In this document: positions 1-54,410 of the stretch, piece by piece
Layout: each line of letters begins with the position of its first letter
How positions within the stretch are numbered: the stretch's first letter is position 1
Source of the DNA: Chloroflexota bacterium
GTDB lineage: Bacteria > Chloroflexota > Anaerolineae > Promineifilales > Promineifilaceae
Assembly: GCA_003696605.1 (NCBI GenBank)
Contig: RFGV01000202.1
Coordinates: forward strand, 1 to 54,410
Direction: 5' to 3'
DNA: 54,410 bases
Notes under the pieces: generated by a model
Told to the model about the DNA's origin: nothing
Databases searched by the model: none
The model's input: only the letters and a program-made list of their open reading frames with translations
Made by a program: the position numbers and the translations under genes

Positions 1-99
1 CCCGCCGGGAACGGCGTTTAGGAGTATGTAGATGGCGATTGTCGCCAGAAATACGACGAGTACCATTTGGACCCCGCGTCGGATTAGGTAGTTGGTCAT
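1..99 (-). CDS. N-terminus of a peptide-type ABC transporter permease (DppB/OppB-like), cut by the window edge
   Basis: Reading the minus strand from the ATG at 97-99 gives 33 codons without a stop, beginning MTNYLIRRGVQMVLVVFL and ending LLNAVPGG at the window edge. The pattern (short charged N-terminus with paired Arg, one hydrophobic helix, then a Pro-Gly-Gly) is typical of the first membrane segment of DppB/OppB-family permeases, which form the inner-membrane channel for di- or oligopeptide or nickel import. A GGAG ribosome-binding site lies 8 bases upstream of the ATG, which supports the start. It is divergent from the STAND regulator at 276. The substrate cannot be judged from this fragment. 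Confidence 0.72.
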   Translation of the reverse strand, partial: MTNYLIRRGVQMVLVVFLATIAIYILLNAVPGG

Positions 100-237
100 A
101 GGATTTTCTCCTTGTTTGGGTGGATTGGGACACGGCCGTTTTTCTTGTGGTTTGCGGTTGGTAAACGGCCGTACTTACGCCCACTTGTGCTTATCTGTTA
201 GAATATCTTGTAGTTGTGCAAAAAACTAGAGCGATTT

Positions 238-259
238 TGTATCAGAATTGTATCAGAAT
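238..259. repeat. Perfect 11-bp tandem direct repeat upstream of the STAND regulator
   Basis: TGTATCAGAAT occurs twice head to tail (238-248 and 249-259), ending 16 bases before the TTG start at 276. The 11-bp period places the copies about one helical turn apart, as expected for a regulator binding two successive sites on the same face of DNA. It lies in the divergent region shared with the ABC permease. The regulatory role is an inference. Confidence 0.6.
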
Positions 260-275
260 CGGGGATTGAGTAATT

Positions 276-2744
276 TTGACTGAACAATTGGCGGACATAC
301 TAACCCAATTTGTTGCCCGGTCTGGATATTCAAGTGGTCAATTGGCACGATTGTCTGGTGTGCCGAAGCCTACTATTGTGAATTGGCTGGAAGGGCGGGT
401 ACGGCGGCCACGTAATGTGGTGGATTTGTTGCGATTGGCAGTGGTGTTGCATTTGTCTGCGGCTGAGGCAGACCGATTGTTGGTAGCAGCCGGACATCCT
501 TCTTTGGCTAATTTGCGGGAACAGGCGAATCAGGCGAATGATGTGGTATTGCAGGAGTGGGTGAATAAGTGGGATACGGCCGTTTCTCCCCCCCACTTCA
601 ATTTAACCCCACCTTTTCAAGTTACGGCCGACCTTCCATACTTTGTAGGCCGTGAAGATAGTTTGCAGAAACTCAGGCGTCACTTGACTGCGCCAATACA
701 CAAACAGCCATACAGTATTCAGGGCATGCCTGGTGTCGGTAAAACAGCGCTGGCTGTCCATTTGGCCTATCAACTACGGGATGCTTTCCCTGATGGTGTG
801 CTGTGGGCACGTGTAGATACTTCAGAGCCGATGGCTATTTTGCGTACATTTGCCCATGCTTACGGTGTGGATGTAAGTCATTATAGTGATTTGGCGAGTC
901 GCAGCCGAGTAGTACGTGAATTATTGGCTAACAAACGGGCATTAATCATTTTGGATAACGTAGAAAATAGTGAACAGGTCAAGCCTTTGTTGCCGCCTAC
1001 TGGTCCCTGTGCTGTGCTCATTACGACGCGCCGGCACGACTTGTCGGTACTGCGTGGTGCATATCGCCTGGTTTTGCGGCCGTTTTCCCCACATTCCGAA
1101 TCCTCTTTGTTGCTTTTTCGGCAAATTTTGGGCAACGACCGTGTTGAGCATGAACGGGCATTATTTAGTGAAATGGCCGAACTGCTGGGGCATTTGCCAC
1201 TCGCCATTGATATTGCTGCCAGTCGCCTGGCTTACGAGCCAGGGTGGACAACGGCCGCTTTTTTGCAACGGTTGCGGGCGGAACAGCGACAACTTTCGGA
1301 GCTGGCATATGAAGATCAGAGTGTGCGTCTTTCCTTTAATGCCAGTTATGAAATGCTGTCAGAAGCAGAACAACAATTTTTTACTGCTTTGGGGGCGTTT
1401 GCTGGTGAAGATTTTTCAATAGAAGCGGCGGCGGTCGTTGCCGATTTGTCTCTGGTTGATGCAGAAGATAAGTTGCGTCGTTTGTATGGGTTGTCGTTAC
1501 TTCGATACGGCCGTTCGGCATCGAACGCCCCAATTTCTTCACGGTATGGGTTTCACCCCTTGTTGCGTGCCTTTGCCCGCGAACGGCTACCACACGATTC
1601 ACCGGTATGGTTACGCCTGATTAAATATTATGTTAAGTTTCTGGAGCACCCCCATGACTTTGGCATACTGGATATGGAAGTGGGAAATATTTTGGGGGCG
1701 CTGGAAGTGGCGTGGCAAAAGGAGCAAACGGCCGAATTTTTGCAGGGCGTTAATGGTATTTATCGGTTTTTAGAAGCACGGGGAATGTATGAGACTGCGG
1801 GGGATTTGTTGGCCAGGGCAGAAACGGCCGTTACGCCCGAAACAAACCCCGCCACCCGTCTGCTACTCTACCTGAACACTGGTCATCTGGCCCAAAAACA
1901 GGGTGAATACATCGAAGCCGAAACCCGTTACGAAACAGCATTAACAATTGCCCGCGAAATCAACGATCGCCCCAATCTAAGCCATATTTTGCGCGCGTTA
2001 GGGGTGTTGGCTGCTCGCCGTGGCGACTATGTGTTGGCCGATGCCTACTACACCGAAGGCTTAACGCTAGCCCGTGAGTTGGGGCATGGAGGAATTGTAA
2101 GCAATTTTTTGCGGGGGCTGGGCGTGCAAGCCTGGATGCGTGGCGATTTTGCCCGTGCTGAAGCATTCTATGAAGAAGGTCTGGCACTGATGCACGTAGA
2201 TGATGCCGAAAGTACGGTTGGTACAGGTGGTATGATGTGGGGGCTAGGAGTGCTGGCTCAGGAACAAGGTGATTTACCCTTAGCAGAGCGATACTATCGA
2301 GAGGCTCTGGCACAGGCACGGAATGCTGGTCATCAGGAACGTATTGTTGTCCTGTTGCGTAGTCTGGCGGCGTTGGCTATGGCGCAGGGAGAGCTGGAAA
2401 CGGCCGAAACTCACTGGCAAGAAGCTCTCAAACTGGCACGTGCGTTAGGGCACCGCTGGCAAATTGCACGAGTGTTGAGCGAACTGGGCGAACTCTTTTT
2501 GCAGCAACAAGAAATAAAAGCGGCCAATGCTGCTTTTCGGGAATTGTATGAGCTGGCACGTATGATGCAAAGTCAAGAATTGGTTGCCAGTGCCCAATTT
2601 GGATTGGCGCGTGTTGCTGCCCACCAGGGTGATTTGCCCCGTGCTCTGCAATATGGACGGGAAAGCCTTGACTCCTACACGGCAATTGGTCATTTCCGTG
2701 TCAATGAAGTCAAGGCCTGGTTTCGGTCATTACACGTTGCCTGA
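276..2744 (+). CDS. STAND-type regulator: HTH, NB-ARC ATPase, TPR array
   Basis: 822 residues. An XRE-like helix-turn-helix lies at about residues 8-75 (SGQLARLSGVPKPTIVNWLEG). The NTPase domain at about 120-420 has a Walker A loop GMPGVGKTA at 150-158, a Walker B-like LIILDNV near 223-229, a TTRR sensor at 250-253 and a GHLPLAI motif near 305-311. The rest, about 480-815, is tetratricopeptide-like repeats with recurrent A-x-x-Y-Y-x-x-x-L-x-L-A. In this family, ligand sensing by the repeats switches the ATPase and the HTH binds DNA. The start is TTG at 276, because an in-frame stop lies at 267-269 and the HTH begins at once. The TGA at 2742-2744 directly abuts the stop codon of the convergent dnaE. 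The ligand and targets are unknown. Confidence 0.88.
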   Translation: MTEQLADILTQFVARSGYSSGQLARLSGVPKPTIVNWLEGRVRRPRNVVDLLRLAVVLHLSAAEADRLLVAAGHPSLANLREQANQANDVVLQEWVNKWDTAVSPPHFNLTPPFQVTADLPYFVGREDSLQKLRRHLTAPIHKQPYSIQGMPGVGKTALAVHLAYQLRDAFPDGVLWARVDTSEPMAILRTFAHAYGVDVSHYSDLASRSRVVRELLANKRALIILDNVENSEQVKPLLPPTGPCAVLITTRRHDLSVLRGAYRLVLRPFSPHSESSLLLFRQILGNDRVEHERALFSEMAELLGHLPLAIDIAASRLAYEPGWTTAAFLQRLRAEQRQLSELAYEDQSVRLSFNASYEMLSEAEQQFFTALGAFAGEDFSIEAAAVVADLSLVDAEDKLRRLYGLSLLRYGRSASNAPISSRYGFHPLLRAFARERLPHDSPVWLRLIKYYVKFLEHPHDFGILDMEVGNILGALEVAWQKEQTAEFLQGVNGIYRFLEARGMYETAGDLLARAETAVTPETNPATRLLLYLNTGHLAQKQGEYIEAETRYETALTIAREINDRPNLSHILRALGVLAARRGDYVLADAYYTEGLTLARELGHGGIVSNFLRGLGVQAWMRGDFARAEAFYEEGLALMHVDDAESTVGTGGMMWGLGVLAQEQGDLPLAERYYREALAQARNAGHQERIVVLLRSLAALAMAQGELETAETHWQEALKLARALGHRWQIARVLSELGELFLQQQEIKAANAAFRELYELARMMQSQELVASAQFGLARVAAHQGDLPRALQYGRESLDSYTAIGHFRVNEVKAWFRSLHVA

Positions 2745-5700
2745 TTATCGGGTTGCGCGCACGCGGGCAATGCCAGAAATTCCCCGCAAACGATCTAACA
2801 GTTCAGGGCATACCCGTACATGGTGGTTGGGGAATTCCATGGCCAGTTTTTGTCCGGCCAGGATGATTTTCAGGCTGTCGTTGCCGTCTGCATATTCAGC
2901 AGAAAGGGTGAGTGCCTGGCGACAAGTTTCTTTCCAGAACGCTACTGGCTTGACTTCAATGATGAGTAAACGACCGTTTCCATTCCCATTCCCATTCCCG
3001 TTTCTGTGTCCATTTGCAGGCCTGGTTCTCACATTTGCTTTCGGTGTGGCCACAGGCACCCTGGACAATTGAGCCTCTGACGTCTCCTCAAAGTTAGGCG
3101 GCGGGGGTGGAGGCGTGTAGACCGGGCTTCTTTCTTGTATAGATTTGGTGGTGGGAACAGGGGACGGAGTTTTCTGGCGTATTTCCGGGTTGGATTCGGC
3201 CGTTTCTTCTACTTCCCTATCCGGTTTTGCCACCTGCACATTCGTTTGGACACTGTCCACCAAAATCGTCAATTCATCTCCCCGCGCCTGCACCTTACCC
3301 GTCAGCACCACAATCTGATCGACCTTAACACTATCCCGACACGCTTGCCACGTACGCGGGAAAAACACCAGATCCACTTTTCCTTCCAGGTCTTCCAATT
3401 CAGCAAACGCCATGGGATCGCCCTTTTTAGTTGTGTGCGTACGCAACGACGCAATCATACCAGCCATACGCACAATTTTTCCATTCCAGGTTGCGTTCAG
3501 ATCCACAGTCGTTACCGAAATCTGCTCCTTAAGCTGCGCCAGCGCACGTTCCAACGGATGCTCACTAAGATAAACACCAATTAATTCACGCTCCCAATCC
3601 AGAATTTGGCGGTGCTTGATAGCGGGTACTGCGGAAGACGGCCGTAACAAATCCACCTCCACCTCCACCTTCGCCGCCATTTCTCCCCCAAACAAACTCA
3701 TCTGACCAGCCGCCGCCGCCTCATGAGTCTGCCCACTATAAGCAATCATCCGATCCATCCCATCCAACAGTTGCGGCCGGGTCCCCCATCGGTCAAACAC
3801 ACCAACCTTAATCATCGATTCCAACGCCCGCTTCCCAATACGTCGCAAATCCACCCGCTTGCAAAAATCCCGCAAATCCGCAAACAGCCCATTTTCCTCC
3901 CGCTCCGCCAGAATAAGCTCAACCGCCCCTTCCCCCACATTCTTAATAGCCCCCAACCCATACCGGATAACAGGCTGACCAGCATTATCCTCAATCCGAA
4001 AATCCAAAATAGCTTGATTAATATCCGGTTGAGCCACCTCAATACCCATACGCCGCGCTTCTGCCAGATACTTCGCAATTTTATCCGTATTATCCCGCTC
4101 CACACTGAGCAAAGCGGTCATATACTCCACCGGATAATGTGCTTTCAAAAACGCCGTTTGGCAAGTAATAACCGCATAATCTGCCGCATGCGCCTTGTTA
4201 AAACCATACCGGGCAAAAAATTCAATATCACCCCAAATTGCCTCACACACCTCACGAGAAAAGCCACGAGCCATCGCCCCCTCAGTAAACTTAATGCGAT
4301 GCTCCTCCATAAGCTTTTTCTTCTTCTTGGCCACAGCCTTGCGGATCATGTCCGCATCACCCGGTTCATACCCCGCCAATTCTGAAGCAATCCGAATAAT
4401 CTGCTCCTGATAAACCAAAATCCCATATGTATCTTCCAGAATCGGCTTCAATTCCGGTGTGTGATACTCCACAATATCCTTGCCTTCAAAAAGTGCTGCG
4501 TGCATGCGTCGGATATACTCCGGAATATTTTCCATAGGTCCAGGACGGTAAAGCGAAATAGCCGCAATGATGTGGTCAAAACGCTGCGGTTTCATTTCCA
4601 TCATCAGTCGGCGCATGCCAGCCCCTTCTACCTGAAATACGCCAAGCACCTCACCACGGCTTAACATTTCAAACAAGGCTTCTGGTTTTTTATCAGGATC
4701 TGGCCCCACCTGGCCCACATCATAAGGAATATTGTCCATAGTGTACTTGACACCATGCCGTTCCTCTATCAGTTGAGCCGCTTTGCGCAAAACAGTCAGG
4801 GTACTCAGTCCCAAAAAATCCACTTTCAACAAACCAATAGACTCTACAATTTCCATTGGCCATTGCGTGACAGAGCGAATACCGCCCAACCCGGTTTCAC
4901 CGCTGGTGGGGCGATTCAAAGGGACATATTCCACTAATGGCTTATCAGAAATAATGACACCAGCAGCATGACTGGAAGCATGGCGAGAAACACCTTCCAG
5001 TTGCATCGCAGTGTCAACTAGTTGCTTGATTTTGGGGTCGCTTTTGTATTTTTGTTCAAATTCGGCCGAGTAGAACTCATGCTCTTTGTCCAGTACATTC
5101 TTGATTTTCACCGGCTTGCCCGGAATAGCCGGGATCATGCGGGCGATTTCATCCACTTGTGACAAAGGCATATCCAACGCTCGCCCCACATCTCGGATAG
5201 CAGCCCTGGCCCCCAATGTTCCGAAAGTGATAATTTGTGCCACCTTGTCTTGCCCATATTTTTTGACGGCATATTCCACCATTTCGTGCCGCCGATCATC
5301 CGGATAGTCCAGATCAATATCAGGCATGGAGACACGGCCAGGATTGAGAAAACGCTCAAAGATAAGGCCATTTTTGAGTGGGTCAATGCTGGTGATACCC
5401 AGTGTGTAGGCAACTACAGAGCCAGCACCAGAACCGCGTACATTCCACCAAATATCTGCCTTTCGGGCGAATTCACATAAATCCCAGACAATGAGGAAGT
5501 AGGTGTCAAATCCCATTTTGTGGATGATGTTGAGTTCGTGGTTCAAACGATCCCGTAAGACCTGATCGGTGCGAGCACGTTCTTCACCATACCGCCAAAC
5601 CAGGCCTTTTTCGCATAGCTCACGTAAATATTGGTGAGGGGTTTTGCCGGTTGGTACTTCAAAAATGGGTAGGTGATATCCTTTTGGTTCCAGGTCAACG

Positions 5701-6527
5701 TTGCACATTTCGGCAATGAGGAGGCTGTTTTCTAGTGCGCCGGGAATGTGCCCAAACAATTTTTCCATTTCTTCGTAGGATTTGAGGTAGTATTCTTTGT
5801 TGGAGAGACGGAGTCGTTTGGGGTCGTTGATGGTGCTGCCAGTTTGGATACAAAGCAGAACGTCGTGTGGGTCGGCTTCTTCGGGGGTGGTGTAGTGTAC
5901 GTCGTTGGTGGCCAGGAAGCGGAGATTGTATTTTTTGGCCATTTGCAGGAGTTCGTTGTTGACTTTTGTGAGTTCGGGGATGTCGTGTTCCTGGAGTTCG
6001 ATGAAGAAACGGTCGGGTCCGAAAACGTCGAGGTAGAAGCTCATGAGTTCGTGAGCTTTGTCCATATTGCCCTGGTTTATAGCGCGGGGGATTTCGGCGG
6101 CCAGGCAGCCGGTGGTGGCGATGAGGCCGGCGCTGTGTTGGGCGAGAAATTCGTGGTCAATGCGAGGTTTGTAGTAGTAGCCGTCGAGTTGGGCGGCGCT
6201 GGCGATTTTGAGGAGGTTTTGATAGCCGGTTTGATTTTCGGCAAGGAGGAGGAGGTGGAAGCGTTCTCGGTCTAGTTGGGGGTCTTTGTCTTGCATGCGG
6301 CGGGCAGCGACGTAGGTTTCGATGCCGATGATGGGTTTGATGCCGTGTGCTTTGCAGGTGCGGTAGAAGGGCATGACGCCGTACATGGCCCCGTGGTCGG
6401 TGAGGGCGATGGCGGGTTGGTTTAGGGCTTTGGCTCTTTCGGCCAGATGGTCCAGGCGACTGAGGCCGTCGAGTAGGGAGTATTCGCTATGTACATGCAA
6501 ATGGACGAATGGTTTGTGTTGGCTCAT
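2745..6527 (-). CDS. dnaE: DNA polymerase III alpha subunit
   Basis: 1260 residues from the ATG at 6525-6527, with AAGGAAA upstream; a longer frame to 6566 lacks a better site. This is the replicative polymerase. The N-terminal PHP domain has HLHVHSEYSLLDG, TDHGAMYG and NDVHYT, so its metal ligands look intact. The palm has the catalytic pair MPDIDLDYPDDRR (Asp403, Asp405) and a third Asp570 in KVDFLGL. Later come helix-hairpin-helix repeats and an OB fold (about 1000-1090). The C-terminus differs from typical DnaE (about 1160 residues): a Pro-rich linker and a run of Asn-Gly repeats join a final domain of about 70 residues. A candidate promoter (6643-6651) and a perfect inverted repeat (6561-6602) lie upstream. 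Confidence 0.97.
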   Translation of the reverse strand: MSQHKPFVHLHVHSEYSLLDGLSRLDHLAERAKALNQPAIALTDHGAMYGVMPFYRTCKAHGIKPIIGIETYVAARRMQDKDPQLDRERFHLLLLAENQTGYQNLLKIASAAQLDGYYYKPRIDHEFLAQHSAGLIATTGCLAAEIPRAINQGNMDKAHELMSFYLDVFGPDRFFIELQEHDIPELTKVNNELLQMAKKYNLRFLATNDVHYTTPEEADPHDVLLCIQTGSTINDPKRLRLSNKEYYLKSYEEMEKLFGHIPGALENSLLIAEMCNVDLEPKGYHLPIFEVPTGKTPHQYLRELCEKGLVWRYGEERARTDQVLRDRLNHELNIIHKMGFDTYFLIVWDLCEFARKADIWWNVRGSGAGSVVAYTLGITSIDPLKNGLIFERFLNPGRVSMPDIDLDYPDDRRHEMVEYAVKKYGQDKVAQIITFGTLGARAAIRDVGRALDMPLSQVDEIARMIPAIPGKPVKIKNVLDKEHEFYSAEFEQKYKSDPKIKQLVDTAMQLEGVSRHASSHAAGVIISDKPLVEYVPLNRPTSGETGLGGIRSVTQWPMEIVESIGLLKVDFLGLSTLTVLRKAAQLIEERHGVKYTMDNIPYDVGQVGPDPDKKPEALFEMLSRGEVLGVFQVEGAGMRRLMMEMKPQRFDHIIAAISLYRPGPMENIPEYIRRMHAALFEGKDIVEYHTPELKPILEDTYGILVYQEQIIRIASELAGYEPGDADMIRKAVAKKKKKLMEEHRIKFTEGAMARGFSREVCEAIWGDIEFFARYGFNKAHAADYAVITCQTAFLKAHYPVEYMTALLSVERDNTDKIAKYLAEARRMGIEVAQPDINQAILDFRIEDNAGQPVIRYGLGAIKNVGEGAVELILAEREENGLFADLRDFCKRVDLRRIGKRALESMIKVGVFDRWGTRPQLLDGMDRMIAYSGQTHEAAAAGQMSLFGGEMAAKVEVEVDLLRPSSAVPAIKHRQILDWERELIGVYLSEHPLERALAQLKEQISVTTVDLNATWNGKIVRMAGMIASLRTHTTKKGDPMAFAELEDLEGKVDLVFFPRTWQACRDSVKVDQIVVLTGKVQARGDELTILVDSVQTNVQVAKPDREVEETAESNPEIRQKTPSPVPTTKSIQERSPVYTPPPPPPNFEETSEAQLSRVPVATPKANVRTRPANGHRNGNGNGNGNGRLLIIEVKPVAFWKETCRQALTLSAEYADGNDSLKIILAGQKLAMEFPNHHVRVCPELLDRLRGISGIARVRATR
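2980..3000. repeat. Short CCCATT hexamer array inside dnaE
   Basis: Three to four tandem CCCATT-like hexamers. On the coding (minus) strand they specify the alternating Asn-Gly run of the linker before the last DnaE domain. The array is a candidate slippage site; because the unit is 6 bp, length changes stay in frame and would only alter linker length. Confidence 0.7.
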
Positions 6528-6560
6528 GGATAGTTTTTCCTTGCTGTTTTTTGGGTGGAT

Positions 6561-6602
6561 GCACAAATTTCTCTTTTGTTGGGAGGGTGAGGAAATTTGT
6601 GC
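6561..6602. repeat. Perfect 11-bp inverted repeat in the dnaE leader
   Basis: GCACAAATTTC (6561-6571) and GAAATTTGTGC (6592-6602) are exact reverse complements separated by 20 bases. They lie between the candidate dnaE promoter (6643-6651) and the ATG at 6527. There is no U-tract after either arm, so it is not a standard terminator. It could be a leader stem-loop or a protein operator with two half-sites. Confidence 0.6.
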
Positions 6603-6642
6603 GTTGTTTGGTGTTTTGTTGTATTGTCCCGCAGGTGTTTCC

Positions 6643-6651
6643 AGTATAGCA
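6643..6651 (-). promoter_or_regulatory. Candidate dnaE extended -10 (TGC-TATACT)
   Basis: On the minus strand TGC is followed by TATACT, an extended -10 pattern. No good -35 is visible. The predicted transcript start near 6636 would give a leader of about 110 bases that contains the 6561-6602 inverted repeat. Confidence 0.4.
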
Positions 6652-6715
6652 CAGGTGGTGGTGTTTTGGGGAAAATTTTAAAGTTGTAAAGTTTTTCTGG
6701 TTGGTGGTGTGTTGT

Positions 6716-6744
6716 TTGGTGGTTTGTTGGTGCTCTTGTACAAT
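6716..6744 (+). promoter_or_regulatory. Candidate promoter of the 6754 gene, nearly leaderless
   Basis: TTGGTG (6716-6721), 17-base spacer, TACAAT (6739-6744), then 9 bases to the ATG at 6754. The transcript would begin at or a few bases before the start codon, and no Shine-Dalgarno sequence is seen. The -35 match is only 3 of 6. Confidence 0.35.
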
Positions 6745-6753
6745 GTGGCAGTT

Positions 6754-7317
6754 ATGAAATTTCGTGTCAGACGATTGAGGACGGCGTGGCCGAATGCAAG
6801 TGTGTTGCAGTTGTATGATGCCAGAGAGACGTTGTTGTTGGTGGCGGATTTTGGCACGCCGTGGTTGCCTGATGTGGAGCGGGGGCGGGTGCGGCTTGCC
6901 CGGCCGAATGGGCGTGTGGTGGGGTGGTTGAATTTGCCGGAGGGTAAGGAGGGGAGGGGTGTACCGGGTTCGTATGTGTTGGTGCGGGATGATGCGGTGT
7001 ATGGGTTGATTAGTGTGTTTGATGAGGAGGGAAAACGGCCGTATTTCTTCGTGGAAGCAGAACAGGCACGCTGGCTTGTTACGGGGCATCGATTTTCTCC
7101 TTTGGATTATGGCATTTTTGATGAAGTACCGGCAAGTATGAATGTATATGCTGATCCGGCAGACTCGATTTCGTCGGAACCAATTGGGCGGGTGTGGGAA
7201 ACGGCCGTAAATGCCGATCTCCACATTACCCTCCCCGGTGAACAACTTGCCTTTGCCTCCTTCATCACCCTTGCCCTGGCCTATCTCATCAACCACACAA
7301 AAAAACGGCGTGCCTAA
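6754..7317 (+). CDS. Unrecognised protein with hydrophobic C-terminal helix
   Basis: 187 residues from the ATG at 6754 (MKFRVRRLRTAWPNASV); the frame also opens at a GTG at 6709, but that would place the -10-like TACAAT inside the coding region. The protein is rich in beta-strand-like segments (VLQLYDARETLLLVADF, YVLVRDDAVYGLISVF) and ends in a hydrophobic helix (ASFITLALAYLI) followed by KKRRA. This layout faintly recalls the LURP1/scramblase-like barrel, where a hydrophobic C-terminal helix fills the barrel, but I cannot assign a family. It is convergent with the aldehyde oxidoreductase gene, and that gene's terminator overlaps its last codons. Confidence 0.6.
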   Translation: MKFRVRRLRTAWPNASVLQLYDARETLLLVADFGTPWLPDVERGRVRLARPNGRVVGWLNLPEGKEGRGVPGSYVLVRDDAVYGLISVFDEEGKRPYFFVEAEQARWLVTGHRFSPLDYGIFDEVPASMNVYADPADSISSEPIGRVWETAVNADLHITLPGEQLAFASFITLALAYLINHTKKRRA

Positions 7318-7330
7318 AATCAGCACGCCG
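7299..7330 (-). terminator. Intrinsic terminator of the aldehyde oxidoreductase gene
   Basis: CGGCGTGC (7306-7313) pairs with GCACGCCG (7323-7330), an 8-bp GC-rich stem with a 9-base loop. Seven A residues at 7299-7305 become a U-tract on the minus-strand transcript. It lies 28 bases past the stop at 7358 and overlaps the end of the convergent gene at 7317. Confidence 0.85.
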
Positions 7331-7357
7331 CCTTCTCAACCCACATATCCTAAAATA

Positions 7358-9304
7358 CTACACACCCAACTCATCTGCCACCCAGGCCAGCCCCACACGT
7401 TCCAATGTTTCCCGTGTTGGCACCCCAGTCGCCACATCCCAGCCAGCCTGTGCATAATACATATCCATTGCTGCCTGCAATTCCGCCTCCTCCAAAGCCA
7501 TGCCATCTGTTCGCCCTCCCTTCAATGGCTGGCGGAACAACTTCTTGGGTAATGTATCCCGATCTCTTGTCAACCCCTCGCGAGCATTAAACGCCCGCAT
7601 CAAATTCAGCCGACGTTCCCCAATCGCCTGTACGTCCTCTACCGACACTTCCCAGCCGGTTGCCGCGGCCAGCAAATCCGCCATATCTTGTGGTCCATAC
7701 AGTTGCCATGCCGGGCCATATACGAACTGGCACACGCTCATCGTATCCGCTGCACTAAACGTATATTGGGTTTTTAGGGCAAACGCTACTTTTTCTTCAT
7801 TCAAGGCTTTTGGTGATTGTGGGGTTGTCAGGCCAATTTGAGACAGGTACTTATGATATACCCGCTCATACAACTTGGGGTGATACATTGTGTCATGTTC
7901 CGAAGACTGATGGTCTGCGCCAAACGGATTGACCGCATAAATTAATCCCAGACTACGTTTCACATGGGGCATATGGGCTGGTAATTCTTGTCCCTTTACT
8001 GTTAGCAAATATTCATGTCCCTTTCCCAACCGATCGGCCGCTCGCTCCGAACCATCAGCCAGATAGTCGCCGAATCCCTCGCGGCGCAATGTTTTTTCCA
8101 GCATGGCGATCATGGCTTCTGCATTGCCGTACTCTAGCGCAATGCCATCCATTTCTTCGGCCGTAAATACACCATGCGTGTAACAATCCATAGCCCATGA
8201 AAGTGTGGCCCCGCAAGAGATTGTATCTACGCCATACTGGTTACAAAGCTGGTTGGCGTAAGCAATGGCATGCAGGTCGGTTACACCACAGTAAGAGCCG
8301 AACGTAGCAATTGTTTCATACTCTGGCCCACCGTATTCCGGCACAACCTGCTTGTTACGCCATTCTGATTCAACCACTCGTTTACATCGTACGATACAGG
8401 CATAACAGGTATCTCGCCCTTGTTTGTCCTGTTTGCCTTCTTCTGCACCCCGCAACAGTTCGTCGTAAAGTCGTTCTCCGCTAATTGCTTCGGCAGCTTC
8501 CTGAGAGTTGAGTACGCCAGCATCCCAGTTGTAGCTGGGTAATCCACCACCAGCGAACTGACTCATGACGATGCCGGCAGTGCCATAACGGCCGAAATGC
8601 TCCATATCGCTATTGGGATAAATCGTCGCCCCATGTTTAGACAGCTTTGCTACCCCTTTTTTGTCTGCCGGATTTACTTTTTGGGTACCGCGTACAACAA
8701 TTGCCTTTAGTTTTTTGCTGCCCATGACAGCCCCCACACCTGTGCGGCCCCAGGCACGATTGCTCATATTCATAATGGCCGCAAAATAGGACAGCTTTTC
8801 ACCAGCCGGACCAATTTGGGCGATTTCTACACGTTTGTCTCCCAGTTCATCTTTCAGGATGGTATCTACTTCATTGGTTAGCTTGCCCCACAGGTGGGAT
8901 GCATCTCGCAATTCTGCTTCTCCATCGTGAATCCAGAGGTAAACGGGTGTGTCGGAGGCGCCACGAATGACAATAGCGTCAAATCCGGCAAATTTCAGTT
9001 CGGCTGGCCAAAACCCGCCTGCCTGACTGTCGGCCACGCCGCCACTCTTGGGAGATTTGCAAGTGACTGTACAGCGGCTTTGTCCGCTAACTGGCAAGCC
9101 TGTGGGCGCACTACAAGCAAAGGTGAGGGTGTTTTCTGGCCCAAGTGGATCTGCGCCTTTGGGTGTGAACTTCCACAAGTAGTACAACCCCATCAGGCTG
9201 CCGCCGATGTATTGCCGATAGAATGTTTCGTCTGGTTTTTCGATTTCCAGTTTGCGGTTGGTGAGGTCAACGTGTAGTATTTTCCCAGTGTATCCGTATA
9301 ACAT
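7358..9304 (-). CDS. Aldehyde:ferredoxin oxidoreductase (tungsten enzyme)
   Basis: 648 residues, close to the family's usual 600-650. It oxidises aldehydes to acids and passes electrons to ferredoxin using a tungsten (or molybdenum) bis-pyranopterin. The start MLYGYTGKILHVDLT is the classic AOR N-terminus, and NMSNRAWGRTGVGAVMGSK near residues 180-197 is a cofactor-binding segment. The 4Fe-4S ligands are visible as Cys300-x2-Cys303-x3-Cys307 (CYACIVRC), with Cys525 a candidate fourth ligand. AGGAGG sits just before the ATG at 9302-9304. A good terminator follows. The glycosyltransferase gene lies 59 bases upstream on the same strand. The physiological aldehyde cannot be read from sequence. 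Confidence 0.94.
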   Translation of the reverse strand: MLYGYTGKILHVDLTNRKLEIEKPDETFYRQYIGGSLMGLYYLWKFTPKGADPLGPENTLTFACSAPTGLPVSGQSRCTVTCKSPKSGGVADSQAGGFWPAELKFAGFDAIVIRGASDTPVYLWIHDGEAELRDASHLWGKLTNEVDTILKDELGDKRVEIAQIGPAGEKLSYFAAIMNMSNRAWGRTGVGAVMGSKKLKAIVVRGTQKVNPADKKGVAKLSKHGATIYPNSDMEHFGRYGTAGIVMSQFAGGGLPSYNWDAGVLNSQEAAEAISGERLYDELLRGAEEGKQDKQGRDTCYACIVRCKRVVESEWRNKQVVPEYGGPEYETIATFGSYCGVTDLHAIAYANQLCNQYGVDTISCGATLSWAMDCYTHGVFTAEEMDGIALEYGNAEAMIAMLEKTLRREGFGDYLADGSERAADRLGKGHEYLLTVKGQELPAHMPHVKRSLGLIYAVNPFGADHQSSEHDTMYHPKLYERVYHKYLSQIGLTTPQSPKALNEEKVAFALKTQYTFSAADTMSVCQFVYGPAWQLYGPQDMADLLAAATGWEVSVEDVQAIGERRLNLMRAFNAREGLTRDRDTLPKKLFRQPLKGGRTDGMALEEAELQAAMDMYYAQAGWDVATGVPTRETLERVGLAWVADELGV

Positions 9305-9339
9305 GGCCTCCTTCCTTTTTTTGATAACAGGACCTTTTA

Positions 9340-9367
9340 ATAATAATCAGACAGACGGGCGGATTAA
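9340..9367 (-). promoter_or_regulatory. Candidate promoter of the aldehyde oxidoreductase gene
   Basis: On the minus strand TTAATC (9367-9362), 16-base spacer, TATTAT (9345-9340). The -35 overlaps the stop of the upstream glycosyltransferase gene. Moderate consensus match only. Confidence 0.3.
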
Positions 9368-10341
9368 CGTTGTGTTTGTTTGTTCGCCGTCTGGTGTTGT
9401 TGTAGTTCCATTTTTTTGAGGCGGTAGAGGGTTTCCTGGGTGAGTTGGCGGTGTTTGCTGGCTATGTCGGCCTGGATGCCAAACAGGAGGATGATGAGTC
9501 CGACGAGAACGAGGCCGGTGCCGATGGTGACGGATTGGGCAAAACGGCCGATTCCGCGAATACCTATCAAATAAAAGTACCCAAATCGCCCCAACAAACC
9601 AATACCCGCCAGCAAGAATGGTAGCGCAATGTAGCTAAAGGTACGCAATGGCTCATAAAAGGCATACAGCCGCATGATTGTACCTGTTTGAGCTTTGATA
9701 AAGTGCCACATATTACGTTGCAATCGGGAAGGTCGGGTGGGCGCATTTGTTTTTACAGGAATGCTTACCAGCCGCAGCCCCAGTTTTCCAGCCTGGATAA
9801 TTGTCTCCAGCGTATAACTATAACGGGTGAGGATATTCAGGCGCAAGGCTGCTTCTTGTGAATATGCTCTGAATCCGCTAGGGGCATCGGGGACATTTGT
9901 GCCGCTTACCGTGCGCACCATCCAACTACCCAGCCATTGCAACAATTTTTTTATTGGCGAAAAATGTGGGATTTGGGCAACTTGTCGGTCGCCAATGACA
10001 ATGTCGGCTTCTTGCCGAATGATGGGGGCGACAAGATCGGGGATGTAGCGGCCAGGATACTGATTGTCGGCATCGGTATTGACGATGATGTCTGCGCCGA
10101 GCTTGAGGCAAGTGTCCAGGCCAGTTTGGAAGGTGCGAGCAAGCCCCATGTTTTGCCGGTGGCGGATGATATGATCGATGCCAAGCTGGCGTGCGACTTC
10201 GGCCGTGTTGTCCGTGCTGCCATCGTCTATGACGAGTGTCTCGATGCAGCTGACACCGGGAATTTGTTTGGGCAACTCGGCAACGGTTTGTGGTAATGTG
10301 TCTGCTTCGTTATAACATGGAATCTGGATGATTAGTTTCAC
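9364..10341 (-). CDS. Family 2 glycosyltransferase with two C-terminal membrane helices (DPM1/GtrB-like)
   Basis: 325 residues from a GTG at 10339-10341. The GT-A domain has IPCYNEADTLPQTV at the N-terminus, the nucleotide-binding IDDGSTDNT (about 38-46) and NTDADNQYPG (about 88-97), where the Asp-x-Asp coordinates the metal. DAPSGFRAYS follows. Two hydrophobic segments (about 235-262 and 273-293) anchor it in the membrane. Relatives move a sugar from a nucleotide donor to a polyprenyl phosphate. There is no Shine-Dalgarno sequence; TACAAT lies 7 bases before the GTG, suggesting a leaderless transcript. Donor and acceptor are not determinable. Confidence 0.87.
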   Translation of the reverse strand: MKLIIQIPCYNEADTLPQTVAELPKQIPGVSCIETLVIDDGSTDNTAEVARQLGIDHIIRHRQNMGLARTFQTGLDTCLKLGADIIVNTDADNQYPGRYIPDLVAPIIRQEADIVIGDRQVAQIPHFSPIKKLLQWLGSWMVRTVSGTNVPDAPSGFRAYSQEAALRLNILTRYSYTLETIIQAGKLGLRLVSIPVKTNAPTRPSRLQRNMWHFIKAQTGTIMRLYAFYEPLRTFSYIALPFLLAGIGLLGRFGYFYLIGIRGIGRFAQSVTIGTGLVLVGLIILLFGIQADIASKHRQLTQETLYRLKKMELQQHQTANKQTQR

Positions 10342-10348
10342 GGGTAAA

Positions 10349-10354
10349 ATTGTA
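10349..10354 (-). promoter_or_regulatory. -10 box placed for a leaderless glycosyltransferase mRNA
   Basis: TACAAT on the minus strand, 7 bases before the GTG at 10341, so transcription would begin at the start codon. No convincing -35. Confidence 0.4.
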
Positions 10355-10423
10355 ACTCACTGCGGGCGTGACGGCGAATGGAATCGTGGGGAAGGCAGGG
10401 GGGATGGATGGGTGAATGGGGTG

Positions 10424-10801
10424 TCAGGAGAAACGGCCGTTAAGAATATTATCAATTTCTGCCCAGTGTAGCCCTTCCCACAAATATTGGTTGAGATCAA
10501 TTTGCAAATCTTCGCTAACTGCGATGCCTTCAGCACGGAGTAACTCGGCTTGTTCCAGTGCCGTATGCTCACGGTTGACAATACTAATGCGTCCCTGACT
10601 GTTGATGACACGATGCCAGGGGATGTGGTGATAAGCGGGATCGTTTTCACGGTCTTTGAGGGCATTGAGCGCATAGCCAACAGCACGAGCTGCCCGAGGA
10701 TGTCCCAGCATGTGGGCGATACGGCCGTAACTGGTTACCTTACCTTTGGGGATGCGCCGTACAACAGCATACACTTGTTCAAAAAAACCTGGTTGGCTCA
10801 T
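10424..10801 (-). CDS. Alkyltransferase-like DNA-repair protein (ATL)
   Basis: 125 residues from the ATG at 10799-10801. The fold is the C-terminal DNA-binding domain of O6-methylguanine methyltransferase: KGKVTSYGRIAHMLGHPRAARAVGYAL carries the HTH and the Arg finger. The active-site PCHR motif is replaced by PWHRV (Trp62), so no alkyl transfer is possible. Such ATL proteins (E. coli YbaZ, yeast Atl1) bind O6-alkylguanine and hand the lesion to nucleotide excision repair. It sits 23 bases after the MFS gene but has its own perfect TATAAT 6 bases before the ATG, so it is probably transcribed separately as a leaderless mRNA. Confidence 0.92.
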   Translation of the reverse strand: MSQPGFFEQVYAVVRRIPKGKVTSYGRIAHMLGHPRAARAVGYALNALKDRENDPAYHHIPWHRVINSQGRISIVNREHTALEQAELLRAEGIAVSEDLQIDLNQYLWEGLHWAEIDNILNGRFS

Positions 10802-10807
10802 GCCAAA

Positions 10808-10816
10808 ATTATAGCA
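10808..10816 (-). promoter_or_regulatory. Extended -10 (TGC-TATAAT) of the ATL gene
   Basis: A perfect TATAAT preceded by TGC, ending 6 bases before the ATG at 10801, within the gap between the MFS and ATL genes. The predicted start falls on the ATG. No clear -35, as is usual for extended -10 promoters. Confidence 0.6.
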
Positions 10817-10824
10817 CAAGCCAC

Positions 10825-12075
10825 CTATTTACGGCCGTTTGCCAACCGCACTGCTACTGGCAACTGTCGCAATCGCCACATAGCCCAAATTCCCACTGCC
10901 GGTCCCAGCGCCAGAATGGCAAATGCAAATCGCCACCCAACGGCACTCTCCAACGAGGGAATAAGCCGAATAGTGAACAAAGTAAGCAAAAACCCCAGAC
11001 TGGTTTGCAAGGTTAGAGCCGTGCCTACATATTCCTTATCGGACAATTCGCTCACAGCAGCCGAAAATTGCGCGGAATCAGCAACTACTGTTAATCCCCA
11101 TACCAGGCTAATTGCTACCAGTAACAAAGGATGCCTGCCGTACAGCAATCCAATTCCCAGCGAGCAACCACCACTGATAAGCATGGCGACCGAGGTGATT
11201 GTGGTGCGCCCAAAGCGATCAGCCAATTGTCCGGCCAGCAAACTGCCTAGCCCGCCAATGGCGATAACAGCAAAAGCGGCCACACTGGCCCACATTGCTT
11301 TGGTTCCTGTTGTCTGGAAACTGGCTAGCAAGAATACAGGAATCCACGCCCACATCGCATATAACTCCCACATATGCCCCAAATATCCCAGATTTGCCAA
11401 CACAACTTCACGGCGGCGCAAGATTTGTCCCACCAGTTTCCAGTTAAATGGGGGCGTATGGGTGCGATATGGTCCTTCATGTACAAACAGAGCAGCAATC
11501 AGGCCGCCGATGGCAGCTAGCAATGCTGCCAGATACAGTACGGGTTGCCAGGTTTGTACACCGCCAAATGCATTGAGCAAGTGGGGGGCAGCAGAGCCAA
11601 TTGTAAGTGCACCTACCAGCAAGCCAATGCCTAGCCCCCGGTCTTTTTGTGTCCAGGTGGCCATGATTTTCATGCCAACCGGATAAACGCCCGCCAGAAA
11701 GGCGCCTGTGAGAAAGCGAAGAATGAGTGCTGTAGGAAGGTTGTGGGCCACAAGAGGGATTAGTGCGGTGGAAAGGGCGGCAAGGAATGAGGTGGTGGTA
11801 AGGAACCAGCGGGAGGGGATGCGATCGGCGAGGTTGAAAACGGCCGAACCCAGTGCCCCGGCCACAAAACCAATCTGGACAGACATGGTAAGCCATGCCC
11901 GCCCACTATCAGTCAGTTGCCAGGCCTCAGTTAGCGCAGGCACAACGGCCGATGCGGAAAACCAAACTGCCATGCCCAGCAGTTCTGCCAGCGAAAGCAA
12001 AAGCAGCGTGCGCCATTTGTGGGACATCTGGCTGGCATGAGCTTTTTGATCAACAGAATGGGAAACCTGGGACAT
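10825..12075 (-). CDS. Major facilitator superfamily transporter
   Basis: 416 residues with about 12 hydrophobic helices and the MFS loop signature between helices 8 and 9 (GQLADRFGRTTI). A second, degenerate copy sits between helices 2 and 3 (NLADRIPSRW). GAGGAGG lies 4-5 bases before the ATG at 12073-12075. It may be an efflux pump or metabolite carrier; no substrate is implied by its neighbours (ATL on one side, a divergent histidine kinase on the other). It uses a terminal TAG. Confidence 0.85.
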   Translation of the reverse strand: MSQVSHSVDQKAHASQMSHKWRTLLLLSLAELLGMAVWFSASAVVPALTEAWQLTDSGRAWLTMSVQIGFVAGALGSAVFNLADRIPSRWFLTTTSFLAALSTALIPLVAHNLPTALILRFLTGAFLAGVYPVGMKIMATWTQKDRGLGIGLLVGALTIGSAAPHLLNAFGGVQTWQPVLYLAALLAAIGGLIAALFVHEGPYRTHTPPFNWKLVGQILRRREVVLANLGYLGHMWELYAMWAWIPVFLLASFQTTGTKAMWASVAAFAVIAIGGLGSLLAGQLADRFGRTTITSVAMLISGGCSLGIGLLYGRHPLLLVAISLVWGLTVVADSAQFSAAVSELSDKEYVGTALTLQTSLGFLLTLFTIRLIPSLESAVGWRFAFAILALGPAVGIWAMWRLRQLPVAVRLANGRK

Positions 12076-12144
12076 TGCGCCTCCTCAAAACAAAATTTAC
12101 ACTTACGCTATTACAATCATTGCGGTTTGCCTGTATGCGTATTG

Positions 12145-12150
12145 TATAAT
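12145..12150 (+). promoter_or_regulatory. Possible -10 (TATAAT) in the MFS/histidine kinase divergent region
   Basis: The 253-bp region 12076-12328 is AT-rich and holds a perfect TATAAT on the + strand. There is no -35 at normal spacing and it is 180 bases from the kinase start, so this is weak evidence. Confidence 0.25.
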
Positions 12151-12328
12151 TAATGAGAGTTGATTTTGTTTTACGGCCTTAATGTAGCATTTTTGTACAG
12201 ACTGGTTTGTTGCACGGCTTACGCTTTTACCAGATTGTTGGGCTTTGGCAAGGAACAACGGGTTTGGGAGTGAATTTGTGTATGATGGGTGGTGGGTGTA
12301 TGAGAGGCAGGCCTGCCGGGAGTTATTC

Positions 12329-13462
12329 ATGAGTGATGAGACTGATCTTTGGTCTTCTACGCGGCCTTTGCGGGCGAATAAGCTGGCACATGCGCTGATA
12401 GATAGTGAGTTTCAAATTTTGGCTATCAATGTCACAATGCGGGAGTGGCTGGCGAATGAGGTGACGGAATGGGTTGGGGTGAAGGTAACGGCCGTTTTCC
12501 CTGAACTTGTCGGCAATGAGGAAAGCCTTTGTGCCATTCTAAACGGTGAAGAAAAACAACTGATTTTGCCTAAAATTTATCGCCCTGGCAGCCAAGACAC
12601 ATTTGGTCGTTATTTTGACCTGCAAGTTGAATCTGCCCTTCAGCGCGAAAAGTGCCTCCTGCTTACCCTCATTGACGTCACAGAACAAGCAAAACTGGAA
12701 CAAATGTTACGCCAACAGCGAAACGAACTCCGCCTGGAAATGGAACAACGCAAAAAACTACAACTGGAACTCCACGCCAAAAATGAGGAACTCAAAGCAT
12801 TTGCTTATTCGGTGTCTCACGATTTGCGCGCACCTTTGCGGGCTATTGAAGGATTTTCCCGCATACTGGCGCAGGAATATCGCCACCAATTGGATGACCA
12901 GGGCCAGCGATATTTCAACTATATCATTAAGGCCAGCGAACAACTGAATACGATGATTGAGGATTTGCTGGTGTATTCACGGCTGGGGCAAAAGGTGGTG
13001 CAGTTACAGCCAGTATCGTTGCAAGAAGTGATTGACAAGGTTTTGGTAACGTTTGCAGAAAGAATCGCAATGTGTCAGGCCAGGGTGGAAGTGGCCGAGA
13101 ATTGGCCCTGGGTGGTAGGGAATTGGATGTTGTTGGATACAATGATGTCGAATTTGCTGGATAATGCCCTGAAATACGGCCGTTCTCACACCCCTCCACA
13201 CATTCACATCACTCACCAAACCACCCCCACCCATGTTACCATTGCCATTCAAGACAACGGCATCGGCATCGATCCCCAATACCACGACAAAATATTCCGC
13301 GTTTTCCAAAGATTACACACCGATGAGCAATACGAAGGCACAGGAATTGGTCTGGCAATGGTACAAAAAGCCGTCCAGATGATGCAAGGCAAAATCTGGC
13401 TGGAGTCTGCCCTTAATCAAGGGACAACATTCTACATTCAGCTACCCAAGGCAGACATGTGA
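12329..13462 (+). CDS. Soluble sensor histidine kinase with PAS-like N-terminus
   Basis: 377 residues from the ATG at 12329, preceded by GGGAG at good spacing. Residues about 15-115 look like a PAS-type sensor (LIDSEFQILAINVTMREWL ... LTLIDVTE), followed by a coiled coil (about 118-155). The HisKA motif AYSVSHDLRAPLRAIEGFS has the phospho-acceptor His164, in the form common near phytochrome-type kinases. The ATPase domain has NLLDNALKYG (N box), DNGIGI (G1) and GTGIGLAMV (G2). There is no membrane segment, so the sensor is cytoplasmic. A second kinase with its own receiver follows 53 bases downstream, so the two may act in one pathway. Confidence 0.92.
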   Translation: MSDETDLWSSTRPLRANKLAHALIDSEFQILAINVTMREWLANEVTEWVGVKVTAVFPELVGNEESLCAILNGEEKQLILPKIYRPGSQDTFGRYFDLQVESALQREKCLLLTLIDVTEQAKLEQMLRQQRNELRLEMEQRKKLQLELHAKNEELKAFAYSVSHDLRAPLRAIEGFSRILAQEYRHQLDDQGQRYFNYIIKASEQLNTMIEDLLVYSRLGQKVVQLQPVSLQEVIDKVLVTFAERIAMCQARVEVAENWPWVVGNWMLLDTMMSNLLDNALKYGRSHTPPHIHITHQTTPTHVTIAIQDNGIGIDPQYHDKIFRVFQRLHTDEQYEGTGIGLAMVQKAVQMMQGKIWLESALNQGTTFYIQLPKADM

Positions 13463-13515
13463 CAAATAACAATGTTCAACCAAACCACCAAAATTCATGA
13501 AAACAGGTGAACTCT

Positions 13516-14706
13516 ATGACCACCTCAATTCGTGTTTTATACGTAGATGACTACCCCTTAGATAGAGAACTTGTTCGCCATGCACTCCAATATAACAAAC
13601 AGCCATTTCAACTTACCGAGGCAGCAACAAAAGAGGAATTTCAAAAATATCTGGCAGAAGGTGAGTTCGACGTCGTCCTTACCGATTTCAACATTCTTGG
13701 CTTTGAAGGGCTGCAAGTACTAGACATGGTACAGGCACAAAATCCCCACATTCCTGTCATTATTGTCACAGGTACGGGTACAGAAGAAGTGGCTGTGGAA
13801 GCAATGAAACGGGGTGCAGCCGACTATGTCATCAAAACCCCCCTTCACATTCAACGACTTCCTCGCACTATAGAAATGGCGCTGGAAAAGCAACGACTTC
13901 AGCAAGAGCGAGAGCGTGCCCGCCAGCAATTACAGGCATTAAATGCTGAACTGGAACAACGTGTTTTGCAGCGGACACGAGAATTGCAGGAAGCGAATGA
14001 GCGGTTGCAAGAGCTTGACCGATTAAAAAGCAAATTTATTGCTGATGTATCTCATGAATTGAGAACGCCTGTGACAAACCTGAGCCTGTATTTAAGCCTT
14101 ATGGAACATGGGCACCCATCACGCCGGGAACATTATATGAAGGTGCTGAAGGAACAGGTGGAAAGGTTAAGCCAGCTGATTGAAGATATTTTGCGAATTT
14201 CTAACCTGACGAAAGAACTGGAAACGGCCGAATTCGTGCCCATCGATCTAAACACCCTTGTCAATGAGGTGGTTGAACTCTACCGCCAACTGGCCGAAGA
14301 CAAAGGATTGACGCTTAGCGCCCAAACGGATCCGAATTTACCCAAAATATCTGGCGTATATAAACAACTCTTTCACGCTGTAGCCAATCTGGTTGTCAAT
14401 GGTATCCAATACACTGTCAAAGGTTCCGTGACATTAATCACCCAATATTTGCCGGAAACAGATGAAGCCTGTTTGGTAGTTGAGGATACAGGCATTGGCA
14501 TTCACCCCTCCGACTTGCCACATCTGTTCGATCGGTTTTATCGGGGGCAGCATACACGGTACTTTGATGTGCCGGGGGCAGGTATTGGCTTGGGATTTGT
14601 CAAGGAAGTTGTTGCTTTTCATAAAGGCCACATTGAAGTAACCACAGAGGAAGGAAAAGGGAGCACCTTTACCATTTGTCTGCCCTGCCTGAATGAAGAA
14701 GAGTAG
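13516..14706 (+). CDS. Receiver-histidine kinase protein
   Basis: 396 residues from the ATG at 13516, with AGGTGA 6 bases upstream; an in-frame GTG at 13507 overlaps that site and is less likely. The receiver domain comes first (VLYVDDYPLDRELV; phospho-acceptor Asp57 in VVLTDFNI; Lys in DYVIKTP). A long coiled coil (about 118-170) leads to HisKA with His180 in DVSHELRTPVTNL and an ATPase domain (NLVVNGIQY, EDTGIGI, GAGIGLGFV). Receiver-first kinases usually take a phosphate from an upstream kinase, here plausibly the adjacent PAS kinase. It has no DNA-binding domain. Its output partner is not obvious. Confidence 0.92.
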   Translation: MTTSIRVLYVDDYPLDRELVRHALQYNKQPFQLTEAATKEEFQKYLAEGEFDVVLTDFNILGFEGLQVLDMVQAQNPHIPVIIVTGTGTEEVAVEAMKRGAADYVIKTPLHIQRLPRTIEMALEKQRLQQERERARQQLQALNAELEQRVLQRTRELQEANERLQELDRLKSKFIADVSHELRTPVTNLSLYLSLMEHGHPSRREHYMKVLKEQVERLSQLIEDILRISNLTKELETAEFVPIDLNTLVNEVVELYRQLAEDKGLTLSAQTDPNLPKISGVYKQLFHAVANLVVNGIQYTVKGSVTLITQYLPETDEACLVVEDTGIGIHPSDLPHLFDRFYRGQHTRYFDVPGAGIGLGFVKEVVAFHKGHIEVTTEEGKGSTFTICLPCLNEEE

Positions 14707-14721
14707 CCAGAATCTTCTTTT
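14695..14721 (+). terminator. Weak terminator-like hairpin after the kinase pair
   Basis: GAAGAAGA (14695-14702) can pair with TCTTCTTT (14713-14720), loop of 10, followed by only a short run of T. The stem is AT-rich. It overlaps the kinase stop codon. Confidence 0.3.
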
Positions 14722-14734
14722 CCAGACAACCCTT

Positions 14735-15154
14735 CTAGATAACAGTTGTACGGATTACCGTTTCGCTGGTTAGTGTGCGATGCACCGGACATCGGTCGGC
14801 AATTTCTGCCAGTCGCTTGATTTGTGCCTCATCCAGATTGCCTTCGAAGCTGATTTCGCATGTGATAATGTCCACTTTGGTATTGTCGGGGCTTTGGCAT
14901 TCTTCGCATTCGCTGGCGGGTACTTTTTGGTGGTCCAGGCGAATGGTGACGGTTTCTACCGGCCACTGTTTGCGCCGGGCGTATAGATGAACGGTCATTA
15001 CTTTGCAGGCGGCCAATGCACTAAGCAGCAGGTCGTATGGGGCGGGACCAAGGTCGTCCCCGCCGGCGTCCAGGGGTTCGTCGGCGAGTAGTTTGTGGTT
15101 GCTGGCCTGGATTTCTACTTGCAAGTTTTTCAGGCTTTTGGCAGTTACGCGCAT
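14735..15154 (-). CDS. OsmC/Ohr-family peroxiredoxin-like protein
   Basis: 139 residues from the ATG at 15152-15154, chosen because GGAGG lies 8 bases upstream; an in-frame ATG at 15169 overlaps that site. The two conserved thiols are Cys50 (ALAACKVMTV) and Cys122 (DRCPVHRTL), the family's peroxidatic pair, used to reduce organic hydroperoxides. The CEEC at about 83-86 is extra. It is last in a minus-strand run DUF427-glk-pgl-osmC, 28 bases after pgl, which suggests co-transcription of sugar oxidation with peroxide defence. Confidence 0.9.
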   Translation of the reverse strand: MRVTAKSLKNLQVEIQASNHKLLADEPLDAGGDDLGPAPYDLLLSALAACKVMTVHLYARRKQWPVETVTIRLDHQKVPASECEECQSPDNTKVDIITCEISFEGNLDEAQIKRLAEIADRCPVHRTLTSETVIRTTVI

Positions 15155-15182
15155 TGTGGTGTCCTCCATAAGTTTGTGTTTG

Positions 15183-15911
15183 TTAATTGTGGGGATGAAT
15201 ATACCAGATTAGTTTGCCGTGTTTGGGAGTTATGCGTTGGGCTGGCCATTTTTCCGGCTCATAGGTGCCATGCAAGACTTGTTGCAGGGTGGCTTGTTTG
15301 TTGGCGCCGGAAACGAGGAAAAGGATGTGGCGGGCGTCGTTGAAGACGAGGGGAGTGAGGGTGATGCGGTGTGCCGGACGGCCGTTATAATGGGCGGTAG
15401 CCAGCATGACTGGTTGGCTGGTTTCGGCAGGAGAGATCGGACCGGGAAAAAGGGAAGCTGTGTGTCCGTCTCGCCCCATACCCATGATGGCCAGATCGAG
15501 GTGAGGCCAGTTACGGCCGTTTTCGGCCAGCTTTTTGAGTTGTGTGGTGTAGTCAGCAACGGCCGTTTCTGCTGGCAATTCGCCTTTCATTCGGAACACA
15601 TTTTCAGGTGTTATTGGGACGTGTGCCAGCAACAGGTCTGCCACCTGTTTGTAATTGCTTTCCGGGTGATCGGGGGGCACCAGTCGCTCATCTCCCCAGA
15701 GGAGTATTGTTTTGGCCCAGGGGATGGTCGTTTTGTAGGGTGGTTGTGCCAGCAGTTGGTAAAGCTGACGGGGAGTGTTGCCACCGGCAAGGGCAACCAA
15801 AAACCGTCCTCGCTCATTAACGGCCGTTTGGGCAACATGCGAAAATAGTGCTGCTGCTGCCTGGCTCATTTCTGCATAGGACGAAAATGTTTCCACCCGG
15901 ACATTAGCCAT
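15183..15911 (-). CDS. pgl: 6-phosphogluconolactonase
   Basis: 242 residues, the usual size for the DevB-type enzyme. It hydrolyses 6-phosphogluconolactone to 6-phosphogluconate in the oxidative pentose phosphate pathway. Visible signatures are VALAGGNTPRQLYQLL near the N-terminus, LLWGDERLVPPDHPESNY and LAIMGMGRDGHTASLFPG, the phosphate-binding and catalytic loops. Its ATG overlaps the last 8 bases of glk, so translation is coupled. Glucose-6-phosphate dehydrogenase is not in this window. Confidence 0.96.
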   Translation of the reverse strand: MANVRVETFSSYAEMSQAAAALFSHVAQTAVNERGRFLVALAGGNTPRQLYQLLAQPPYKTTIPWAKTILLWGDERLVPPDHPESNYKQVADLLLAHVPITPENVFRMKGELPAETAVADYTTQLKKLAENGRNWPHLDLAIMGMGRDGHTASLFPGPISPAETSQPVMLATAHYNGRPAHRITLTPLVFNDARHILFLVSGANKQATLQQVLHGTYEPEKWPAQRITPKHGKLIWYIHPHN

Positions 15912-16896
15912 TTTTTGCTACCTGCCTGCCAAACATAGCCGCCCCCAACAAAGCCACTTTAGGGTTACAGATGACGTGTACCGGAATTTCAGCCATCAAT
16001 GCCGAAAATCGCCCCTTGTTGACAAAAAAGCGCATAAATGCACTGTTTTGCAGTTGTGGCAAAATACGTGGGGGAATTCCCCCACCCAGATAAATGCCAC
16101 CGGTTGCCAGCAGCTTCAGGGCTAAATTTCCTGCCTCGTCTCCCAAAATTTCCAGAAACAGGGACAGGGCTGCTTGACATAACTCGGATTTTTCTGCTTG
16201 TGCTGCCTGAACAATGACAGGTGTCGGATCGTCAGAGGCGGCCAGTGCTTCGCGTAACCAGGTTGGCTCTGGAAAACGACCGGTGTCGCGCAAGAAGGCG
16301 TAGAGGTTGGGGATGCCGGAGCCAGAACAAACACGTTCGTAGCTGACGCGCGGAAAGCGGGTTTGCATGTAGGTGAGTAATTCTGTGTGGGTGGGTGTGG
16401 TGGGGGCAAAGGAGGTGTGGCCGCCTTCTGAGGGGTGGGCGGTGTAGGAACGGCCGTTCCACGTCAGGAATGCTTCTCCTAGCCCTGTGCCTGGTGCAAT
16501 GACACCAATTGTTCCCTTTGGGACTGGCTTGCCCTGATTGAGTGTAAACAGGTCATCTTCGCGCAAAAACGGCACAGCATTGGCAATAGCCTGTAAATCG
16601 TTCAGGAGTTTGACTGATTGGAAGCCGAACTGTGCCGCCATTGCTTCTCCATCAATCACCCAGGGAAGATTGGTAGTTTCTGCGCGGTTGCCCATAACAG
16701 GACCGGCCACCCCAAAAACGGCCGTTTTCACTGCTGCCTGACCATGCTCGGCCAAAAAACGGGCTACAATTTCTGACAGAGAAGCGAACTCTCGACTGGG
16801 AAACGTGACCTCAGCAATGGGGGCTTGTTGTACATTGTCTGGTGCATACAAAGCCAGCACCGTTTTTGTGCCACCAATATCACCTGCCAGCAACAT
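15904..16896 (-). CDS. glk: Glucokinase (bacterial Glk type)
   Basis: 330 residues. It phosphorylates glucose with ATP. The N-terminal phosphate loop is AGDIGGTKTVLALY, the catalytic Asp is in LLNDLQAIA (about residue 100), and the glucose-binding PSEGGHTSFAP follows. It resembles the proteobacterial Glk family rather than ROK kinases: it has no ROK CxCGxxGC zinc motif. It begins 2 bases after the DUF427 gene and overlaps pgl by 8 bases, so the three are one operon. Confidence 0.95.
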   Translation of the reverse strand: MLLAGDIGGTKTVLALYAPDNVQQAPIAEVTFPSREFASLSEIVARFLAEHGQAAVKTAVFGVAGPVMGNRAETTNLPWVIDGEAMAAQFGFQSVKLLNDLQAIANAVPFLREDDLFTLNQGKPVPKGTIGVIAPGTGLGEAFLTWNGRSYTAHPSEGGHTSFAPTTPTHTELLTYMQTRFPRVSYERVCSGSGIPNLYAFLRDTGRFPEPTWLREALAASDDPTPVIVQAAQAEKSELCQAALSLFLEILGDEAGNLALKLLATGGIYLGGGIPPRILPQLQNSAFMRFFVNKGRFSALMAEIPVHVICNPKVALLGAAMFGRQVAKNG

Positions 16897-16898
16897 TC

Positions 16899-17183
16899 TT
16901 ATGGCTCCACCTGTACCCCATGCCAGAAGGCAACGTAATTGGCTATTTCTTTGGCAGCCGGTTTAGGATCGGGGTAATACCAGGCAGCATCTCGGTTAAT
17001 TTTTCCATCGACTACGATATTGTAGTAGCTGGCTACCCCCTTCCAGGGACAGACGGTGTGTGTGGTGCTTGGCTGAAAGTATTCTCGTTTAATGGCATTG
17101 GGCGGAAAGTAATGATTTCCTTCTATAACGATGGTTTGGTCACTTTCGGCCAATACAACACCGTTCCATATGGCTTTTGTCAT
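16899..17183 (-). CDS. DUF427 family protein
   Basis: 94 residues; function unknown. The family motif TVCPWKGVASYYNI is clear, together with the start KAIWNGVVLAESD. GGAGG lies 8 bases before the ATG at 17181-17183. It is the first gene of the minus-strand operon that continues into glk (2-base gap), pgl and osmC. The family forms a small beta barrel; no activity should be assumed. Confidence 0.9.
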   Translation of the reverse strand: MTKAIWNGVVLAESDQTIVIEGNHYFPPNAIKREYFQPSTTHTVCPWKGVASYYNIVVDGKINRDAAWYYPDPKPAAKEIANYVAFWHGVQVEP

Positions 17184-17277
17184 GGGTTATCCTCCTGCAC
17201 AGGTTTTTTTGAACAAACAAGATTTGTCATTAGATGACCGGATGGTATCAGTGGGATTAGTGGTTAGAAGGCAGCAA

Positions 17278-17562
17278 TTACGGCCGTTCCCCCTCATCTG
17301 ATTGCAAAATCTGTAACAAAACTTCAAATTTTTCCCGACAATCCGGGCACAGGTCCAGATGCCGTTCAACCAATGGCATCACTTGTGCGGCTGCTTCATT
17401 ACCAGCCACCAGTTCCACGTATTCGTCTAGCAAGGCGTATGCTTCTTCGCAGGAATAGGCATCTTCGCGAGTTTTTTCAATTAGTTCCAGAAGACGCTTG
17501 ATGACATCCTCGCCAATGTTTTCCAGATTGTCCAGAGGTGTTGGGTTTTCTGAATTACTCAT
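17278..17562 (-). CDS. Small zinc-finger protein, likely anti-sigma factor
   Basis: 94 residues from the ATG at 17560-17562 with AGGTAGAT upstream; an earlier in-frame ATG at 17604 has no ribosome-binding site. The C-terminal half has a Cys (YSCEEAYALLDEYVELV) and HLDLCPDC, the His-x3-Cys-x2-Cys of ZAS anti-sigma domains. There is no membrane segment, so it would be a soluble RsrA-like factor. The ECF sigma gene is 148 bases upstream on the same strand, the usual arrangement for a sigma/anti-sigma pair. The gap carries GAACTG/CAGTTC (about 17655-17673) as a possible hairpin or operator and a 14-bp palindrome with ACGGCCGT in its centre (17610-17623). Confidence 0.72.
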   Translation of the reverse strand: MSNSENPTPLDNLENIGEDVIKRLLELIEKTREDAYSCEEAYALLDEYVELVAGNEAAAQVMPLVERHLDLCPDCREKFEVLLQILQSDEGERP

Positions 17563-17710
17563 GTAATCTACCTGAAAGTAAGAATTTGGAATATTTGAAA
17601 ACACAGTTGGTAACGGCCGTTACTTTGCCGACACCATCCTTCTGCGGTAGTTGACGAACTGACAAGACCAGTTCTTACCCAATCTTGAAAATCCCGTTTT
17701 CACAAAAACA

Positions 17711-18343
17711 TTATTCAAAAACCGAAAGAATATCAGATGGAGACAATCCCTCATCCAAAAGCCTTTTCTTCAGGCGAACACGGGCATCATGCAATAATTT
17801 GTACACCGCGTTTGGGTTCATGTTCATTTCTCGGGCCACTTGTGCTGTTGGCATATTCTGAATCACGGATTTAATCAGCGCGGTGCGCTGTTTTTCAGTC
17901 AACTCTTCCATGATCAGACGATAGACATGAGCCATCATTTCTTTGCGTTCGGTTGCATTTTCCGGCGCTGGGGCAGAATCGGCCACAATACTGGGTGTAT
18001 AGACACCATCCGGTGTATCCATCATGCCATCCAGCGAGGTATCTTGCCACCGCTTGCGGCGCAATTCTGTCAGTGCCACGGAAACAGCAATTTTGTGTGC
18101 CCAGGTGGTAAACAGACTCCGTCCGGCAAAAGAGTCCAGGTTGTCCAGAATTTTAAGCATGGCTTCCTGGACGAAATCTTCAGCCTGAGTCTCAAATTCT
18201 GGTGCGGATGTGTTGACGCGCCCAAGCAACCCTCGTCGCAGGCCGGATACCAGAATGTGGTGCAAATCAGCCAGTGCCTTGTCTTTGACTTGTCCGTCTG
18301 ATTTTAGTTCGTTTAGCCATTCTTCGTTAGTTCGCTTTTTCAC
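17711..18343 (-). CDS. ECF-type RNA polymerase sigma factor
   Basis: About 210 residues from the GTG at 18341-18343, preceded by GGAAG; a TTG at 18376 would add 11 residues and cannot be excluded. Region 2 includes EDFVQEAMLKILDNLDSF and TWAHKIAVSVALTELRRKRW; region 4 includes LTEKQRTALIKS and MPTAQVAREMNMNPNAVYKLLHDARVRLKKRL. Regions 1 and 3 are absent, as in ECF factors. There is a longer than usual acidic linker between regions 2 and 4. It is divergent from the flavin disulfide oxidoreductase at 18533, and the small zinc-finger gene follows. Redox control would fit but is an inference. Confidence 0.9.
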   Translation of the reverse strand: MKKRTNEEWLNELKSDGQVKDKALADLHHILVSGLRRGLLGRVNTSAPEFETQAEDFVQEAMLKILDNLDSFAGRSLFTTWAHKIAVSVALTELRRKRWQDTSLDGMMDTPDGVYTPSIVADSAPAPENATERKEMMAHVYRLIMEELTEKQRTALIKSVIQNMPTAQVAREMNMNPNAVYKLLHDARVRLKKRLLDEGLSPSDILSVFE

Positions 18344-18532
18344 GATGTGTTCTTCCAAAATGGTATTACTGTTCAAAAAAATCTTGTCCTTATACTGACT
18401 ATGGTTGAGTGCCTGGTAGCACGGTTTTTAATTATACACGTGTTCTAGCTTACTGATTATTTGGCAGATGTCCAGTTAAATGACGCCGCATTTAGGGTAA
18501 GCTTACCAGAAGAGATAGGCAAGGAGCGGGAT

Positions 18533-19945
18533 ATGTCGGGACTGTATGATTTGGTGATTATTGGGGGTGGTGCGGCGGGGCTGACGGCAGCGGAGTTTGC
18601 AGCACGTTTGGGGGCGCGGGTGGCGTTGGTGGAGCGGCATCGGTTGGGGGGGGATTGTACGTGGACGGGATGTGTACCCAGTAAGGCGTTGTTGCATGTG
18701 GCACGGGTGGCGCAGATGGTGCGAATGGCTGGGTTGTATGGGGTGGATTCGGCCGTTTCTGCAGTTGATATTGATATGAGTCGGGTGAGGGAGTATGTGC
18801 GTCGGACTGTTGCCGAAATTTACCAGACTGAAACTCCTGAAAAGCTGACTGCGTTGGGTGTGGATGTCGTATTGGGTGAGGCGCGGTTTCGGGATGCGTT
18901 TCATGTTGAGGTAGGCGAACAGTTGCTGGCAGGTAAACATTTTCTGGTGGTTACTGGCGCACGGCCGTTTTTGCCCCCCATTCCCGGTCTTGTTGATGTA
19001 CCTTTTGAGACGTATGAAACCATTTTTGAGAATGGTCGGTTGCCTAAACGGTTGCTGGTTTTGGGGGCTGGTGCTGTGGGGGTGGAACTGGCACAGGCAT
19101 ATGCCCGGTTGGGTGCTCAGGTGACGATGGTTGATGTGGCTTTGTTGCCAGAGTTGGAGCCGGAGGTGGGGGAAGTTTTGGGTGAGGTGTTGGCCGGGGA
19201 AGGGGTTACGTTTATATCTGGGCTGGTTTCGGCCGTTTCCCATCATGATGGTCACATTTACTTGCAAGTAGAGCAAACGACATTGGAGGGGGATTGTTTG
19301 CTGGTAGCAGCCGGGCGAAAACCGAATGTACAAAACCTGGCGTTGGAAAGGGCTGGTGTGAACTGGTTGCCGACGGGTATTCCTGTGAATGACCAGCTTC
19401 AGACCAATGTGAAACATATTTATGCTGCTGGTGATTGTGTCAATGATTTTCAGTTTACTCATTTTGCTGGCTGGCAGGCATTTCAGGCAGCCAGAAATGC
19501 CCTTTTGCCCGGTACGGGGAAGGGGCGTACAGATATTGTGCCTTTTGCTATTTTTACCGACCCGGAAATTGCTCATGTGGGGCTTTCGGAAACGGTAGCA
19601 AGAGAAAAGCTGGGGCGAGAGGTGCGGGTGGCCTGGCGGGATATGGGGCAGGTTGATCGGGCTGTGATGGATGATGCGCGGCACGGATTTATCAAGATTG
19701 TGCATCGGTCAAATGGTGAGTTGCTGGGGGCGACGATTGTGGCTGCCCGGGCTGGGGAGATGATTACGGAGTTTGCGCTGGCGATGCAGCATGGGTTGAA
19801 GTTGGGTGATTTGGCGCGGGTGATGCATGTGTATCCAACGTATAGTATCGGAATTCAGCGTCTGACAACGGCCGTTGTTACTGAGGCGTTTTTGGCAAGT
19901 CGTTCGGGTAAGATAGCTCGTCGGTTGGCTGGATTGCCTGTGTAA
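18533..19945 (+). CDS. FAD-dependent pyridine nucleotide-disulfide oxidoreductase (MerA/Lpd-like)
   Basis: 470 residues from the ATG at 18533; AAGGAG lies 7-8 bases upstream. An FAD-binding GGGAAGLTAAEFAARLGARV opens the protein, followed by the redox pair GGDCTWTGCVPSK (Cys-x4-Cys). The NAD(P) domain has LVLGAGAVGVELAQAYA, and YAAGDCVN binds FAD. The C-terminal interface has HVYPTYSIG, where dihydrolipoamide dehydrogenase has HAHPTLSE. There is no heavy-metal-associated domain and no C-terminal Cys-Cys, so this is not a true mercuric reductase. The MFS gene follows 14 bases later. Substrate unknown. Confidence 0.88.
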   Translation: MSGLYDLVIIGGGAAGLTAAEFAARLGARVALVERHRLGGDCTWTGCVPSKALLHVARVAQMVRMAGLYGVDSAVSAVDIDMSRVREYVRRTVAEIYQTETPEKLTALGVDVVLGEARFRDAFHVEVGEQLLAGKHFLVVTGARPFLPPIPGLVDVPFETYETIFENGRLPKRLLVLGAGAVGVELAQAYARLGAQVTMVDVALLPELEPEVGEVLGEVLAGEGVTFISGLVSAVSHHDGHIYLQVEQTTLEGDCLLVAAGRKPNVQNLALERAGVNWLPTGIPVNDQLQTNVKHIYAAGDCVNDFQFTHFAGWQAFQAARNALLPGTGKGRTDIVPFAIFTDPEIAHVGLSETVAREKLGREVRVAWRDMGQVDRAVMDDARHGFIKIVHRSNGELLGATIVAARAGEMITEFALAMQHGLKLGDLARVMHVYPTYSIGIQRLTTAVVTEAFLASRSGKIARRLAGLPV

Positions 19946-19959
19946 GGGTGGGGGTTGGG

Positions 19960-21216
19960 ATGGATGGGCGCTGGCGATTAACGGCCGTTTTGTTGGCCAA
20001 TGCCTTGTTACGCATTGCCAATGCTGCTGGTGGTGCGCTTGTTGGCTTTTATTTGGCGTGGCTGGCTGTTCATGGGCGGGCTGTGGATGCGGCATTGTTG
20101 GGGGCGTTAGGTGTTGTCGCCAATGGATTTGAGCTGGTTGCGGCTGTGCCTTTTGGTGCGCTTACTGATAGGCTTTCTCCCCGTTTTTTGCTGGTGGGGG
20201 CGGCTTTGTTGGGTGGGGTGGCTACCCAATTGTTCGGCATGACGGGGCTTGTGCTGGTGTTCTTTTTTTCCCGGGCGTTAGAGGGAGTGGCGGCGGCAGC
20301 TGTGGGGCCGGCTTTGCTGGCTCATTTGGCAGATGCCACACATGCTGATGTGGCCGCACGGGGGCGGGTGATGAGTTATTTTGAGCTGACTGTGTTGGCC
20401 GGGTTGGCGTTGGGGACGTTGGTGGCGGGGATGGGTTGGGCGGCGGTGCAAACATTGGCGTTTAGTGTGGTGGCTGTGGTGTATGTGTTGGCTGGGGGAT
20501 TGTTTTATTGGGGAACGGCCGTTTCCTTCTCTCACACTCCCCCGCATGTCCCCGGCCTGTTTGAGGGCATCAAGCAGGCCATTAGTCGCTCCATTTTACG
20601 CCGTTTGGCTGTTCCCTGGCTGGCTGCAAATGCTGTTGCTGGTCTTTGGTTTACCCATATTGTGTTTCAGTTAACCGGACCGCGCATTTCTGGTCAGTAT
20701 TTGGTAGGGCGTTTTACTGCCCGTGAGGTGGGGTGGTTGTCATTGGCATATGCTGTTTTGTTTGGGGCTGGCGTGGTGATTTGGGGAGTTGTGTTAGCCC
20801 ACATATCGCGTGTACGGGCAATGAGAATTGCGTTTTTGGGTATGTGGGGAACAAATTTGTGTTTTTATTTGCTTAATCGCTCGGAAGGCTGGTCATGGGT
20901 GGTGCGTGGTGGGGTGTTGGTGGTTTATGCAGTGGCCATTATGGTGCAGAGTGGGATAACACCGGCGGCATTGGCATATTTGGTGGATGTGGCTGGTTAT
21001 GGGGCAGAACGGGGAGTAGCGATGGGGATTTATTCTTTTTTGCTTGGGTTGGGTACGGTGCTGGGGGCGGGTTTTGGAGGTGTTTTGGCGCGGGATTTGT
21101 GGCTGGATGGTTTGTTGTTGGGTTCGGTTGTGTTGGCCGTGTTGGGGTATTGGGCAACGGGTTTGTTGCCTCAAACGAATGTTGTGAGGGGGGAATTTTC
21201 TTCTGGTGAGGTGTGA
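19960..21216 (+). CDS. Major facilitator superfamily transporter
   Basis: 418 residues from the ATG at 19960 (a GTG at 19948 is an alternative). About 12 hydrophobic helices; the MFS loop motif is visible as GALTDRLSPRFLL between helices 2 and 3. It sits close behind the disulfide oxidoreductase, so the two are probably co-transcribed. The + strand switches sharply from G/T-rich to C-rich at the ACGGCCGT at 20515-20522 inside the gene. Substrate unknown. Confidence 0.82.
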   Translation: MDGRWRLTAVLLANALLRIANAAGGALVGFYLAWLAVHGRAVDAALLGALGVVANGFELVAAVPFGALTDRLSPRFLLVGAALLGGVATQLFGMTGLVLVFFFSRALEGVAAAAVGPALLAHLADATHADVAARGRVMSYFELTVLAGLALGTLVAGMGWAAVQTLAFSVVAVVYVLAGGLFYWGTAVSFSHTPPHVPGLFEGIKQAISRSILRRLAVPWLAANAVAGLWFTHIVFQLTGPRISGQYLVGRFTAREVGWLSLAYAVLFGAGVVIWGVVLAHISRVRAMRIAFLGMWGTNLCFYLLNRSEGWSWVVRGGVLVVYAVAIMVQSGITPAALAYLVDVAGYGAERGVAMGIYSFLLGLGTVLGAGFGGVLARDLWLDGLLLGSVVLAVLGYWATGLLPQTNVVRGEFSSGEV

Positions 21217-21221
21217 GTGGA

Positions 21222-21249
21222 TTGTCGTGTAAGAATTTGGCGATAGAAT
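21222..21249 (+). promoter_or_regulatory. Candidate promoter of the glutaredoxin-like gene
   Basis: TTGTCG (21222-21227), 16-base spacer, TAGAAT (21244-21249). The predicted start is near 21256, giving a leader of about 75 bases that contains one ACGGCCGT (21280-21287). Confidence 0.5.
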
Positions 21250-21329
21250 GCGTCTTTAGAGTAAATAGTTGGGGTGAGAACGGCCGTTTTGCCCCAAAAA
21301 TCTTTCAGAATAAAGAGGTATGAGACAAA

Positions 21330-21602
21330 ATGACACTTCCGCATACAACGAATGATGCAATCGTAATGTATACGACAAGCTGGTGTCCTGATTGTCACCG
21401 GGCAAAAGCATTGTTGCGTGATTATGACATTGAATTTATTGAAGTGGATGTTGAGGAAAATCCGGAAGGGTTGGCTTATGTCAAGCAAGTGAATGGGGGA
21501 CATCGTGTTGTGCCTACTATTGTATTTCCGGATGGATCTATTTTAGTTGAGCCTTCCAATGCAGTGCTGACTGAAAAGCTGGGGTTGGCGTTGGAGTGGT
21601 AA
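21330..21602 (+). CDS. Glutaredoxin-like (mycoredoxin-type) thiol oxidoreductase
   Basis: 90 residues with a thioredoxin fold. The active site is TSWCPDCHRAKALL, so the redox pair is Cys-Pro-Asp-Cys near residues 19-22. The cis-Pro lies in RVVPTIVF and the C-terminal glutaredoxin region follows. CPDC is more typical of NrdH/mycoredoxin-like proteins than of classic CPYC glutaredoxins, which fits organisms without glutathione. AAAGAGG precedes the ATG at a somewhat long spacing. It is a single-gene unit with its own promoter and a strong terminator. Confidence 0.9.
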   Translation: MTLPHTTNDAIVMYTTSWCPDCHRAKALLRDYDIEFIEVDVEENPEGLAYVKQVNGGHRVVPTIVFPDGSILVEPSNAVLTEKLGLALEW

Positions 21603-21623
21603 TCAGGTAATAGACAGGAACGC

Positions 21624-21668
21624 AAAAACGTGAAGTGCTTCGAGAGTGCGCTTCACGTTTTTATTTTT
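21624..21668 (+). terminator. Strong intrinsic terminator after the glutaredoxin-like gene
   Basis: A 15-bp stem (21624-21638 with 21648-21662, one G-U pair) around a 9-base loop, ending in a T-rich tract to 21668. The A-run on the left side would also give a U-tract on the other strand. Confidence 0.92.
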
Positions 21669-21685
21669 AGAAGGGAGTGAAAACG

Positions 21686-22735
21686 ATGGGGGCAGATTGG
21701 TCAGATTTGGTAGCCCTGAATGAGCCGCCGGAATTGGTGAAAAAGCTGGCTGTGTTTGTGGCGCAGGCGGAAGAATGGGTTTTGTATGAGCTGAATCCGC
21801 GTTATTTGGCAGAGCAGTTAGCAATTGGGGAGCGGGAGGCGTTGCGGTTGTTGGTAACGGCCGTTGCCGCACACAAGTTTGATTTGGGTTGGCGTGTTAT
21901 TTGTCCGGTATGCCAGGGGATGTCTCCTGCGCTAAATTCGCTGTCTCAACTCCATTATCAGAATGAATGTGTTGTTTGTTCGAATCGGTTTATTACACAT
22001 TTGGATGATGAGGTGGTGGTGGTGTTCACAGTGCGCCCGGAAATACGGCCGTTGTCTGAAGCAGCACGGGCCAACAAGGTAGCCCGCCAGGCCATTGACG
22101 AACGATTGGGGCGAGTGCCCGCCTTGGCCTTGTTGAATCTGCCCCGTTTTCATCAGCTGATACATGATCAGCTTTTGCCAGAAGGTCAATCCTTAGGGGT
22201 GCGACAGATGGCTATTTTCTTTTCTGACTTGCGCCAGTCTACGGCCTTTTATCACAAGTTTGGTGATGCGGTGGCCTATCGCTGGGTGTGTGAACATTTT
22301 GCGATTTTGTTTGAAGCTGTGGCAGCGCATGGGGGAACGGCCGTTAAGACAATTGGTGATGGCGTGATGGGCACGTTTACTGATGAAATGGCTGCCTTGC
22401 AGAGCATAGTGACAGGTATGAAGGGGATTGTTGCCCTTAATCAACAGGCCGGCCTGAAGGGGAGTGATCGACTGACCTTGAAGGTGGGGTTGCACGTTGG
22501 ACAATGTATTGTGGTGACGCTAAACGGCCGTTTGGACTATTTTGGTGAAACAGTCAACATTGCCGCTCGTCTGGGGGGGCTGGCAACTGGTAACGACATT
22601 ATCTTAAGCCAGGCTGTCCTTTCCCGACCAGGTAACCGTGCCCAGGCAGAAACTTTGGGAGAACTCATGCCCATTTCTGCCCGATTGAAAGGGTTGCCGG
22701 GACATTTTGACTTGTATCGGTTACTGGTGAAATAG
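21686..22735 (+). CDS. Class III adenylate cyclase with zinc-finger N-terminus
   Basis: 349 residues from the ATG at 21686; GGGAG lies 8 bases upstream. The N-terminal half (1-165) has two Cys pairs, CPVC (about 73-76) and CVVC (about 95-98), probably a zinc site. The cyclase domain (about 172-349) has metal ligands Asp181 (FFSDLRQST) and Asp225 (TIGDGVMG) and the transition-state pair Asn291/Arg295 (VNIAARL). Lys221 and Asp284 are at the purine-specifying positions and favour ATP over GTP, so cAMP is the likely product. No membrane helix. A CRP-like site at 43050 is a possible downstream target of cAMP signalling, by inference only. Confidence 0.9.
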   Translation: MGADWSDLVALNEPPELVKKLAVFVAQAEEWVLYELNPRYLAEQLAIGEREALRLLVTAVAAHKFDLGWRVICPVCQGMSPALNSLSQLHYQNECVVCSNRFITHLDDEVVVVFTVRPEIRPLSEAARANKVARQAIDERLGRVPALALLNLPRFHQLIHDQLLPEGQSLGVRQMAIFFSDLRQSTAFYHKFGDAVAYRWVCEHFAILFEAVAAHGGTAVKTIGDGVMGTFTDEMAALQSIVTGMKGIVALNQQAGLKGSDRLTLKVGLHVGQCIVVTLNGRLDYFGETVNIAARLGGLATGNDIILSQAVLSRPGNRAQAETLGELMPISARLKGLPGHFDLYRLLVK

Positions 22736-22788
22736 CAAAACAACAGGATTGCAGGCACGGCAAATCTGCAGATTTTTAGCCAAGATGA

Positions 22789-23499
22789 CTACACACTGTT
22801 GGCGAAACGATAACCAGTTCCCCGTTCAGCCACAATATATTGAGGGTTATTCGGATCATCTTCAATTTTGCGGCGCAATCGGTGGATGTGAACATGAAGG
22901 CGGTCTTCCTGAGCATCTTCCAGCGGCCAGATTCGATTGAGCAGGAAGTCAGTAGTAACAATACGCCCTTGATTACGTACCAGTATGTAGAGTAATTTGG
23001 CTTCTGTGGGTGTCAGAGAGACCGGCGTGCCATTAACGACGGCTTCCCGGGCAGGGAAGTTGATAAGCAACCGTTCGTCAATCCGGGTGGTGGATTCCAG
23101 GGTGTAGGTGTAATCACCCATGCGACGTAATACACGATTCACACGAGCGACAAGTTCACCTGGATTGAATGGTTTGACGATGTAGTCTTCGGCGTAGAGT
23201 TCTAGTCCTTCAATGATGGTTTCTTCAGTGTTGACGGCTGTGAGCATGATAACCGGCATATCACTGAATTCACGGACAGCGCGACAAAACTCGAATCCGC
23301 TCATACCGGGCATGTGTAGGTCAACGACGGCAAGATGAGGGATGCCATGTCGGTTAATGATCTGAAGAGCTTCCTGGCCGGAAACGGCCGTTACGACCTC
23401 GAAACCAGCCTGTTCCAAAGTATGCTGCACAATTCGCAGCGTAAAAGCATTATCATCCACTGCCAGAATTTTGTAAGTATCTGCTGGAGCATCAAACAT
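22789..23499 (-). CDS. OmpR/PhoB-family response regulator
   Basis: 236 residues. The receiver domain has KILAVDDNAFTLRIV, phospho-acceptor Asp60 in AVVDLHMPGMSG, Thr in IMLTAVN and Lys in YIVKPFNPGEL. The winged-helix output domain (about 130-232) has LTPTEAKLLYILVRNQGRIV and VHIHRLRRKIEDDP. AGGAAG lies 7 bases before the ATG. It is an orphan: no kinase gene is adjacent. It is convergent with the adenylate cyclase and divergent from the nuo cluster, so it could control complex I, but that is untested. Confidence 0.94.
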   Translation of the reverse strand: MFDAPADTYKILAVDDNAFTLRIVQHTLEQAGFEVVTAVSGQEALQIINRHGIPHLAVVDLHMPGMSGFEFCRAVREFSDMPVIMLTAVNTEETIIEGLELYAEDYIVKPFNPGELVARVNRVLRRMGDYTYTLESTTRIDERLLINFPAREAVVNGTPVSLTPTEAKLLYILVRNQGRIVTTDFLLNRIWPLEDAQEDRLHVHIHRLRRKIEDDPNNPQYIVAERGTGYRFANSV

Positions 23500-23827
23500 A
23501 CAAGGCTTCCTGTGAAGTTTAAGTTTGTTTGCAGAATTATAACGCTAGCACAGGCTCAAAAATGACCGTAATGCAAGCATATAAAAACATTTACCCCTAA
23601 TTCACTAAATCAAGTATACGCAAAACTTTCCAAAAATAAACCAACGACCTGTAAAAACCTTGTGAACGTCATCAAAACCATATTGTCAGATCTCTCCGTG
23701 ACAACCACAAAACCCCACACTTCTTCCCCATTTAATTCTAAAAATCCCCTAATCCTTTGCCGATGCTCATTGCATGTGTTATAAATGGGACAGATTTCAC
23801 AAACTCCTTCCACTTCAGGAGGATCAC
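23500..23827. other. 328-bp divergent intergenic region between the response regulator and nuoA
   Basis: No coding frame with a start and ribosome-binding site was seen. It is A/C-rich on the + strand, contains no ACGGCCGT copy, and carries the nuo promoter near its right end (23757-23785). No strong hairpin was seen. Confidence 0.6.
23757..23785 (+). promoter_or_regulatory. Promoter of the nuo cluster
   Basis: TTGCCG (23757-23762), exact 17-base spacer, TATAAA (23780-23785). The transcript would begin near 23792, about 36 bases before the nuoA GTG. Confidence 0.65.
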
Positions 23828-24184
23828 GTGTTAACAGACTGGCAATTCATTGCTCTTTTTGTTGTGCTTTCGCCAATATTTCCGGCGATGCCTGTAATTA
23901 TTAACCACCTGTTGGGTCCTAAAAAACCCAACCCAATCAAACAGCAAACCTACGAATGCGGTATTGAAACTGTAGGTGATAGCTGGGTACAGTTCAAAGT
24001 ACAGTATTACATTTACGCTCTCGTATTTGTCATTTTTGACATTGAAGCTGTATTCCTCTTCCCTATTGCTGCAGCTTACGATCAGCTGGGGCTGTTTGCC
24101 GTAGGTGCAGCAGTGTTGTTCATCTTCCTGTTGGGAGATGGCTTGGCCTACGCTTGGGGTCGAGGCGTCCTCGAGTGGGTGTAA
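23828..24184 (+). CDS. nuoA: NADH-quinone oxidoreductase subunit A
   Basis: 118 residues from the GTG at 23828, which has AGGAGG 5 bases upstream. Three membrane helices flank the conserved loop with YECGIETVGDSWVQF; its Cys is the family's conserved loop cysteine near the quinone pocket. Helix 2 has FDIEAVFLFP. In most bacteria nuoA is followed by nuoB, C, D; here a terminator-like hairpin and then nuoH follow, so the peripheral-arm genes are elsewhere. Confidence 0.95.
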   Translation: MLTDWQFIALFVVLSPIFPAMPVIINHLLGPKKPNPIKQQTYECGIETVGDSWVQFKVQYYIYALVFVIFDIEAVFLFPIAAAYDQLGLFAVGAAVLFIFLLGDGLAYAWGRGVLEWV

Positions 24185-24223
24185 CCAGATAAATCAGAAG
24201 ATTAACAAGGCAGGAATGCTATC

Positions 24224-24254
24224 AAATGGCTGGGCAAACCGCTCCGCCATTTTT
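24224..24254 (+). terminator. Terminator-like hairpin between nuoA and nuoH
   Basis: AAATGGC (24224-24230) pairs with GCCATTT (24246-24252), extended inward by GGGC/GCTC with one mismatch and one wobble, loop AAACC. Five T residues (24250-24254) overlap the right arm. In the middle of an operon it could act as an attenuator or mark an old operon end. Confidence 0.5.
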
Positions 24255-24292
24255 ACATGCCTGTCAATTTGTGCTGTTTGCGGAGAGTGAGC

Positions 24293-25549
24293 ATGAGTTT
24301 TAATCTTGTGGAGTTTCTCAAAAGCCTGGTAAGCCTGACAGTATTTGATTATGTACGTCAGGTTTGGGGTGATACGCCTGGGGTTGAAATCGTACTGGAC
24401 ATTATCGGTGTTTTGGTCGTTTCAACCTTTTGTTTGCTGATTGTTATTTTTCTCATCTGGCTGGAGCGGAAAGTAATAGCCCGTATTCAGGATCGTATTG
24501 GTCCGAACAGAGTGGGTGGCCGCTATGGCTTGTTGCAGACTGTGGCAGACGTGCTGAAGTTGCTTACAAAAGAGGATATTACACCCGCTGGCGCGGACAA
24601 GGTGGCTTATAACCTGGCTCCGCTTACCATTGTGATGGCCGCTTTGTTGATGTGGGCGGTTATGCCTTTTGCCCCCGGCGTTATAGGCGTTGACCTGAAC
24701 GTTGGGGTTTTTTATGTCATGGCGGTTAGTTCTGTGTCTGTTGTCAGTTTGCTGCTGGCCGGTTGGGGATCTAACAATAAATATGCGTTGTTAGGAGCGT
24801 TTCGTTCGGTAGCTCAACTGGTGAGTTACGAAGTGCCCATGATTTTGTCTTTGCTCATTCCTATTTTGCTGGCACGCTCCATGTCTACTGAGCAGATTAT
24901 TGCCGCGCAGGATGTGCCGTTTATTATCATGGCTCCTCTTTCTGCGTTGATTTTCTTTATTTCGGCGCTGGCTGAAACAGGGCGTACGCCTTTTGACTTG
25001 CTGGAAGCGGAGTCGGAAATTGTGGCCGGATTTCATGTTGAGTATGGTGGTATGAAGTTTGGTATGTTTTTCCTGGCCGAGTTTGTTAGTACGCTCTTTA
25101 TGTCTGGTTTGTTTGCTACGTTGTATTTGGGTGGGTATCGTTTCTTTGGTCTGGAGAATTTGGTGATTGGCGACATGGAAATCGGCCGTTTGTTGGGGCT
25201 AATTGTTTTCTTTGTCAAGATGTTCACCATTTACTTTATCTTTATTTGGATTCGCGGTACATTGCCCCGTGTGCGTGTAGACCAGTTGCTAAACTTTAAT
25301 TGGAAGTTCCTGGTGCCGGTAACACTGGTGTTGATTTTGGTGGTGGCGATTTTGGATAAATTGGCAGGTGGTGCTGGTATCTGGACACGGACGGTTGTGC
25401 AGTTGGTCGGAAACGGGGTGGTTGGTCTGGTGGCATTGGAGTTGATGCGTCGGGCGGCTCGTCGTTACCGTCGGGAGCAGGAAGCGATGGTAATGACTCG
25501 TCGCGAGTTGGCTTCAGCCCCGGCCGAAGTAACTGTATCCTCACATTAG
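24293..25549 (+). CDS. nuoH: NADH-quinone oxidoreductase subunit H
   Basis: 418 residues from the ATG at 24293, 7 bases after GGAGAG; an in-frame ATG at 24257 has no such site. This is the membrane subunit that joins the quinone cavity to the pumping modules. Signatures are WLERKVIARIQDRIGPNRVGG near the N-terminus and the charged loop ETGRTPFDLLEAESEIVAGFHVEY. The C-terminus is longer than in E. coli (325 residues), ending in an extra helix and a basic, then Glu/Ala-rich tail. Confidence 0.97.
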   Translation: MSFNLVEFLKSLVSLTVFDYVRQVWGDTPGVEIVLDIIGVLVVSTFCLLIVIFLIWLERKVIARIQDRIGPNRVGGRYGLLQTVADVLKLLTKEDITPAGADKVAYNLAPLTIVMAALLMWAVMPFAPGVIGVDLNVGVFYVMAVSSVSVVSLLLAGWGSNNKYALLGAFRSVAQLVSYEVPMILSLLIPILLARSMSTEQIIAAQDVPFIIMAPLSALIFFISALAETGRTPFDLLEAESEIVAGFHVEYGGMKFGMFFLAEFVSTLFMSGLFATLYLGGYRFFGLENLVIGDMEIGRLLGLIVFFVKMFTIYFIFIWIRGTLPRVRVDQLLNFNWKFLVPVTLVLILVVAILDKLAGGAGIWTRTVVQLVGNGVVGLVALELMRRAARRYRREQEAMVMTRRELASAPAEVTVSSH

Positions 25550-25565
25550 TCAGGAGTAGTTCAAC

Positions 25566-26111
25566 GTGATGGTTGAGCAAATTGTTTTTATTCTGGTGAG
25601 TTTGTTTACGTTGATAACGGCCGTTGTGGTTGTAACTAATCGGAACCTGTTCCACGCGGCCTTGGCTCTGATGGCTTCCTTTTTGGGAGTAGCCGGTTTG
25701 TACGTTTTACTGGATGCAGGCTTTTTGGCTGCTGCTCAGTTATTGGTGTATATCGGAGCCATTTCCATTTTAATTATCTTTGCCATCATGCTCACGCGGC
25801 GGTTGATGCATGCACTGGAGTCTCCATTTAATTCACAGTGGGGGCTGGGAGCATTTACGGCCGTTGTCGCGTTTGCTGTAATGGCTGGTGTCATTGCCCA
25901 ATTCTGGCCAGTTACACCGGATTCCGTAACGCCACTTGCTTCACGGCCAGAAGTAAGTGCCAGCATTTTGCGTGGAAGCGTAGCTGAACTTGGCCGGGCA
26001 TTGGTTAGCTCCGATGCCTATGTCATCCCCTTTGAAATAGCTTCTGTTCTTTTGCTGGCCGCGTTGATTGGTGCAATAGTCGTGGCTTGGCCCAAAGCGG
26101 AGGATGAATAA
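25566..26111 (+). CDS. nuoJ: NADH-quinone oxidoreductase subunit J
   Basis: 181 residues with five hydrophobic helices; GLYVLLDAGFLAAAQLLVYIGAISILIIF is the typical helix 3 region containing the pi-bulge. The start is a GTG at 25566, 9 bases after AGGAG, or the ATG directly behind it at 25569. The last residues overlap the nuoK ribosome-binding site, so J and K are translationally linked. Confidence 0.95.
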   Translation: MMVEQIVFILVSLFTLITAVVVVTNRNLFHAALALMASFLGVAGLYVLLDAGFLAAAQLLVYIGAISILIIFAIMLTRRLMHALESPFNSQWGLGAFTAVVAFAVMAGVIAQFWPVTPDSVTPLASRPEVSASILRGSVAELGRALVSSDAYVIPFEIASVLLLAALIGAIVVAWPKAEDE

Positions 26112-26113
26112 TC

Positions 26114-26422
26114 ATGGTTCCATTGTCCTGGTATTTGCTGGTCGCAGCTTTACTCTTTTGCATTGGCCTTTATGGTGTGATGGTGCGGCGCAACGCAGTA
26201 GCCATTTTGATGGCCGTTGAATTAATGCTCAATGCCGTAAATATTAACCTGGTTGCCTTCTGGCGGTATCTTTCCCCAGAAAGACCAGTAGGTTTGGCTT
26301 GGGCAATCTTTGTCCTTACCGTTGCTGCTGCTGAAGCTGCGGTTGGCTTGGCATTGTTGATTTCTGTTTACCGTAATCGTGGTTCTGTGGTCGCTGAGGA
26401 ACTTGACCTGTTGAAGAACTGA
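26114..26422 (+). CDS. nuoK: NADH-quinone oxidoreductase subunit K
   Basis: 102 residues, three membrane helices. The two buried Glu residues that carry protons in this subunit are visible in LMAVELMLNAVNINLVAF and AAAEAAVGLALLI. It starts 2 bases after the nuoJ stop, with GGAGG inside the end of nuoJ. There is only one nuoK in the cluster although nuoM is duplicated. Confidence 0.96.
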   Translation: MVPLSWYLLVAALLFCIGLYGVMVRRNAVAILMAVELMLNAVNINLVAFWRYLSPERPVGLAWAIFVLTVAAAEAAVGLALLISVYRNRGSVVAEELDLLKN

Positions 26423-26480
26423 GACTGGAAAGCTTTTTCAGTCCGATAACAAGAATCCTTAAGTTGGCGAGATTGGCTTT

Positions 26481-28739
26481 ATGAGTGAACAAACACTTCA
26501 AACATTAACCTGGCTAATCCCTGCAGGCCCATTGTTGGCGTTTTTCCTGATTGTGCTATTTACCAAGCATAATCGAACGTTAAGTTGGGTGCTGGCTTGG
26601 GTAGCTATTATTAGTTCGTTGGTAATGGGCTGGATTGTGGCGTTTAGCCTGTTTCTAACTGACACCCATGAATTGGCTGCACATCCAGTTGCCATTGCTG
26701 ATGCAGTGGATTGGTTGCCATTTGGTGACTTTGCTAAAGGATTGTGGTTACAAATGGGTGTGGCAGTGGATCCATTAACGGCCGTTATGCTCTTCATGGT
26801 TCCTTTTGCCACAACCATGATCTTCATTTACAGCGTCGGTTACCACAACTATGGCAAACCACGGGGCGACAAACTGGGCGTACCCAACCACGGCAAAGAA
26901 GAACCCCTCTTTTCCCGTTTCTTCGCCTTCATGTGCCTCTTTGCTGGAGCAATGCTCACCCTGGTTGTTGCCGACAACTTATTGCTCCTGTTTGTTGGCT
27001 GGGAAATCATGGGGTTATGCTCTTACTCCCTGATTGGCTTCTGGTACGCTCGTGAATACGACAACCCCAAAGCAACCCCACCCCGCAAAGCCGCTATCAA
27101 AGCCTTCATGACCACACGCGTCGCCGATGTTGTCATGTTGCTCGGTATCGTTTTCTTCTACCGGGTTTTCGGCACTCTAAACTTTAGTGAAGCTCTCTCA
27201 GCCCACGGGTTAGAAGAAGCAGCTGGCGCTGTTGGGGCAGGTGCGTTGGGTATCATGGCACTCCTTCTCTTTACCGGTACAGTCGGTAAATCCGCACAAT
27301 GGCCCCTACATGTTTGGTTGCCCGATGCAATGGAAGGCCCCACACCTGTCAGTGCCATCATTCACGCTGCAGCAATGGTTTCTGCAGGTGTGTACATGAT
27401 TTTGCGCATCTTCCCCCTAATCGCCGTTGGTATCGAAGGAAATCCTGCAGTTAGTCTAATCATTGGGGGTATCGGAGCTTTCACTGCCCTGATGGCAGCC
27501 ACCATTGCTATTGCTCAAAACGATGTCAAGAGAGTATTAGCTTATTCCACTATTTCCCAATTAGGTTATATGGTTGCTGCAATCGGCATCGGTGCCTACG
27601 TGGCGGCTGCCTTCCACCTGATTACCCATGCCTTCTTCAAGGCACTCCTCTTCCTGGGTTCTGGTTCCATTATCCATGGTATGGAGCATGGTGCAGAGCA
27701 CGTGCATGACCATCATACCGACCCCCAAGATATGATGAATATGGGTGGTTTGCGCCAGAAGATGCCCAAGACCTTCTGGACTTTCCTGATTGGTGGCTTT
27801 GCGCTATCTGGATTCCCCATTGTGACAGCTGGCTTCTGGTCTAAAGACGAAATTTTGGCTGATGCCTGGTTCCAGGGAAGTGCAGGTAACACATTAGCTA
27901 TGGTTATCTTCTGGATGCTGGCAATTGCAGCAGCACTAACCGCATTCTACACCATGCGCCAAATCGCGCTTACTTTCTTCGGTGAACCCCGTACACCCTT
28001 GGCCGAACACGCTCATGAAAGTGGTCGGTTAATGGTGTGGCCATTAATTGCGCTTTCAGTCTTTGCTGTAAGCGCTGGCTGGTTTGGTATTCCCGAAGAA
28101 TTCCCAATTTTGGGGCCAGCCATTAACAACAACTTTTTCCATCACTTCGTTGGGGCAACTGTTGAAGAAACCCTGCACGAATTGGAAGAATTGCACTTGA
28201 TTGGGCACGGCTTGGAAACATTGCCATTTAATCCATTCCCGCTTACTGTTTCTATTATAGTGGCCTTGGGTGGATTATTCTTGGGATGGTGGGTTTACGG
28301 CCGTAACCCCCTCAAGGCAGGTGAACCAGATCCACTTCGTGCACCACTTGGCCCACTATACGACTTTTTGGAAAACAAATGGTACTGGGATGAACTGTAT
28401 CAACTCATCTTCATCCGGCCTACCGTTTACATTTCCGAAACAATTGTGTACGAAGTCGTTGATCGCGGCATCATTGACGGGACATTACACCTCATTGCTC
28501 GCACAGTTTACACCATTGGCCATTACCTAAAACGTTTCGAAGAGGTAGTTATCAGTGGCGGTGTAGACTGGGTCAAAGATCAATTCCTGGCAATGGCTCG
28601 CGAAACTCGACAGATACAAACAGGGAAAGTGCAAGAATACATTCTGGCGTCCACTTTGGTGGTTTCCGCACTCGCTTTCCTGATTATTTTCTTCATCAAT
28701 TACGGATGGTACGATGCTATCCGTGCATTAATCCAGTAA
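26481..28739 (+). CDS. nuoL: NADH-quinone oxidoreductase subunit L
   Basis: 752 residues, the distal antiporter-like pump of complex I. Glu175 (LLLLFVGWEIMGLCSY) and Lys270 (GTVGKSAQWPLHVWLPDAMEG) are the key charged residues of the proton channel. It is about 140 residues longer than E. coli NuoL (613), with a loop near 125-142 and a long C-terminal part that should include the lateral helix. The extra length may matter because the cluster has a second NuoM, which the lateral helix would need to span. Confidence 0.97.
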   Translation: MSEQTLQTLTWLIPAGPLLAFFLIVLFTKHNRTLSWVLAWVAIISSLVMGWIVAFSLFLTDTHELAAHPVAIADAVDWLPFGDFAKGLWLQMGVAVDPLTAVMLFMVPFATTMIFIYSVGYHNYGKPRGDKLGVPNHGKEEPLFSRFFAFMCLFAGAMLTLVVADNLLLLFVGWEIMGLCSYSLIGFWYAREYDNPKATPPRKAAIKAFMTTRVADVVMLLGIVFFYRVFGTLNFSEALSAHGLEEAAGAVGAGALGIMALLLFTGTVGKSAQWPLHVWLPDAMEGPTPVSAIIHAAAMVSAGVYMILRIFPLIAVGIEGNPAVSLIIGGIGAFTALMAATIAIAQNDVKRVLAYSTISQLGYMVAAIGIGAYVAAAFHLITHAFFKALLFLGSGSIIHGMEHGAEHVHDHHTDPQDMMNMGGLRQKMPKTFWTFLIGGFALSGFPIVTAGFWSKDEILADAWFQGSAGNTLAMVIFWMLAIAAALTAFYTMRQIALTFFGEPRTPLAEHAHESGRLMVWPLIALSVFAVSAGWFGIPEEFPILGPAINNNFFHHFVGATVEETLHELEELHLIGHGLETLPFNPFPLTVSIIVALGGLFLGWWVYGRNPLKAGEPDPLRAPLGPLYDFLENKWYWDELYQLIFIRPTVYISETIVYEVVDRGIIDGTLHLIARTVYTIGHYLKRFEEVVISGGVDWVKDQFLAMARETRQIQTGKVQEYILASTLVVSALAFLIIFFINYGWYDAIRALIQ

Positions 28740-28755
28740 GAGTAGGTAGGAGAAA

Positions 28756-30300
28756 ATGGACTTTATTCAAAACAATCTCCTCAACCTGATAGTTTTCTTC
28801 CCGACACTGGCCGCATTGATCATCTTTTTGCTGCCAGAAGACGAAAAGACACTTATTCGACGTCTTAGCTTTGTCTTTAGTCTTGTGCCGTTGGCATTGA
28901 CACTGGTTATGTGGTTCAACTTTGATCGTACTCAAGCTGGATTCCAGTTTGAATATGTACGGTCTTGGTTCCCGGCCATTGGTGCCAGTTATCATATGGG
29001 GATAGATGGAATCAGTCTTTCCATGTTCTTGTTAACTACCATCCTCACCCCACTGGCAATCCTGGCTTCTTTTACCATAGAAGATAAGGTTCGAATGTAC
29101 ATGTCGCTGTTTCTTATTATGGAAACAGCCATGTTAGGCCTGTTTGGGGCGTTGGACCTGATAATCTTCTTTATTTTCTGGGAGTTTGGCCTTGTCCCCA
29201 TGTATTTCCTGATTAAGTTGTGGGGTGGTAAAGACCGGGATTACGCTTCTTTTAAGTTCTTTGTTTACACAATGGCTGGTAGTCTCGGGTTACTGCTTTC
29301 CATTCAGGTTATGGGGTTGGCTACTGGTACGTTTGATATTGTAGAACTCCTGGATAAGTGGGTTAATCTGCCCAAGGGTGGTGTTTTACCAGGCACAGGA
29401 TTGGCAGTTGACACAGTTAAGGCAGTGGCATTTTGGGCGTATGTGTTGGCGTTTGCTATTAAGGTTCCTGTTTGGCCATTCCATACCTGGTTGCCAGATG
29501 CCCATACCCAGGCACCAACTGCTGGTTCAATGATTTTGGCTGGTGTTTTGCTTAAATTGGGTGCTTATGGGTTTATTCGTCTGGTTATTCCATTTTTCCC
29601 AGAACAAGCCCATACATTTGCTTATGTGCTGGCCACGCTTGGTATGCTAAGCATTATTCTCGGTGGTTTTGCGGCATTTGGTCAGTGGGATTTCAAGCGA
29701 TTGGTTGCTTATTCATCTATTAATCATATGGGTTTTGTTGTACTGGGTATTGCAGTGATGGCCTATGTATATGGTTTGCCTGGTAATAACGAAGCACTTT
29801 CGCAGGATGCCATTATGGCGACAAATGGTGCGGTTTTCCAGATGTTTAATCATGGGCTTTCTGCGGCCGGGATGTTCTTCCTGGTGGGTGTGATTTATGA
29901 ACGAACCCATACGCGTGACCTGAAGCGGTTTGGTGGTATCTGGACTGTTTTGCCAATGTTTGGTGCGATTCTTATTTTTACCAGCATGGCGTCTTTGGGC
30001 TTGCCTGGTCTGAATGGGTTTGTGAGCGAATTTATGATTGTTCGTGGTAGCTGGGGTGTTTTCACCTTGCAGGTTGCCTTGTCTATGCTGGGATTGTTGA
30101 TGACTGGCGCTTATATCCTGAAGGGGATTGGCCAGACGTTGCATGGTCCATTGAATCCCGAATGGGCTGGGTTGAAAGATATGACCTGGCGTGAACATTT
30201 GGTGATCTGGCCACTGATGGCTCTGATGTTGAGCCTGGGGGTTTGGCCGCAGTGGTTGGTTGCGTTTATTAACGATACTGTGACTCGATTGTTTGGTTAA
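28756..30300 (+). CDS. nuoM: NADH-quinone oxidoreductase subunit M, canonical copy
   Basis: 514 residues, 14 predicted helices. All pump residues are present: Glu143 (FIFWEFGLVPMYFLI), Lys236 (AIKVPVWPFHTWLPDAH) and Lys267 (VLLKLGAYG). AGGAG lies 4-5 bases before the ATG. It sits 16 bases after nuoL and is followed by a divergent second NuoM. Confidence 0.96.
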   Translation: MDFIQNNLLNLIVFFPTLAALIIFLLPEDEKTLIRRLSFVFSLVPLALTLVMWFNFDRTQAGFQFEYVRSWFPAIGASYHMGIDGISLSMFLLTTILTPLAILASFTIEDKVRMYMSLFLIMETAMLGLFGALDLIIFFIFWEFGLVPMYFLIKLWGGKDRDYASFKFFVYTMAGSLGLLLSIQVMGLATGTFDIVELLDKWVNLPKGGVLPGTGLAVDTVKAVAFWAYVLAFAIKVPVWPFHTWLPDAHTQAPTAGSMILAGVLLKLGAYGFIRLVIPFFPEQAHTFAYVLATLGMLSIILGGFAAFGQWDFKRLVAYSSINHMGFVVLGIAVMAYVYGLPGNNEALSQDAIMATNGAVFQMFNHGLSAAGMFFLVGVIYERTHTRDLKRFGGIWTVLPMFGAILIFTSMASLGLPGLNGFVSEFMIVRGSWGVFTLQVALSMLGLLMTGAYILKGIGQTLHGPLNPEWAGLKDMTWREHLVIWPLMALMLSLGVWPQWLVAFINDTVTRLFG

Positions 30301-30338
30301 TTTTGGATTACGATACCTTTTAAGCTGGAAAGGGGCCT

Positions 30339-31970
30339 ATGGAGTTTCCATTTTTATCAGTCATAACGTTGTCTCCGATTGTGGCGGCCATCATTATTTT
30401 GATGTTGCCAGAAGAGCGCAAAGAAAATGCGCGTATGCTTGGCTTGGCTGCCATGATCCTTGGTTTGGTGTTGTCCGTATATATATATGTGGCGTACAAC
30501 CAAAATTTGCCTGCCCCAGATGCAAGATGGGCAGAGACGTTGATGTTTGTTGAGGAGCATTCCTGGATCCCAGGCGTTAACATTAATTATATTTTGGGTG
30601 TTGATGGCATGAGCGTGACGCTGGTGCTGTTGACAGCAATTGTTGGTCTGGGTGGAGTGCTTATTTCTTGGGGCATTGAGGATCGGCCACGGGAGTTTTA
30701 TGCGTTTTTTATGTTGCTTGTGGCTGGTGTTCATGGTGTGTTTGTAGCAGTAGACGGCTTTTTGCTGTTCTTCTTCTATGAATTGGCCGTGTTGCCCATG
30801 TACGTCATGATTGTTATTTGGGGGTGGGAGAAGACGCGAGAGTATGCGGCAATGAAGCTGACTTTGTATTTGTTGATTGGTAGCTTTGTGTCGTTTATCG
30901 CGTTTTTGGTTTTGTATTTCCAGATGCCAACAATTGGGCTGGAACGGACGTTTGATTTGCGTGTGTGGGCAGAGGCGGATTTCCCGCGCACGATGCAGAT
31001 TGTCTGGTTTATGCCGTTGTTTTTGGGATTTGCTGTGTTGGCTGGTTTGTGGCCGTTCCATAATTGGTCTCCGGATGGTCACGTGGCAGCACCAACGGCC
31101 GTTTCCATGATTCACGCAGGCGTATTGATGAAACTTGGTGCGTACGCATCCATGCGCGTTGGTATCCAAATTTTGCCGGAAGGCACTATTTACTGGATGC
31201 CATTCATCATCCTACTCACGCTTATTAATGTGATTTACGGTTCTCTGATTGCCATGCGCCAGCGCGATATGAAATATCTCATCGGCTACTCCAGTGTTAG
31301 CCATATGGGACTTGTTTCTATGGGCTTCGCGGCGCTCAATTTGCGTGGTTTTACTGGTGCTGGCATCCAGATGGTTAGCCATGGCATCATGACCGCCCTT
31401 TTCTTTTCTGTTGTTGGTATGATTTATGACCGGACACACACACGCGATATGGATGAATTAAGTGGCATGGCCAAGGCACTTCCATGGACTGTTGTGGCTT
31501 TCATTATAGGCGGTCTTGTTTCCATGGGAATGCCGGGTCTTTCTGGTTTCATTGCTGAATTCCCTATTTTTCTTGGGGTATGGGATGGTGGTGACCTTAA
31601 TCTAACCAATACAATCTTTGGTTTGAATCCTGCCAATTATTACCCCATAATCGCCATTCTTTCTGCCTTGGGGATCATCGTTACGGCAGCCTACATCATG
31701 CGGGCTATCAATGCAGTATTTTTTGGCGAATACAAGGGAGAGCTTTGGCACGATATGCGGCCATTACTGGCTATTGATAAATTCGCACTGGTTGGCTTTT
31801 GTGTTTGCCTGATCATCATTGGTGTGTTCCCATCGGTCATTGCTCCAGTTGTGGAAGCAGGTGTGACACCAGTGGTTAATCGTCTTATTGAAGCACAACA
31901 AGCTGCTACAATTTTGGATACTGTTCAGACTGTAGCTACAAATCTATTGGCTTTATTTGGAGGTGCATAA
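30339..31970 (+). CDS. Second NuoM-like subunit, lacking one channel lysine
   Basis: 543 residues, clearly of the NuoM family (FYELAVLPMYVMIVIWGWEKTREY; MIHAGVLMKLGAYA). Glu148 and Lys265 are kept, but the residue equivalent to Lys236 of the neighbouring NuoM is Leu234: the first copy reads AIKVPVWPFH, this one AVLAGLWPFH. That helix-7 Lys is essential for pumping in characterised NuoM. The copy may be an extra module with altered coupling, as discussed for so-called 2M complex I, or a structural spacer. AAGGGG lies just before the ATG. Its stop directly abuts the nuoN GTG. Confidence 0.9.
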   Translation: MEFPFLSVITLSPIVAAIIILMLPEERKENARMLGLAAMILGLVLSVYIYVAYNQNLPAPDARWAETLMFVEEHSWIPGVNINYILGVDGMSVTLVLLTAIVGLGGVLISWGIEDRPREFYAFFMLLVAGVHGVFVAVDGFLLFFFYELAVLPMYVMIVIWGWEKTREYAAMKLTLYLLIGSFVSFIAFLVLYFQMPTIGLERTFDLRVWAEADFPRTMQIVWFMPLFLGFAVLAGLWPFHNWSPDGHVAAPTAVSMIHAGVLMKLGAYASMRVGIQILPEGTIYWMPFIILLTLINVIYGSLIAMRQRDMKYLIGYSSVSHMGLVSMGFAALNLRGFTGAGIQMVSHGIMTALFFSVVGMIYDRTHTRDMDELSGMAKALPWTVVAFIIGGLVSMGMPGLSGFIAEFPIFLGVWDGGDLNLTNTIFGLNPANYYPIIAILSALGIIVTAAYIMRAINAVFFGEYKGELWHDMRPLLAIDKFALVGFCVCLIIIGVFPSVIAPVVEAGVTPVVNRLIEAQQAATILDTVQTVATNLLALFGGA

Positions 31971-33476
31971 GTGAATTCAGTAATCACCTCTTCCTGGGTT
32001 TTGGCCCTGGCTCCTGAAATCAGCCTGTTGGTTTTGCTGATAATCGTGTTGATCTATGACCGCCTCATCAAACCCGAAGAGCGTCGGCAAATTGGCCTTG
32101 TTTCTGCCTGGGGAGCAACGGTAATTTTGTTGCTTACGCTAGGGTTATGGTTGTTTGGTAATGAGCCCAATGTCCAGGCATCTTTGCGTGACAGCCTTAT
32201 TTGGGGCGGTATGTTGCGGCATGATCTGATAACCCTCGTGTTTCGAGTTATGTTTCTGGTGGCCTTAATTGTCACCAGTCTTATTTCTATGGATGTGGAG
32301 AAATTGCAGCGAGGGGAATATTTTGCCCTGCTTATTACAGCAACGGTTGGTTTTAGTCTCATGGCGTCTGCTTCCGACCTGATTATGCTGTATATTGGCC
32401 TTGAAACAGCCAGTATTTCTTCCTATGTGTTGGCAGGGTTTCTTACCAAAGATATGCGTTCCCCTGAAGCGGGTATGAAGTATTTTGTGTATGGTGCGTT
32501 TGCAACAGGGGTGATGTTGTACGGACTGAGCCTTTTGTATGGCATTACTACGCAAACGAACTTGTACGTTATTGGTTCTATCTTAACAGGGGCACAAGCA
32601 ATTCCAGTAGAGGCAAATGCAGTTTTGCTTTTGTCAGCCGCTATGATTGTGGTGGGATTTGGTTTCAAGATAGCGGCCGTTCCCTTCCATTTTTGGACAC
32701 CTGATGTTTACGAAGGTTCTCCAACCCCCTTTACTGCTTTTGTGTCCACAGCCTCTAAAGCAGCCGGGTTTGCTGTATTTATTCGTGTGTTTACAGCAGG
32801 TGCATTAGGAACGCCAAATCCCTCTCGTGAGTGGTGGGCAATGCTGGTCGCCATGTGTATTGTCACCATGACGTTAGGTAATTTGGCTGCCATTTATCAA
32901 AAAAATATCAAGCGTTTGTTGGCTTACTCTAGTATTGCCCAGGCCGGTTATGCCATGATTGGGTTAGTGACCTTTACCCCTGATGGCTCCGGAGCTGCTA
33001 TGTTCTACCTTTTGATGTATGTATTTACGAACATTGCTGCCTTTGGTGTCATTATCTTGGTCAGCAACATCACTGGCTCAGAAGATCTGGATGATTTTCG
33101 TGGGCTAAGTCGCCGGTCTCCTTATCTGGCTATGATAATGTTGGTTGCCTTGCTCTCCTTGGGCGGCATCCCGCCAACGGCAGGATTCCTCGGTAAATTT
33201 TACTTGTTCCGAGCAGCCGTCAACGCTGGATTATGGGGTTTGGCTCTAATCGGTATTTTGAATGCGTTTGTGGCGTTGTATTACTATCTTTCGATCGTTA
33301 AATATATGTATCTGTATCGCTCGGAAGAAGAACATATTTCCATTCCTGTCTCACGGGCAGCTCAAGTTGGTCTGGCATTTTCAACTTTCTTCGTGTTACT
33401 TTTAGGTGTTTATTCTGGCCCAGCTTTTGAATGGACTTTAAATGCTGCTAATGCTTTCTATGCGTTAATCGGGTAA
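31971..33476 (+). CDS. nuoN: NADH-quinone oxidoreductase subunit N
   Basis: 501 residues. GTG start at 31971 with no gap after the second nuoM stop, so translation is coupled. Pump residues are visible: Glu in LYIGLETASISSYVLAGF, Lys in GFGFKIAAVPFHFWTPDVYEG, and Lys in SKAAGFAVFIR. It ends the complex I part; the atp promoter follows 28 bases later. Confidence 0.96.
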   Translation: MNSVITSSWVLALAPEISLLVLLIIVLIYDRLIKPEERRQIGLVSAWGATVILLLTLGLWLFGNEPNVQASLRDSLIWGGMLRHDLITLVFRVMFLVALIVTSLISMDVEKLQRGEYFALLITATVGFSLMASASDLIMLYIGLETASISSYVLAGFLTKDMRSPEAGMKYFVYGAFATGVMLYGLSLLYGITTQTNLYVIGSILTGAQAIPVEANAVLLLSAAMIVVGFGFKIAAVPFHFWTPDVYEGSPTPFTAFVSTASKAAGFAVFIRVFTAGALGTPNPSREWWAMLVAMCIVTMTLGNLAAIYQKNIKRLLAYSSIAQAGYAMIGLVTFTPDGSGAAMFYLLMYVFTNIAAFGVIILVSNITGSEDLDDFRGLSRRSPYLAMIMLVALLSLGGIPPTAGFLGKFYLFRAAVNAGLWGLALIGILNAFVALYYYLSIVKYMYLYRSEEEHISIPVSRAAQVGLAFSTFFVLLLGVYSGPAFEWTLNAANAFYALIG

Positions 33477-33503
33477 AAGGGTAAAGCAGGTTTATGGAAG
33501 CAA

Positions 33504-33531
33504 TTGCCCGTCAAGGTGATTGTGATATAAT
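33504..33531 (+). promoter_or_regulatory. Promoter of the ATP synthase Fo genes
   Basis: TTGCCC (33504-33509), 16-base spacer, perfect TATAAT (33526-33531) with an upstream TG (extended -10). Start predicted near 33538. It lies between nuoN and the atpI-like gene, so the Fo genes can be expressed independently of nuo. Confidence 0.72.
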
Positions 33532-33561
33532 GTACAAACTTGCGCCCAAATGAGTTGAAGA

Positions 33562-33834
33562 GTGGACCGGAACAATTCTCAAGTAAATCAAACAGCTCTA
33601 TTAGCGAGTGTTGTTGGGCAGGTTGGCTGCTTAATTGTCTTCTTGGTAGGGTTGGCATTAGGTGCCGGCATGCTATTAGACAACGTGTTGGGTACAAATG
33701 CTATTTTTACGGTGGTTTTTATCGTAGGTAGTGTACCTGTAGCTTTGTATCTGACAGTACGGCTGAGTATGACAGCCATTGCCCGTGTACAAAATATGAA
33801 CTCCAAAGAATCGGAGGAAGAAGCGAAAGAATGA
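33562..33834 (+). CDS. AtpI/AtpZ-like small membrane protein
   Basis: 90 residues from a GTG at 33562, with two membrane helices (about 14-40 and 47-70) and an acidic tail (ESEEEAKE). Proteins of this type often precede atpB and are thought to help c-ring assembly or supply magnesium. Identification rests mainly on size, topology and position. Its last 4 bases overlap the atpB start (ATGA). Confidence 0.75.
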   Translation: MDRNNSQVNQTALLASVVGQVGCLIVFLVGLALGAGMLLDNVLGTNAIFTVVFIVGSVPVALYLTVRLSMTAIARVQNMNSKESEEEAKE

Positions 33835-34907
33835 AAAAACGGTATATAGTTTACGCTTGTGTAATACTTTTGGTGGCGTTAAGTTTTGTTTCTCCACCAG
33901 TTCTCCCGGTTATTCAGCTGCCGGGTGAAGTGGTTGTTCCTTGGCCAGAAGGCAGTGTGTTGAATAACTGGTTTGGCCATGGATTGACCAATACTTTTAT
34001 TGCCACCATTTTGACATTTTTGATTTTGGTAGGGTTAACTTTTAGCTTGCGGGCACGGTCCCGAACGGCCGAAGAGGTACCAACCGGATTCTATAATTTC
34101 TTTGAGATGATTATTGAATTCGCGTATGGGTACGTGGAAAATGCGGCTGGTAAATGGGCAAGAAACTTTTTCCCATTCTTTATGACGTTTATTCTCTGGA
34201 TTGTTGTTGCAAACTGGATGGAATTGGTACCAGGGGTAGACGCTATTGGTAAATGGGAAGACTTGTCTCATTTACGGGCAGAACAAGCCGTGATGGCTGC
34301 TGAGAAGCAAGCAGAAGCTGAAGGCCGTCATTTAAGCGAAGAGGAAATTCATCATATCGAAGAAGAGGCTTTGCACGAGGCGGATGAAGCTAATTTGGGC
34401 GATCTGAAACGAGGATTTTTCCTCATTAAGGCTTCTACAGATGAAAATGGCGAAAAGCCAGATGATGCTGACTGGACAATTGTGCCATTTGTGCGTGCCG
34501 CAGCCACAGATCTGAATTTCCCACTGGCTTTGGCGATTATTTCGGTTCTTATGACTCAATATTATGGGATGAAGGCACAAGGACTGAAATATTGGAAGAA
34601 GTTCTTTGTGTGGGATGGTGATGCTATTGCCAAGAACCCACTGGCAATAATGGATCCGGCTGTGGGTATTTTGGAGTTTATCAGCGAGATTTTCAAGATT
34701 GTCTCGTTTGCATTCCGACTTTTAGGTAACATTTTTGCGGGGCAGGTTTTGCTATTTGTTATTGCCGCATTGGTCCCGGTGGCAAACTTGCTGTTCTGGC
34801 ATTTGGAATTTGCAGTAGGTATTTTGCAAGCGGCTGTGTTTGCCTTGCTGACGTTGACCTTTATGACTGGTGCGACAGAATCGCATCATGGTGAAGAACA
34901 TCACTAA
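33831..34907 (+). CDS. atpB: ATP synthase subunit a, with a charged insertion
   Basis: 358 residues; E. coli subunit a has 271. The essential Arg is Arg296 (SFAFRLLGNIFAGQ). ATDLNFPLALAI is the usual start of the following helix. Between ELVPG (about 131-135) and that motif (about 225) lies a segment of about 80 residues rich in Glu, Ala and His (EAEGRHLSEEEIHHIEEEAL), predicted helical and soluble. A His/Glu-rich tail (ESHHGEEHH) follows the last helix. It overlaps the atpI-like gene by 4 bases. The insertion may be a lineage feature. Confidence 0.95.
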   Translation: MKKRYIVYACVILLVALSFVSPPVLPVIQLPGEVVVPWPEGSVLNNWFGHGLTNTFIATILTFLILVGLTFSLRARSRTAEEVPTGFYNFFEMIIEFAYGYVENAAGKWARNFFPFFMTFILWIVVANWMELVPGVDAIGKWEDLSHLRAEQAVMAAEKQAEAEGRHLSEEEIHHIEEEALHEADEANLGDLKRGFFLIKASTDENGEKPDDADWTIVPFVRAAATDLNFPLALAIISVLMTQYYGMKAQGLKYWKKFFVWDGDAIAKNPLAIMDPAVGILEFISEIFKIVSFAFRLLGNIFAGQVLLFVIAALVPVANLLFWHLEFAVGILQAAVFALLTLTFMTGATESHHGEEHH

Positions 34908-34984
34908 GTCTGAGTTTGGATTAGATTTTAGTAGAACAAAAAAAGAAAAAGTTAAAAAACAAACATTCGGAGGATTTAGAAATT

Positions 34985-35233
34985 ATGGATGTACAAGCTG
35001 CTGAAGCAATTGCAAATGGCCTGAAACTGCTTGGTGCTGGTTTGGCCATGACGGGTGCTATTGGTGCTGGTGCTGGTATTGGTATCGTGGTTGGTGGTGC
35101 AGTACAGGGTATTGCACGTAATCCTGATGCGGCCGGTACAATTACTGGTAACATGATTTTGGGTGTGGCTTTGGCCGAAGCGGTTGCTATTTACGCGCTG
35201 GTTATTGCCTTGATTTTGATCTTTGTGGCGTAA
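34985..35233 (+). CDS. atpE: ATP synthase subunit c
   Basis: 82 residues, two helices. The ion-binding carboxylate is Glu65 (ALAEAVAIYALVIAL); the polar loop is ARNPDAAG. Helix 1 has the Gly-rich GAIGAGAGIGIVVGG. The Ser/Thr that follows the Glu in sodium-type rings is Ala here and helix 1 lacks the Gln ligand, so proton coupling is likely. GGAGG lies 11 bases upstream. The 77-base leader after atpB is A-rich, as often seen for strongly translated atpE. Confidence 0.96.
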   Translation: MDVQAAEAIANGLKLLGAGLAMTGAIGAGAGIGIVVGGAVQGIARNPDAAGTITGNMILGVALAEAVAIYALVIALILIFVA

Positions 35234-35279
35234 GTAGTTTTTGTCAGGTCGAAGAGAATATTAGAGAGGGTCTTTTGTT

Positions 35280-35984
35280 ATGGAAGCATTAGGTATAAAT
35301 GTTGGTTACCTGGTAATGCAGATCCTGCTCTTTATCATCTTGTTGTTGGTGATGCGCAATTATGCGTATGAGCCGATTTTGAAGGTGATGGAAGAGCGGA
35401 AAGCTCGCATCGCTAAGGGGCTTGAGGATGCACGGCAGGCATCTATTGCTCGTGATAATGCAGATGCGGAGGCAAAGAAGATTTTGGATGCGGCTCGTGC
35501 AGAAGCGGCTAAGATTCGTTCAGATGCCACTGTACAGGCTGAGCAGTCTGCAAATGCGATTTTGGCTAAGGCGAATGAGGAAGCAAAGGCTATTGTAGAC
35601 GCGGCTCGTGAAGAAGCTGAGGCTGAGCGGAATCGTATTTTGGCTGATTTGCGGGGCGAAGTGGCTGCGATTGCTATTGCAGCAGCGAATAAGCTGGTTG
35701 GTGAGTCTCTGGATGAAAGTCGTCAGCGGGCACTGATTGGGGAGTTTTTTGCTAAGGTGCCGGCGAATGTGGCGAATTTGTCTGGTAAGAAGGCAGAAGT
35801 TACAAGTGCATTGCCTTTGACGGAAGAAGAGCAGAAGCGTGTGAAAGAGACTCTGAAGGTTGAGTCGGTTACGTTTAAGGTTGATCCTAAAATTTTGGGT
35901 GGTTTGGTAGTGCGTGTGGATGACCAGGTTGTGGATAATAGTGTGGCTGGTCAGATGAACGCATTGCGGGAGACCTTGAAATAA
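35280..35984 (+). CDS. atpF: ATP synthase subunit b fused to a delta-like C-terminal segment
   Basis: 234 residues; usual b is about 160. Residues 1-165 are typical b: one N-terminal helix (GYLVMQILLFIILLLVM) and a long Ala/Glu/Lys coiled coil. Residues about 170-234 resemble the C-terminal part of the delta subunit (VTSALPLTEEEQKRVKETL ... KILGGLVVRVDDQVVDNSV). The N-terminal six-helix bundle of delta, which binds F1 alpha, is missing. No separate atpH is in the window. A strong terminator follows, so atpA, G, D and C lie elsewhere. Confidence 0.9.
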   Translation: MEALGINVGYLVMQILLFIILLLVMRNYAYEPILKVMEERKARIAKGLEDARQASIARDNADAEAKKILDAARAEAAKIRSDATVQAEQSANAILAKANEEAKAIVDAAREEAEAERNRILADLRGEVAAIAIAAANKLVGESLDESRQRALIGEFFAKVPANVANLSGKKAEVTSALPLTEEEQKRVKETLKVESVTFKVDPKILGGLVVRVDDQVVDNSVAGQMNALRETLK

Positions 35985-36021
35985 GTTTTGATCACTGGTT
36001 TTACTCTCGTTAGAGGAGAGG

Positions 36022-36066
36022 AGAGAGGGGGACACGGCCGTTTTGAGCCGTGTCCTCTTTTGTTTT
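36022..36066 (+). terminator. Intrinsic terminator of the nuo/atp block
   Basis: GGACACGGC (36030-36038) pairs with GCCGTGTCC (36047-36055), 8-base loop, with weaker pairing further out and a T-rich tract to 36066. An ACGGCCGT copy (36034-36041) forms part of the stem and loop. Confidence 0.9.
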
Positions 36067-36096
36067 CCGCAGATTTATTTGGAATGGCGTTAAAAA

Positions 36097-36783
36097 TTAG
36101 CCGCTCTTTTGGGTGGGTAGATAGCGGGATAGTTTGGATGCCAGGTTGGAAAGTGGCATGCTTTGTAGCCAAACCCGACCTGGTCCTTTGAGTGTAGCAA
36201 GGAAGAGCCCTTCGCCACCGAACAGGATATTTTTCACACCCCGCACTCGTGTAATATCGTAACTGATACTTGGTTCGTACATAGCTATATGGCCTGGGTC
36301 AACTTTCATAACTTCGCCGGTTTGTAGTTGATATTCTCGTACTTCGCCAGCAATTTCTACCCAGGCAATGCCAGGGCCGGTCAGTTTTTGTAGAATAAAG
36401 CCTTCGCCACCGAAAAGACCGGCGCCAAGTTTGCGGCGAAAGTGAATTTCCAGGCTGACTGTGTCTTGGGCGACCATGAATGCGTCTTTTTGACAAATGC
36501 GGCTTTGATTAGGGCCAAGTTCTACAGGAATGATGGAGCCAGGGGCTTCGGGGGTGAATGTGATCATTCCAGGGGTATTTTTGCAAGTATATGTGGTGAG
36601 GAAAAGGGATTCACCTGCCAGGGAGCGAGCAATTCCTTTGAGCAATCCGCCGCGTGTATTGGTAGACATTTCGATATCGCCTTTCATCCAGGCCATACCG
36701 CCGGATTCGGTGTATACGGCTTCGCCGGGACTTAGGTAGATGTCCAGTGTTTGCATGGTAGTTCCTAGTATCTGGTAACGCAT
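36097..36783 (-). CDS. AIM24/TIGR00266 family protein
   Basis: 228 residues. The N-terminus MRYQILGTTMQTLDIYLSPGE with ESGGMAWMKG is the family signature, and the body is a repeated Gly-rich beta structure (GLFGGEGFILQKLTGPG; LFGGEGLFLATLKGPG). The bacterial role is unknown; a mitochondrial relative affects inner-membrane organisation. GAGGAC lies 5-6 bases before the ATG. It is convergent with the atp block and divergent from the phosphatase-fold gene. Confidence 0.92.
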   Translation of the reverse strand: MRYQILGTTMQTLDIYLSPGEAVYTESGGMAWMKGDIEMSTNTRGGLLKGIARSLAGESLFLTTYTCKNTPGMITFTPEAPGSIIPVELGPNQSRICQKDAFMVAQDTVSLEIHFRRKLGAGLFGGEGFILQKLTGPGIAWVEIAGEVREYQLQTGEVMKVDPGHIAMYEPSISYDITRVRGVKNILFGGEGLFLATLKGPGRVWLQSMPLSNLASKLSRYLPTQKSG

Positions 36784-36857
36784 GGTGTCCTCATTTTGGT
36801 GATAAATTTGTTTGGGTTTAATTTTACATTATAGCGATTTTGGAGATAGTGGGCATT

Positions 36858-38123
36858 ATGAAGGGAAATATGGCAGTGAATATGGAGATGTTACGTTTGG
36901 ATTCAACATTTTGGCCACCCAATTATGGAGATGGTTCGATTGCGAATGTGCCGGCTACGATAGCATCGTTGTTAGGTGTGCCGTTTGAGGGGTTGCCGCC
37001 GTTACAGGAGAGTTTGTGGCGGCCGTTATTGGGTAAGCCGATCAGACGGGTGGTATTGGTGATTGTGGATGCATTGGGAGCCAATTTGGTGTCGGGGGCT
37101 GGGCATTGGTTTGACTGGTGGCGGAGCAGAACGGCCGTTTCTGGCACTATTACGTCAGTATTTCCCTCAACCACAGTCGCTGCACTCAGCAGCTACTGGA
37201 CAGGGACAGCACCCGCCCAACACGGCTTGATTGGCCTAAACCTTTTCTTTCCTGATTATGCGGTTACCGCCCAAATCTTGCGATTTACGCCAGTTTTTGG
37301 CAAATTCCCCGATGCGCTTATTCAAGCTGGCCTACAACCAGAAACCTTTTTGCATGCGCCTGGTTTTGGGGAACAGCTGGCGGTTGCCGGTGTGGCTTCA
37401 TATTCGTTCAAGGGCATAGAGATAGTGAATTCTGCTCTCAGTAAAATGCATGGTCGGGGCGTAACCAGCCAGCATGGTGTTGTGACAATGGCAGATATGG
37501 CCGTGCAGCTACGCCAATTGCTAGAGCAGGAGAACAATCAGCCACTATGTGCGGTGGCCTATTGGCCAGCTATAGATACCTTGAGTCACATTTATGGTTG
37601 GAACCATCCGGCAGTAGAAGCTGAATTTCGTTCAGTGATGAATATTCTGCGTGAAGAGTTGATTGATGGATTAACTCCCCAAGCACGTGAGGGCACAGTA
37701 TTGCTTATATCTGCTGATCATGGTCAGGCATTGTGTCCGCCGGAACAGCACATTTACTTGAGTGACCATCCGGAATTGCAGCGACACTTGTTTATGCGTC
37801 CAGCTGGGGAGCCGCGAACTGCTTATCTGTATGTGAAAAACGGCCGTCAGCAGGCAGTTCTTGATTACATCAACCAGAAATTAGGGTATGCCATGCAGGC
37901 TATACCATCTGTAGAGGCTTTGCAAACTGGCCTGTTTGGGCCATTTCCCCATGCACCATTGGCTGATGAACGAGTGGGAGATGTTGTTGTAATAACAAAG
38001 GAAGGATACGCATTACTTACCGATCAGGAGCGTGAAAAGGCGCATAAAATGCGCGGGCGTCATGGAAGTATGACCAGAGACGAAATGCTGGTTCCCTGGT
38101 TGGCTATGAGGCTGGATGAATAA
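36858..38123 (+). CDS. Alkaline-phosphatase-fold enzyme (nucleotide pyrophosphatase/phosphodiesterase type)
   Basis: About 421 residues from the ATG at 36858; ATG at 36870 with AAGGG is an alternative. The metal-binding set is complete: Asp in LVIVDALGANL, nucleophile Thr in FPSTTVAALSSYWTG, Asp and His in WPAIDTLSHIYG, Asp-His in ISADHGQ, and His in RGRHGSMTRDEM. It likely hydrolyses a phosphodiester or phosphate monoester with two zinc ions. There is no signal peptide, so it is cytoplasmic. Substrate unknown. The local skew flips at the ACGGCCGT at 37131-37138. Confidence 0.88.
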   Translation: MKGNMAVNMEMLRLDSTFWPPNYGDGSIANVPATIASLLGVPFEGLPPLQESLWRPLLGKPIRRVVLVIVDALGANLVSGAGHWFDWWRSRTAVSGTITSVFPSTTVAALSSYWTGTAPAQHGLIGLNLFFPDYAVTAQILRFTPVFGKFPDALIQAGLQPETFLHAPGFGEQLAVAGVASYSFKGIEIVNSALSKMHGRGVTSQHGVVTMADMAVQLRQLLEQENNQPLCAVAYWPAIDTLSHIYGWNHPAVEAEFRSVMNILREELIDGLTPQAREGTVLLISADHGQALCPPEQHIYLSDHPELQRHLFMRPAGEPRTAYLYVKNGRQQAVLDYINQKLGYAMQAIPSVEALQTGLFGPFPHAPLADERVGDVVVITKEGYALLTDQEREKAHKMRGRHGSMTRDEMLVPWLAMRLDE

Positions 38124-38129
38124 ACGTGC

Positions 38130-38164
38130 GCGGGCAGGCTACCCGGGGAGTATAGCCTGCCCGC
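38130..38164. terminator. GC-rich hairpin between two convergent genes
   Basis: GCGGGCAGGCTA (38130-38141) and TAGCCTGCCCGC (38153-38164) form a perfect 12-bp stem with an 11-base loop. There is no T-tract on either side. The position suggests a bidirectional transcription stop or an extragenic repeat element. The rest of 38124-38255 holds no gene. Confidence 0.55.
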
Positions 38165-38255
38165 CTGGACTGAAGTCCCCCTAAGAGGCACGAGGGTTAA
38201 AAGCCAATCAGACAAAATAGCAAGTTGTCATGATTGACGAAACCCACTAGTTGAG

Positions 38256-39293
38256 TTAATCCATAGGTGCTGTTCCCAAAGCGTCCATACGCCAGGGGTA
38301 ATCTGGTGCGTAGGAGCTGAGAACACGCATATAATTGGCGCGCTCAAATGCAGCTGGTTCAGGGCAGTTTGCCTGGCTGAGACTGCCTTTGAGTTCTTCC
38401 AGGGAAGCGTATTCGTGTTCTACTAACCACGCTTCCAGACCTAACAATAAAACACGCAGTCGGTTGATACCGTTTTGGAGTAGTTCGGATGCCAACATGG
38501 TAATGGATGCGCCGGCTGCTATCCCTTTGAGGACATCGTTAACAGTGTGAACGCCAGTGGTGAGGGCCAAATCGGCTTTGATACGGCCGTATAATATCGC
38601 AATCCAGCGCAGGGGCAGCCTCAATTCTGTTGATGTACTCAATTTGAGGTTTGGTACAACTTCCAGTTTTTCCAGGTCGAGGTCTGGCTGGTAGAAGCGA
38701 TTAAACAAAACCAGCCCATCAGCACCAGCTTCAGAAAGACGGTAAGCCATGTTTGCCATAGAACTGAAATACGGACTAAGCTTCATGGCAACCGGGATAG
38801 AAACGGCCGATTTTACATCCTGTAACACATCCAGATAAATTTGTTCCACCTGGGCACCACTCATTGTTAAATCAGTGGGTACATAATAGATGTTCAACTC
38901 CAGCGCATCTGCGCCCGCCAACTCGATTTCCCTGGCATATCGAATCCAGCCACCAGTGGAAACACCATTCAAACTGGCAATGACAGGGATGTTCAGCGTA
39001 GCCTTTGCCTGGCGAACATAATCCAGATACGCTTCGGCCGTAGCCTGATATTCTGGCGCTTCGGGAAAGTACGACAATGCTTCAGCAAAACTTTCTGCCC
39101 CCTGAGTCAGATAATGATTCAGGGTATGGCTCTCCAGGGTAATCTGCTCTTCAAAGAGCGAATGGAGCACCACTGCGGCCGCACCCGCTGCCTCCATATG
39201 CCGCAAGTTTTCCAGGTTTCGCATAAGCGGCGATGAAGAGGGCACAAGGGGGTTTTTCAGGTTTAATCCAAGATAAGTTGTACTTAAATCCAT
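38256..39293 (-). CDS. Dihydroorotate dehydrogenase-like flavoprotein next to PFOR
   Basis: 345 residues from the ATG at 39291-39293, with GGAGG 8 bases upstream; an in-frame ATG at 39317 overlaps a worse site. It has the TIM-barrel FMN fold of Pyr[23 protein letters not shown] at the N-terminus, [26 protein letters not shown] and [19 protein letters not shown]. It lacks a clear partner subunit gene. It follows PFOR by 39 bases on the same strand, an arrangement I know from other anaerobes, so it may take electrons from ferredoxin or serve a role other than pyrimidine synthesis. Confidence 0.88.
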
Positions 39294-39332
39294 ATCATTT
39301 TCCTCCAGGTCACCCAATATGGCTGTGGAACT

Positions 39333-42300
39333 TTATTTGGTTTGAGAAGAACGGCCGTTTCCATTCAAACCCGCCAACTGCGAATACTTCTGCCACTGCG
39401 CCTCCACATCCGCTTGCGCCAACGCCATCAACTTTTGCGCTCGCTCCGGGTGACTCTGCAACAACATCCGATAACGCCCTTCACGATACGCATACTTCTC
39501 CAGCGGAATACGCGGCGGTTTAGAATCCAACTGGAACGGATTCTTCCCCTCCGCCACCAAATCCGGGTTATACCGATAAAGCGGCCAATACCCCGAATCC
39601 ACCGCCAACTTTTGCTGTTCCAGGCCAAATTTCAAGTCATACCCATGCGCAATACAATGACTGTAAGCCAAAATCAACGATGGGCCATCATACGCATCTG
39701 CCTCCAAAAACGCCTTAATCGTCTGAGAATCATTCGCACCAAAAGCTACCCGTGCCACATAAATATTCCCATAACTAATAGCTAACAACCCCAAATCCTT
39801 CTTAGGCATAGGCTTGCCAGCAGCAGCAAACTTGGCCACAGCCCCTCGCGGCGTTGCTTTCGACATCTGGCCACCTGTATTGGAATACACCTCAGTATCC
39901 AGAACCAGCACATTCACATTTCGCCCCGACGCCAACACATGGTCCAGACCGCCATAACCAATGTCATATGCCCACCCATCACCACCAACAATCCACACAC
40001 TCTTCCGTACAAACACATCTGCCATACTGAGCAAATTCGTTAATTGTCCGGAGACTTCCGCCTCTTTTTCTTCTGCCAACAACTCACGCAGTCGCTGTTG
40101 CAATTCGGCCACACGACCTCGTTGTGCCTTAATACCAGCCTCGTCACTTTGATCTGCATACAAAATCGCATCGACCAACGCCGGACCTATTTTCTCCCGC
40201 AATTTGCGAATCAGTCCCGTTGCTGCTTCCAGCCGTTGGTCCAAAGCTACCCGCATTCCAAAACCAAACTCTGCGTTATCTTCAAACAATGAGTTAGACC
40301 AGGCCGGCCCACGACCTTCTGCATTTGCACTCCATGGTGTGGTGGGTAAGTTACCACCATAAATGGAAGAACAGCCGGTGGCATTGGCCACAATGCTACG
40401 GTCACCAAAAAGCTGAGTGAGCAACTTCAGATAAGGTGTTTCGCCACAACCAGCACAAGCACCGGAGAACTCAAAGAGTGGTTCCAGCAGTTGGTTATAT
40501 TTCACCTGATTTAACGGAATCGTTGTGCGATCAATTTCTGGCAATTCCAGGAAGAAATTCCAATTTTCCCGTTCCTGTTCCCGTAATGGGGCTTGCGGCG
40601 CCATGTTGATTGCTTTGAATTTTGGCTGTTTTTTGTTTTTAACCGGGCAAACTTCCACACACAAAGTACAGCCGGTGCAGTCTTCTGGTGCTACTTGTAA
40701 GGTGTAAGCCATTCCCTTGTATTCTTTGTAGCGAGCAGGTGCCCACTTAAATGTTTCTGGTGCATTTTCCAGCAGGGCGGTGTCATACACTTTCATGCGA
40801 ATGACTGAGTGTGGGCATACGAAGACGCATTTGCCACACTGGATACAGATGTCCGGATCCCAGACGGGGATTTCAGTGGCAATGTTGCGTTTTTCCCATT
40901 TGGTTGTACCGGAGGGGTATGTGCCATCTACAGGCAAGGCACTCACTGGTAGTTCGTCGCCAAGCCCTTCGATCATGCGGGCGGTTACCGATTTGACAAA
41001 TTCTGGTGCGTAGTCGGGGATGACTGGTGGGCGCTCAAACTGGCTGGTAACTTTGCCGGGTACATTCACTTCGTGTAGATGGGATAGGGCTGTGTCAACG
41101 GCCGTAAAGTTTTGCTGAACGACTGCTTCGCCACGCTTGCCATAGGTTTTTTGAATGGCATTTTTGATGGCCTGGATGGCTTCCTCGGTGGGCAGGACGC
41201 CGCTTAGCGCAAAGAAGCAGGTTTGCATGACGGTGTTGATACGGCGTCCCAGGCCAGTTTCGCGAGCAACGCGGTATCCATCAACCACAAAGAACCGAAT
41301 TTTTTTGTCGATGATTGTCTGTTGCAGGCTGCGTGGTAGATGGTCCCATACTTCATCTGGGCCGTAGGGGCTGTTGAGTAAGAAGGTGGCACCAGGGGCG
41401 GCCAGTTTTAATATGTCGTATCGTTCCAGGAAGTTGAACTGATGACAGGCGATGAAGTTGGCGGATTGGATGAGGTAGGGGGCGTGGATTGGTTGTTTGC
41501 CAAAGCGAAGATGGGAGACGGTAACGGCGCCGGCTTTTTTGGAGTCGTAAACGAAATAGCCTTGGGCGTGGTTTTCGGTTTCTTCGCCGATGATTTTGAT
41601 GGAGTTTTTGTTGGCGCCGACTGTGCCGTCGGAACCGAGGCCGTAGAAGACGGCGCGGACGGTGTTTTCGGGTTCAATGTTGAAGGTTTTGTCCCAATCG
41701 AGGCTGGTGTGGGTGACGTCGTCAATGATGCCGATGGTGAAGTGTTTTTTGGGTTTGGGTTTGGTGAGTTCGTCGAAGATGGCTTTGACCATGCCGGGGT
41801 TGAATTCTTTGGATGAGAGACCATAACGGCCGCCGATGATGCGGGGCATGGTGGTGAAGGGGGCGTTGCCATCGGCGAGGGCTTCGGTAACGGCCGATAC
41901 CACGTCCAGATATAAGGGTTCACCGGTAGCGCCGGGTTCTTTGGTACGGTCTAACACGGCGATGGCTTTGGTTGTGGCCGGCAGAGCACTGACAAAGGCT
42001 TGAACGTCGAAAGGCCGATATAGCCTGACCTTAATAACGCCAACTTTTTCACCCTGGTTGGCCAGGAAAACGGCCGTTTCTGCCGCTGTTTCTGCACCTG
42101 ACCCCATCAGTACAATCACACGTTCCGCATCCGGTGCCCCCACATAATCAAACAAGTGGTACTGACGCCCCGTCAGTCCGGCAAACTTATCCATCACCTT
42201 TTGCACAATACCCGGACAAGCCAAATAATACGGATTCACACTCTCGCGTGCCTGGAAAAACACATCCGGATTTTGGGCAGTACCTCGAATAAACGGATGT

Positions 42301-42929
42301 TCCGGATTCAGCCCCCGTTCCCGATGTGCGCGCACCAGATCATCATTAATCATCGTGCGGATCACATCATCCGGAATAACAGCCACCTTATTGATCTCAT
42401 GTGAAGTCCGAAAGCCATCAAACACATGCAAAAACGGCACACGTGCTTCCAAAGTTGAGGCCGTAGAAATGAGAGCAAAATCCATCACTTCTTGTACTGA
42501 GCTGGCCATAAGAATGGCAAAACCAGTATTACGGGCAGCCATTACATCAGAGTGATCACCAAAAATAGAAAGTGCCTGTGCTGCCACCGAGCGAGCCGCA
42601 ATATGAAAAACGGTTGAAGTCAACTCCCCTGCTATCTTATACATATTGGGGATCATCAACAGCAAACCTTGGGAAGCGGTAAATGTAGTTGTAAGCGCAC
42701 CGGCCTGAAGTGCACCATGTACCGCGCCAGCAGCCCCTCCTTCCGCCTGCATTTCTACCACTTGGGGAACCTCCCCCCAAATGTTCGTACGTCCTTCTGC
42801 TGACCATTGGTCGGCCAGTTCTCCCATTGGCGAAGAAGGGGTGATAGGATAGATGGCAATAACCTGATTTACTTTGTGGGCAATACGGGCAGCTGCTTCA
42901 TTCCCGTCAATCGTAACATATTGGTTCAT
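39333..42929 (-). CDS. nifJ: Pyruvate:ferredoxin (flavodoxin) oxidoreductase
   Basis: 1198 residues, the full single-chain enzyme. It converts pyruvate and CoA to acetyl-CoA and CO2 and reduces ferredoxin. The start is the ATG at 42927-42929 with GGAG 7 bases upstream. Domains in order: pyrimidine-binding VIAIYPITPSSPMGE, transketolase-C-like region, gamma domain, two 4Fe-4S clusters (CIQCGKCVFVCPHS and CTGCTLCVEVCPVK), a third cluster region starting CAGCGETPYL, and the TPP site GDGWAYDIGYGGLDH with SNTGGQMSKATP. An intact enzyme implies anaerobic or microaerobic pyruvate oxidation. A CRP/FNR-like dyad lies upstream at 43050-43065. Confidence 0.97.
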   Translation of the reverse strand: MNQYVTIDGNEAAARIAHKVNQVIAIYPITPSSPMGELADQWSAEGRTNIWGEVPQVVEMQAEGGAAGAVHGALQAGALTTTFTASQGLLLMIPNMYKIAGELTSTVFHIAARSVAAQALSIFGDHSDVMAARNTGFAILMASSVQEVMDFALISTASTLEARVPFLHVFDGFRTSHEINKVAVIPDDVIRTMINDDLVRAHRERGLNPEHPFIRGTAQNPDVFFQARESVNPYYLACPGIVQKVMDKFAGLTGRQYHLFDYVGAPDAERVIVLMGSGAETAAETAVFLANQGEKVGVIKVRLYRPFDVQAFVSALPATTKAIAVLDRTKEPGATGEPLYLDVVSAVTEALADGNAPFTTMPRIIGGRYGLSSKEFNPGMVKAIFDELTKPKPKKHFTIGIIDDVTHTSLDWDKTFNIEPENTVRAVFYGLGSDGTVGANKNSIKIIGEETENHAQGYFVYDSKKAGAVTVSHLRFGKQPIHAPYLIQSANFIACHQFNFLERYDILKLAAPGATFLLNSPYGPDEVWDHLPRSLQQTIIDKKIRFFVVDGYRVARETGLGRRINTVMQTCFFALSGVLPTEEAIQAIKNAIQKTYGKRGEAVVQQNFTAVDTALSHLHEVNVPGKVTSQFERPPVIPDYAPEFVKSVTARMIEGLGDELPVSALPVDGTYPSGTTKWEKRNIATEIPVWDPDICIQCGKCVFVCPHSVIRMKVYDTALLENAPETFKWAPARYKEYKGMAYTLQVAPEDCTGCTLCVEVCPVKNKKQPKFKAINMAPQAPLREQERENWNFFLELPEIDRTTIPLNQVKYNQLLEPLFEFSGACAGCGETPYLKLLTQLFGDRSIVANATGCSSIYGGNLPTTPWSANAEGRGPAWSNSLFEDNAEFGFGMRVALDQRLEAATGLIRKLREKIGPALVDAILYADQSDEAGIKAQRGRVAELQQRLRELLAEEKEAEVSGQLTNLLSMADVFVRKSVWIVGGDGWAYDIGYGGLDHVLASGRNVNVLVLDTEVYSNTGGQMSKATPRGAVAKFAAAGKPMPKKDLGLLAISYGNIYVARVAFGANDSQTIKAFLEADAYDGPSLILAYSHCIAHGYDLKFGLEQQKLAVDSGYWPLYRYNPDLVAEGKNPFQLDSKPPRIPLEKYAYREGRYRMLLQSHPERAQKLMALAQADVEAQWQKYSQLAGLNGNGRSSQTK

Positions 42930-43049
42930 ATCCAATCTCCTTCTTTACTAAATCCCCCCTGTAATTGGCAAGCAAATATTTCTGTGAGTCTGTCTAGCTA
43001 TTGTAGAGGTGGCTTGTTGAGCGGCATAGTGACAGATTACATATTTGCC

Positions 43050-43065
43050 TGTGATAAAAGTCACG
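43050..43065. promoter_or_regulatory. CRP/FNR-type operator candidate
   Basis: TGTGA-N6-TCACG: both half-sites match the CRP pattern with 9 of 10 positions. Its centre is about 64 bases upstream of the start predicted from the minus-strand TACAAT (toward PFOR), and it lies between the -35 and -10 areas of the + strand TATAAT. That suggests activation toward PFOR and repression the other way, as an inference. Confidence 0.5.
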
Positions 43066-43070
43066 CCTGA

Positions 43071-43076
43071 TATAAT
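43071..43076 (+). promoter_or_regulatory. -10 box (TGA-TATAAT) upstream of the CDP-alcohol transferase gene
   Basis: Perfect TATAAT with extended TG. The leader to the ATG at 43250 would be about 167 bases. It directly follows the CRP/FNR-like dyad. Confidence 0.45.
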
Positions 43077-43249
43077 ATGAAGAGATGAAGTATAAAACAG
43101 GCCAGGTTGCCCTTGACAGGTTGCATTGCTTTCGATAGCATCACCAGGTTTTAAGTTATCTGAACTGTTTTGAAATAGGCTGCTTACTTTGCAAGCTGTC
43201 TCACAGATGCAAAATGAGTAAAAGTTAGAATGAGTGAGTGTGAGGGATT

Positions 43250-43897
43250 ATGAATCAACCAAATTCAGGCAAGCTGGCATCGGATGAAAAAATGACAATA
43301 ACAGATTATTTACGAAAACATACAGTTGTTGTAATTGACCCGATCGTTACTTTTTTGGCACGGTATAAACTGTCTCCTGATGTGTTAACAGTTGTGGGGA
43401 TGATTGCCCATTTCTTTTTTGCCTGGCTGATTGCTATTGGTCAGATGTCCTGGGCGGCCGTTGCTATATTTTTGATTGCACCACTGGATGCACTGGATGG
43501 AGCGTTAGCCCGCAAGTTGGGACGAAAGCAGGGTGGTTTTGGTGCGTTTTTGGATTCTACCCTGGATCGCCTGGCGGAGATTGTTCTTTTTGGCGGGTTT
43601 ATTTTTTATTATGTGCGGCAGGATAATCCGTTTATGCTGGCAGTGGCCTACCTGGCGATTACTGGTTCGGTTATGGTGAGTTATGCCCGGGCACGAGCAG
43701 AGGCGTTGGGTATTTCGTGCAAGGTGGGCATTATGAGCCGGGTGGAGCGTTATGCGGTGATTATGTTTTTTTTGGTATTGAATTTGCCGCATGTGGCTTT
43801 GTTGATCTTGGCTGTGTTGACTTATGTGACAGTGTTTCAGCGAATGTTTCATGTTTGGCAGGCATTTGCTCGCCGGGATGAGAATGGGGTGAATTAG
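43250..43897 (+). CDS. CDP-alcohol phosphatidyltransferase family protein
   Basis: 215 residues with several membrane helices. The catalytic signature DALDGALARKLGRKQGG followed by FGAFLDSTLDR gives the full D-x2-DG-x2-AR-x8-9-G-x3-D-x3-D pattern. It transfers a phosphatidyl group from CDP-diacylglycerol to an alcohol such as glycerol phosphate or inositol phosphate. A separate PssA occurs at 48384, so this copy probably has another acceptor. GAGGG precedes the ATG. Lgt, which uses phosphatidylglycerol, follows 65 bases downstream, which favours but does not prove a phosphatidylglycerol role. Confidence 0.9.
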   Translation: MNQPNSGKLASDEKMTITDYLRKHTVVVIDPIVTFLARYKLSPDVLTVVGMIAHFFFAWLIAIGQMSWAAVAIFLIAPLDALDGALARKLGRKQGGFGAFLDSTLDRLAEIVLFGGFIFYYVRQDNPFMLAVAYLAITGSVMVSYARARAEALGISCKVGIMSRVERYAVIMFFLVLNLPHVALLILAVLTYVTVFQRMFHVWQAFARRDENGVN

Positions 43898-43962
43898 TTG
43901 GTGTTTTAGGCGGGGTGTGTTGATTGGGTTGTTGTGTTGTGAGTATGTAAGTGAGGAAGTAT

Positions 43963-45174
43963 ATGGGAATGGTGAAGGGTGTGCAGAATAACAGGGATGG
44001 GGGGAAGTTTAGGGTTGAGCCGCATTGGTTGGTTATTGGTGGGGTGTGGCTGGCAACGGCCGTTCTTTTCCTCTACCATCTGCGTACGGGCATAACACCT
44101 GACCGGGTTGCGTTTCGAATTCCCTTTTTGGAACTGGATGTGTTTTGGTATGGCATTTGGATAGTAGGGGGAATTTTTTTGGGCTCGGTAGTTGTTTCCC
44201 GGTTGGCACTGCGCCAGGCAACGGCCGTATTCCTCCAACACGTCCCCCCTCATCTTGGCCAGCAATCAATTCACACACTCAAGCTCCCCAAAGACCTCAT
44301 CGCGCTGCTAGAAAAAAACGGCTACCACACCATCGCCGAATTACTCTTCCAATGGGGGCTCGATCCTCGTTACCTGGGCCTGAACCGTGAAGGACTCAAG
44401 AGAACGGCCGATCAACTAGCCAAAGTAAAAGGTGTACAAAAAACATGGCTCACCCAGGCCCCCTGGCAAATCTGGAACCCGGACCACGTCTGGAACGGCA
44501 TTGTCTGGTGTTTACTCCTGGCCGTAATAGGTGCACGCCTGTACCACGTACTCACCCCTTCACCTAGTATGGCCGCTGTAGGCATCAACTCACCGCTAGA
44601 CTACTTCCGCCAACCAGCACAACTATTCAATCTGCGTAATGGCGGGTTAGGAATCTACGGTGGCATTGCCGGTGGTGCGTTCGGGTTATGGCTCTACACC
44701 CGTGTAAAGCGCATTCCGGCACTCGCCTGGGCCGATCTGGCTGCTATCGGTGTTGCATTAGGCCAGGTATTTGGTCGCTGGGGCAATTTCTTTAATCAGG
44801 AGCTATATGGCCGTCCCACAAACCTCCCTTGGGCAATTACCATCGAACCCCAATATCGTCTGCCTGGGTTTGAGCAATTCAGTCGCTTCCACCCCGCATT
44901 CCTGTATGAATCTCTCTGGAGCTTACTGGCATTTGGTATTCTTTATACACTCCACACCCGTTACCAAAAACATCTCAAAACCGGCGATTTGATGGCCTTG
45001 TATCTGATACTGTATGCGATTGGTCGAATTTTGTTGGAAACCGTACGTTTGGATAGCCGAACGATGGTGATAGCCGGACTTGATTTGAACATAGCGGTAG
45101 CAACTTTTGTTTCAATTCTGGTAGCCATCGCAATGGGGATTTGGATTTTTTACCGGCATCGCATCGCTCGCTGA
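43963..45174 (+). CDS. lgt: Prolipoprotein diacylglyceryl transferase with an inserted domain
   Basis: 403 residues from the ATG at 43963 (GAGGAAG upstream); usual Lgt is 260-300. It attaches diacylglycerol to the lipobox Cys of lipoproteins. Lgt motifs are intact: GLGIYGGIAGGAFG (about 228-241), GRWGNFFNQELYGRPT (about 271-286), HPAFLYES and GRILLETVRLD. After the second helix (VFWYGIWIVGGIFLG) a soluble segment of about 80 residues (about 88-170) is inserted: LPKDLIALLEKNGYHTIAEL ... LKRTADQLAKVKGV. It resembles a helix-hairpin-helix fold. The window encodes at least one lipoprotein substrate (51312). Confidence 0.93.
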   Translation: MGMVKGVQNNRDGGKFRVEPHWLVIGGVWLATAVLFLYHLRTGITPDRVAFRIPFLELDVFWYGIWIVGGIFLGSVVVSRLALRQATAVFLQHVPPHLGQQSIHTLKLPKDLIALLEKNGYHTIAELLFQWGLDPRYLGLNREGLKRTADQLAKVKGVQKTWLTQAPWQIWNPDHVWNGIVWCLLLAVIGARLYHVLTPSPSMAAVGINSPLDYFRQPAQLFNLRNGGLGIYGGIAGGAFGLWLYTRVKRIPALAWADLAAIGVALGQVFGRWGNFFNQELYGRPTNLPWAITIEPQYRLPGFEQFSRFHPAFLYESLWSLLAFGILYTLHTRYQKHLKTGDLMALYLILYAIGRILLETVRLDSRTMVIAGLDLNIAVATFVSILVAIAMGIWIFYRHRIAR

Positions 45175-45310
45175 CCGCATGATATGACTAAATTCCTCTA
45201 GTGATTCAGGCAGTTTTCCTCTCATAATGTAGTAACATGATAGCAGCGTCAGTTTTATCAGGCTGGCGGTGTTATTTTATTGGTGGCAAGCGGGGAGGCC
45301 AGGAGGCAGT

Positions 45311-46228
45311 ATGATAATTGCCGAAAATTTGGGAAAACAATTTGATGATTTTACGGCCGTTCACAATCTGAACTTGCACGTCAATGCCGGTGAACTGTTA
45401 GCATTACTGGGACCAAATGGGGCTGGTAAAACCACTACCGTGCGTATGTTGGGCGCGATTCTGCGGCCCACAACTGGTCGAGCGCTGGTTAACGGGTACG
45501 ACGTAGTCACTCAGGCCGATGGTGTACGTCGCTCAATTGGGATGCTGACAGAACAGCCAGGCTTGTATTTACGGATGAGTGGTCTGGAATACCTCGTATT
45601 TTACGGCCGTCTCTACAACTTGCCCGATGACCTTATTCGTCAGCGCGCCCTTTCCCTTTTTGAACGTTTTGGCATGGCCGATGCCCCCCATCGTCGCCTG
45701 GGGCAATATTCCAAAGGCATGCGACAAAAAGTTGGCCTTATTCGGGCCATGCTTCATGATCCAGCCGTGCTATTACTTGATGAGCCTACCTCAGCAATGG
45801 ACCCTCATTCTGCCAAGCTGGTGCGAGATGCTATTAGCGAATTGCGCGATGATAAACGGGCCATTATTCTTTGTACGCACAATCTGGCTGAAGCTGAAGC
45901 CCTTGCCGACCGTATCGCTATCATTAAACAAGGCACAATTGTTGCTCAAGGCACAATTCACGAACTCAAGCACCAGCTTTTAGGGCATCCGCAAATGGAA
46001 GTGCGGTTAAATCAATCAGTAAACGGGCAGATCGAAGAAATACAGGCACTGGTGACAGTTGAATGTGTCAATGGAAATGTGATTCGGTATCGTACGCCAC
46101 AGCCGGAGATAATTAACCCGCAACTGGTAGCGTGCTTGCACGGTTTGGGATTAGGGGTGGTTTCTTTATCAGAAGTAACGCAAAGTCTGGAAGAAGTGTA
46201 TTTGCGCGTAGTCGCGGAGGAAGCGTGA
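45311..46228 (+). CDS. ABC transporter ATP-binding protein (ABC-2 type exporter)
   Basis: 305 residues from the ATG at 45311, with AGGAGG 4-5 bases upstream. Walker A is LLGPNGAGKTTT, the Q-loop region is MLTEQPGLY, the signature is QYSKGMRQKV in place of LSGGQ, Walker B is VLLLDEPTSAMD, and the switch His is in CTHNL. The form is that of NatA/DrrA-like exporters. It is 1 base upstream of its permease gene. Likely exports lipid, drug or ion; not determinable. Confidence 0.93.
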   Translation: MIIAENLGKQFDDFTAVHNLNLHVNAGELLALLGPNGAGKTTTVRMLGAILRPTTGRALVNGYDVVTQADGVRRSIGMLTEQPGLYLRMSGLEYLVFYGRLYNLPDDLIRQRALSLFERFGMADAPHRRLGQYSKGMRQKVGLIRAMLHDPAVLLLDEPTSAMDPHSAKLVRDAISELRDDKRAIILCTHNLAEAEALADRIAIIKQGTIVAQGTIHELKHQLLGHPQMEVRLNQSVNGQIEEIQALVTVECVNGNVIRYRTPQPEIINPQLVACLHGLGLGVVSLSEVTQSLEEVYLRVVAEEA

Positions 46229-46229
46229 G

Positions 46230-47696
46230 ATGTCAGTTTGGGGTAAGGCGTGGCGTTGGAAGTGGGATGATTTGCATATGGCGATGGTGGTTGCCCGCCG
46301 GGAGATTCAGGATTCTTTTCGGGACTGGCGGATTATTATCCCTATTATTTTGCTAACGTTGGCGTTTCCTGCGCTCATGAATTTTACGGCTGGGCGGCTT
46401 TTGAATTTTGTGCGGCAATATGGTGCTGAGATTTTGGGGAATCAGCTTGTGCCGTTTTTGTTGTTGGTAGTGGGTTTTTTCCCCATGTCGTTTTCGCTGG
46501 TGATTGCGTTGGAGACATTTGTGGGGGAGAAGGAGCGCAAGAGTTTGGAGCCGTTGCTGGCGACACCTCTGACAAATACGCAGTTGTATTTAGGTAAGAT
46601 GTTGGCCGCATTGGTGCCGCCGCTATCGGCCAGTTATTTGGGGATTGGGGTGTATTTGCTGGGGTTGCGGTTTACGGTGGGCTGGGTGCCAACGTGGCAG
46701 TTGTTTGTACAAACGGTGTTGCTTTCGACGGTTCAGGGGGTGATTATGGTGGCGGGAGCAGTGGTGATTTCTAGCCAGACGACGAGTGTACGGGCGGCAA
46801 ACTTGTTGGCTAGTTTTATTATTGTGCCGATGGCGTTGCTGATTCAGGGAGAGGCGGCGGCGATGTTTTGGGGGAATCATGTGGGGTTGTGGTGGCTGAT
46901 TTTGGCGTTGGTGATTACGGCCGTTGTGTTGGTGCGTATGGGTGTGCGGGTGTTTAATCGTGAAGAGTTGATGGGGCGGGAGATTGATCAGTTACGATTA
47001 GACCTTATTTGGCGAGCGTTTTGGGGGCGGTTTACGGGGCGAGATGAAAACGGCCGTTATCCTGCACCCTGGCATTGGTATCGAGACACTTTTGCCATTA
47101 TTGGCCATCTAAAGCCAGCTATTTTTACAGTCTCTCTCGCCCTAATCATGGGCGCGCTTATTGGCATTCTTTTGGCGCGCCAATACATTTTCCCACCACA
47201 CCTTCAGGCCGAACTTACTGGGAGTCAGATGGTGGATAACCTGTCCCAATTGAGTATTGTCATTCCTGCTTTGCCCGGCTTTATCTTTATGCAAAATGTG
47301 CGTGTATTATTGCTGATTGCATTGTTGGGAGTATTTACTTTTGGTGTTTTAGGATTGTTGATTTTTATGCTTCCCTGGGGAGTCATTGGATTTATGGCTG
47401 CTCAGATTGCTTTTGCGGGGGAAAGCGCCTCCCGATTCTTGTTGGGAACCATCATTCCCCATGCTACTCTGGAGATACCGGCATTGGTGTTGGCAACGGC
47501 GGCAGCGTTACGGTGGCATGTATCGGTTATCTCACCCCCGCCTCGATATACATTAAGTCAGGTGTTTATTTTGGCTGCGGCCGATTTTGGGCGGGTATTG
47601 GTGGGGATTGCTATCCCGTTGTTGATTTTGGCCGCGTTTGTAGAAGCGTTTGTGACGCCTGACGTGTTGTTTTGGGTTTATGGGCTAACAGGCTAA
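46230..47696 (+). CDS. ABC-2 permease fused to a SpoIIM-like membrane domain
   Basis: 488 residues. Residues 1-245 are an ABC-2 permease: VVARREIQDSFRDWRIIIP, then GEKERKSLEPLLATPLTNTQLYLGK, the NatB/YhaP-type signature, and about six helices. Residues about 265-488 resemble SpoIIM/DUF95: an amphipathic start, several helices and LGTIIPHATLEIPALVLA, matching the family PHG-x-x-E motif with Ala for Gly. GGAGG lies inside the end of the ATPase gene. The end overlaps the stop of the convergent acyltransferase by 4 bases (CTAA). Confidence 0.85.
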   Translation: MSVWGKAWRWKWDDLHMAMVVARREIQDSFRDWRIIIPIILLTLAFPALMNFTAGRLLNFVRQYGAEILGNQLVPFLLLVVGFFPMSFSLVIALETFVGEKERKSLEPLLATPLTNTQLYLGKMLAALVPPLSASYLGIGVYLLGLRFTVGWVPTWQLFVQTVLLSTVQGVIMVAGAVVISSQTTSVRAANLLASFIIVPMALLIQGEAAAMFWGNHVGLWWLILALVITAVVLVRMGVRVFNREELMGREIDQLRLDLIWRAFWGRFTGRDENGRYPAPWHWYRDTFAIIGHLKPAIFTVSLALIMGALIGILLARQYIFPPHLQAELTGSQMVDNLSQLSIVIPALPGFIFMQNVRVLLLIALLGVFTFGVLGLLIFMLPWGVIGFMAAQIAFAGESASRFLLGTIIPHATLEIPALVLATAAALRWHVSVISPPPRYTLSQVFILAAADFGRVLVGIAIPLLILAAFVEAFVTPDVLFWVYGLTG

Positions 47697-48373
47697 TTGG
47701 TAACGCCGGGTTGCTCGTAATAGTTGGCAGCAGCTTGGGCAGCCATGCGGTGCAAGACATTGGTCAGGTGTTCGGTAACGGCCGTTTCCTTCCCCTTATC
47801 TGGCGTTTCAATTGGCTCACCAATAGTCACCGAAATACGACTAAACGGCAGAGGCACAACATACCGGTCCCACCGTGGCAATCTGTAAGCATGGCGTGCA
47901 TATGCCCCTAGAGGCACAATTAACGCCTTCGCCTTGCGGGCAATATAAGTAATTCCCGGCTTAATCACATACGCCGGACCATCAGGCCCATCAGGCGTAA
48001 TATAACAATCAAATCCCTCCCGTACCCGGCGAATCAAATGAGTCAACTTGCGCGCCGATGCCATCCCCCCTTCTCCGGTCAAATCCATTGGATACGGCTC
48101 GGCGCCCACCTTTCGGGCAAAAATCTCCAGCGCTGCCCCCCGCCAATCATCCGGCATCAACAAAACAATGCGGTTCACATCATAATGATCGGCAAAAAAA
48201 GCCACCAGCATCATGGTAAAACCATGCCAGGTAGCAAAAATAAGAGGCCGACCACTTTCCTGGGCTTGTTTCAGATTATTCAGACCACTTACCTGAAAAC
48301 GGCCGCTTTTCCGTGTAATTTGCGACAACCAATACAAACTTGTTCCATTCAAACGATCGCGCCAACCCGCCAT
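47693..48373 (-). CDS. DUF374 lysophospholipid acyltransferase-like protein
   Basis: 226 residues from the ATG at 48371-48373, preceded by GGGGGAA. The family motifs are FATWHGFTMM (catalytic His) and TPDGPDGPAYVIKPG. Relatives acylate lysophospholipids or lipid A-type glycolipids. It is the last gene of psd-pssA-acyltransferase (10-base gap from pssA), so a phospholipid substrate is likely. It ends in a 4-base antiparallel stop overlap with the ABC permease. Confidence 0.87.
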   Translation of the reverse strand: MAGWRDRLNGTSLYWLSQITRKSGRFQVSGLNNLKQAQESGRPLIFATWHGFTMMLVAFFADHYDVNRIVLLMPDDWRGAALEIFARKVGAEPYPMDLTGEGGMASARKLTHLIRRVREGFDCYITPDGPDGPAYVIKPGITYIARKAKALIVPLGAYARHAYRLPRWDRYVVPLPFSRISVTIGEPIETPDKGKETAVTEHLTNVLHRMAAQAAANYYEQPGVTN

Positions 48374-48383
48374 TTTTCCCCCT

Positions 48384-49082
48384 TTAGCGCCTGTTACGCA
48401 GTCCGGCACGGGCTAACGACACACCCAAATACGCATTTGTCCAGAAAAACCATGCATTAAACAGCGTGGTAATTTGCAAAGAAATACCAAACAAGATAAC
48501 CAGCAACACATTTCGCCGCCAGTTGGAGAACACCCAGAAAAACGATGGAAAAGGAATCCGACTAACCATCAGGACACTAACACCCAATGCTAACCCAACC
48601 AGCACACCGACAGGCAAAAAACTGTCTTGTTGTGATAATTCAGCCAGTACAGCCAATGCCAAAACAGCCCCCCCGGTTGAAATAGTCAATCCCACCGAAT
48701 CAGTATCGCCACTTTCTTTTGGGGGCAACAAGTTGAAACGGGCCAGCCGGTACGCACCTGCCAGCGGAATCGCCACGGCCGAAATCCACAACCATACAGG
48801 CGGAACTCCGCGTGACGTCATGTGCATAAAAAACAATACTGCTGGTGCTGTTCCCAGGCTCACCATGTCCACCAGTGAATCCAGTTGCAGGCCAAAGGCC
48901 GTGCCGGCTCTTAGTTTGCGTGCTGCTGCCCCATCGAACAAATCGAGAATGTAGCTGGTTAGGACCAAAACACCTGCCGGTTGCAAATTCCCAGAGGCGG
49001 AAAGCAAAATAGAAACAATACCGCAGGTCAGAGAGGTGAATGTGATGGCGTTTGGAATAACATAGCGGATTTTATTTTTCAT
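48384..49082 (-). CDS. pssA: CDP-diacylglycerol-serine O-phosphatidyltransferase
   Basis: 232 residues with about seven helices. The catalytic pattern is DLFDGAAARKLRAGTAFG followed by LQLDSLVDMVSLG (D-G-x2-A-R-x8-G-x3-D-x3-D). The start MKNKIRYVIPNAITFTSL is typical of membrane-type PssA. It makes phosphatidylserine, which the psd product 15 bases upstream decarboxylates to phosphatidylethanolamine. The pairing with psd sets this apart from the other CDP-alcohol transferase at 43250. Confidence 0.93.
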   Translation of the reverse strand: MKNKIRYVIPNAITFTSLTCGIVSILLSASGNLQPAGVLVLTSYILDLFDGAAARKLRAGTAFGLQLDSLVDMVSLGTAPAVLFFMHMTSRGVPPVWLWISAVAIPLAGAYRLARFNLLPPKESGDTDSVGLTISTGGAVLALAVLAELSQQDSFLPVGVLVGLALGVSVLMVSRIPFPSFFWVFSNWRRNVLLVILFGISLQITTLFNAWFFWTNAYLGVSLARAGLRNRR

Positions 49083-49097
49083 GTTTTATACACCTGA

Positions 49098-49802
49098 TTA
49101 CAAGTTTGTTTTGGGGGGCTTTTCCTGAGCAGGGAAACGGGCAATGGGTGTCAGACCCCCATATACTTTATCACCTACGGAGACCAAAAGTTGCGCATTG
49201 GGTGGCAAAAAGAGATCGACGCGCGAACTAAACCGAATGAGGCCAAACCGTTGACCGGTAACCAGTATATCGCCAGGGCGTGCATAGTTAACGCAACGGC
49301 GGGCAAGAATACCGGCGATTTGCTTGACCAATATACGGCCGTATTCCGTCTCCAACACCATGGCAATATGCTCATTCACATCCGACGCTTCTGGGCGAAA
49401 TGCCTGCAAAAACTTGCCTGGCTTATGTTCCACCTGCACGACTTTGCCTCCCAGCGGCACACGTTGCACATGCACATCGGCAATAGAGAGGAAGAGGCTA
49501 ATCCGAATAACATCTGCCTGCAAATAATGCGCTTCCTGCTCCTTGACAATTTCTACCACTTCCCCGTCAGCCGGTGATACAACCAGACCGGGCTCATTTT
49601 TCACCTGACGGTTCGGATCGCGGAAGAAGTAGAGGATGAGCAGCCATAAAGCAGTAGTCAGGACGAGAAAAATACCAGTGGCAAGGTTAGAACGGAAAAA
49701 CCAGAGGAAAACGGCCGTTCCCCACACCAATGTTACTATCCCAATTGTCACCCCGCCCCCTTGGGCAAACGGCCACCACCTATCCTTGCCATAATCATCC
49801 AT
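49098..49802 (-). CDS. psd: Phosphatidylserine decarboxylase, short (archaeal-type) form
   Basis: 234 residues from the ATG at 49800-49802, with AAGGAG 9 bases upstream; the frame extends to 49973 but that part is non-coding in character. Two helices (about 14-50) precede the catalytic part: FRDPNRQV, VVSPADGEVVEI, SIADVHVQRVPLGG and NEHIAMVLET. The self-cleavage site is IRFSSRVDLFLP, where short-form enzymes usually have FGSRVD, so Gly before the pyruvoyl-forming Ser is Ser here. First gene of psd-pssA-acyltransferase. Product: phosphatidylethanolamine. Confidence 0.92.
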   Translation of the reverse strand: MDDYGKDRWWPFAQGGGVTIGIVTLVWGTAVFLWFFRSNLATGIFLVLTTALWLLILYFFRDPNRQVKNEPGLVVSPADGEVVEIVKEQEAHYLQADVIRISLFLSIADVHVQRVPLGGKVVQVEHKPGKFLQAFRPEASDVNEHIAMVLETEYGRILVKQIAGILARRCVNYARPGDILVTGQRFGLIRFSSRVDLFLPPNAQLLVSVGDKVYGGLTPIARFPAQEKPPKTNL

Positions 49803-49942
49803 AAAAACACACTCCTTTAATCCAATCGCCCATTTTAACATTGCCATTCCCAATAGCCAACGACCCGGCATAGCCTTAATACAGGGTAAAAGTCCTGAAA
49901 TCGTTGTTCGCCCTGCTGTGCTCCCTTTGGTAAACTTGCCAC

Positions 49943-51292
49943 ATGGTCGAAAACAAGCAAACATACACACCATTCATAGCAGGCGCAATTGCCCTGTTAC
50001 TTGTTATCATTGGCATTGTTGTTGGCTGGCGTGTCGTTAATGGCGACAGTTCTCTCTTGCGTAATGTTACCGTTACCCACGAGAAAATCACGCCCAACGC
50101 CGACGGTGATAACGATGTCACACAAATCAGCTATGAACTTTCGCGCAATGCCACTGTGTCCATTTACTTTGAAAACGAAGCTGGCGAGCGGTACTACTTC
50201 CGCAAGGAAAAACCACGAGGAGCTGGCGAATATCGCGTACTTTTTAGTGGCATAGTTGATGGTTACCGCCTGCCGGGCGAAACAGTCGCTGGCGAGATTC
50301 TTACCCGTTTGTTGCAAAACGGCACATACACCTGGACGATTGAAGCGACTGACGATCGGGGCGTTACCGAAAAAGTGCAAGGTTCGCTCATTGTGGCCGA
50401 TGCAGACACTGTTTTGCCGGAGTTGCGTAACTTCACTCTGGATAAACACGTTTTTACGCCCAATCGAGATGGTATTGACGACCGAGTGTTGGCGCAGTTC
50501 TTTCTCACAAAAGAGGTGGCCGAATTACGCGTGTTTTTGCTGACCCCGGAAGGGATCGAAGTGCCTATTTCAGAATTGGAGCGGGATGTGCCGCCGTTGA
50601 TGCCCGGACGTCATTACTATGATTATGAGGGTGGGGTAGATAATGGTGAGACGCCGCCGCCCGACGGGACGTATCCGATTGTGGCTGTGGCTCAAGACCA
50701 TGAAGGTCAGCGGGTTCGGGTAGAAGATTCGCTGACGATTCAGTTTGGGGGTGTGCCGCGCGCAGATATTGTGTCGCCGCCAAGTGGAGATACGGTGATG
50801 TTTGATAAAACGGCCGTTCCTCTTTGCCACACGCTCACCTTTACACTCACTGTCCACAATTACGGCACAACCCCTATTCGTACCACCGGTCCTGCCCCTG
50901 GCTTTATGTACGACTCCGATTGGAATTACAACACGGTCGGCTGGCCAACTGAGTCTGGTGCTTGGCGGGTGGCAATTGGGTTTGAAAACGAACTTACCAA
51001 CTATCCCTATCGCTGGGCAGTGGGCAGCCCGGACGATTTACAGGAAATTGATGGGCATATGTACCTGATGCCGGGTGAACGGGCTGTGGTCACAGGAAGT
51101 ATTCGCATTACTGGCCCGCTGGGTGAACGGAATCCGCAACCGATGTGGGCAGGGTTAATTCATGAGGATGTGGAAATTGCCCAGTTTAACAACCGGGTTG
51201 ATCCCCACGAAATTTTAATTGATATGCCGGATGAAGCACACATTGAGCCGTGTGAGCCGCGCGAAGTTCCTCAAACAAAACCGGAAAATTAA
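49943..51292 (+). CDS. Membrane-anchored extracytoplasmic protein with FlgD/gliding-type PNxDG repeats
   Basis: 449 residues. A signal anchor (about 10-30, FIAGAIALLLVIIGIVVGW) follows a short N-terminus. Two modules begin with ITPNADGDNDVTQISYELS (about 49) and FTPNRDGIDDRV (about 171); this F/I-T-P-N-x-D-G pattern marks FlgD-like Ig folds of surface proteins. The C-terminal third is beta-rich with no known signature. TAAACT lies 6 bases before the ATG at 49943, another possible leaderless start. The lipoprotein gene follows 19 bases downstream. Role unknown; a cell-surface binding or scaffold function is plausible. Confidence 0.75.
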   Translation: MVENKQTYTPFIAGAIALLLVIIGIVVGWRVVNGDSSLLRNVTVTHEKITPNADGDNDVTQISYELSRNATVSIYFENEAGERYYFRKEKPRGAGEYRVLFSGIVDGYRLPGETVAGEILTRLLQNGTYTWTIEATDDRGVTEKVQGSLIVADADTVLPELRNFTLDKHVFTPNRDGIDDRVLAQFFLTKEVAELRVFLLTPEGIEVPISELERDVPPLMPGRHYYDYEGGVDNGETPPPDGTYPIVAVAQDHEGQRVRVEDSLTIQFGGVPRADIVSPPSGDTVMFDKTAVPLCHTLTFTLTVHNYGTTPIRTTGPAPGFMYDSDWNYNTVGWPTESGAWRVAIGFENELTNYPYRWAVGSPDDLQEIDGHMYLMPGERAVVTGSIRITGPLGERNPQPMWAGLIHEDVEIAQFNNRVDPHEILIDMPDEAHIEPCEPREVPQTKPEN

Positions 51293-51311
51293 ACCAGAGA
51301 GGAGTGTAGGT

Positions 51312-52502
51312 GTGGCTAGAAGTTGGTTGATTGGGTTGGTTGGGGTGCTGATGGTGTTGGTTGCGTGCCAGCCAAATGTTGTGTTGGTGGAGGTGACGCG
51401 AGTTGTGGAGAGTGCTGGTGAGGAAACGGCCGTTTCTCCCGCACCATCCCCCACACCCCAGGTCATTACTATCACCCACACCGTCCCTATAACAACTGAA
51501 GTGATCATGGAAGTGACTGTTACACCCGTACCGTTAGGCACAAACGGCCGTCCGGTACAACTCCTCTTTCCCCCGGTGGCCAACAGTACCGTCATCAGCA
51601 CCCGCTCTCAAGCACTTGTCCGCTTCTTGCAAGAACGAACAGGCCGTCAGTTTGAGATTGGCATTCTTGATAGCGAACAGGATGTGATTGAGCTGCTTTG
51701 CACGGCACCTCAGGACACAATTGGCTTTCTGTCTGCATTGGGATATGTACTCGCCCACGAACGTTGTGCTGTCCAGGCCGGGTTAGTGGCAGCCCACGCT
51801 GACGGGCTGACATGGCAAGCCGGCATGATTGTCACCCGTCGAGACAGCCGTATCACCACCCTGGCCGACCTGGCAGACAAAACCTGGGCAATTCCCGACA
51901 CCAACAGCCTGCCCAACTACTTCTACTTTGAAGCCCTTTTCCAGGCTGAAAACATCCCTATTGGTAACCGGCTGGAACTCTCCGGCGACAGCAGCGCCAT
52001 GCTTGCCGTTTACAACGGAGAAGCCGATTTTGCGACTGGCACATTTGTCCCGCCTATCATGCCCAACAACGAACCCTGGGTATTTGGTGAAGACAGCCCG
52101 GAAATCTGGCGACGCCTGGGTATTCCGCCCACACGCAGCCCTATTGGGTATGTGCTGGTGCTGGCCGAACCAGAATTTGGGGGCTATCGGGTGCGCGATG
52201 CCCGCTCTGGCGTTTTTGATACCACCCCCGAAATTTTCAATCAGACCCAAATTTTGACCCTTGGCGCACAAATTCCAAATGAGACGATTGTTCTTGGGGC
52301 AGATTTTCCGTTAGGGCTGGCGCGCGAGGTGCTGGATGCCCTGCCAGAGTTTGTGGCTTCAGAATCGTGTGGGGCATCGTTGTGTTCTGCCGATTTTTAT
52401 GGCTGGACGGCCGTTTCTCCCGTAGAAGACAGCTTTTACAACGCTCTTCGCTTCATACTCGACGAACTCGACTTGCCGGCAGAAGCCACCCCGGAGGAAT
52501 AA
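51312..52502 (+). CDS. PhnD-like substrate-binding lipoprotein
   Basis: 396 residues from a GTG at 51312 with AGGAG 7 bases upstream. The signal peptide ARSWLIGLVGVLMVLVAC ends in a lipobox LVAC. A Thr/Pro/Val-rich tether (about 35-75) leads to a periplasmic-binding fold: GRPVQLLFPPV, ARFLQE-like, DTIGFLSALGYVLA, LADLADKTWAIPDTNSLPNYFY and ALPEFVASE. This matches phosphate/phosphite/phosphonate-binding (PhnD) proteins. No transporter ATPase or permease is adjacent, so it may act as a sensor or belong to a distant transporter. The skew flips sharply at the ACGGCCGT at 51426-51433. Confidence 0.85.
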   Translation: MARSWLIGLVGVLMVLVACQPNVVLVEVTRVVESAGEETAVSPAPSPTPQVITITHTVPITTEVIMEVTVTPVPLGTNGRPVQLLFPPVANSTVISTRSQALVRFLQERTGRQFEIGILDSEQDVIELLCTAPQDTIGFLSALGYVLAHERCAVQAGLVAAHADGLTWQAGMIVTRRDSRITTLADLADKTWAIPDTNSLPNYFYFEALFQAENIPIGNRLELSGDSSAMLAVYNGEADFATGTFVPPIMPNNEPWVFGEDSPEIWRRLGIPPTRSPIGYVLVLAEPEFGGYRVRDARSGVFDTTPEIFNQTQILTLGAQIPNETIVLGADFPLGLAREVLDALPEFVASESCGASLCSADFYGWTAVSPVEDSFYNALRFILDELDLPAEATPEE

Positions 52503-52506
52503 TTGT

Positions 52507-53418
52507 ATGCTGGACGTTGCTGTCATCATTGTTAGCTGGAATGTCCGCAACTATCTGACCAATTGCTTGCGTTCCGTATTGGCCGACTTCACCCATTCCC
52601 GACTAAATGGAGCTGTTTGGGTGGTTGATAACGCTTCGACAGATGGCACAACCGATCTGGTGGCTGAACTGTTCCCCCAGGTACACCTGATTGCCAACAC
52701 GGAAAACGTGGGTTTTGGTGCCGCAAACAATCAGGGAATGCAAATGGCTGCATCGGCTGAACCGCGTCACTTTTTTTTGCTGAATCCAGATACAGTGGTG
52801 CGGCCAACAGCCATGCGTCGTCTGGTGGATTGCCTGGATACATACCCCAATGCCGGAATGGCAGGGCCGCGCCTGGTGTATGGCGACGGCCGTTTTCAAC
52901 ATGCAGCCTTTCGCTTTCCGCGCCTGATGCAGTTACTCTTCGACCTGTATCCAATGCCTGCCCGCCTGTACGAAAGCCGGTGGAACGGCCGTTATCCCTA
53001 CGACTGGTACCGCGCCGACCAGAAACCATTCCCCATCGATCACCCATTGGGGGCAGCAATGATGGTAAAAGCCAGTGTCGCCCTTGCCACTGGCGGGTTC
53101 GATGAATCCTTCCATATGTACTGTGAAGAAATAGATTGGTGTTGGCGCATTCACAAGGCAGGGTGGGAAATATTCACTGTTCCCCAGGCTGAAATTGTCC
53201 ATTATGGCGGCGAAAGCACCAGCCAGATACCGGTTCGTTCCTTCTTGAACCTGTGGCAGAGCCGGGCACAACTGTACCAAAAGCATTACGGCCGTTTTAT
53301 GCGCACCCTCGCCCGATGGCTGGTACAAGCCGGAATGCACCGCCGCATTACCCAAACCGACGATCCTGCCCTCAAGGAAGCCTGTCGGCAAATCATACAC
53401 ATCTGGCAAACTATCTAG
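52507..53418 (+). CDS. Family 2 glycosyltransferase (rhamnosyltransferase-like)
   Basis: 303 residues, starting 4 bases after the lipoprotein gene stop and preceded by GGAGG. Motifs: VAVIIVSWNVRNYL, WVVDNASTDGTTD, ANTENVGFGAANNQGM, FFLLNPDTVV, and the catalytic segment GGFDESFHMYCEEIDWCWR. This is the WbbL/RfbF-like form that adds rhamnose or similar to surface polysaccharide. No membrane helix; cytoplasmic face. Confidence 0.9.
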   Translation: MLDVAVIIVSWNVRNYLTNCLRSVLADFTHSRLNGAVWVVDNASTDGTTDLVAELFPQVHLIANTENVGFGAANNQGMQMAASAEPRHFFLLNPDTVVRPTAMRRLVDCLDTYPNAGMAGPRLVYGDGRFQHAAFRFPRLMQLLFDLYPMPARLYESRWNGRYPYDWYRADQKPFPIDHPLGAAMMVKASVALATGGFDESFHMYCEEIDWCWRIHKAGWEIFTVPQAEIVHYGGESTSQIPVRSFLNLWQSRAQLYQKHYGRFMRTLARWLVQAGMHRRITQTDDPALKEACRQIIHIWQTI

Positions 53419-53437
53419 AGACAAACAACCAAAAACC

Positions 53438-54190
53438 ATGAGCCAAATACCCGAACTCACAGCCATTATCCTGACCAAAAACGAGGCCGAACACATTCAG
53501 GCCTGCATCGAAAGCCTGCATTGGGCTGACCGAATTGTTGTGTTTGATTCCCACAGTCAGGACCAAACGGTTTCCCTGGCCAGAGAAATGGGTGTAGAAG
53601 TACTCCTCAACCCGTTTGAAAACTACGCCCAACAACGTAATGATGCACTGGCTGCCGTGCAAACAGACTGGGTATTCTTTGTGGATGCAGACGAACGGGG
53701 GACACCAGAATTAGCCGCAGAAGTCCGTGAGGTAATTGCCAATCGGCCGGAAATGGGCTGGTATGTGCCCCGACATAATTATATTTTCGGTCGTCTGACA
53801 CGGGGTGCGGGTTGGTATCCTGACTATCAGCTACGGTTATTCCGACACGGGCGTGTCCGATATGAACGACCTGTGCATGAAGTCGCTGTGGTAGATGGGG
53901 AAATTGGCTATTTGCAGAATCCGCTCATTCACCACAACTATCGAGACCTGGCGCAGTTTCATGCCAAACAAAGAGCATATACGAATTATGATGCGTCTAT
54001 TCTTAAGGCGCAGGGCATTCGTCCTCGCCCCCATAACTTTGTGTTGCAACCATTACGCCAGTTTTGGTGGCGGTTTGTAACTTTGAAAGGGTATGTGGAT
54101 GGCTGGCATGGCTTGCGGTTGAGCTTGTATATGGCTTATTATGAGTGGGTAAAGTACCGTAAACTGGCCTGGTTTTGGCGCAAGCGGTAA
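53438..54190 (+). CDS. Family 2 glycosyltransferase (WaaE/KdtX-like)
   Basis: 250 residues. Motifs: AIILTKNEAEHIQACI, IVVFDSHSQDQTV, NYAQQRNDAL, FFVDADERGTPEL and QLRLFRHGRVRYERPVHE. This is the compact WaaE-like family used for envelope glycan assembly. The C-terminus is basic with aromatic patches (YEWVKYRKLAWFWRKR), probably membrane-associated. It follows the previous glycosyltransferase by 19 bases, so the two are co-transcribed. Confidence 0.9.
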   Translation: MSQIPELTAIILTKNEAEHIQACIESLHWADRIVVFDSHSQDQTVSLAREMGVEVLLNPFENYAQQRNDALAAVQTDWVFFVDADERGTPELAAEVREVIANRPEMGWYVPRHNYIFGRLTRGAGWYPDYQLRLFRHGRVRYERPVHEVAVVDGEIGYLQNPLIHHNYRDLAQFHAKQRAYTNYDASILKAQGIRPRPHNFVLQPLRQFWWRFVTLKGYVDGWHGLRLSLYMAYYEWVKYRKLAWFWRKR

Positions 54191-54201
54191 AAGGGGATGA
54201 G

Positions 54202-54410
54202 ATGCAGACGACAATGGTGGGTGTAGATTGTTTGTTTGGTGTGGATGGGGCGGTGCGAGTGCGGCGCATTCAGTTGGGTGGGGATTGGGTGCCGGTGGTG
54301 CAGGGGCGGCAATGGCTTGACCAGGCCGGGCGGCATGTGCTGGTGATGTTACCAGGGGAGCAGGTGGGGGAATTGGTGTTGCGAGCGGATAGAATGGCTT
54401 GGGAGTTGAC
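54202..54410 (+). CDS. Start of an unrecognised gene, cut by the window end
   Basis: 69 codons without a stop from the ATG at 54202 (MQTTMVGVDCLFGVDGAVRV), with AGGGGA 5-7 bases upstream and 11 bases after the glycosyltransferase stop. Codons are G/T-rich, like other reading frames that lead up to an ACGGCCGT. The visible part suggests beta strands and has no signal peptide. Function unknown. Confidence 0.55.
   Translation, partial: MQTTMVGVDCLFGVDGAVRVRRIQLGGDWVPVVQGRQWLDQAGRHVLVMLPGEQVGELVLRADRMAWEL

What the first reader, a model, noticed from the sequence alone, without database searches (positions are those of the whole stretch)
30339..31970. Second NuoM has lost the helix-7 channel lysine
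The canonical NuoM here reads AIKVPVWPFH with Lys236; the second copy reads AVLAGLWPFH with Leu234 at that place, while Glu148 and Lys265 stay. That Lys is central to proton transfer in characterised NuoM. So the extra module may not pump in the normal way, which matters for proposals that two-NuoM complexes move more protons.
Basis: partly seen in the sequence, partly recalled or inferred. Interest (0 to 1): 0.62.

Follow-up and report, generated by a model that had tools for sequence, protein, structure and literature searches.

The report
Lysine-less NuoM lineage in complex I
The second NuoM proton-channel subunit of this bacterium's enlarged respiratory complex I lacks a lysine thought essential for pumping, as it does in all 107 genomes checked from two phyla, so the usual assumption that the extra subunit pumps one more proton in the ordinary way needs testing.

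Summary
It is not a local oddity. In 89 of 89 two-NuoM clusters with both copies in view (53 Chloroflexota, 36 Nitrospirota) NuoM2 has Leu, Ile or Thr there, and NuoM1 has Lys. The tree puts all Lys-less NuoMs in one clade (SH-aLRT 100, one change).

The clade also supplies the only NuoM of 17 Chloroflexota L-M-N clusters, six seen as complete 11-subunit operons (ABCDHIJKLMN, no EFG, no long-helix insertion). So the Lys-less form is an old NuoM type, not a decayed spare.

No substitute Lys was found in helix 7. The change always comes with Leu244 to Ser/Ala/Val, the N-side gate position, and usually with a His259 gained in helix 8 at the site of NuoL's 'histidine switch'. The central Lys265-His322-Glu407 path is mostly kept.

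Most likely it still carries protons but is gated by His rather than by a Glu-Lys ion pair (inferred). A non-pumping spacer or relay is the main rival. E. coli HycC is a known Lys-to-Leu precedent. Chadwick 2018, the defining 2M paper, could not be read.

The parts
30339..31970 (+). nuoM2: Lys-less NuoM (543 aa), E. coli NuoM numbering 234/244/259/265/322/348/407 = L/S/H/K/H/H/E
   Evidence: AlphaFold2 model pLDDT 94.6, NuoM fold Z 54 to 8e9g_M
31038..31040 (+). codon 234 (TTG, Leu) at the helix-7 Lys position, in the unwound stretch between helices 217-232 and 240-250 of the model
31068..31070 (+). codon 244 (Ser) at the N-side hydrophobic gate position (Leu in 99% of K-type NuoM; T. thermophilus Leu214)
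   Evidence: gate role PMC13220270
31113..31115 (+). codon 259 (His) in helix 8, aligned to the NuoL 'histidine switch' (E. coli His254)
   Evidence: PMC13358369
28756..30300 (+). nuoM1: canonical K-type NuoM with Lys236
26481..28739 (+). nuoL (752 aa) with the 26-residue long-helix insertion
28509..28586 (+). 26-aa insertion in the NuoL lateral helix (residues 677-702), mark of two-NuoM complexes
31971..33476 (+). nuoN
26114..26422 (+). nuoK
25566..26111 (+). nuoJ
24257..25549 (+). nuoH
23774..24184 (+). nuoA

Best explanation
NuoM2 belongs to one old lineage of NuoM that lost the helix-7 Lys once. It is used as the only NuoM of some 11-subunit Chloroflexota complexes, and as the second NuoM of two-NuoM complexes in Chloroflexota and Nitrospirota (shown). 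Its fold and, in most members, its central proton path Lys265-His322-Glu407 are kept (shown). The Glu148-Lys ion pair that gates ordinary NuoM cannot form, and the N-side gate Leu244 is Ser (shown by sequence; effect inferred). My reading is that a proton still enters from the N side and reaches Lys265, His322 and Glu407, but that loading is switched by His259, placed like NuoL's His254, instead of by the Glu-Lys pair (inferred). The extra module would then still carry a proton in most lineages, by a NuoL-like histidine gate inside a NuoM body. In the few lineages that also lost Lys265 or His348 it probably does not.
For: Single Lys-less clade, SH-aLRT 100, one change of state on the tree, with the helix-7 and position-259 columns set to be left out. 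Perfect co-segregation in 274 rows, repeats of the same genome included: K234 with L/Q/M244 and L/V/M259, against L/I/T234 with S/A/V244 and H/A/L259. His259 is in 83% (weighted) of Lys-less NuoM and in none of the K-type. hhalign puts His259 on NuoL's helix-8 His with a one-residue gap before it. His254 of NuoL is proposed to be a proton switch (PMC13358369), and T. thermophilus Leu214Ala, the gate position, speeds proton conduction (PMC13220270). The sole-NuoM complexes keep Lys265, His322, His348 and Glu407 in all 17 genomes. NuoM2 is as conserved between G000 and G144 (75.5%) as NuoM1 (74.9%) and more than NuoN (66.5%) or NuoL (66.9%).
Against: In E. coli NuoM, mutations of Lys234 cause loss of function (PMC3046159), so a normal mechanism is unlikely without compensation. 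His259 is missing in eight genomes: four of one Chloroflexota family, where Glu148 is also Asp, and four two-NuoM-type genomes (L026-L029). Five two-NuoM genomes have also lost Lys265 at its place, and four of these also His348. No coordinates were available, so the distances of His259 to Glu148 and Lys265 were not measured. Genomes with the sole Lys-less NuoM also hold a canonical complex I, so they do not show that it is essential.
Confidence: 0.5

Rival explanations
1. NuoM2 is a non-pumping spacer or lateral relay: it passes charge along the membrane arm between its neighbours but moves no proton across the membrane, so two-NuoM complexes pump no more than ordinary ones.
For: The ion pair proposed to gate pumping is gone in every member. 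Five two-NuoM genomes also lost Lys265, and four of them His348, yet keep the subunit. E. coli HycC, with the same Lys-to-Leu change, tolerated mutation of the corresponding Glu and Lys (PMC5061711).
Against: Lys265, His322 and Glu407 are otherwise nearly invariant. As the only NuoM of 11-subunit complexes it keeps the whole central path.
Confidence: 0.3
2. NuoM2 is a leak-prone or constantly open module that suits reverse electron flow: without the ion-pair lock and with a Ser gate it lets the proton-motive force drive quinol-to-ferredoxin reduction.
For: Leu244 to Ser at the gate position, where a smaller residue speeds conduction (PMC13220270). Two-NuoM complexes are proposed to reduce ferredoxin (PMC6606698, PMC9040806). 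No nuoEFG lies with the two-NuoM genes here, and PFOR and AFOR genes are nearby.
Against: An uncoupled leak would be costly, and nothing here shows the direction of electron flow in this organism.
Confidence: 0.15
3. Artefact: sequencing error, frameshift or local pseudogene.
For: None.
Against: Uninterrupted ORF; the change is shared by 107 genomes in two phyla with a coherent set of linked residues.
Confidence: 0.01

Closest known systems
2M complex I (Chadwick et al. 2018; as described in PMC7117926, PMC9040806, PMC6606698)
   Same: Two adjacent nuoM genes, lengthened NuoL helix, nuoBCDI apart with fused nuoCD, and in the Nitrospira form no nuoE/F in the cluster.
   Different: The passages of the accessible papers that I read treat the extra NuoM as an ordinary additional pump and do not mention the absence of its helix-7 Lys. 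The 2018 paper itself was not held.
HycC of E. coli formate hydrogenlyase
   Same: Leu208 at the NuoM Lys234 position with the helix-5 Glu and helix-8 Lys kept (PMC5061711, PMC9474812).
   Different: HycC is the single antiporter-like subunit of a hydrogenase and carries an ND3-like tail. It has Ser234 at the position of NuoL His254, with His222 from a neighbouring helix nearby (PMC13358369).
Canonical NuoM/ND4
   Same: Fold (Z 54, rmsd 1.5 to 8e9g_M), helix-5 Glu, helix-8 Lys, His322, His348, helix-12 Glu.
   Different: No helix-7 Lys; Leu244 to Ser; Leu259 to His; Pro236 to Gly; further linked changes around helices 7 and 8.
NuoL/MrpA
   Same: Helix-8 His at the position of His254.
   Different: NuoL keeps the helix-7 Lys and has a distal Lys, not Glu; NuoM2 is NuoM by sequence score.

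Membership tests
NuoM/ND4 family (NADH-quinone oxidoreductase subunit M) | Sequence score over the curated NuoM model TIGR01972 | tested here: met
   450.4 bits, cut-off 263.8
NuoM/ND4 family (NADH-quinone oxidoreductase subunit M) | Antiporter-like fold with broken helices 7 and 12 | tested here: met
   Model pLDDT 94.6 with breaks at 233-239 and 396-401; Z 54.1, rmsd 1.5 to mycobacterial NuoM
NuoM/ND4 family (NADH-quinone oxidoreductase subunit M) | Distal Glu407 and central Lys265, the NuoM-type pattern | tested here: met
Canonical ion-pair-gated NuoM | Helix-5 Glu with helix-7 Lys partner | tested here: not met
   Glu148 present, Leu234 in place of Lys; so it is not filed as a canonical NuoM
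2M complex I | Two NuoM genes adjacent in one nuo cluster | tested here: met
   A-H-J-K-L-M1-M2-N, 23774-33476
2M complex I | About 26-aa insertion in the NuoL lateral helix | tested here: met
   Exactly 26 aa; filled in Nitrospirota two-NuoM NuoL, under 20% filled in single-NuoM and sister NuoL, empty in canonical NuoL
2M complex I | Chloroflexota form: nuoB, fused nuoCD and nuoI on a separate cluster | tested here: met
   Contig C460 (L190 6440-9690): B, CD (600 aa), I
2M complex I | Translocates an additional proton | not testable with these tools
   Needs H+/e- measurement on the purified complex
HycC-type subunit | Score over the hydrogenase-4 subunit B (HycC-like) model | tested here: not met
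   NF005086 at 169.8 bits, cut-off 667; best match is NuoM

The most novel reading that the evidence does not exclude
A widespread third way of gating an antiporter-like module of complex I: a NuoM-type subunit without the Glu-Lys ion pair, with an open N-side gate and a NuoL-type histidine switch, used both as the sole NuoM of 11-subunit complexes and as the added module of two-NuoM complexes. This would show that the ion pair is not indispensable for redox-driven pumping.
Probability: 0.4. Interest if true: 0.8.

Novelty: new variant of a known kind. Interest (0 to 1): 0.66.

Why it matters
Current models of complex I make the Glu-Lys ion pair of each antiporter-like subunit the gate of its proton step, and energy budgets for Nitrospira, Manganitrophaceae and Chloroflexota assume that the second NuoM adds an ordinary extra proton. 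A conserved, naturally Lys-less NuoM in both places is a ready-made test of both ideas: either the ion pair can be replaced, or the extra module does not pump and those energy budgets are too high.

Tried and rejected
Shifted Lys in helix 7 or 8: none in helix 7; Lys264 in six genomes only, in five of which Lys265 is replaced. NuoM2 as a decaying spare: rejected as the general case, because it is as conserved between close relatives as NuoM1 and is the sole NuoM of other complexes. Loss restricted to Chloroflexota: rejected. Independent losses in the two phyla: the tree needs one change only. An idea that NuoM2 is the resident NuoM and NuoM1 the newcomer is only partly borne out: in Nitrospirota, NuoN goes with the single-NuoM Lys-less complexes (92) and NuoL with canonical ones (99), while in Chloroflexota NuoL lies on the canonical side (97) and NuoN is unresolved. 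Chadwick 2018 (PMC6194058) is not held. The structure tool gave no coordinates, so side-chain distances could not be measured. A search meant for the phylum of the 'Nitrospinota' MAG returned the same Nitrospirota genomes. Lys-less NuoM outside these two phyla was not searched for.

Full report
Observation. The ORF at 30339-31970 on the + strand is an intact 543-aa NuoM. NuoM1 upstream (28756-30300) reads AIKVPVWPFH with Lys236; NuoM2 reads AVLAGLWPFH with Leu234, codon TTG at 31038. Against E. coli NuoM, whose sequence I checked against PDB 3rko_M, Leu234 falls on Lys234. Glu144, Lys173, Lys265, His322, His348 and Glu407 are all kept. NuoM1 and NuoM2 are 36% identical.

Setting. The cluster is nuoA-H-J-K-L-M1-M2-N. 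The genome carries nuoB, a fused nuoCD and nuoI on another contig, and separately a canonical cluster A-B-C-D-E-F-G-H-I-J-K-L-M-N. This matches the Chloroflexi two-NuoM form as described in PMC7117926. NuoL carries a 26-residue insertion in its lateral helix (28509-28586), filled in the Nitrospirota two-NuoM NuoLs and absent from single-NuoM and canonical NuoLs; a 26-residue insertion at this place is reported for related complexes (PMC9040806). No nuoEFG lies with the two-NuoM genes.

How general it is. In 71 genomes of that phylum the NuoM2-type protein was read and lacks the Lys in all. To reach Nitrospirota I used published nxrB primer sequences, recalled from memory, as a search pattern; it returned Nitrospira moscoviensis, N. 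defluvii and others. In 36 Nitrospirota genomes with two-NuoM clusters NuoM2 has Ile there. Both copies were seen side by side in 53 Chloroflexota and 36 Nitrospirota clusters: NuoM2 lacks the Lys in 89 of 89, NuoM1 has it in 89 of 89. One Nitrospirota genome (L244) has two shorter antiporter-like proteins in place of a full NuoL, as described for 'Ca. Manganitrophaceae' (PMC9040806); its NuoM2 also has Ile.

One loss, and a second use. A tree of 121 NuoM proteins puts all 54 Lys-less ones in one clade, SH-aLRT 100, with one change of state. Its nearest relatives are Lys-bearing NuoMs of other Chloroflexota clusters in which nuoD is followed directly by nuoH. Within the Lys-less clade, 17 Chloroflexota genomes have no NuoM1 beside it: the gene order is L-M-N. 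Six were read in full as A-B-C-D-H-I-J-K-L-M-N without E, F, G, and their NuoL lacks the 26-residue insertion. So a Lys-less NuoM is the only NuoM of complete 11-subunit operons. Nearly all of these genomes also carry a canonical complex with a Lys-bearing NuoM (in G245 only a contig-end fragment was seen), so this does not show that it is essential.

What changed with the Lys. Over all rows, Lys234 always goes with Leu/Gln/Met244 and Leu/Val/Met259. Leu/Ile/Thr234 always goes with Ser/Ala/Val244, and with His259 in most (83% weighted). Because there is one origin, this is one event and not a statistical test. Leu244 corresponds to T. thermophilus Leu214 by constant numbering offset (inferred); PMC13220270 identifies that as a hydrophobic gate, and L214A conducts faster. 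His259 aligns by profile-profile comparison with the helix-8 His of NuoL, E. coli His254, which PMC13358369 describes as a switch between the ion pair, the N-side entry and the exit path. In four genomes of one family His259 is Ala and Glu148 is Asp at the same time, a hint that the two touch.

What did not change. Glu148, Lys265, His322 and Glu407 are kept nearly everywhere. All 17 sole-NuoM genomes keep Lys265, His322, His348 and Glu407. Exceptions are five two-NuoM Chloroflexota genomes (L030, L033-L035, L199) in which Lys265 has become Asn or Ala with a Lys one residue earlier; four of them also lack His348. L244 has Asp at 348. The Nitrospira NuoM1 in turn keeps Lys234 but has lost His248 and His348 to Leu and two residues of helix 8. 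AlphaFold2 with 42 homologues gives pLDDT 94.6 with helices 7 and 12 broken as usual, and the best PDB match is mycobacterial NuoM, Z 54.1, rmsd 1.5. No PDB chain matches NuoM2 more closely than ordinary NuoMs such as that of Paracoccus.

Reading. Mutating Lys234 in E. coli NuoM causes loss of function (PMC3046159), so an ordinary ion-pair mechanism cannot operate here. The retained central path, the coordinated remodelling of helices 7 and 8, and service as sole NuoM argue that protons still pass, gated by His259 in place of the pair; that step is inference. The rivals are a spacer or relay that does not pump, and a leaky module suited to reverse electron flow. E. coli HycC has the same Lys-to-Leu change (PMC5061711, PMC9474812), so the substitution is not unique; what is new here, as far as the accessible literature shows, is its universality in two-NuoM complexes, its single origin, the sole-NuoM complexes and the linked His. 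Chadwick et al. 2018 could not be read, so priority is unverified.

Origin of the pieces. In Nitrospirota two-NuoM complexes NuoN groups with NuoN of the single-NuoM Lys-less complexes (92) while NuoL groups with canonical NuoL (99) and NuoM1 with canonical NuoM. That fits a hybrid in the order L-M1-M2-N, with the Lys-less NuoM next to NuoN. In Chloroflexota NuoL lies on the canonical side (97) and NuoN is unresolved. This is a suggestion only.

Noticed in passing
L134, L135, L137, L140, L214-L243, L251-L253 (Nitrospirota NuoM1): The Lys-bearing NuoM1 of Nitrospira two-NuoM complexes has lost His248 and His348 (both Leu) and two residues of helix 8, so neither of its two NuoMs has the full canonical channel set.
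   Followed up: partly
L244 7879-11120: Nitrospirota genome G442 has a cluster with two short NuoL/MrpD-like proteins beside two NuoMs; its NuoM2 lacks the Lys and has Asp at His348.
   Followed up: partly
L030, L033, L034, L035, L199 (NuoM2): In five Chloroflexota two-NuoM genomes NuoM2 also lacks Lys265 (Asn/Ala, with Lys one residue earlier) and in four of them His348: further loss only where NuoM1 is present.
   Followed up: partly
window 33562-35984: The two-NuoM cluster runs straight into ATP synthase genes: atpI-like, atpB, atpE (34985-35233, 82 aa) and atpF-like, named by eye from the translations.
   Followed up: no
window 39333-42935 (-) and 7358-9304 (-): Pyruvate:ferredoxin oxidoreductase and aldehyde:ferredoxin oxidoreductase genes lie in the same window as the EFG-less complex, which would fit a ferredoxin electron donor.
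   Followed up: no
NuoL residues 677-702 of the window against L189, L251: The 26-residue NuoL helix insertion has the same length and place in Chloroflexota and Nitrospirota, and NuoM2 is one clade in both, which sits uneasily with independent origins of the two-NuoM form.
   Followed up: partly
L051, L163, L170, L171 (L212 and L213 are repeats): In one Chloroflexota family the sole Lys-less NuoM has Asp for Glu148 and Ala for His259 together.
   Followed up: no
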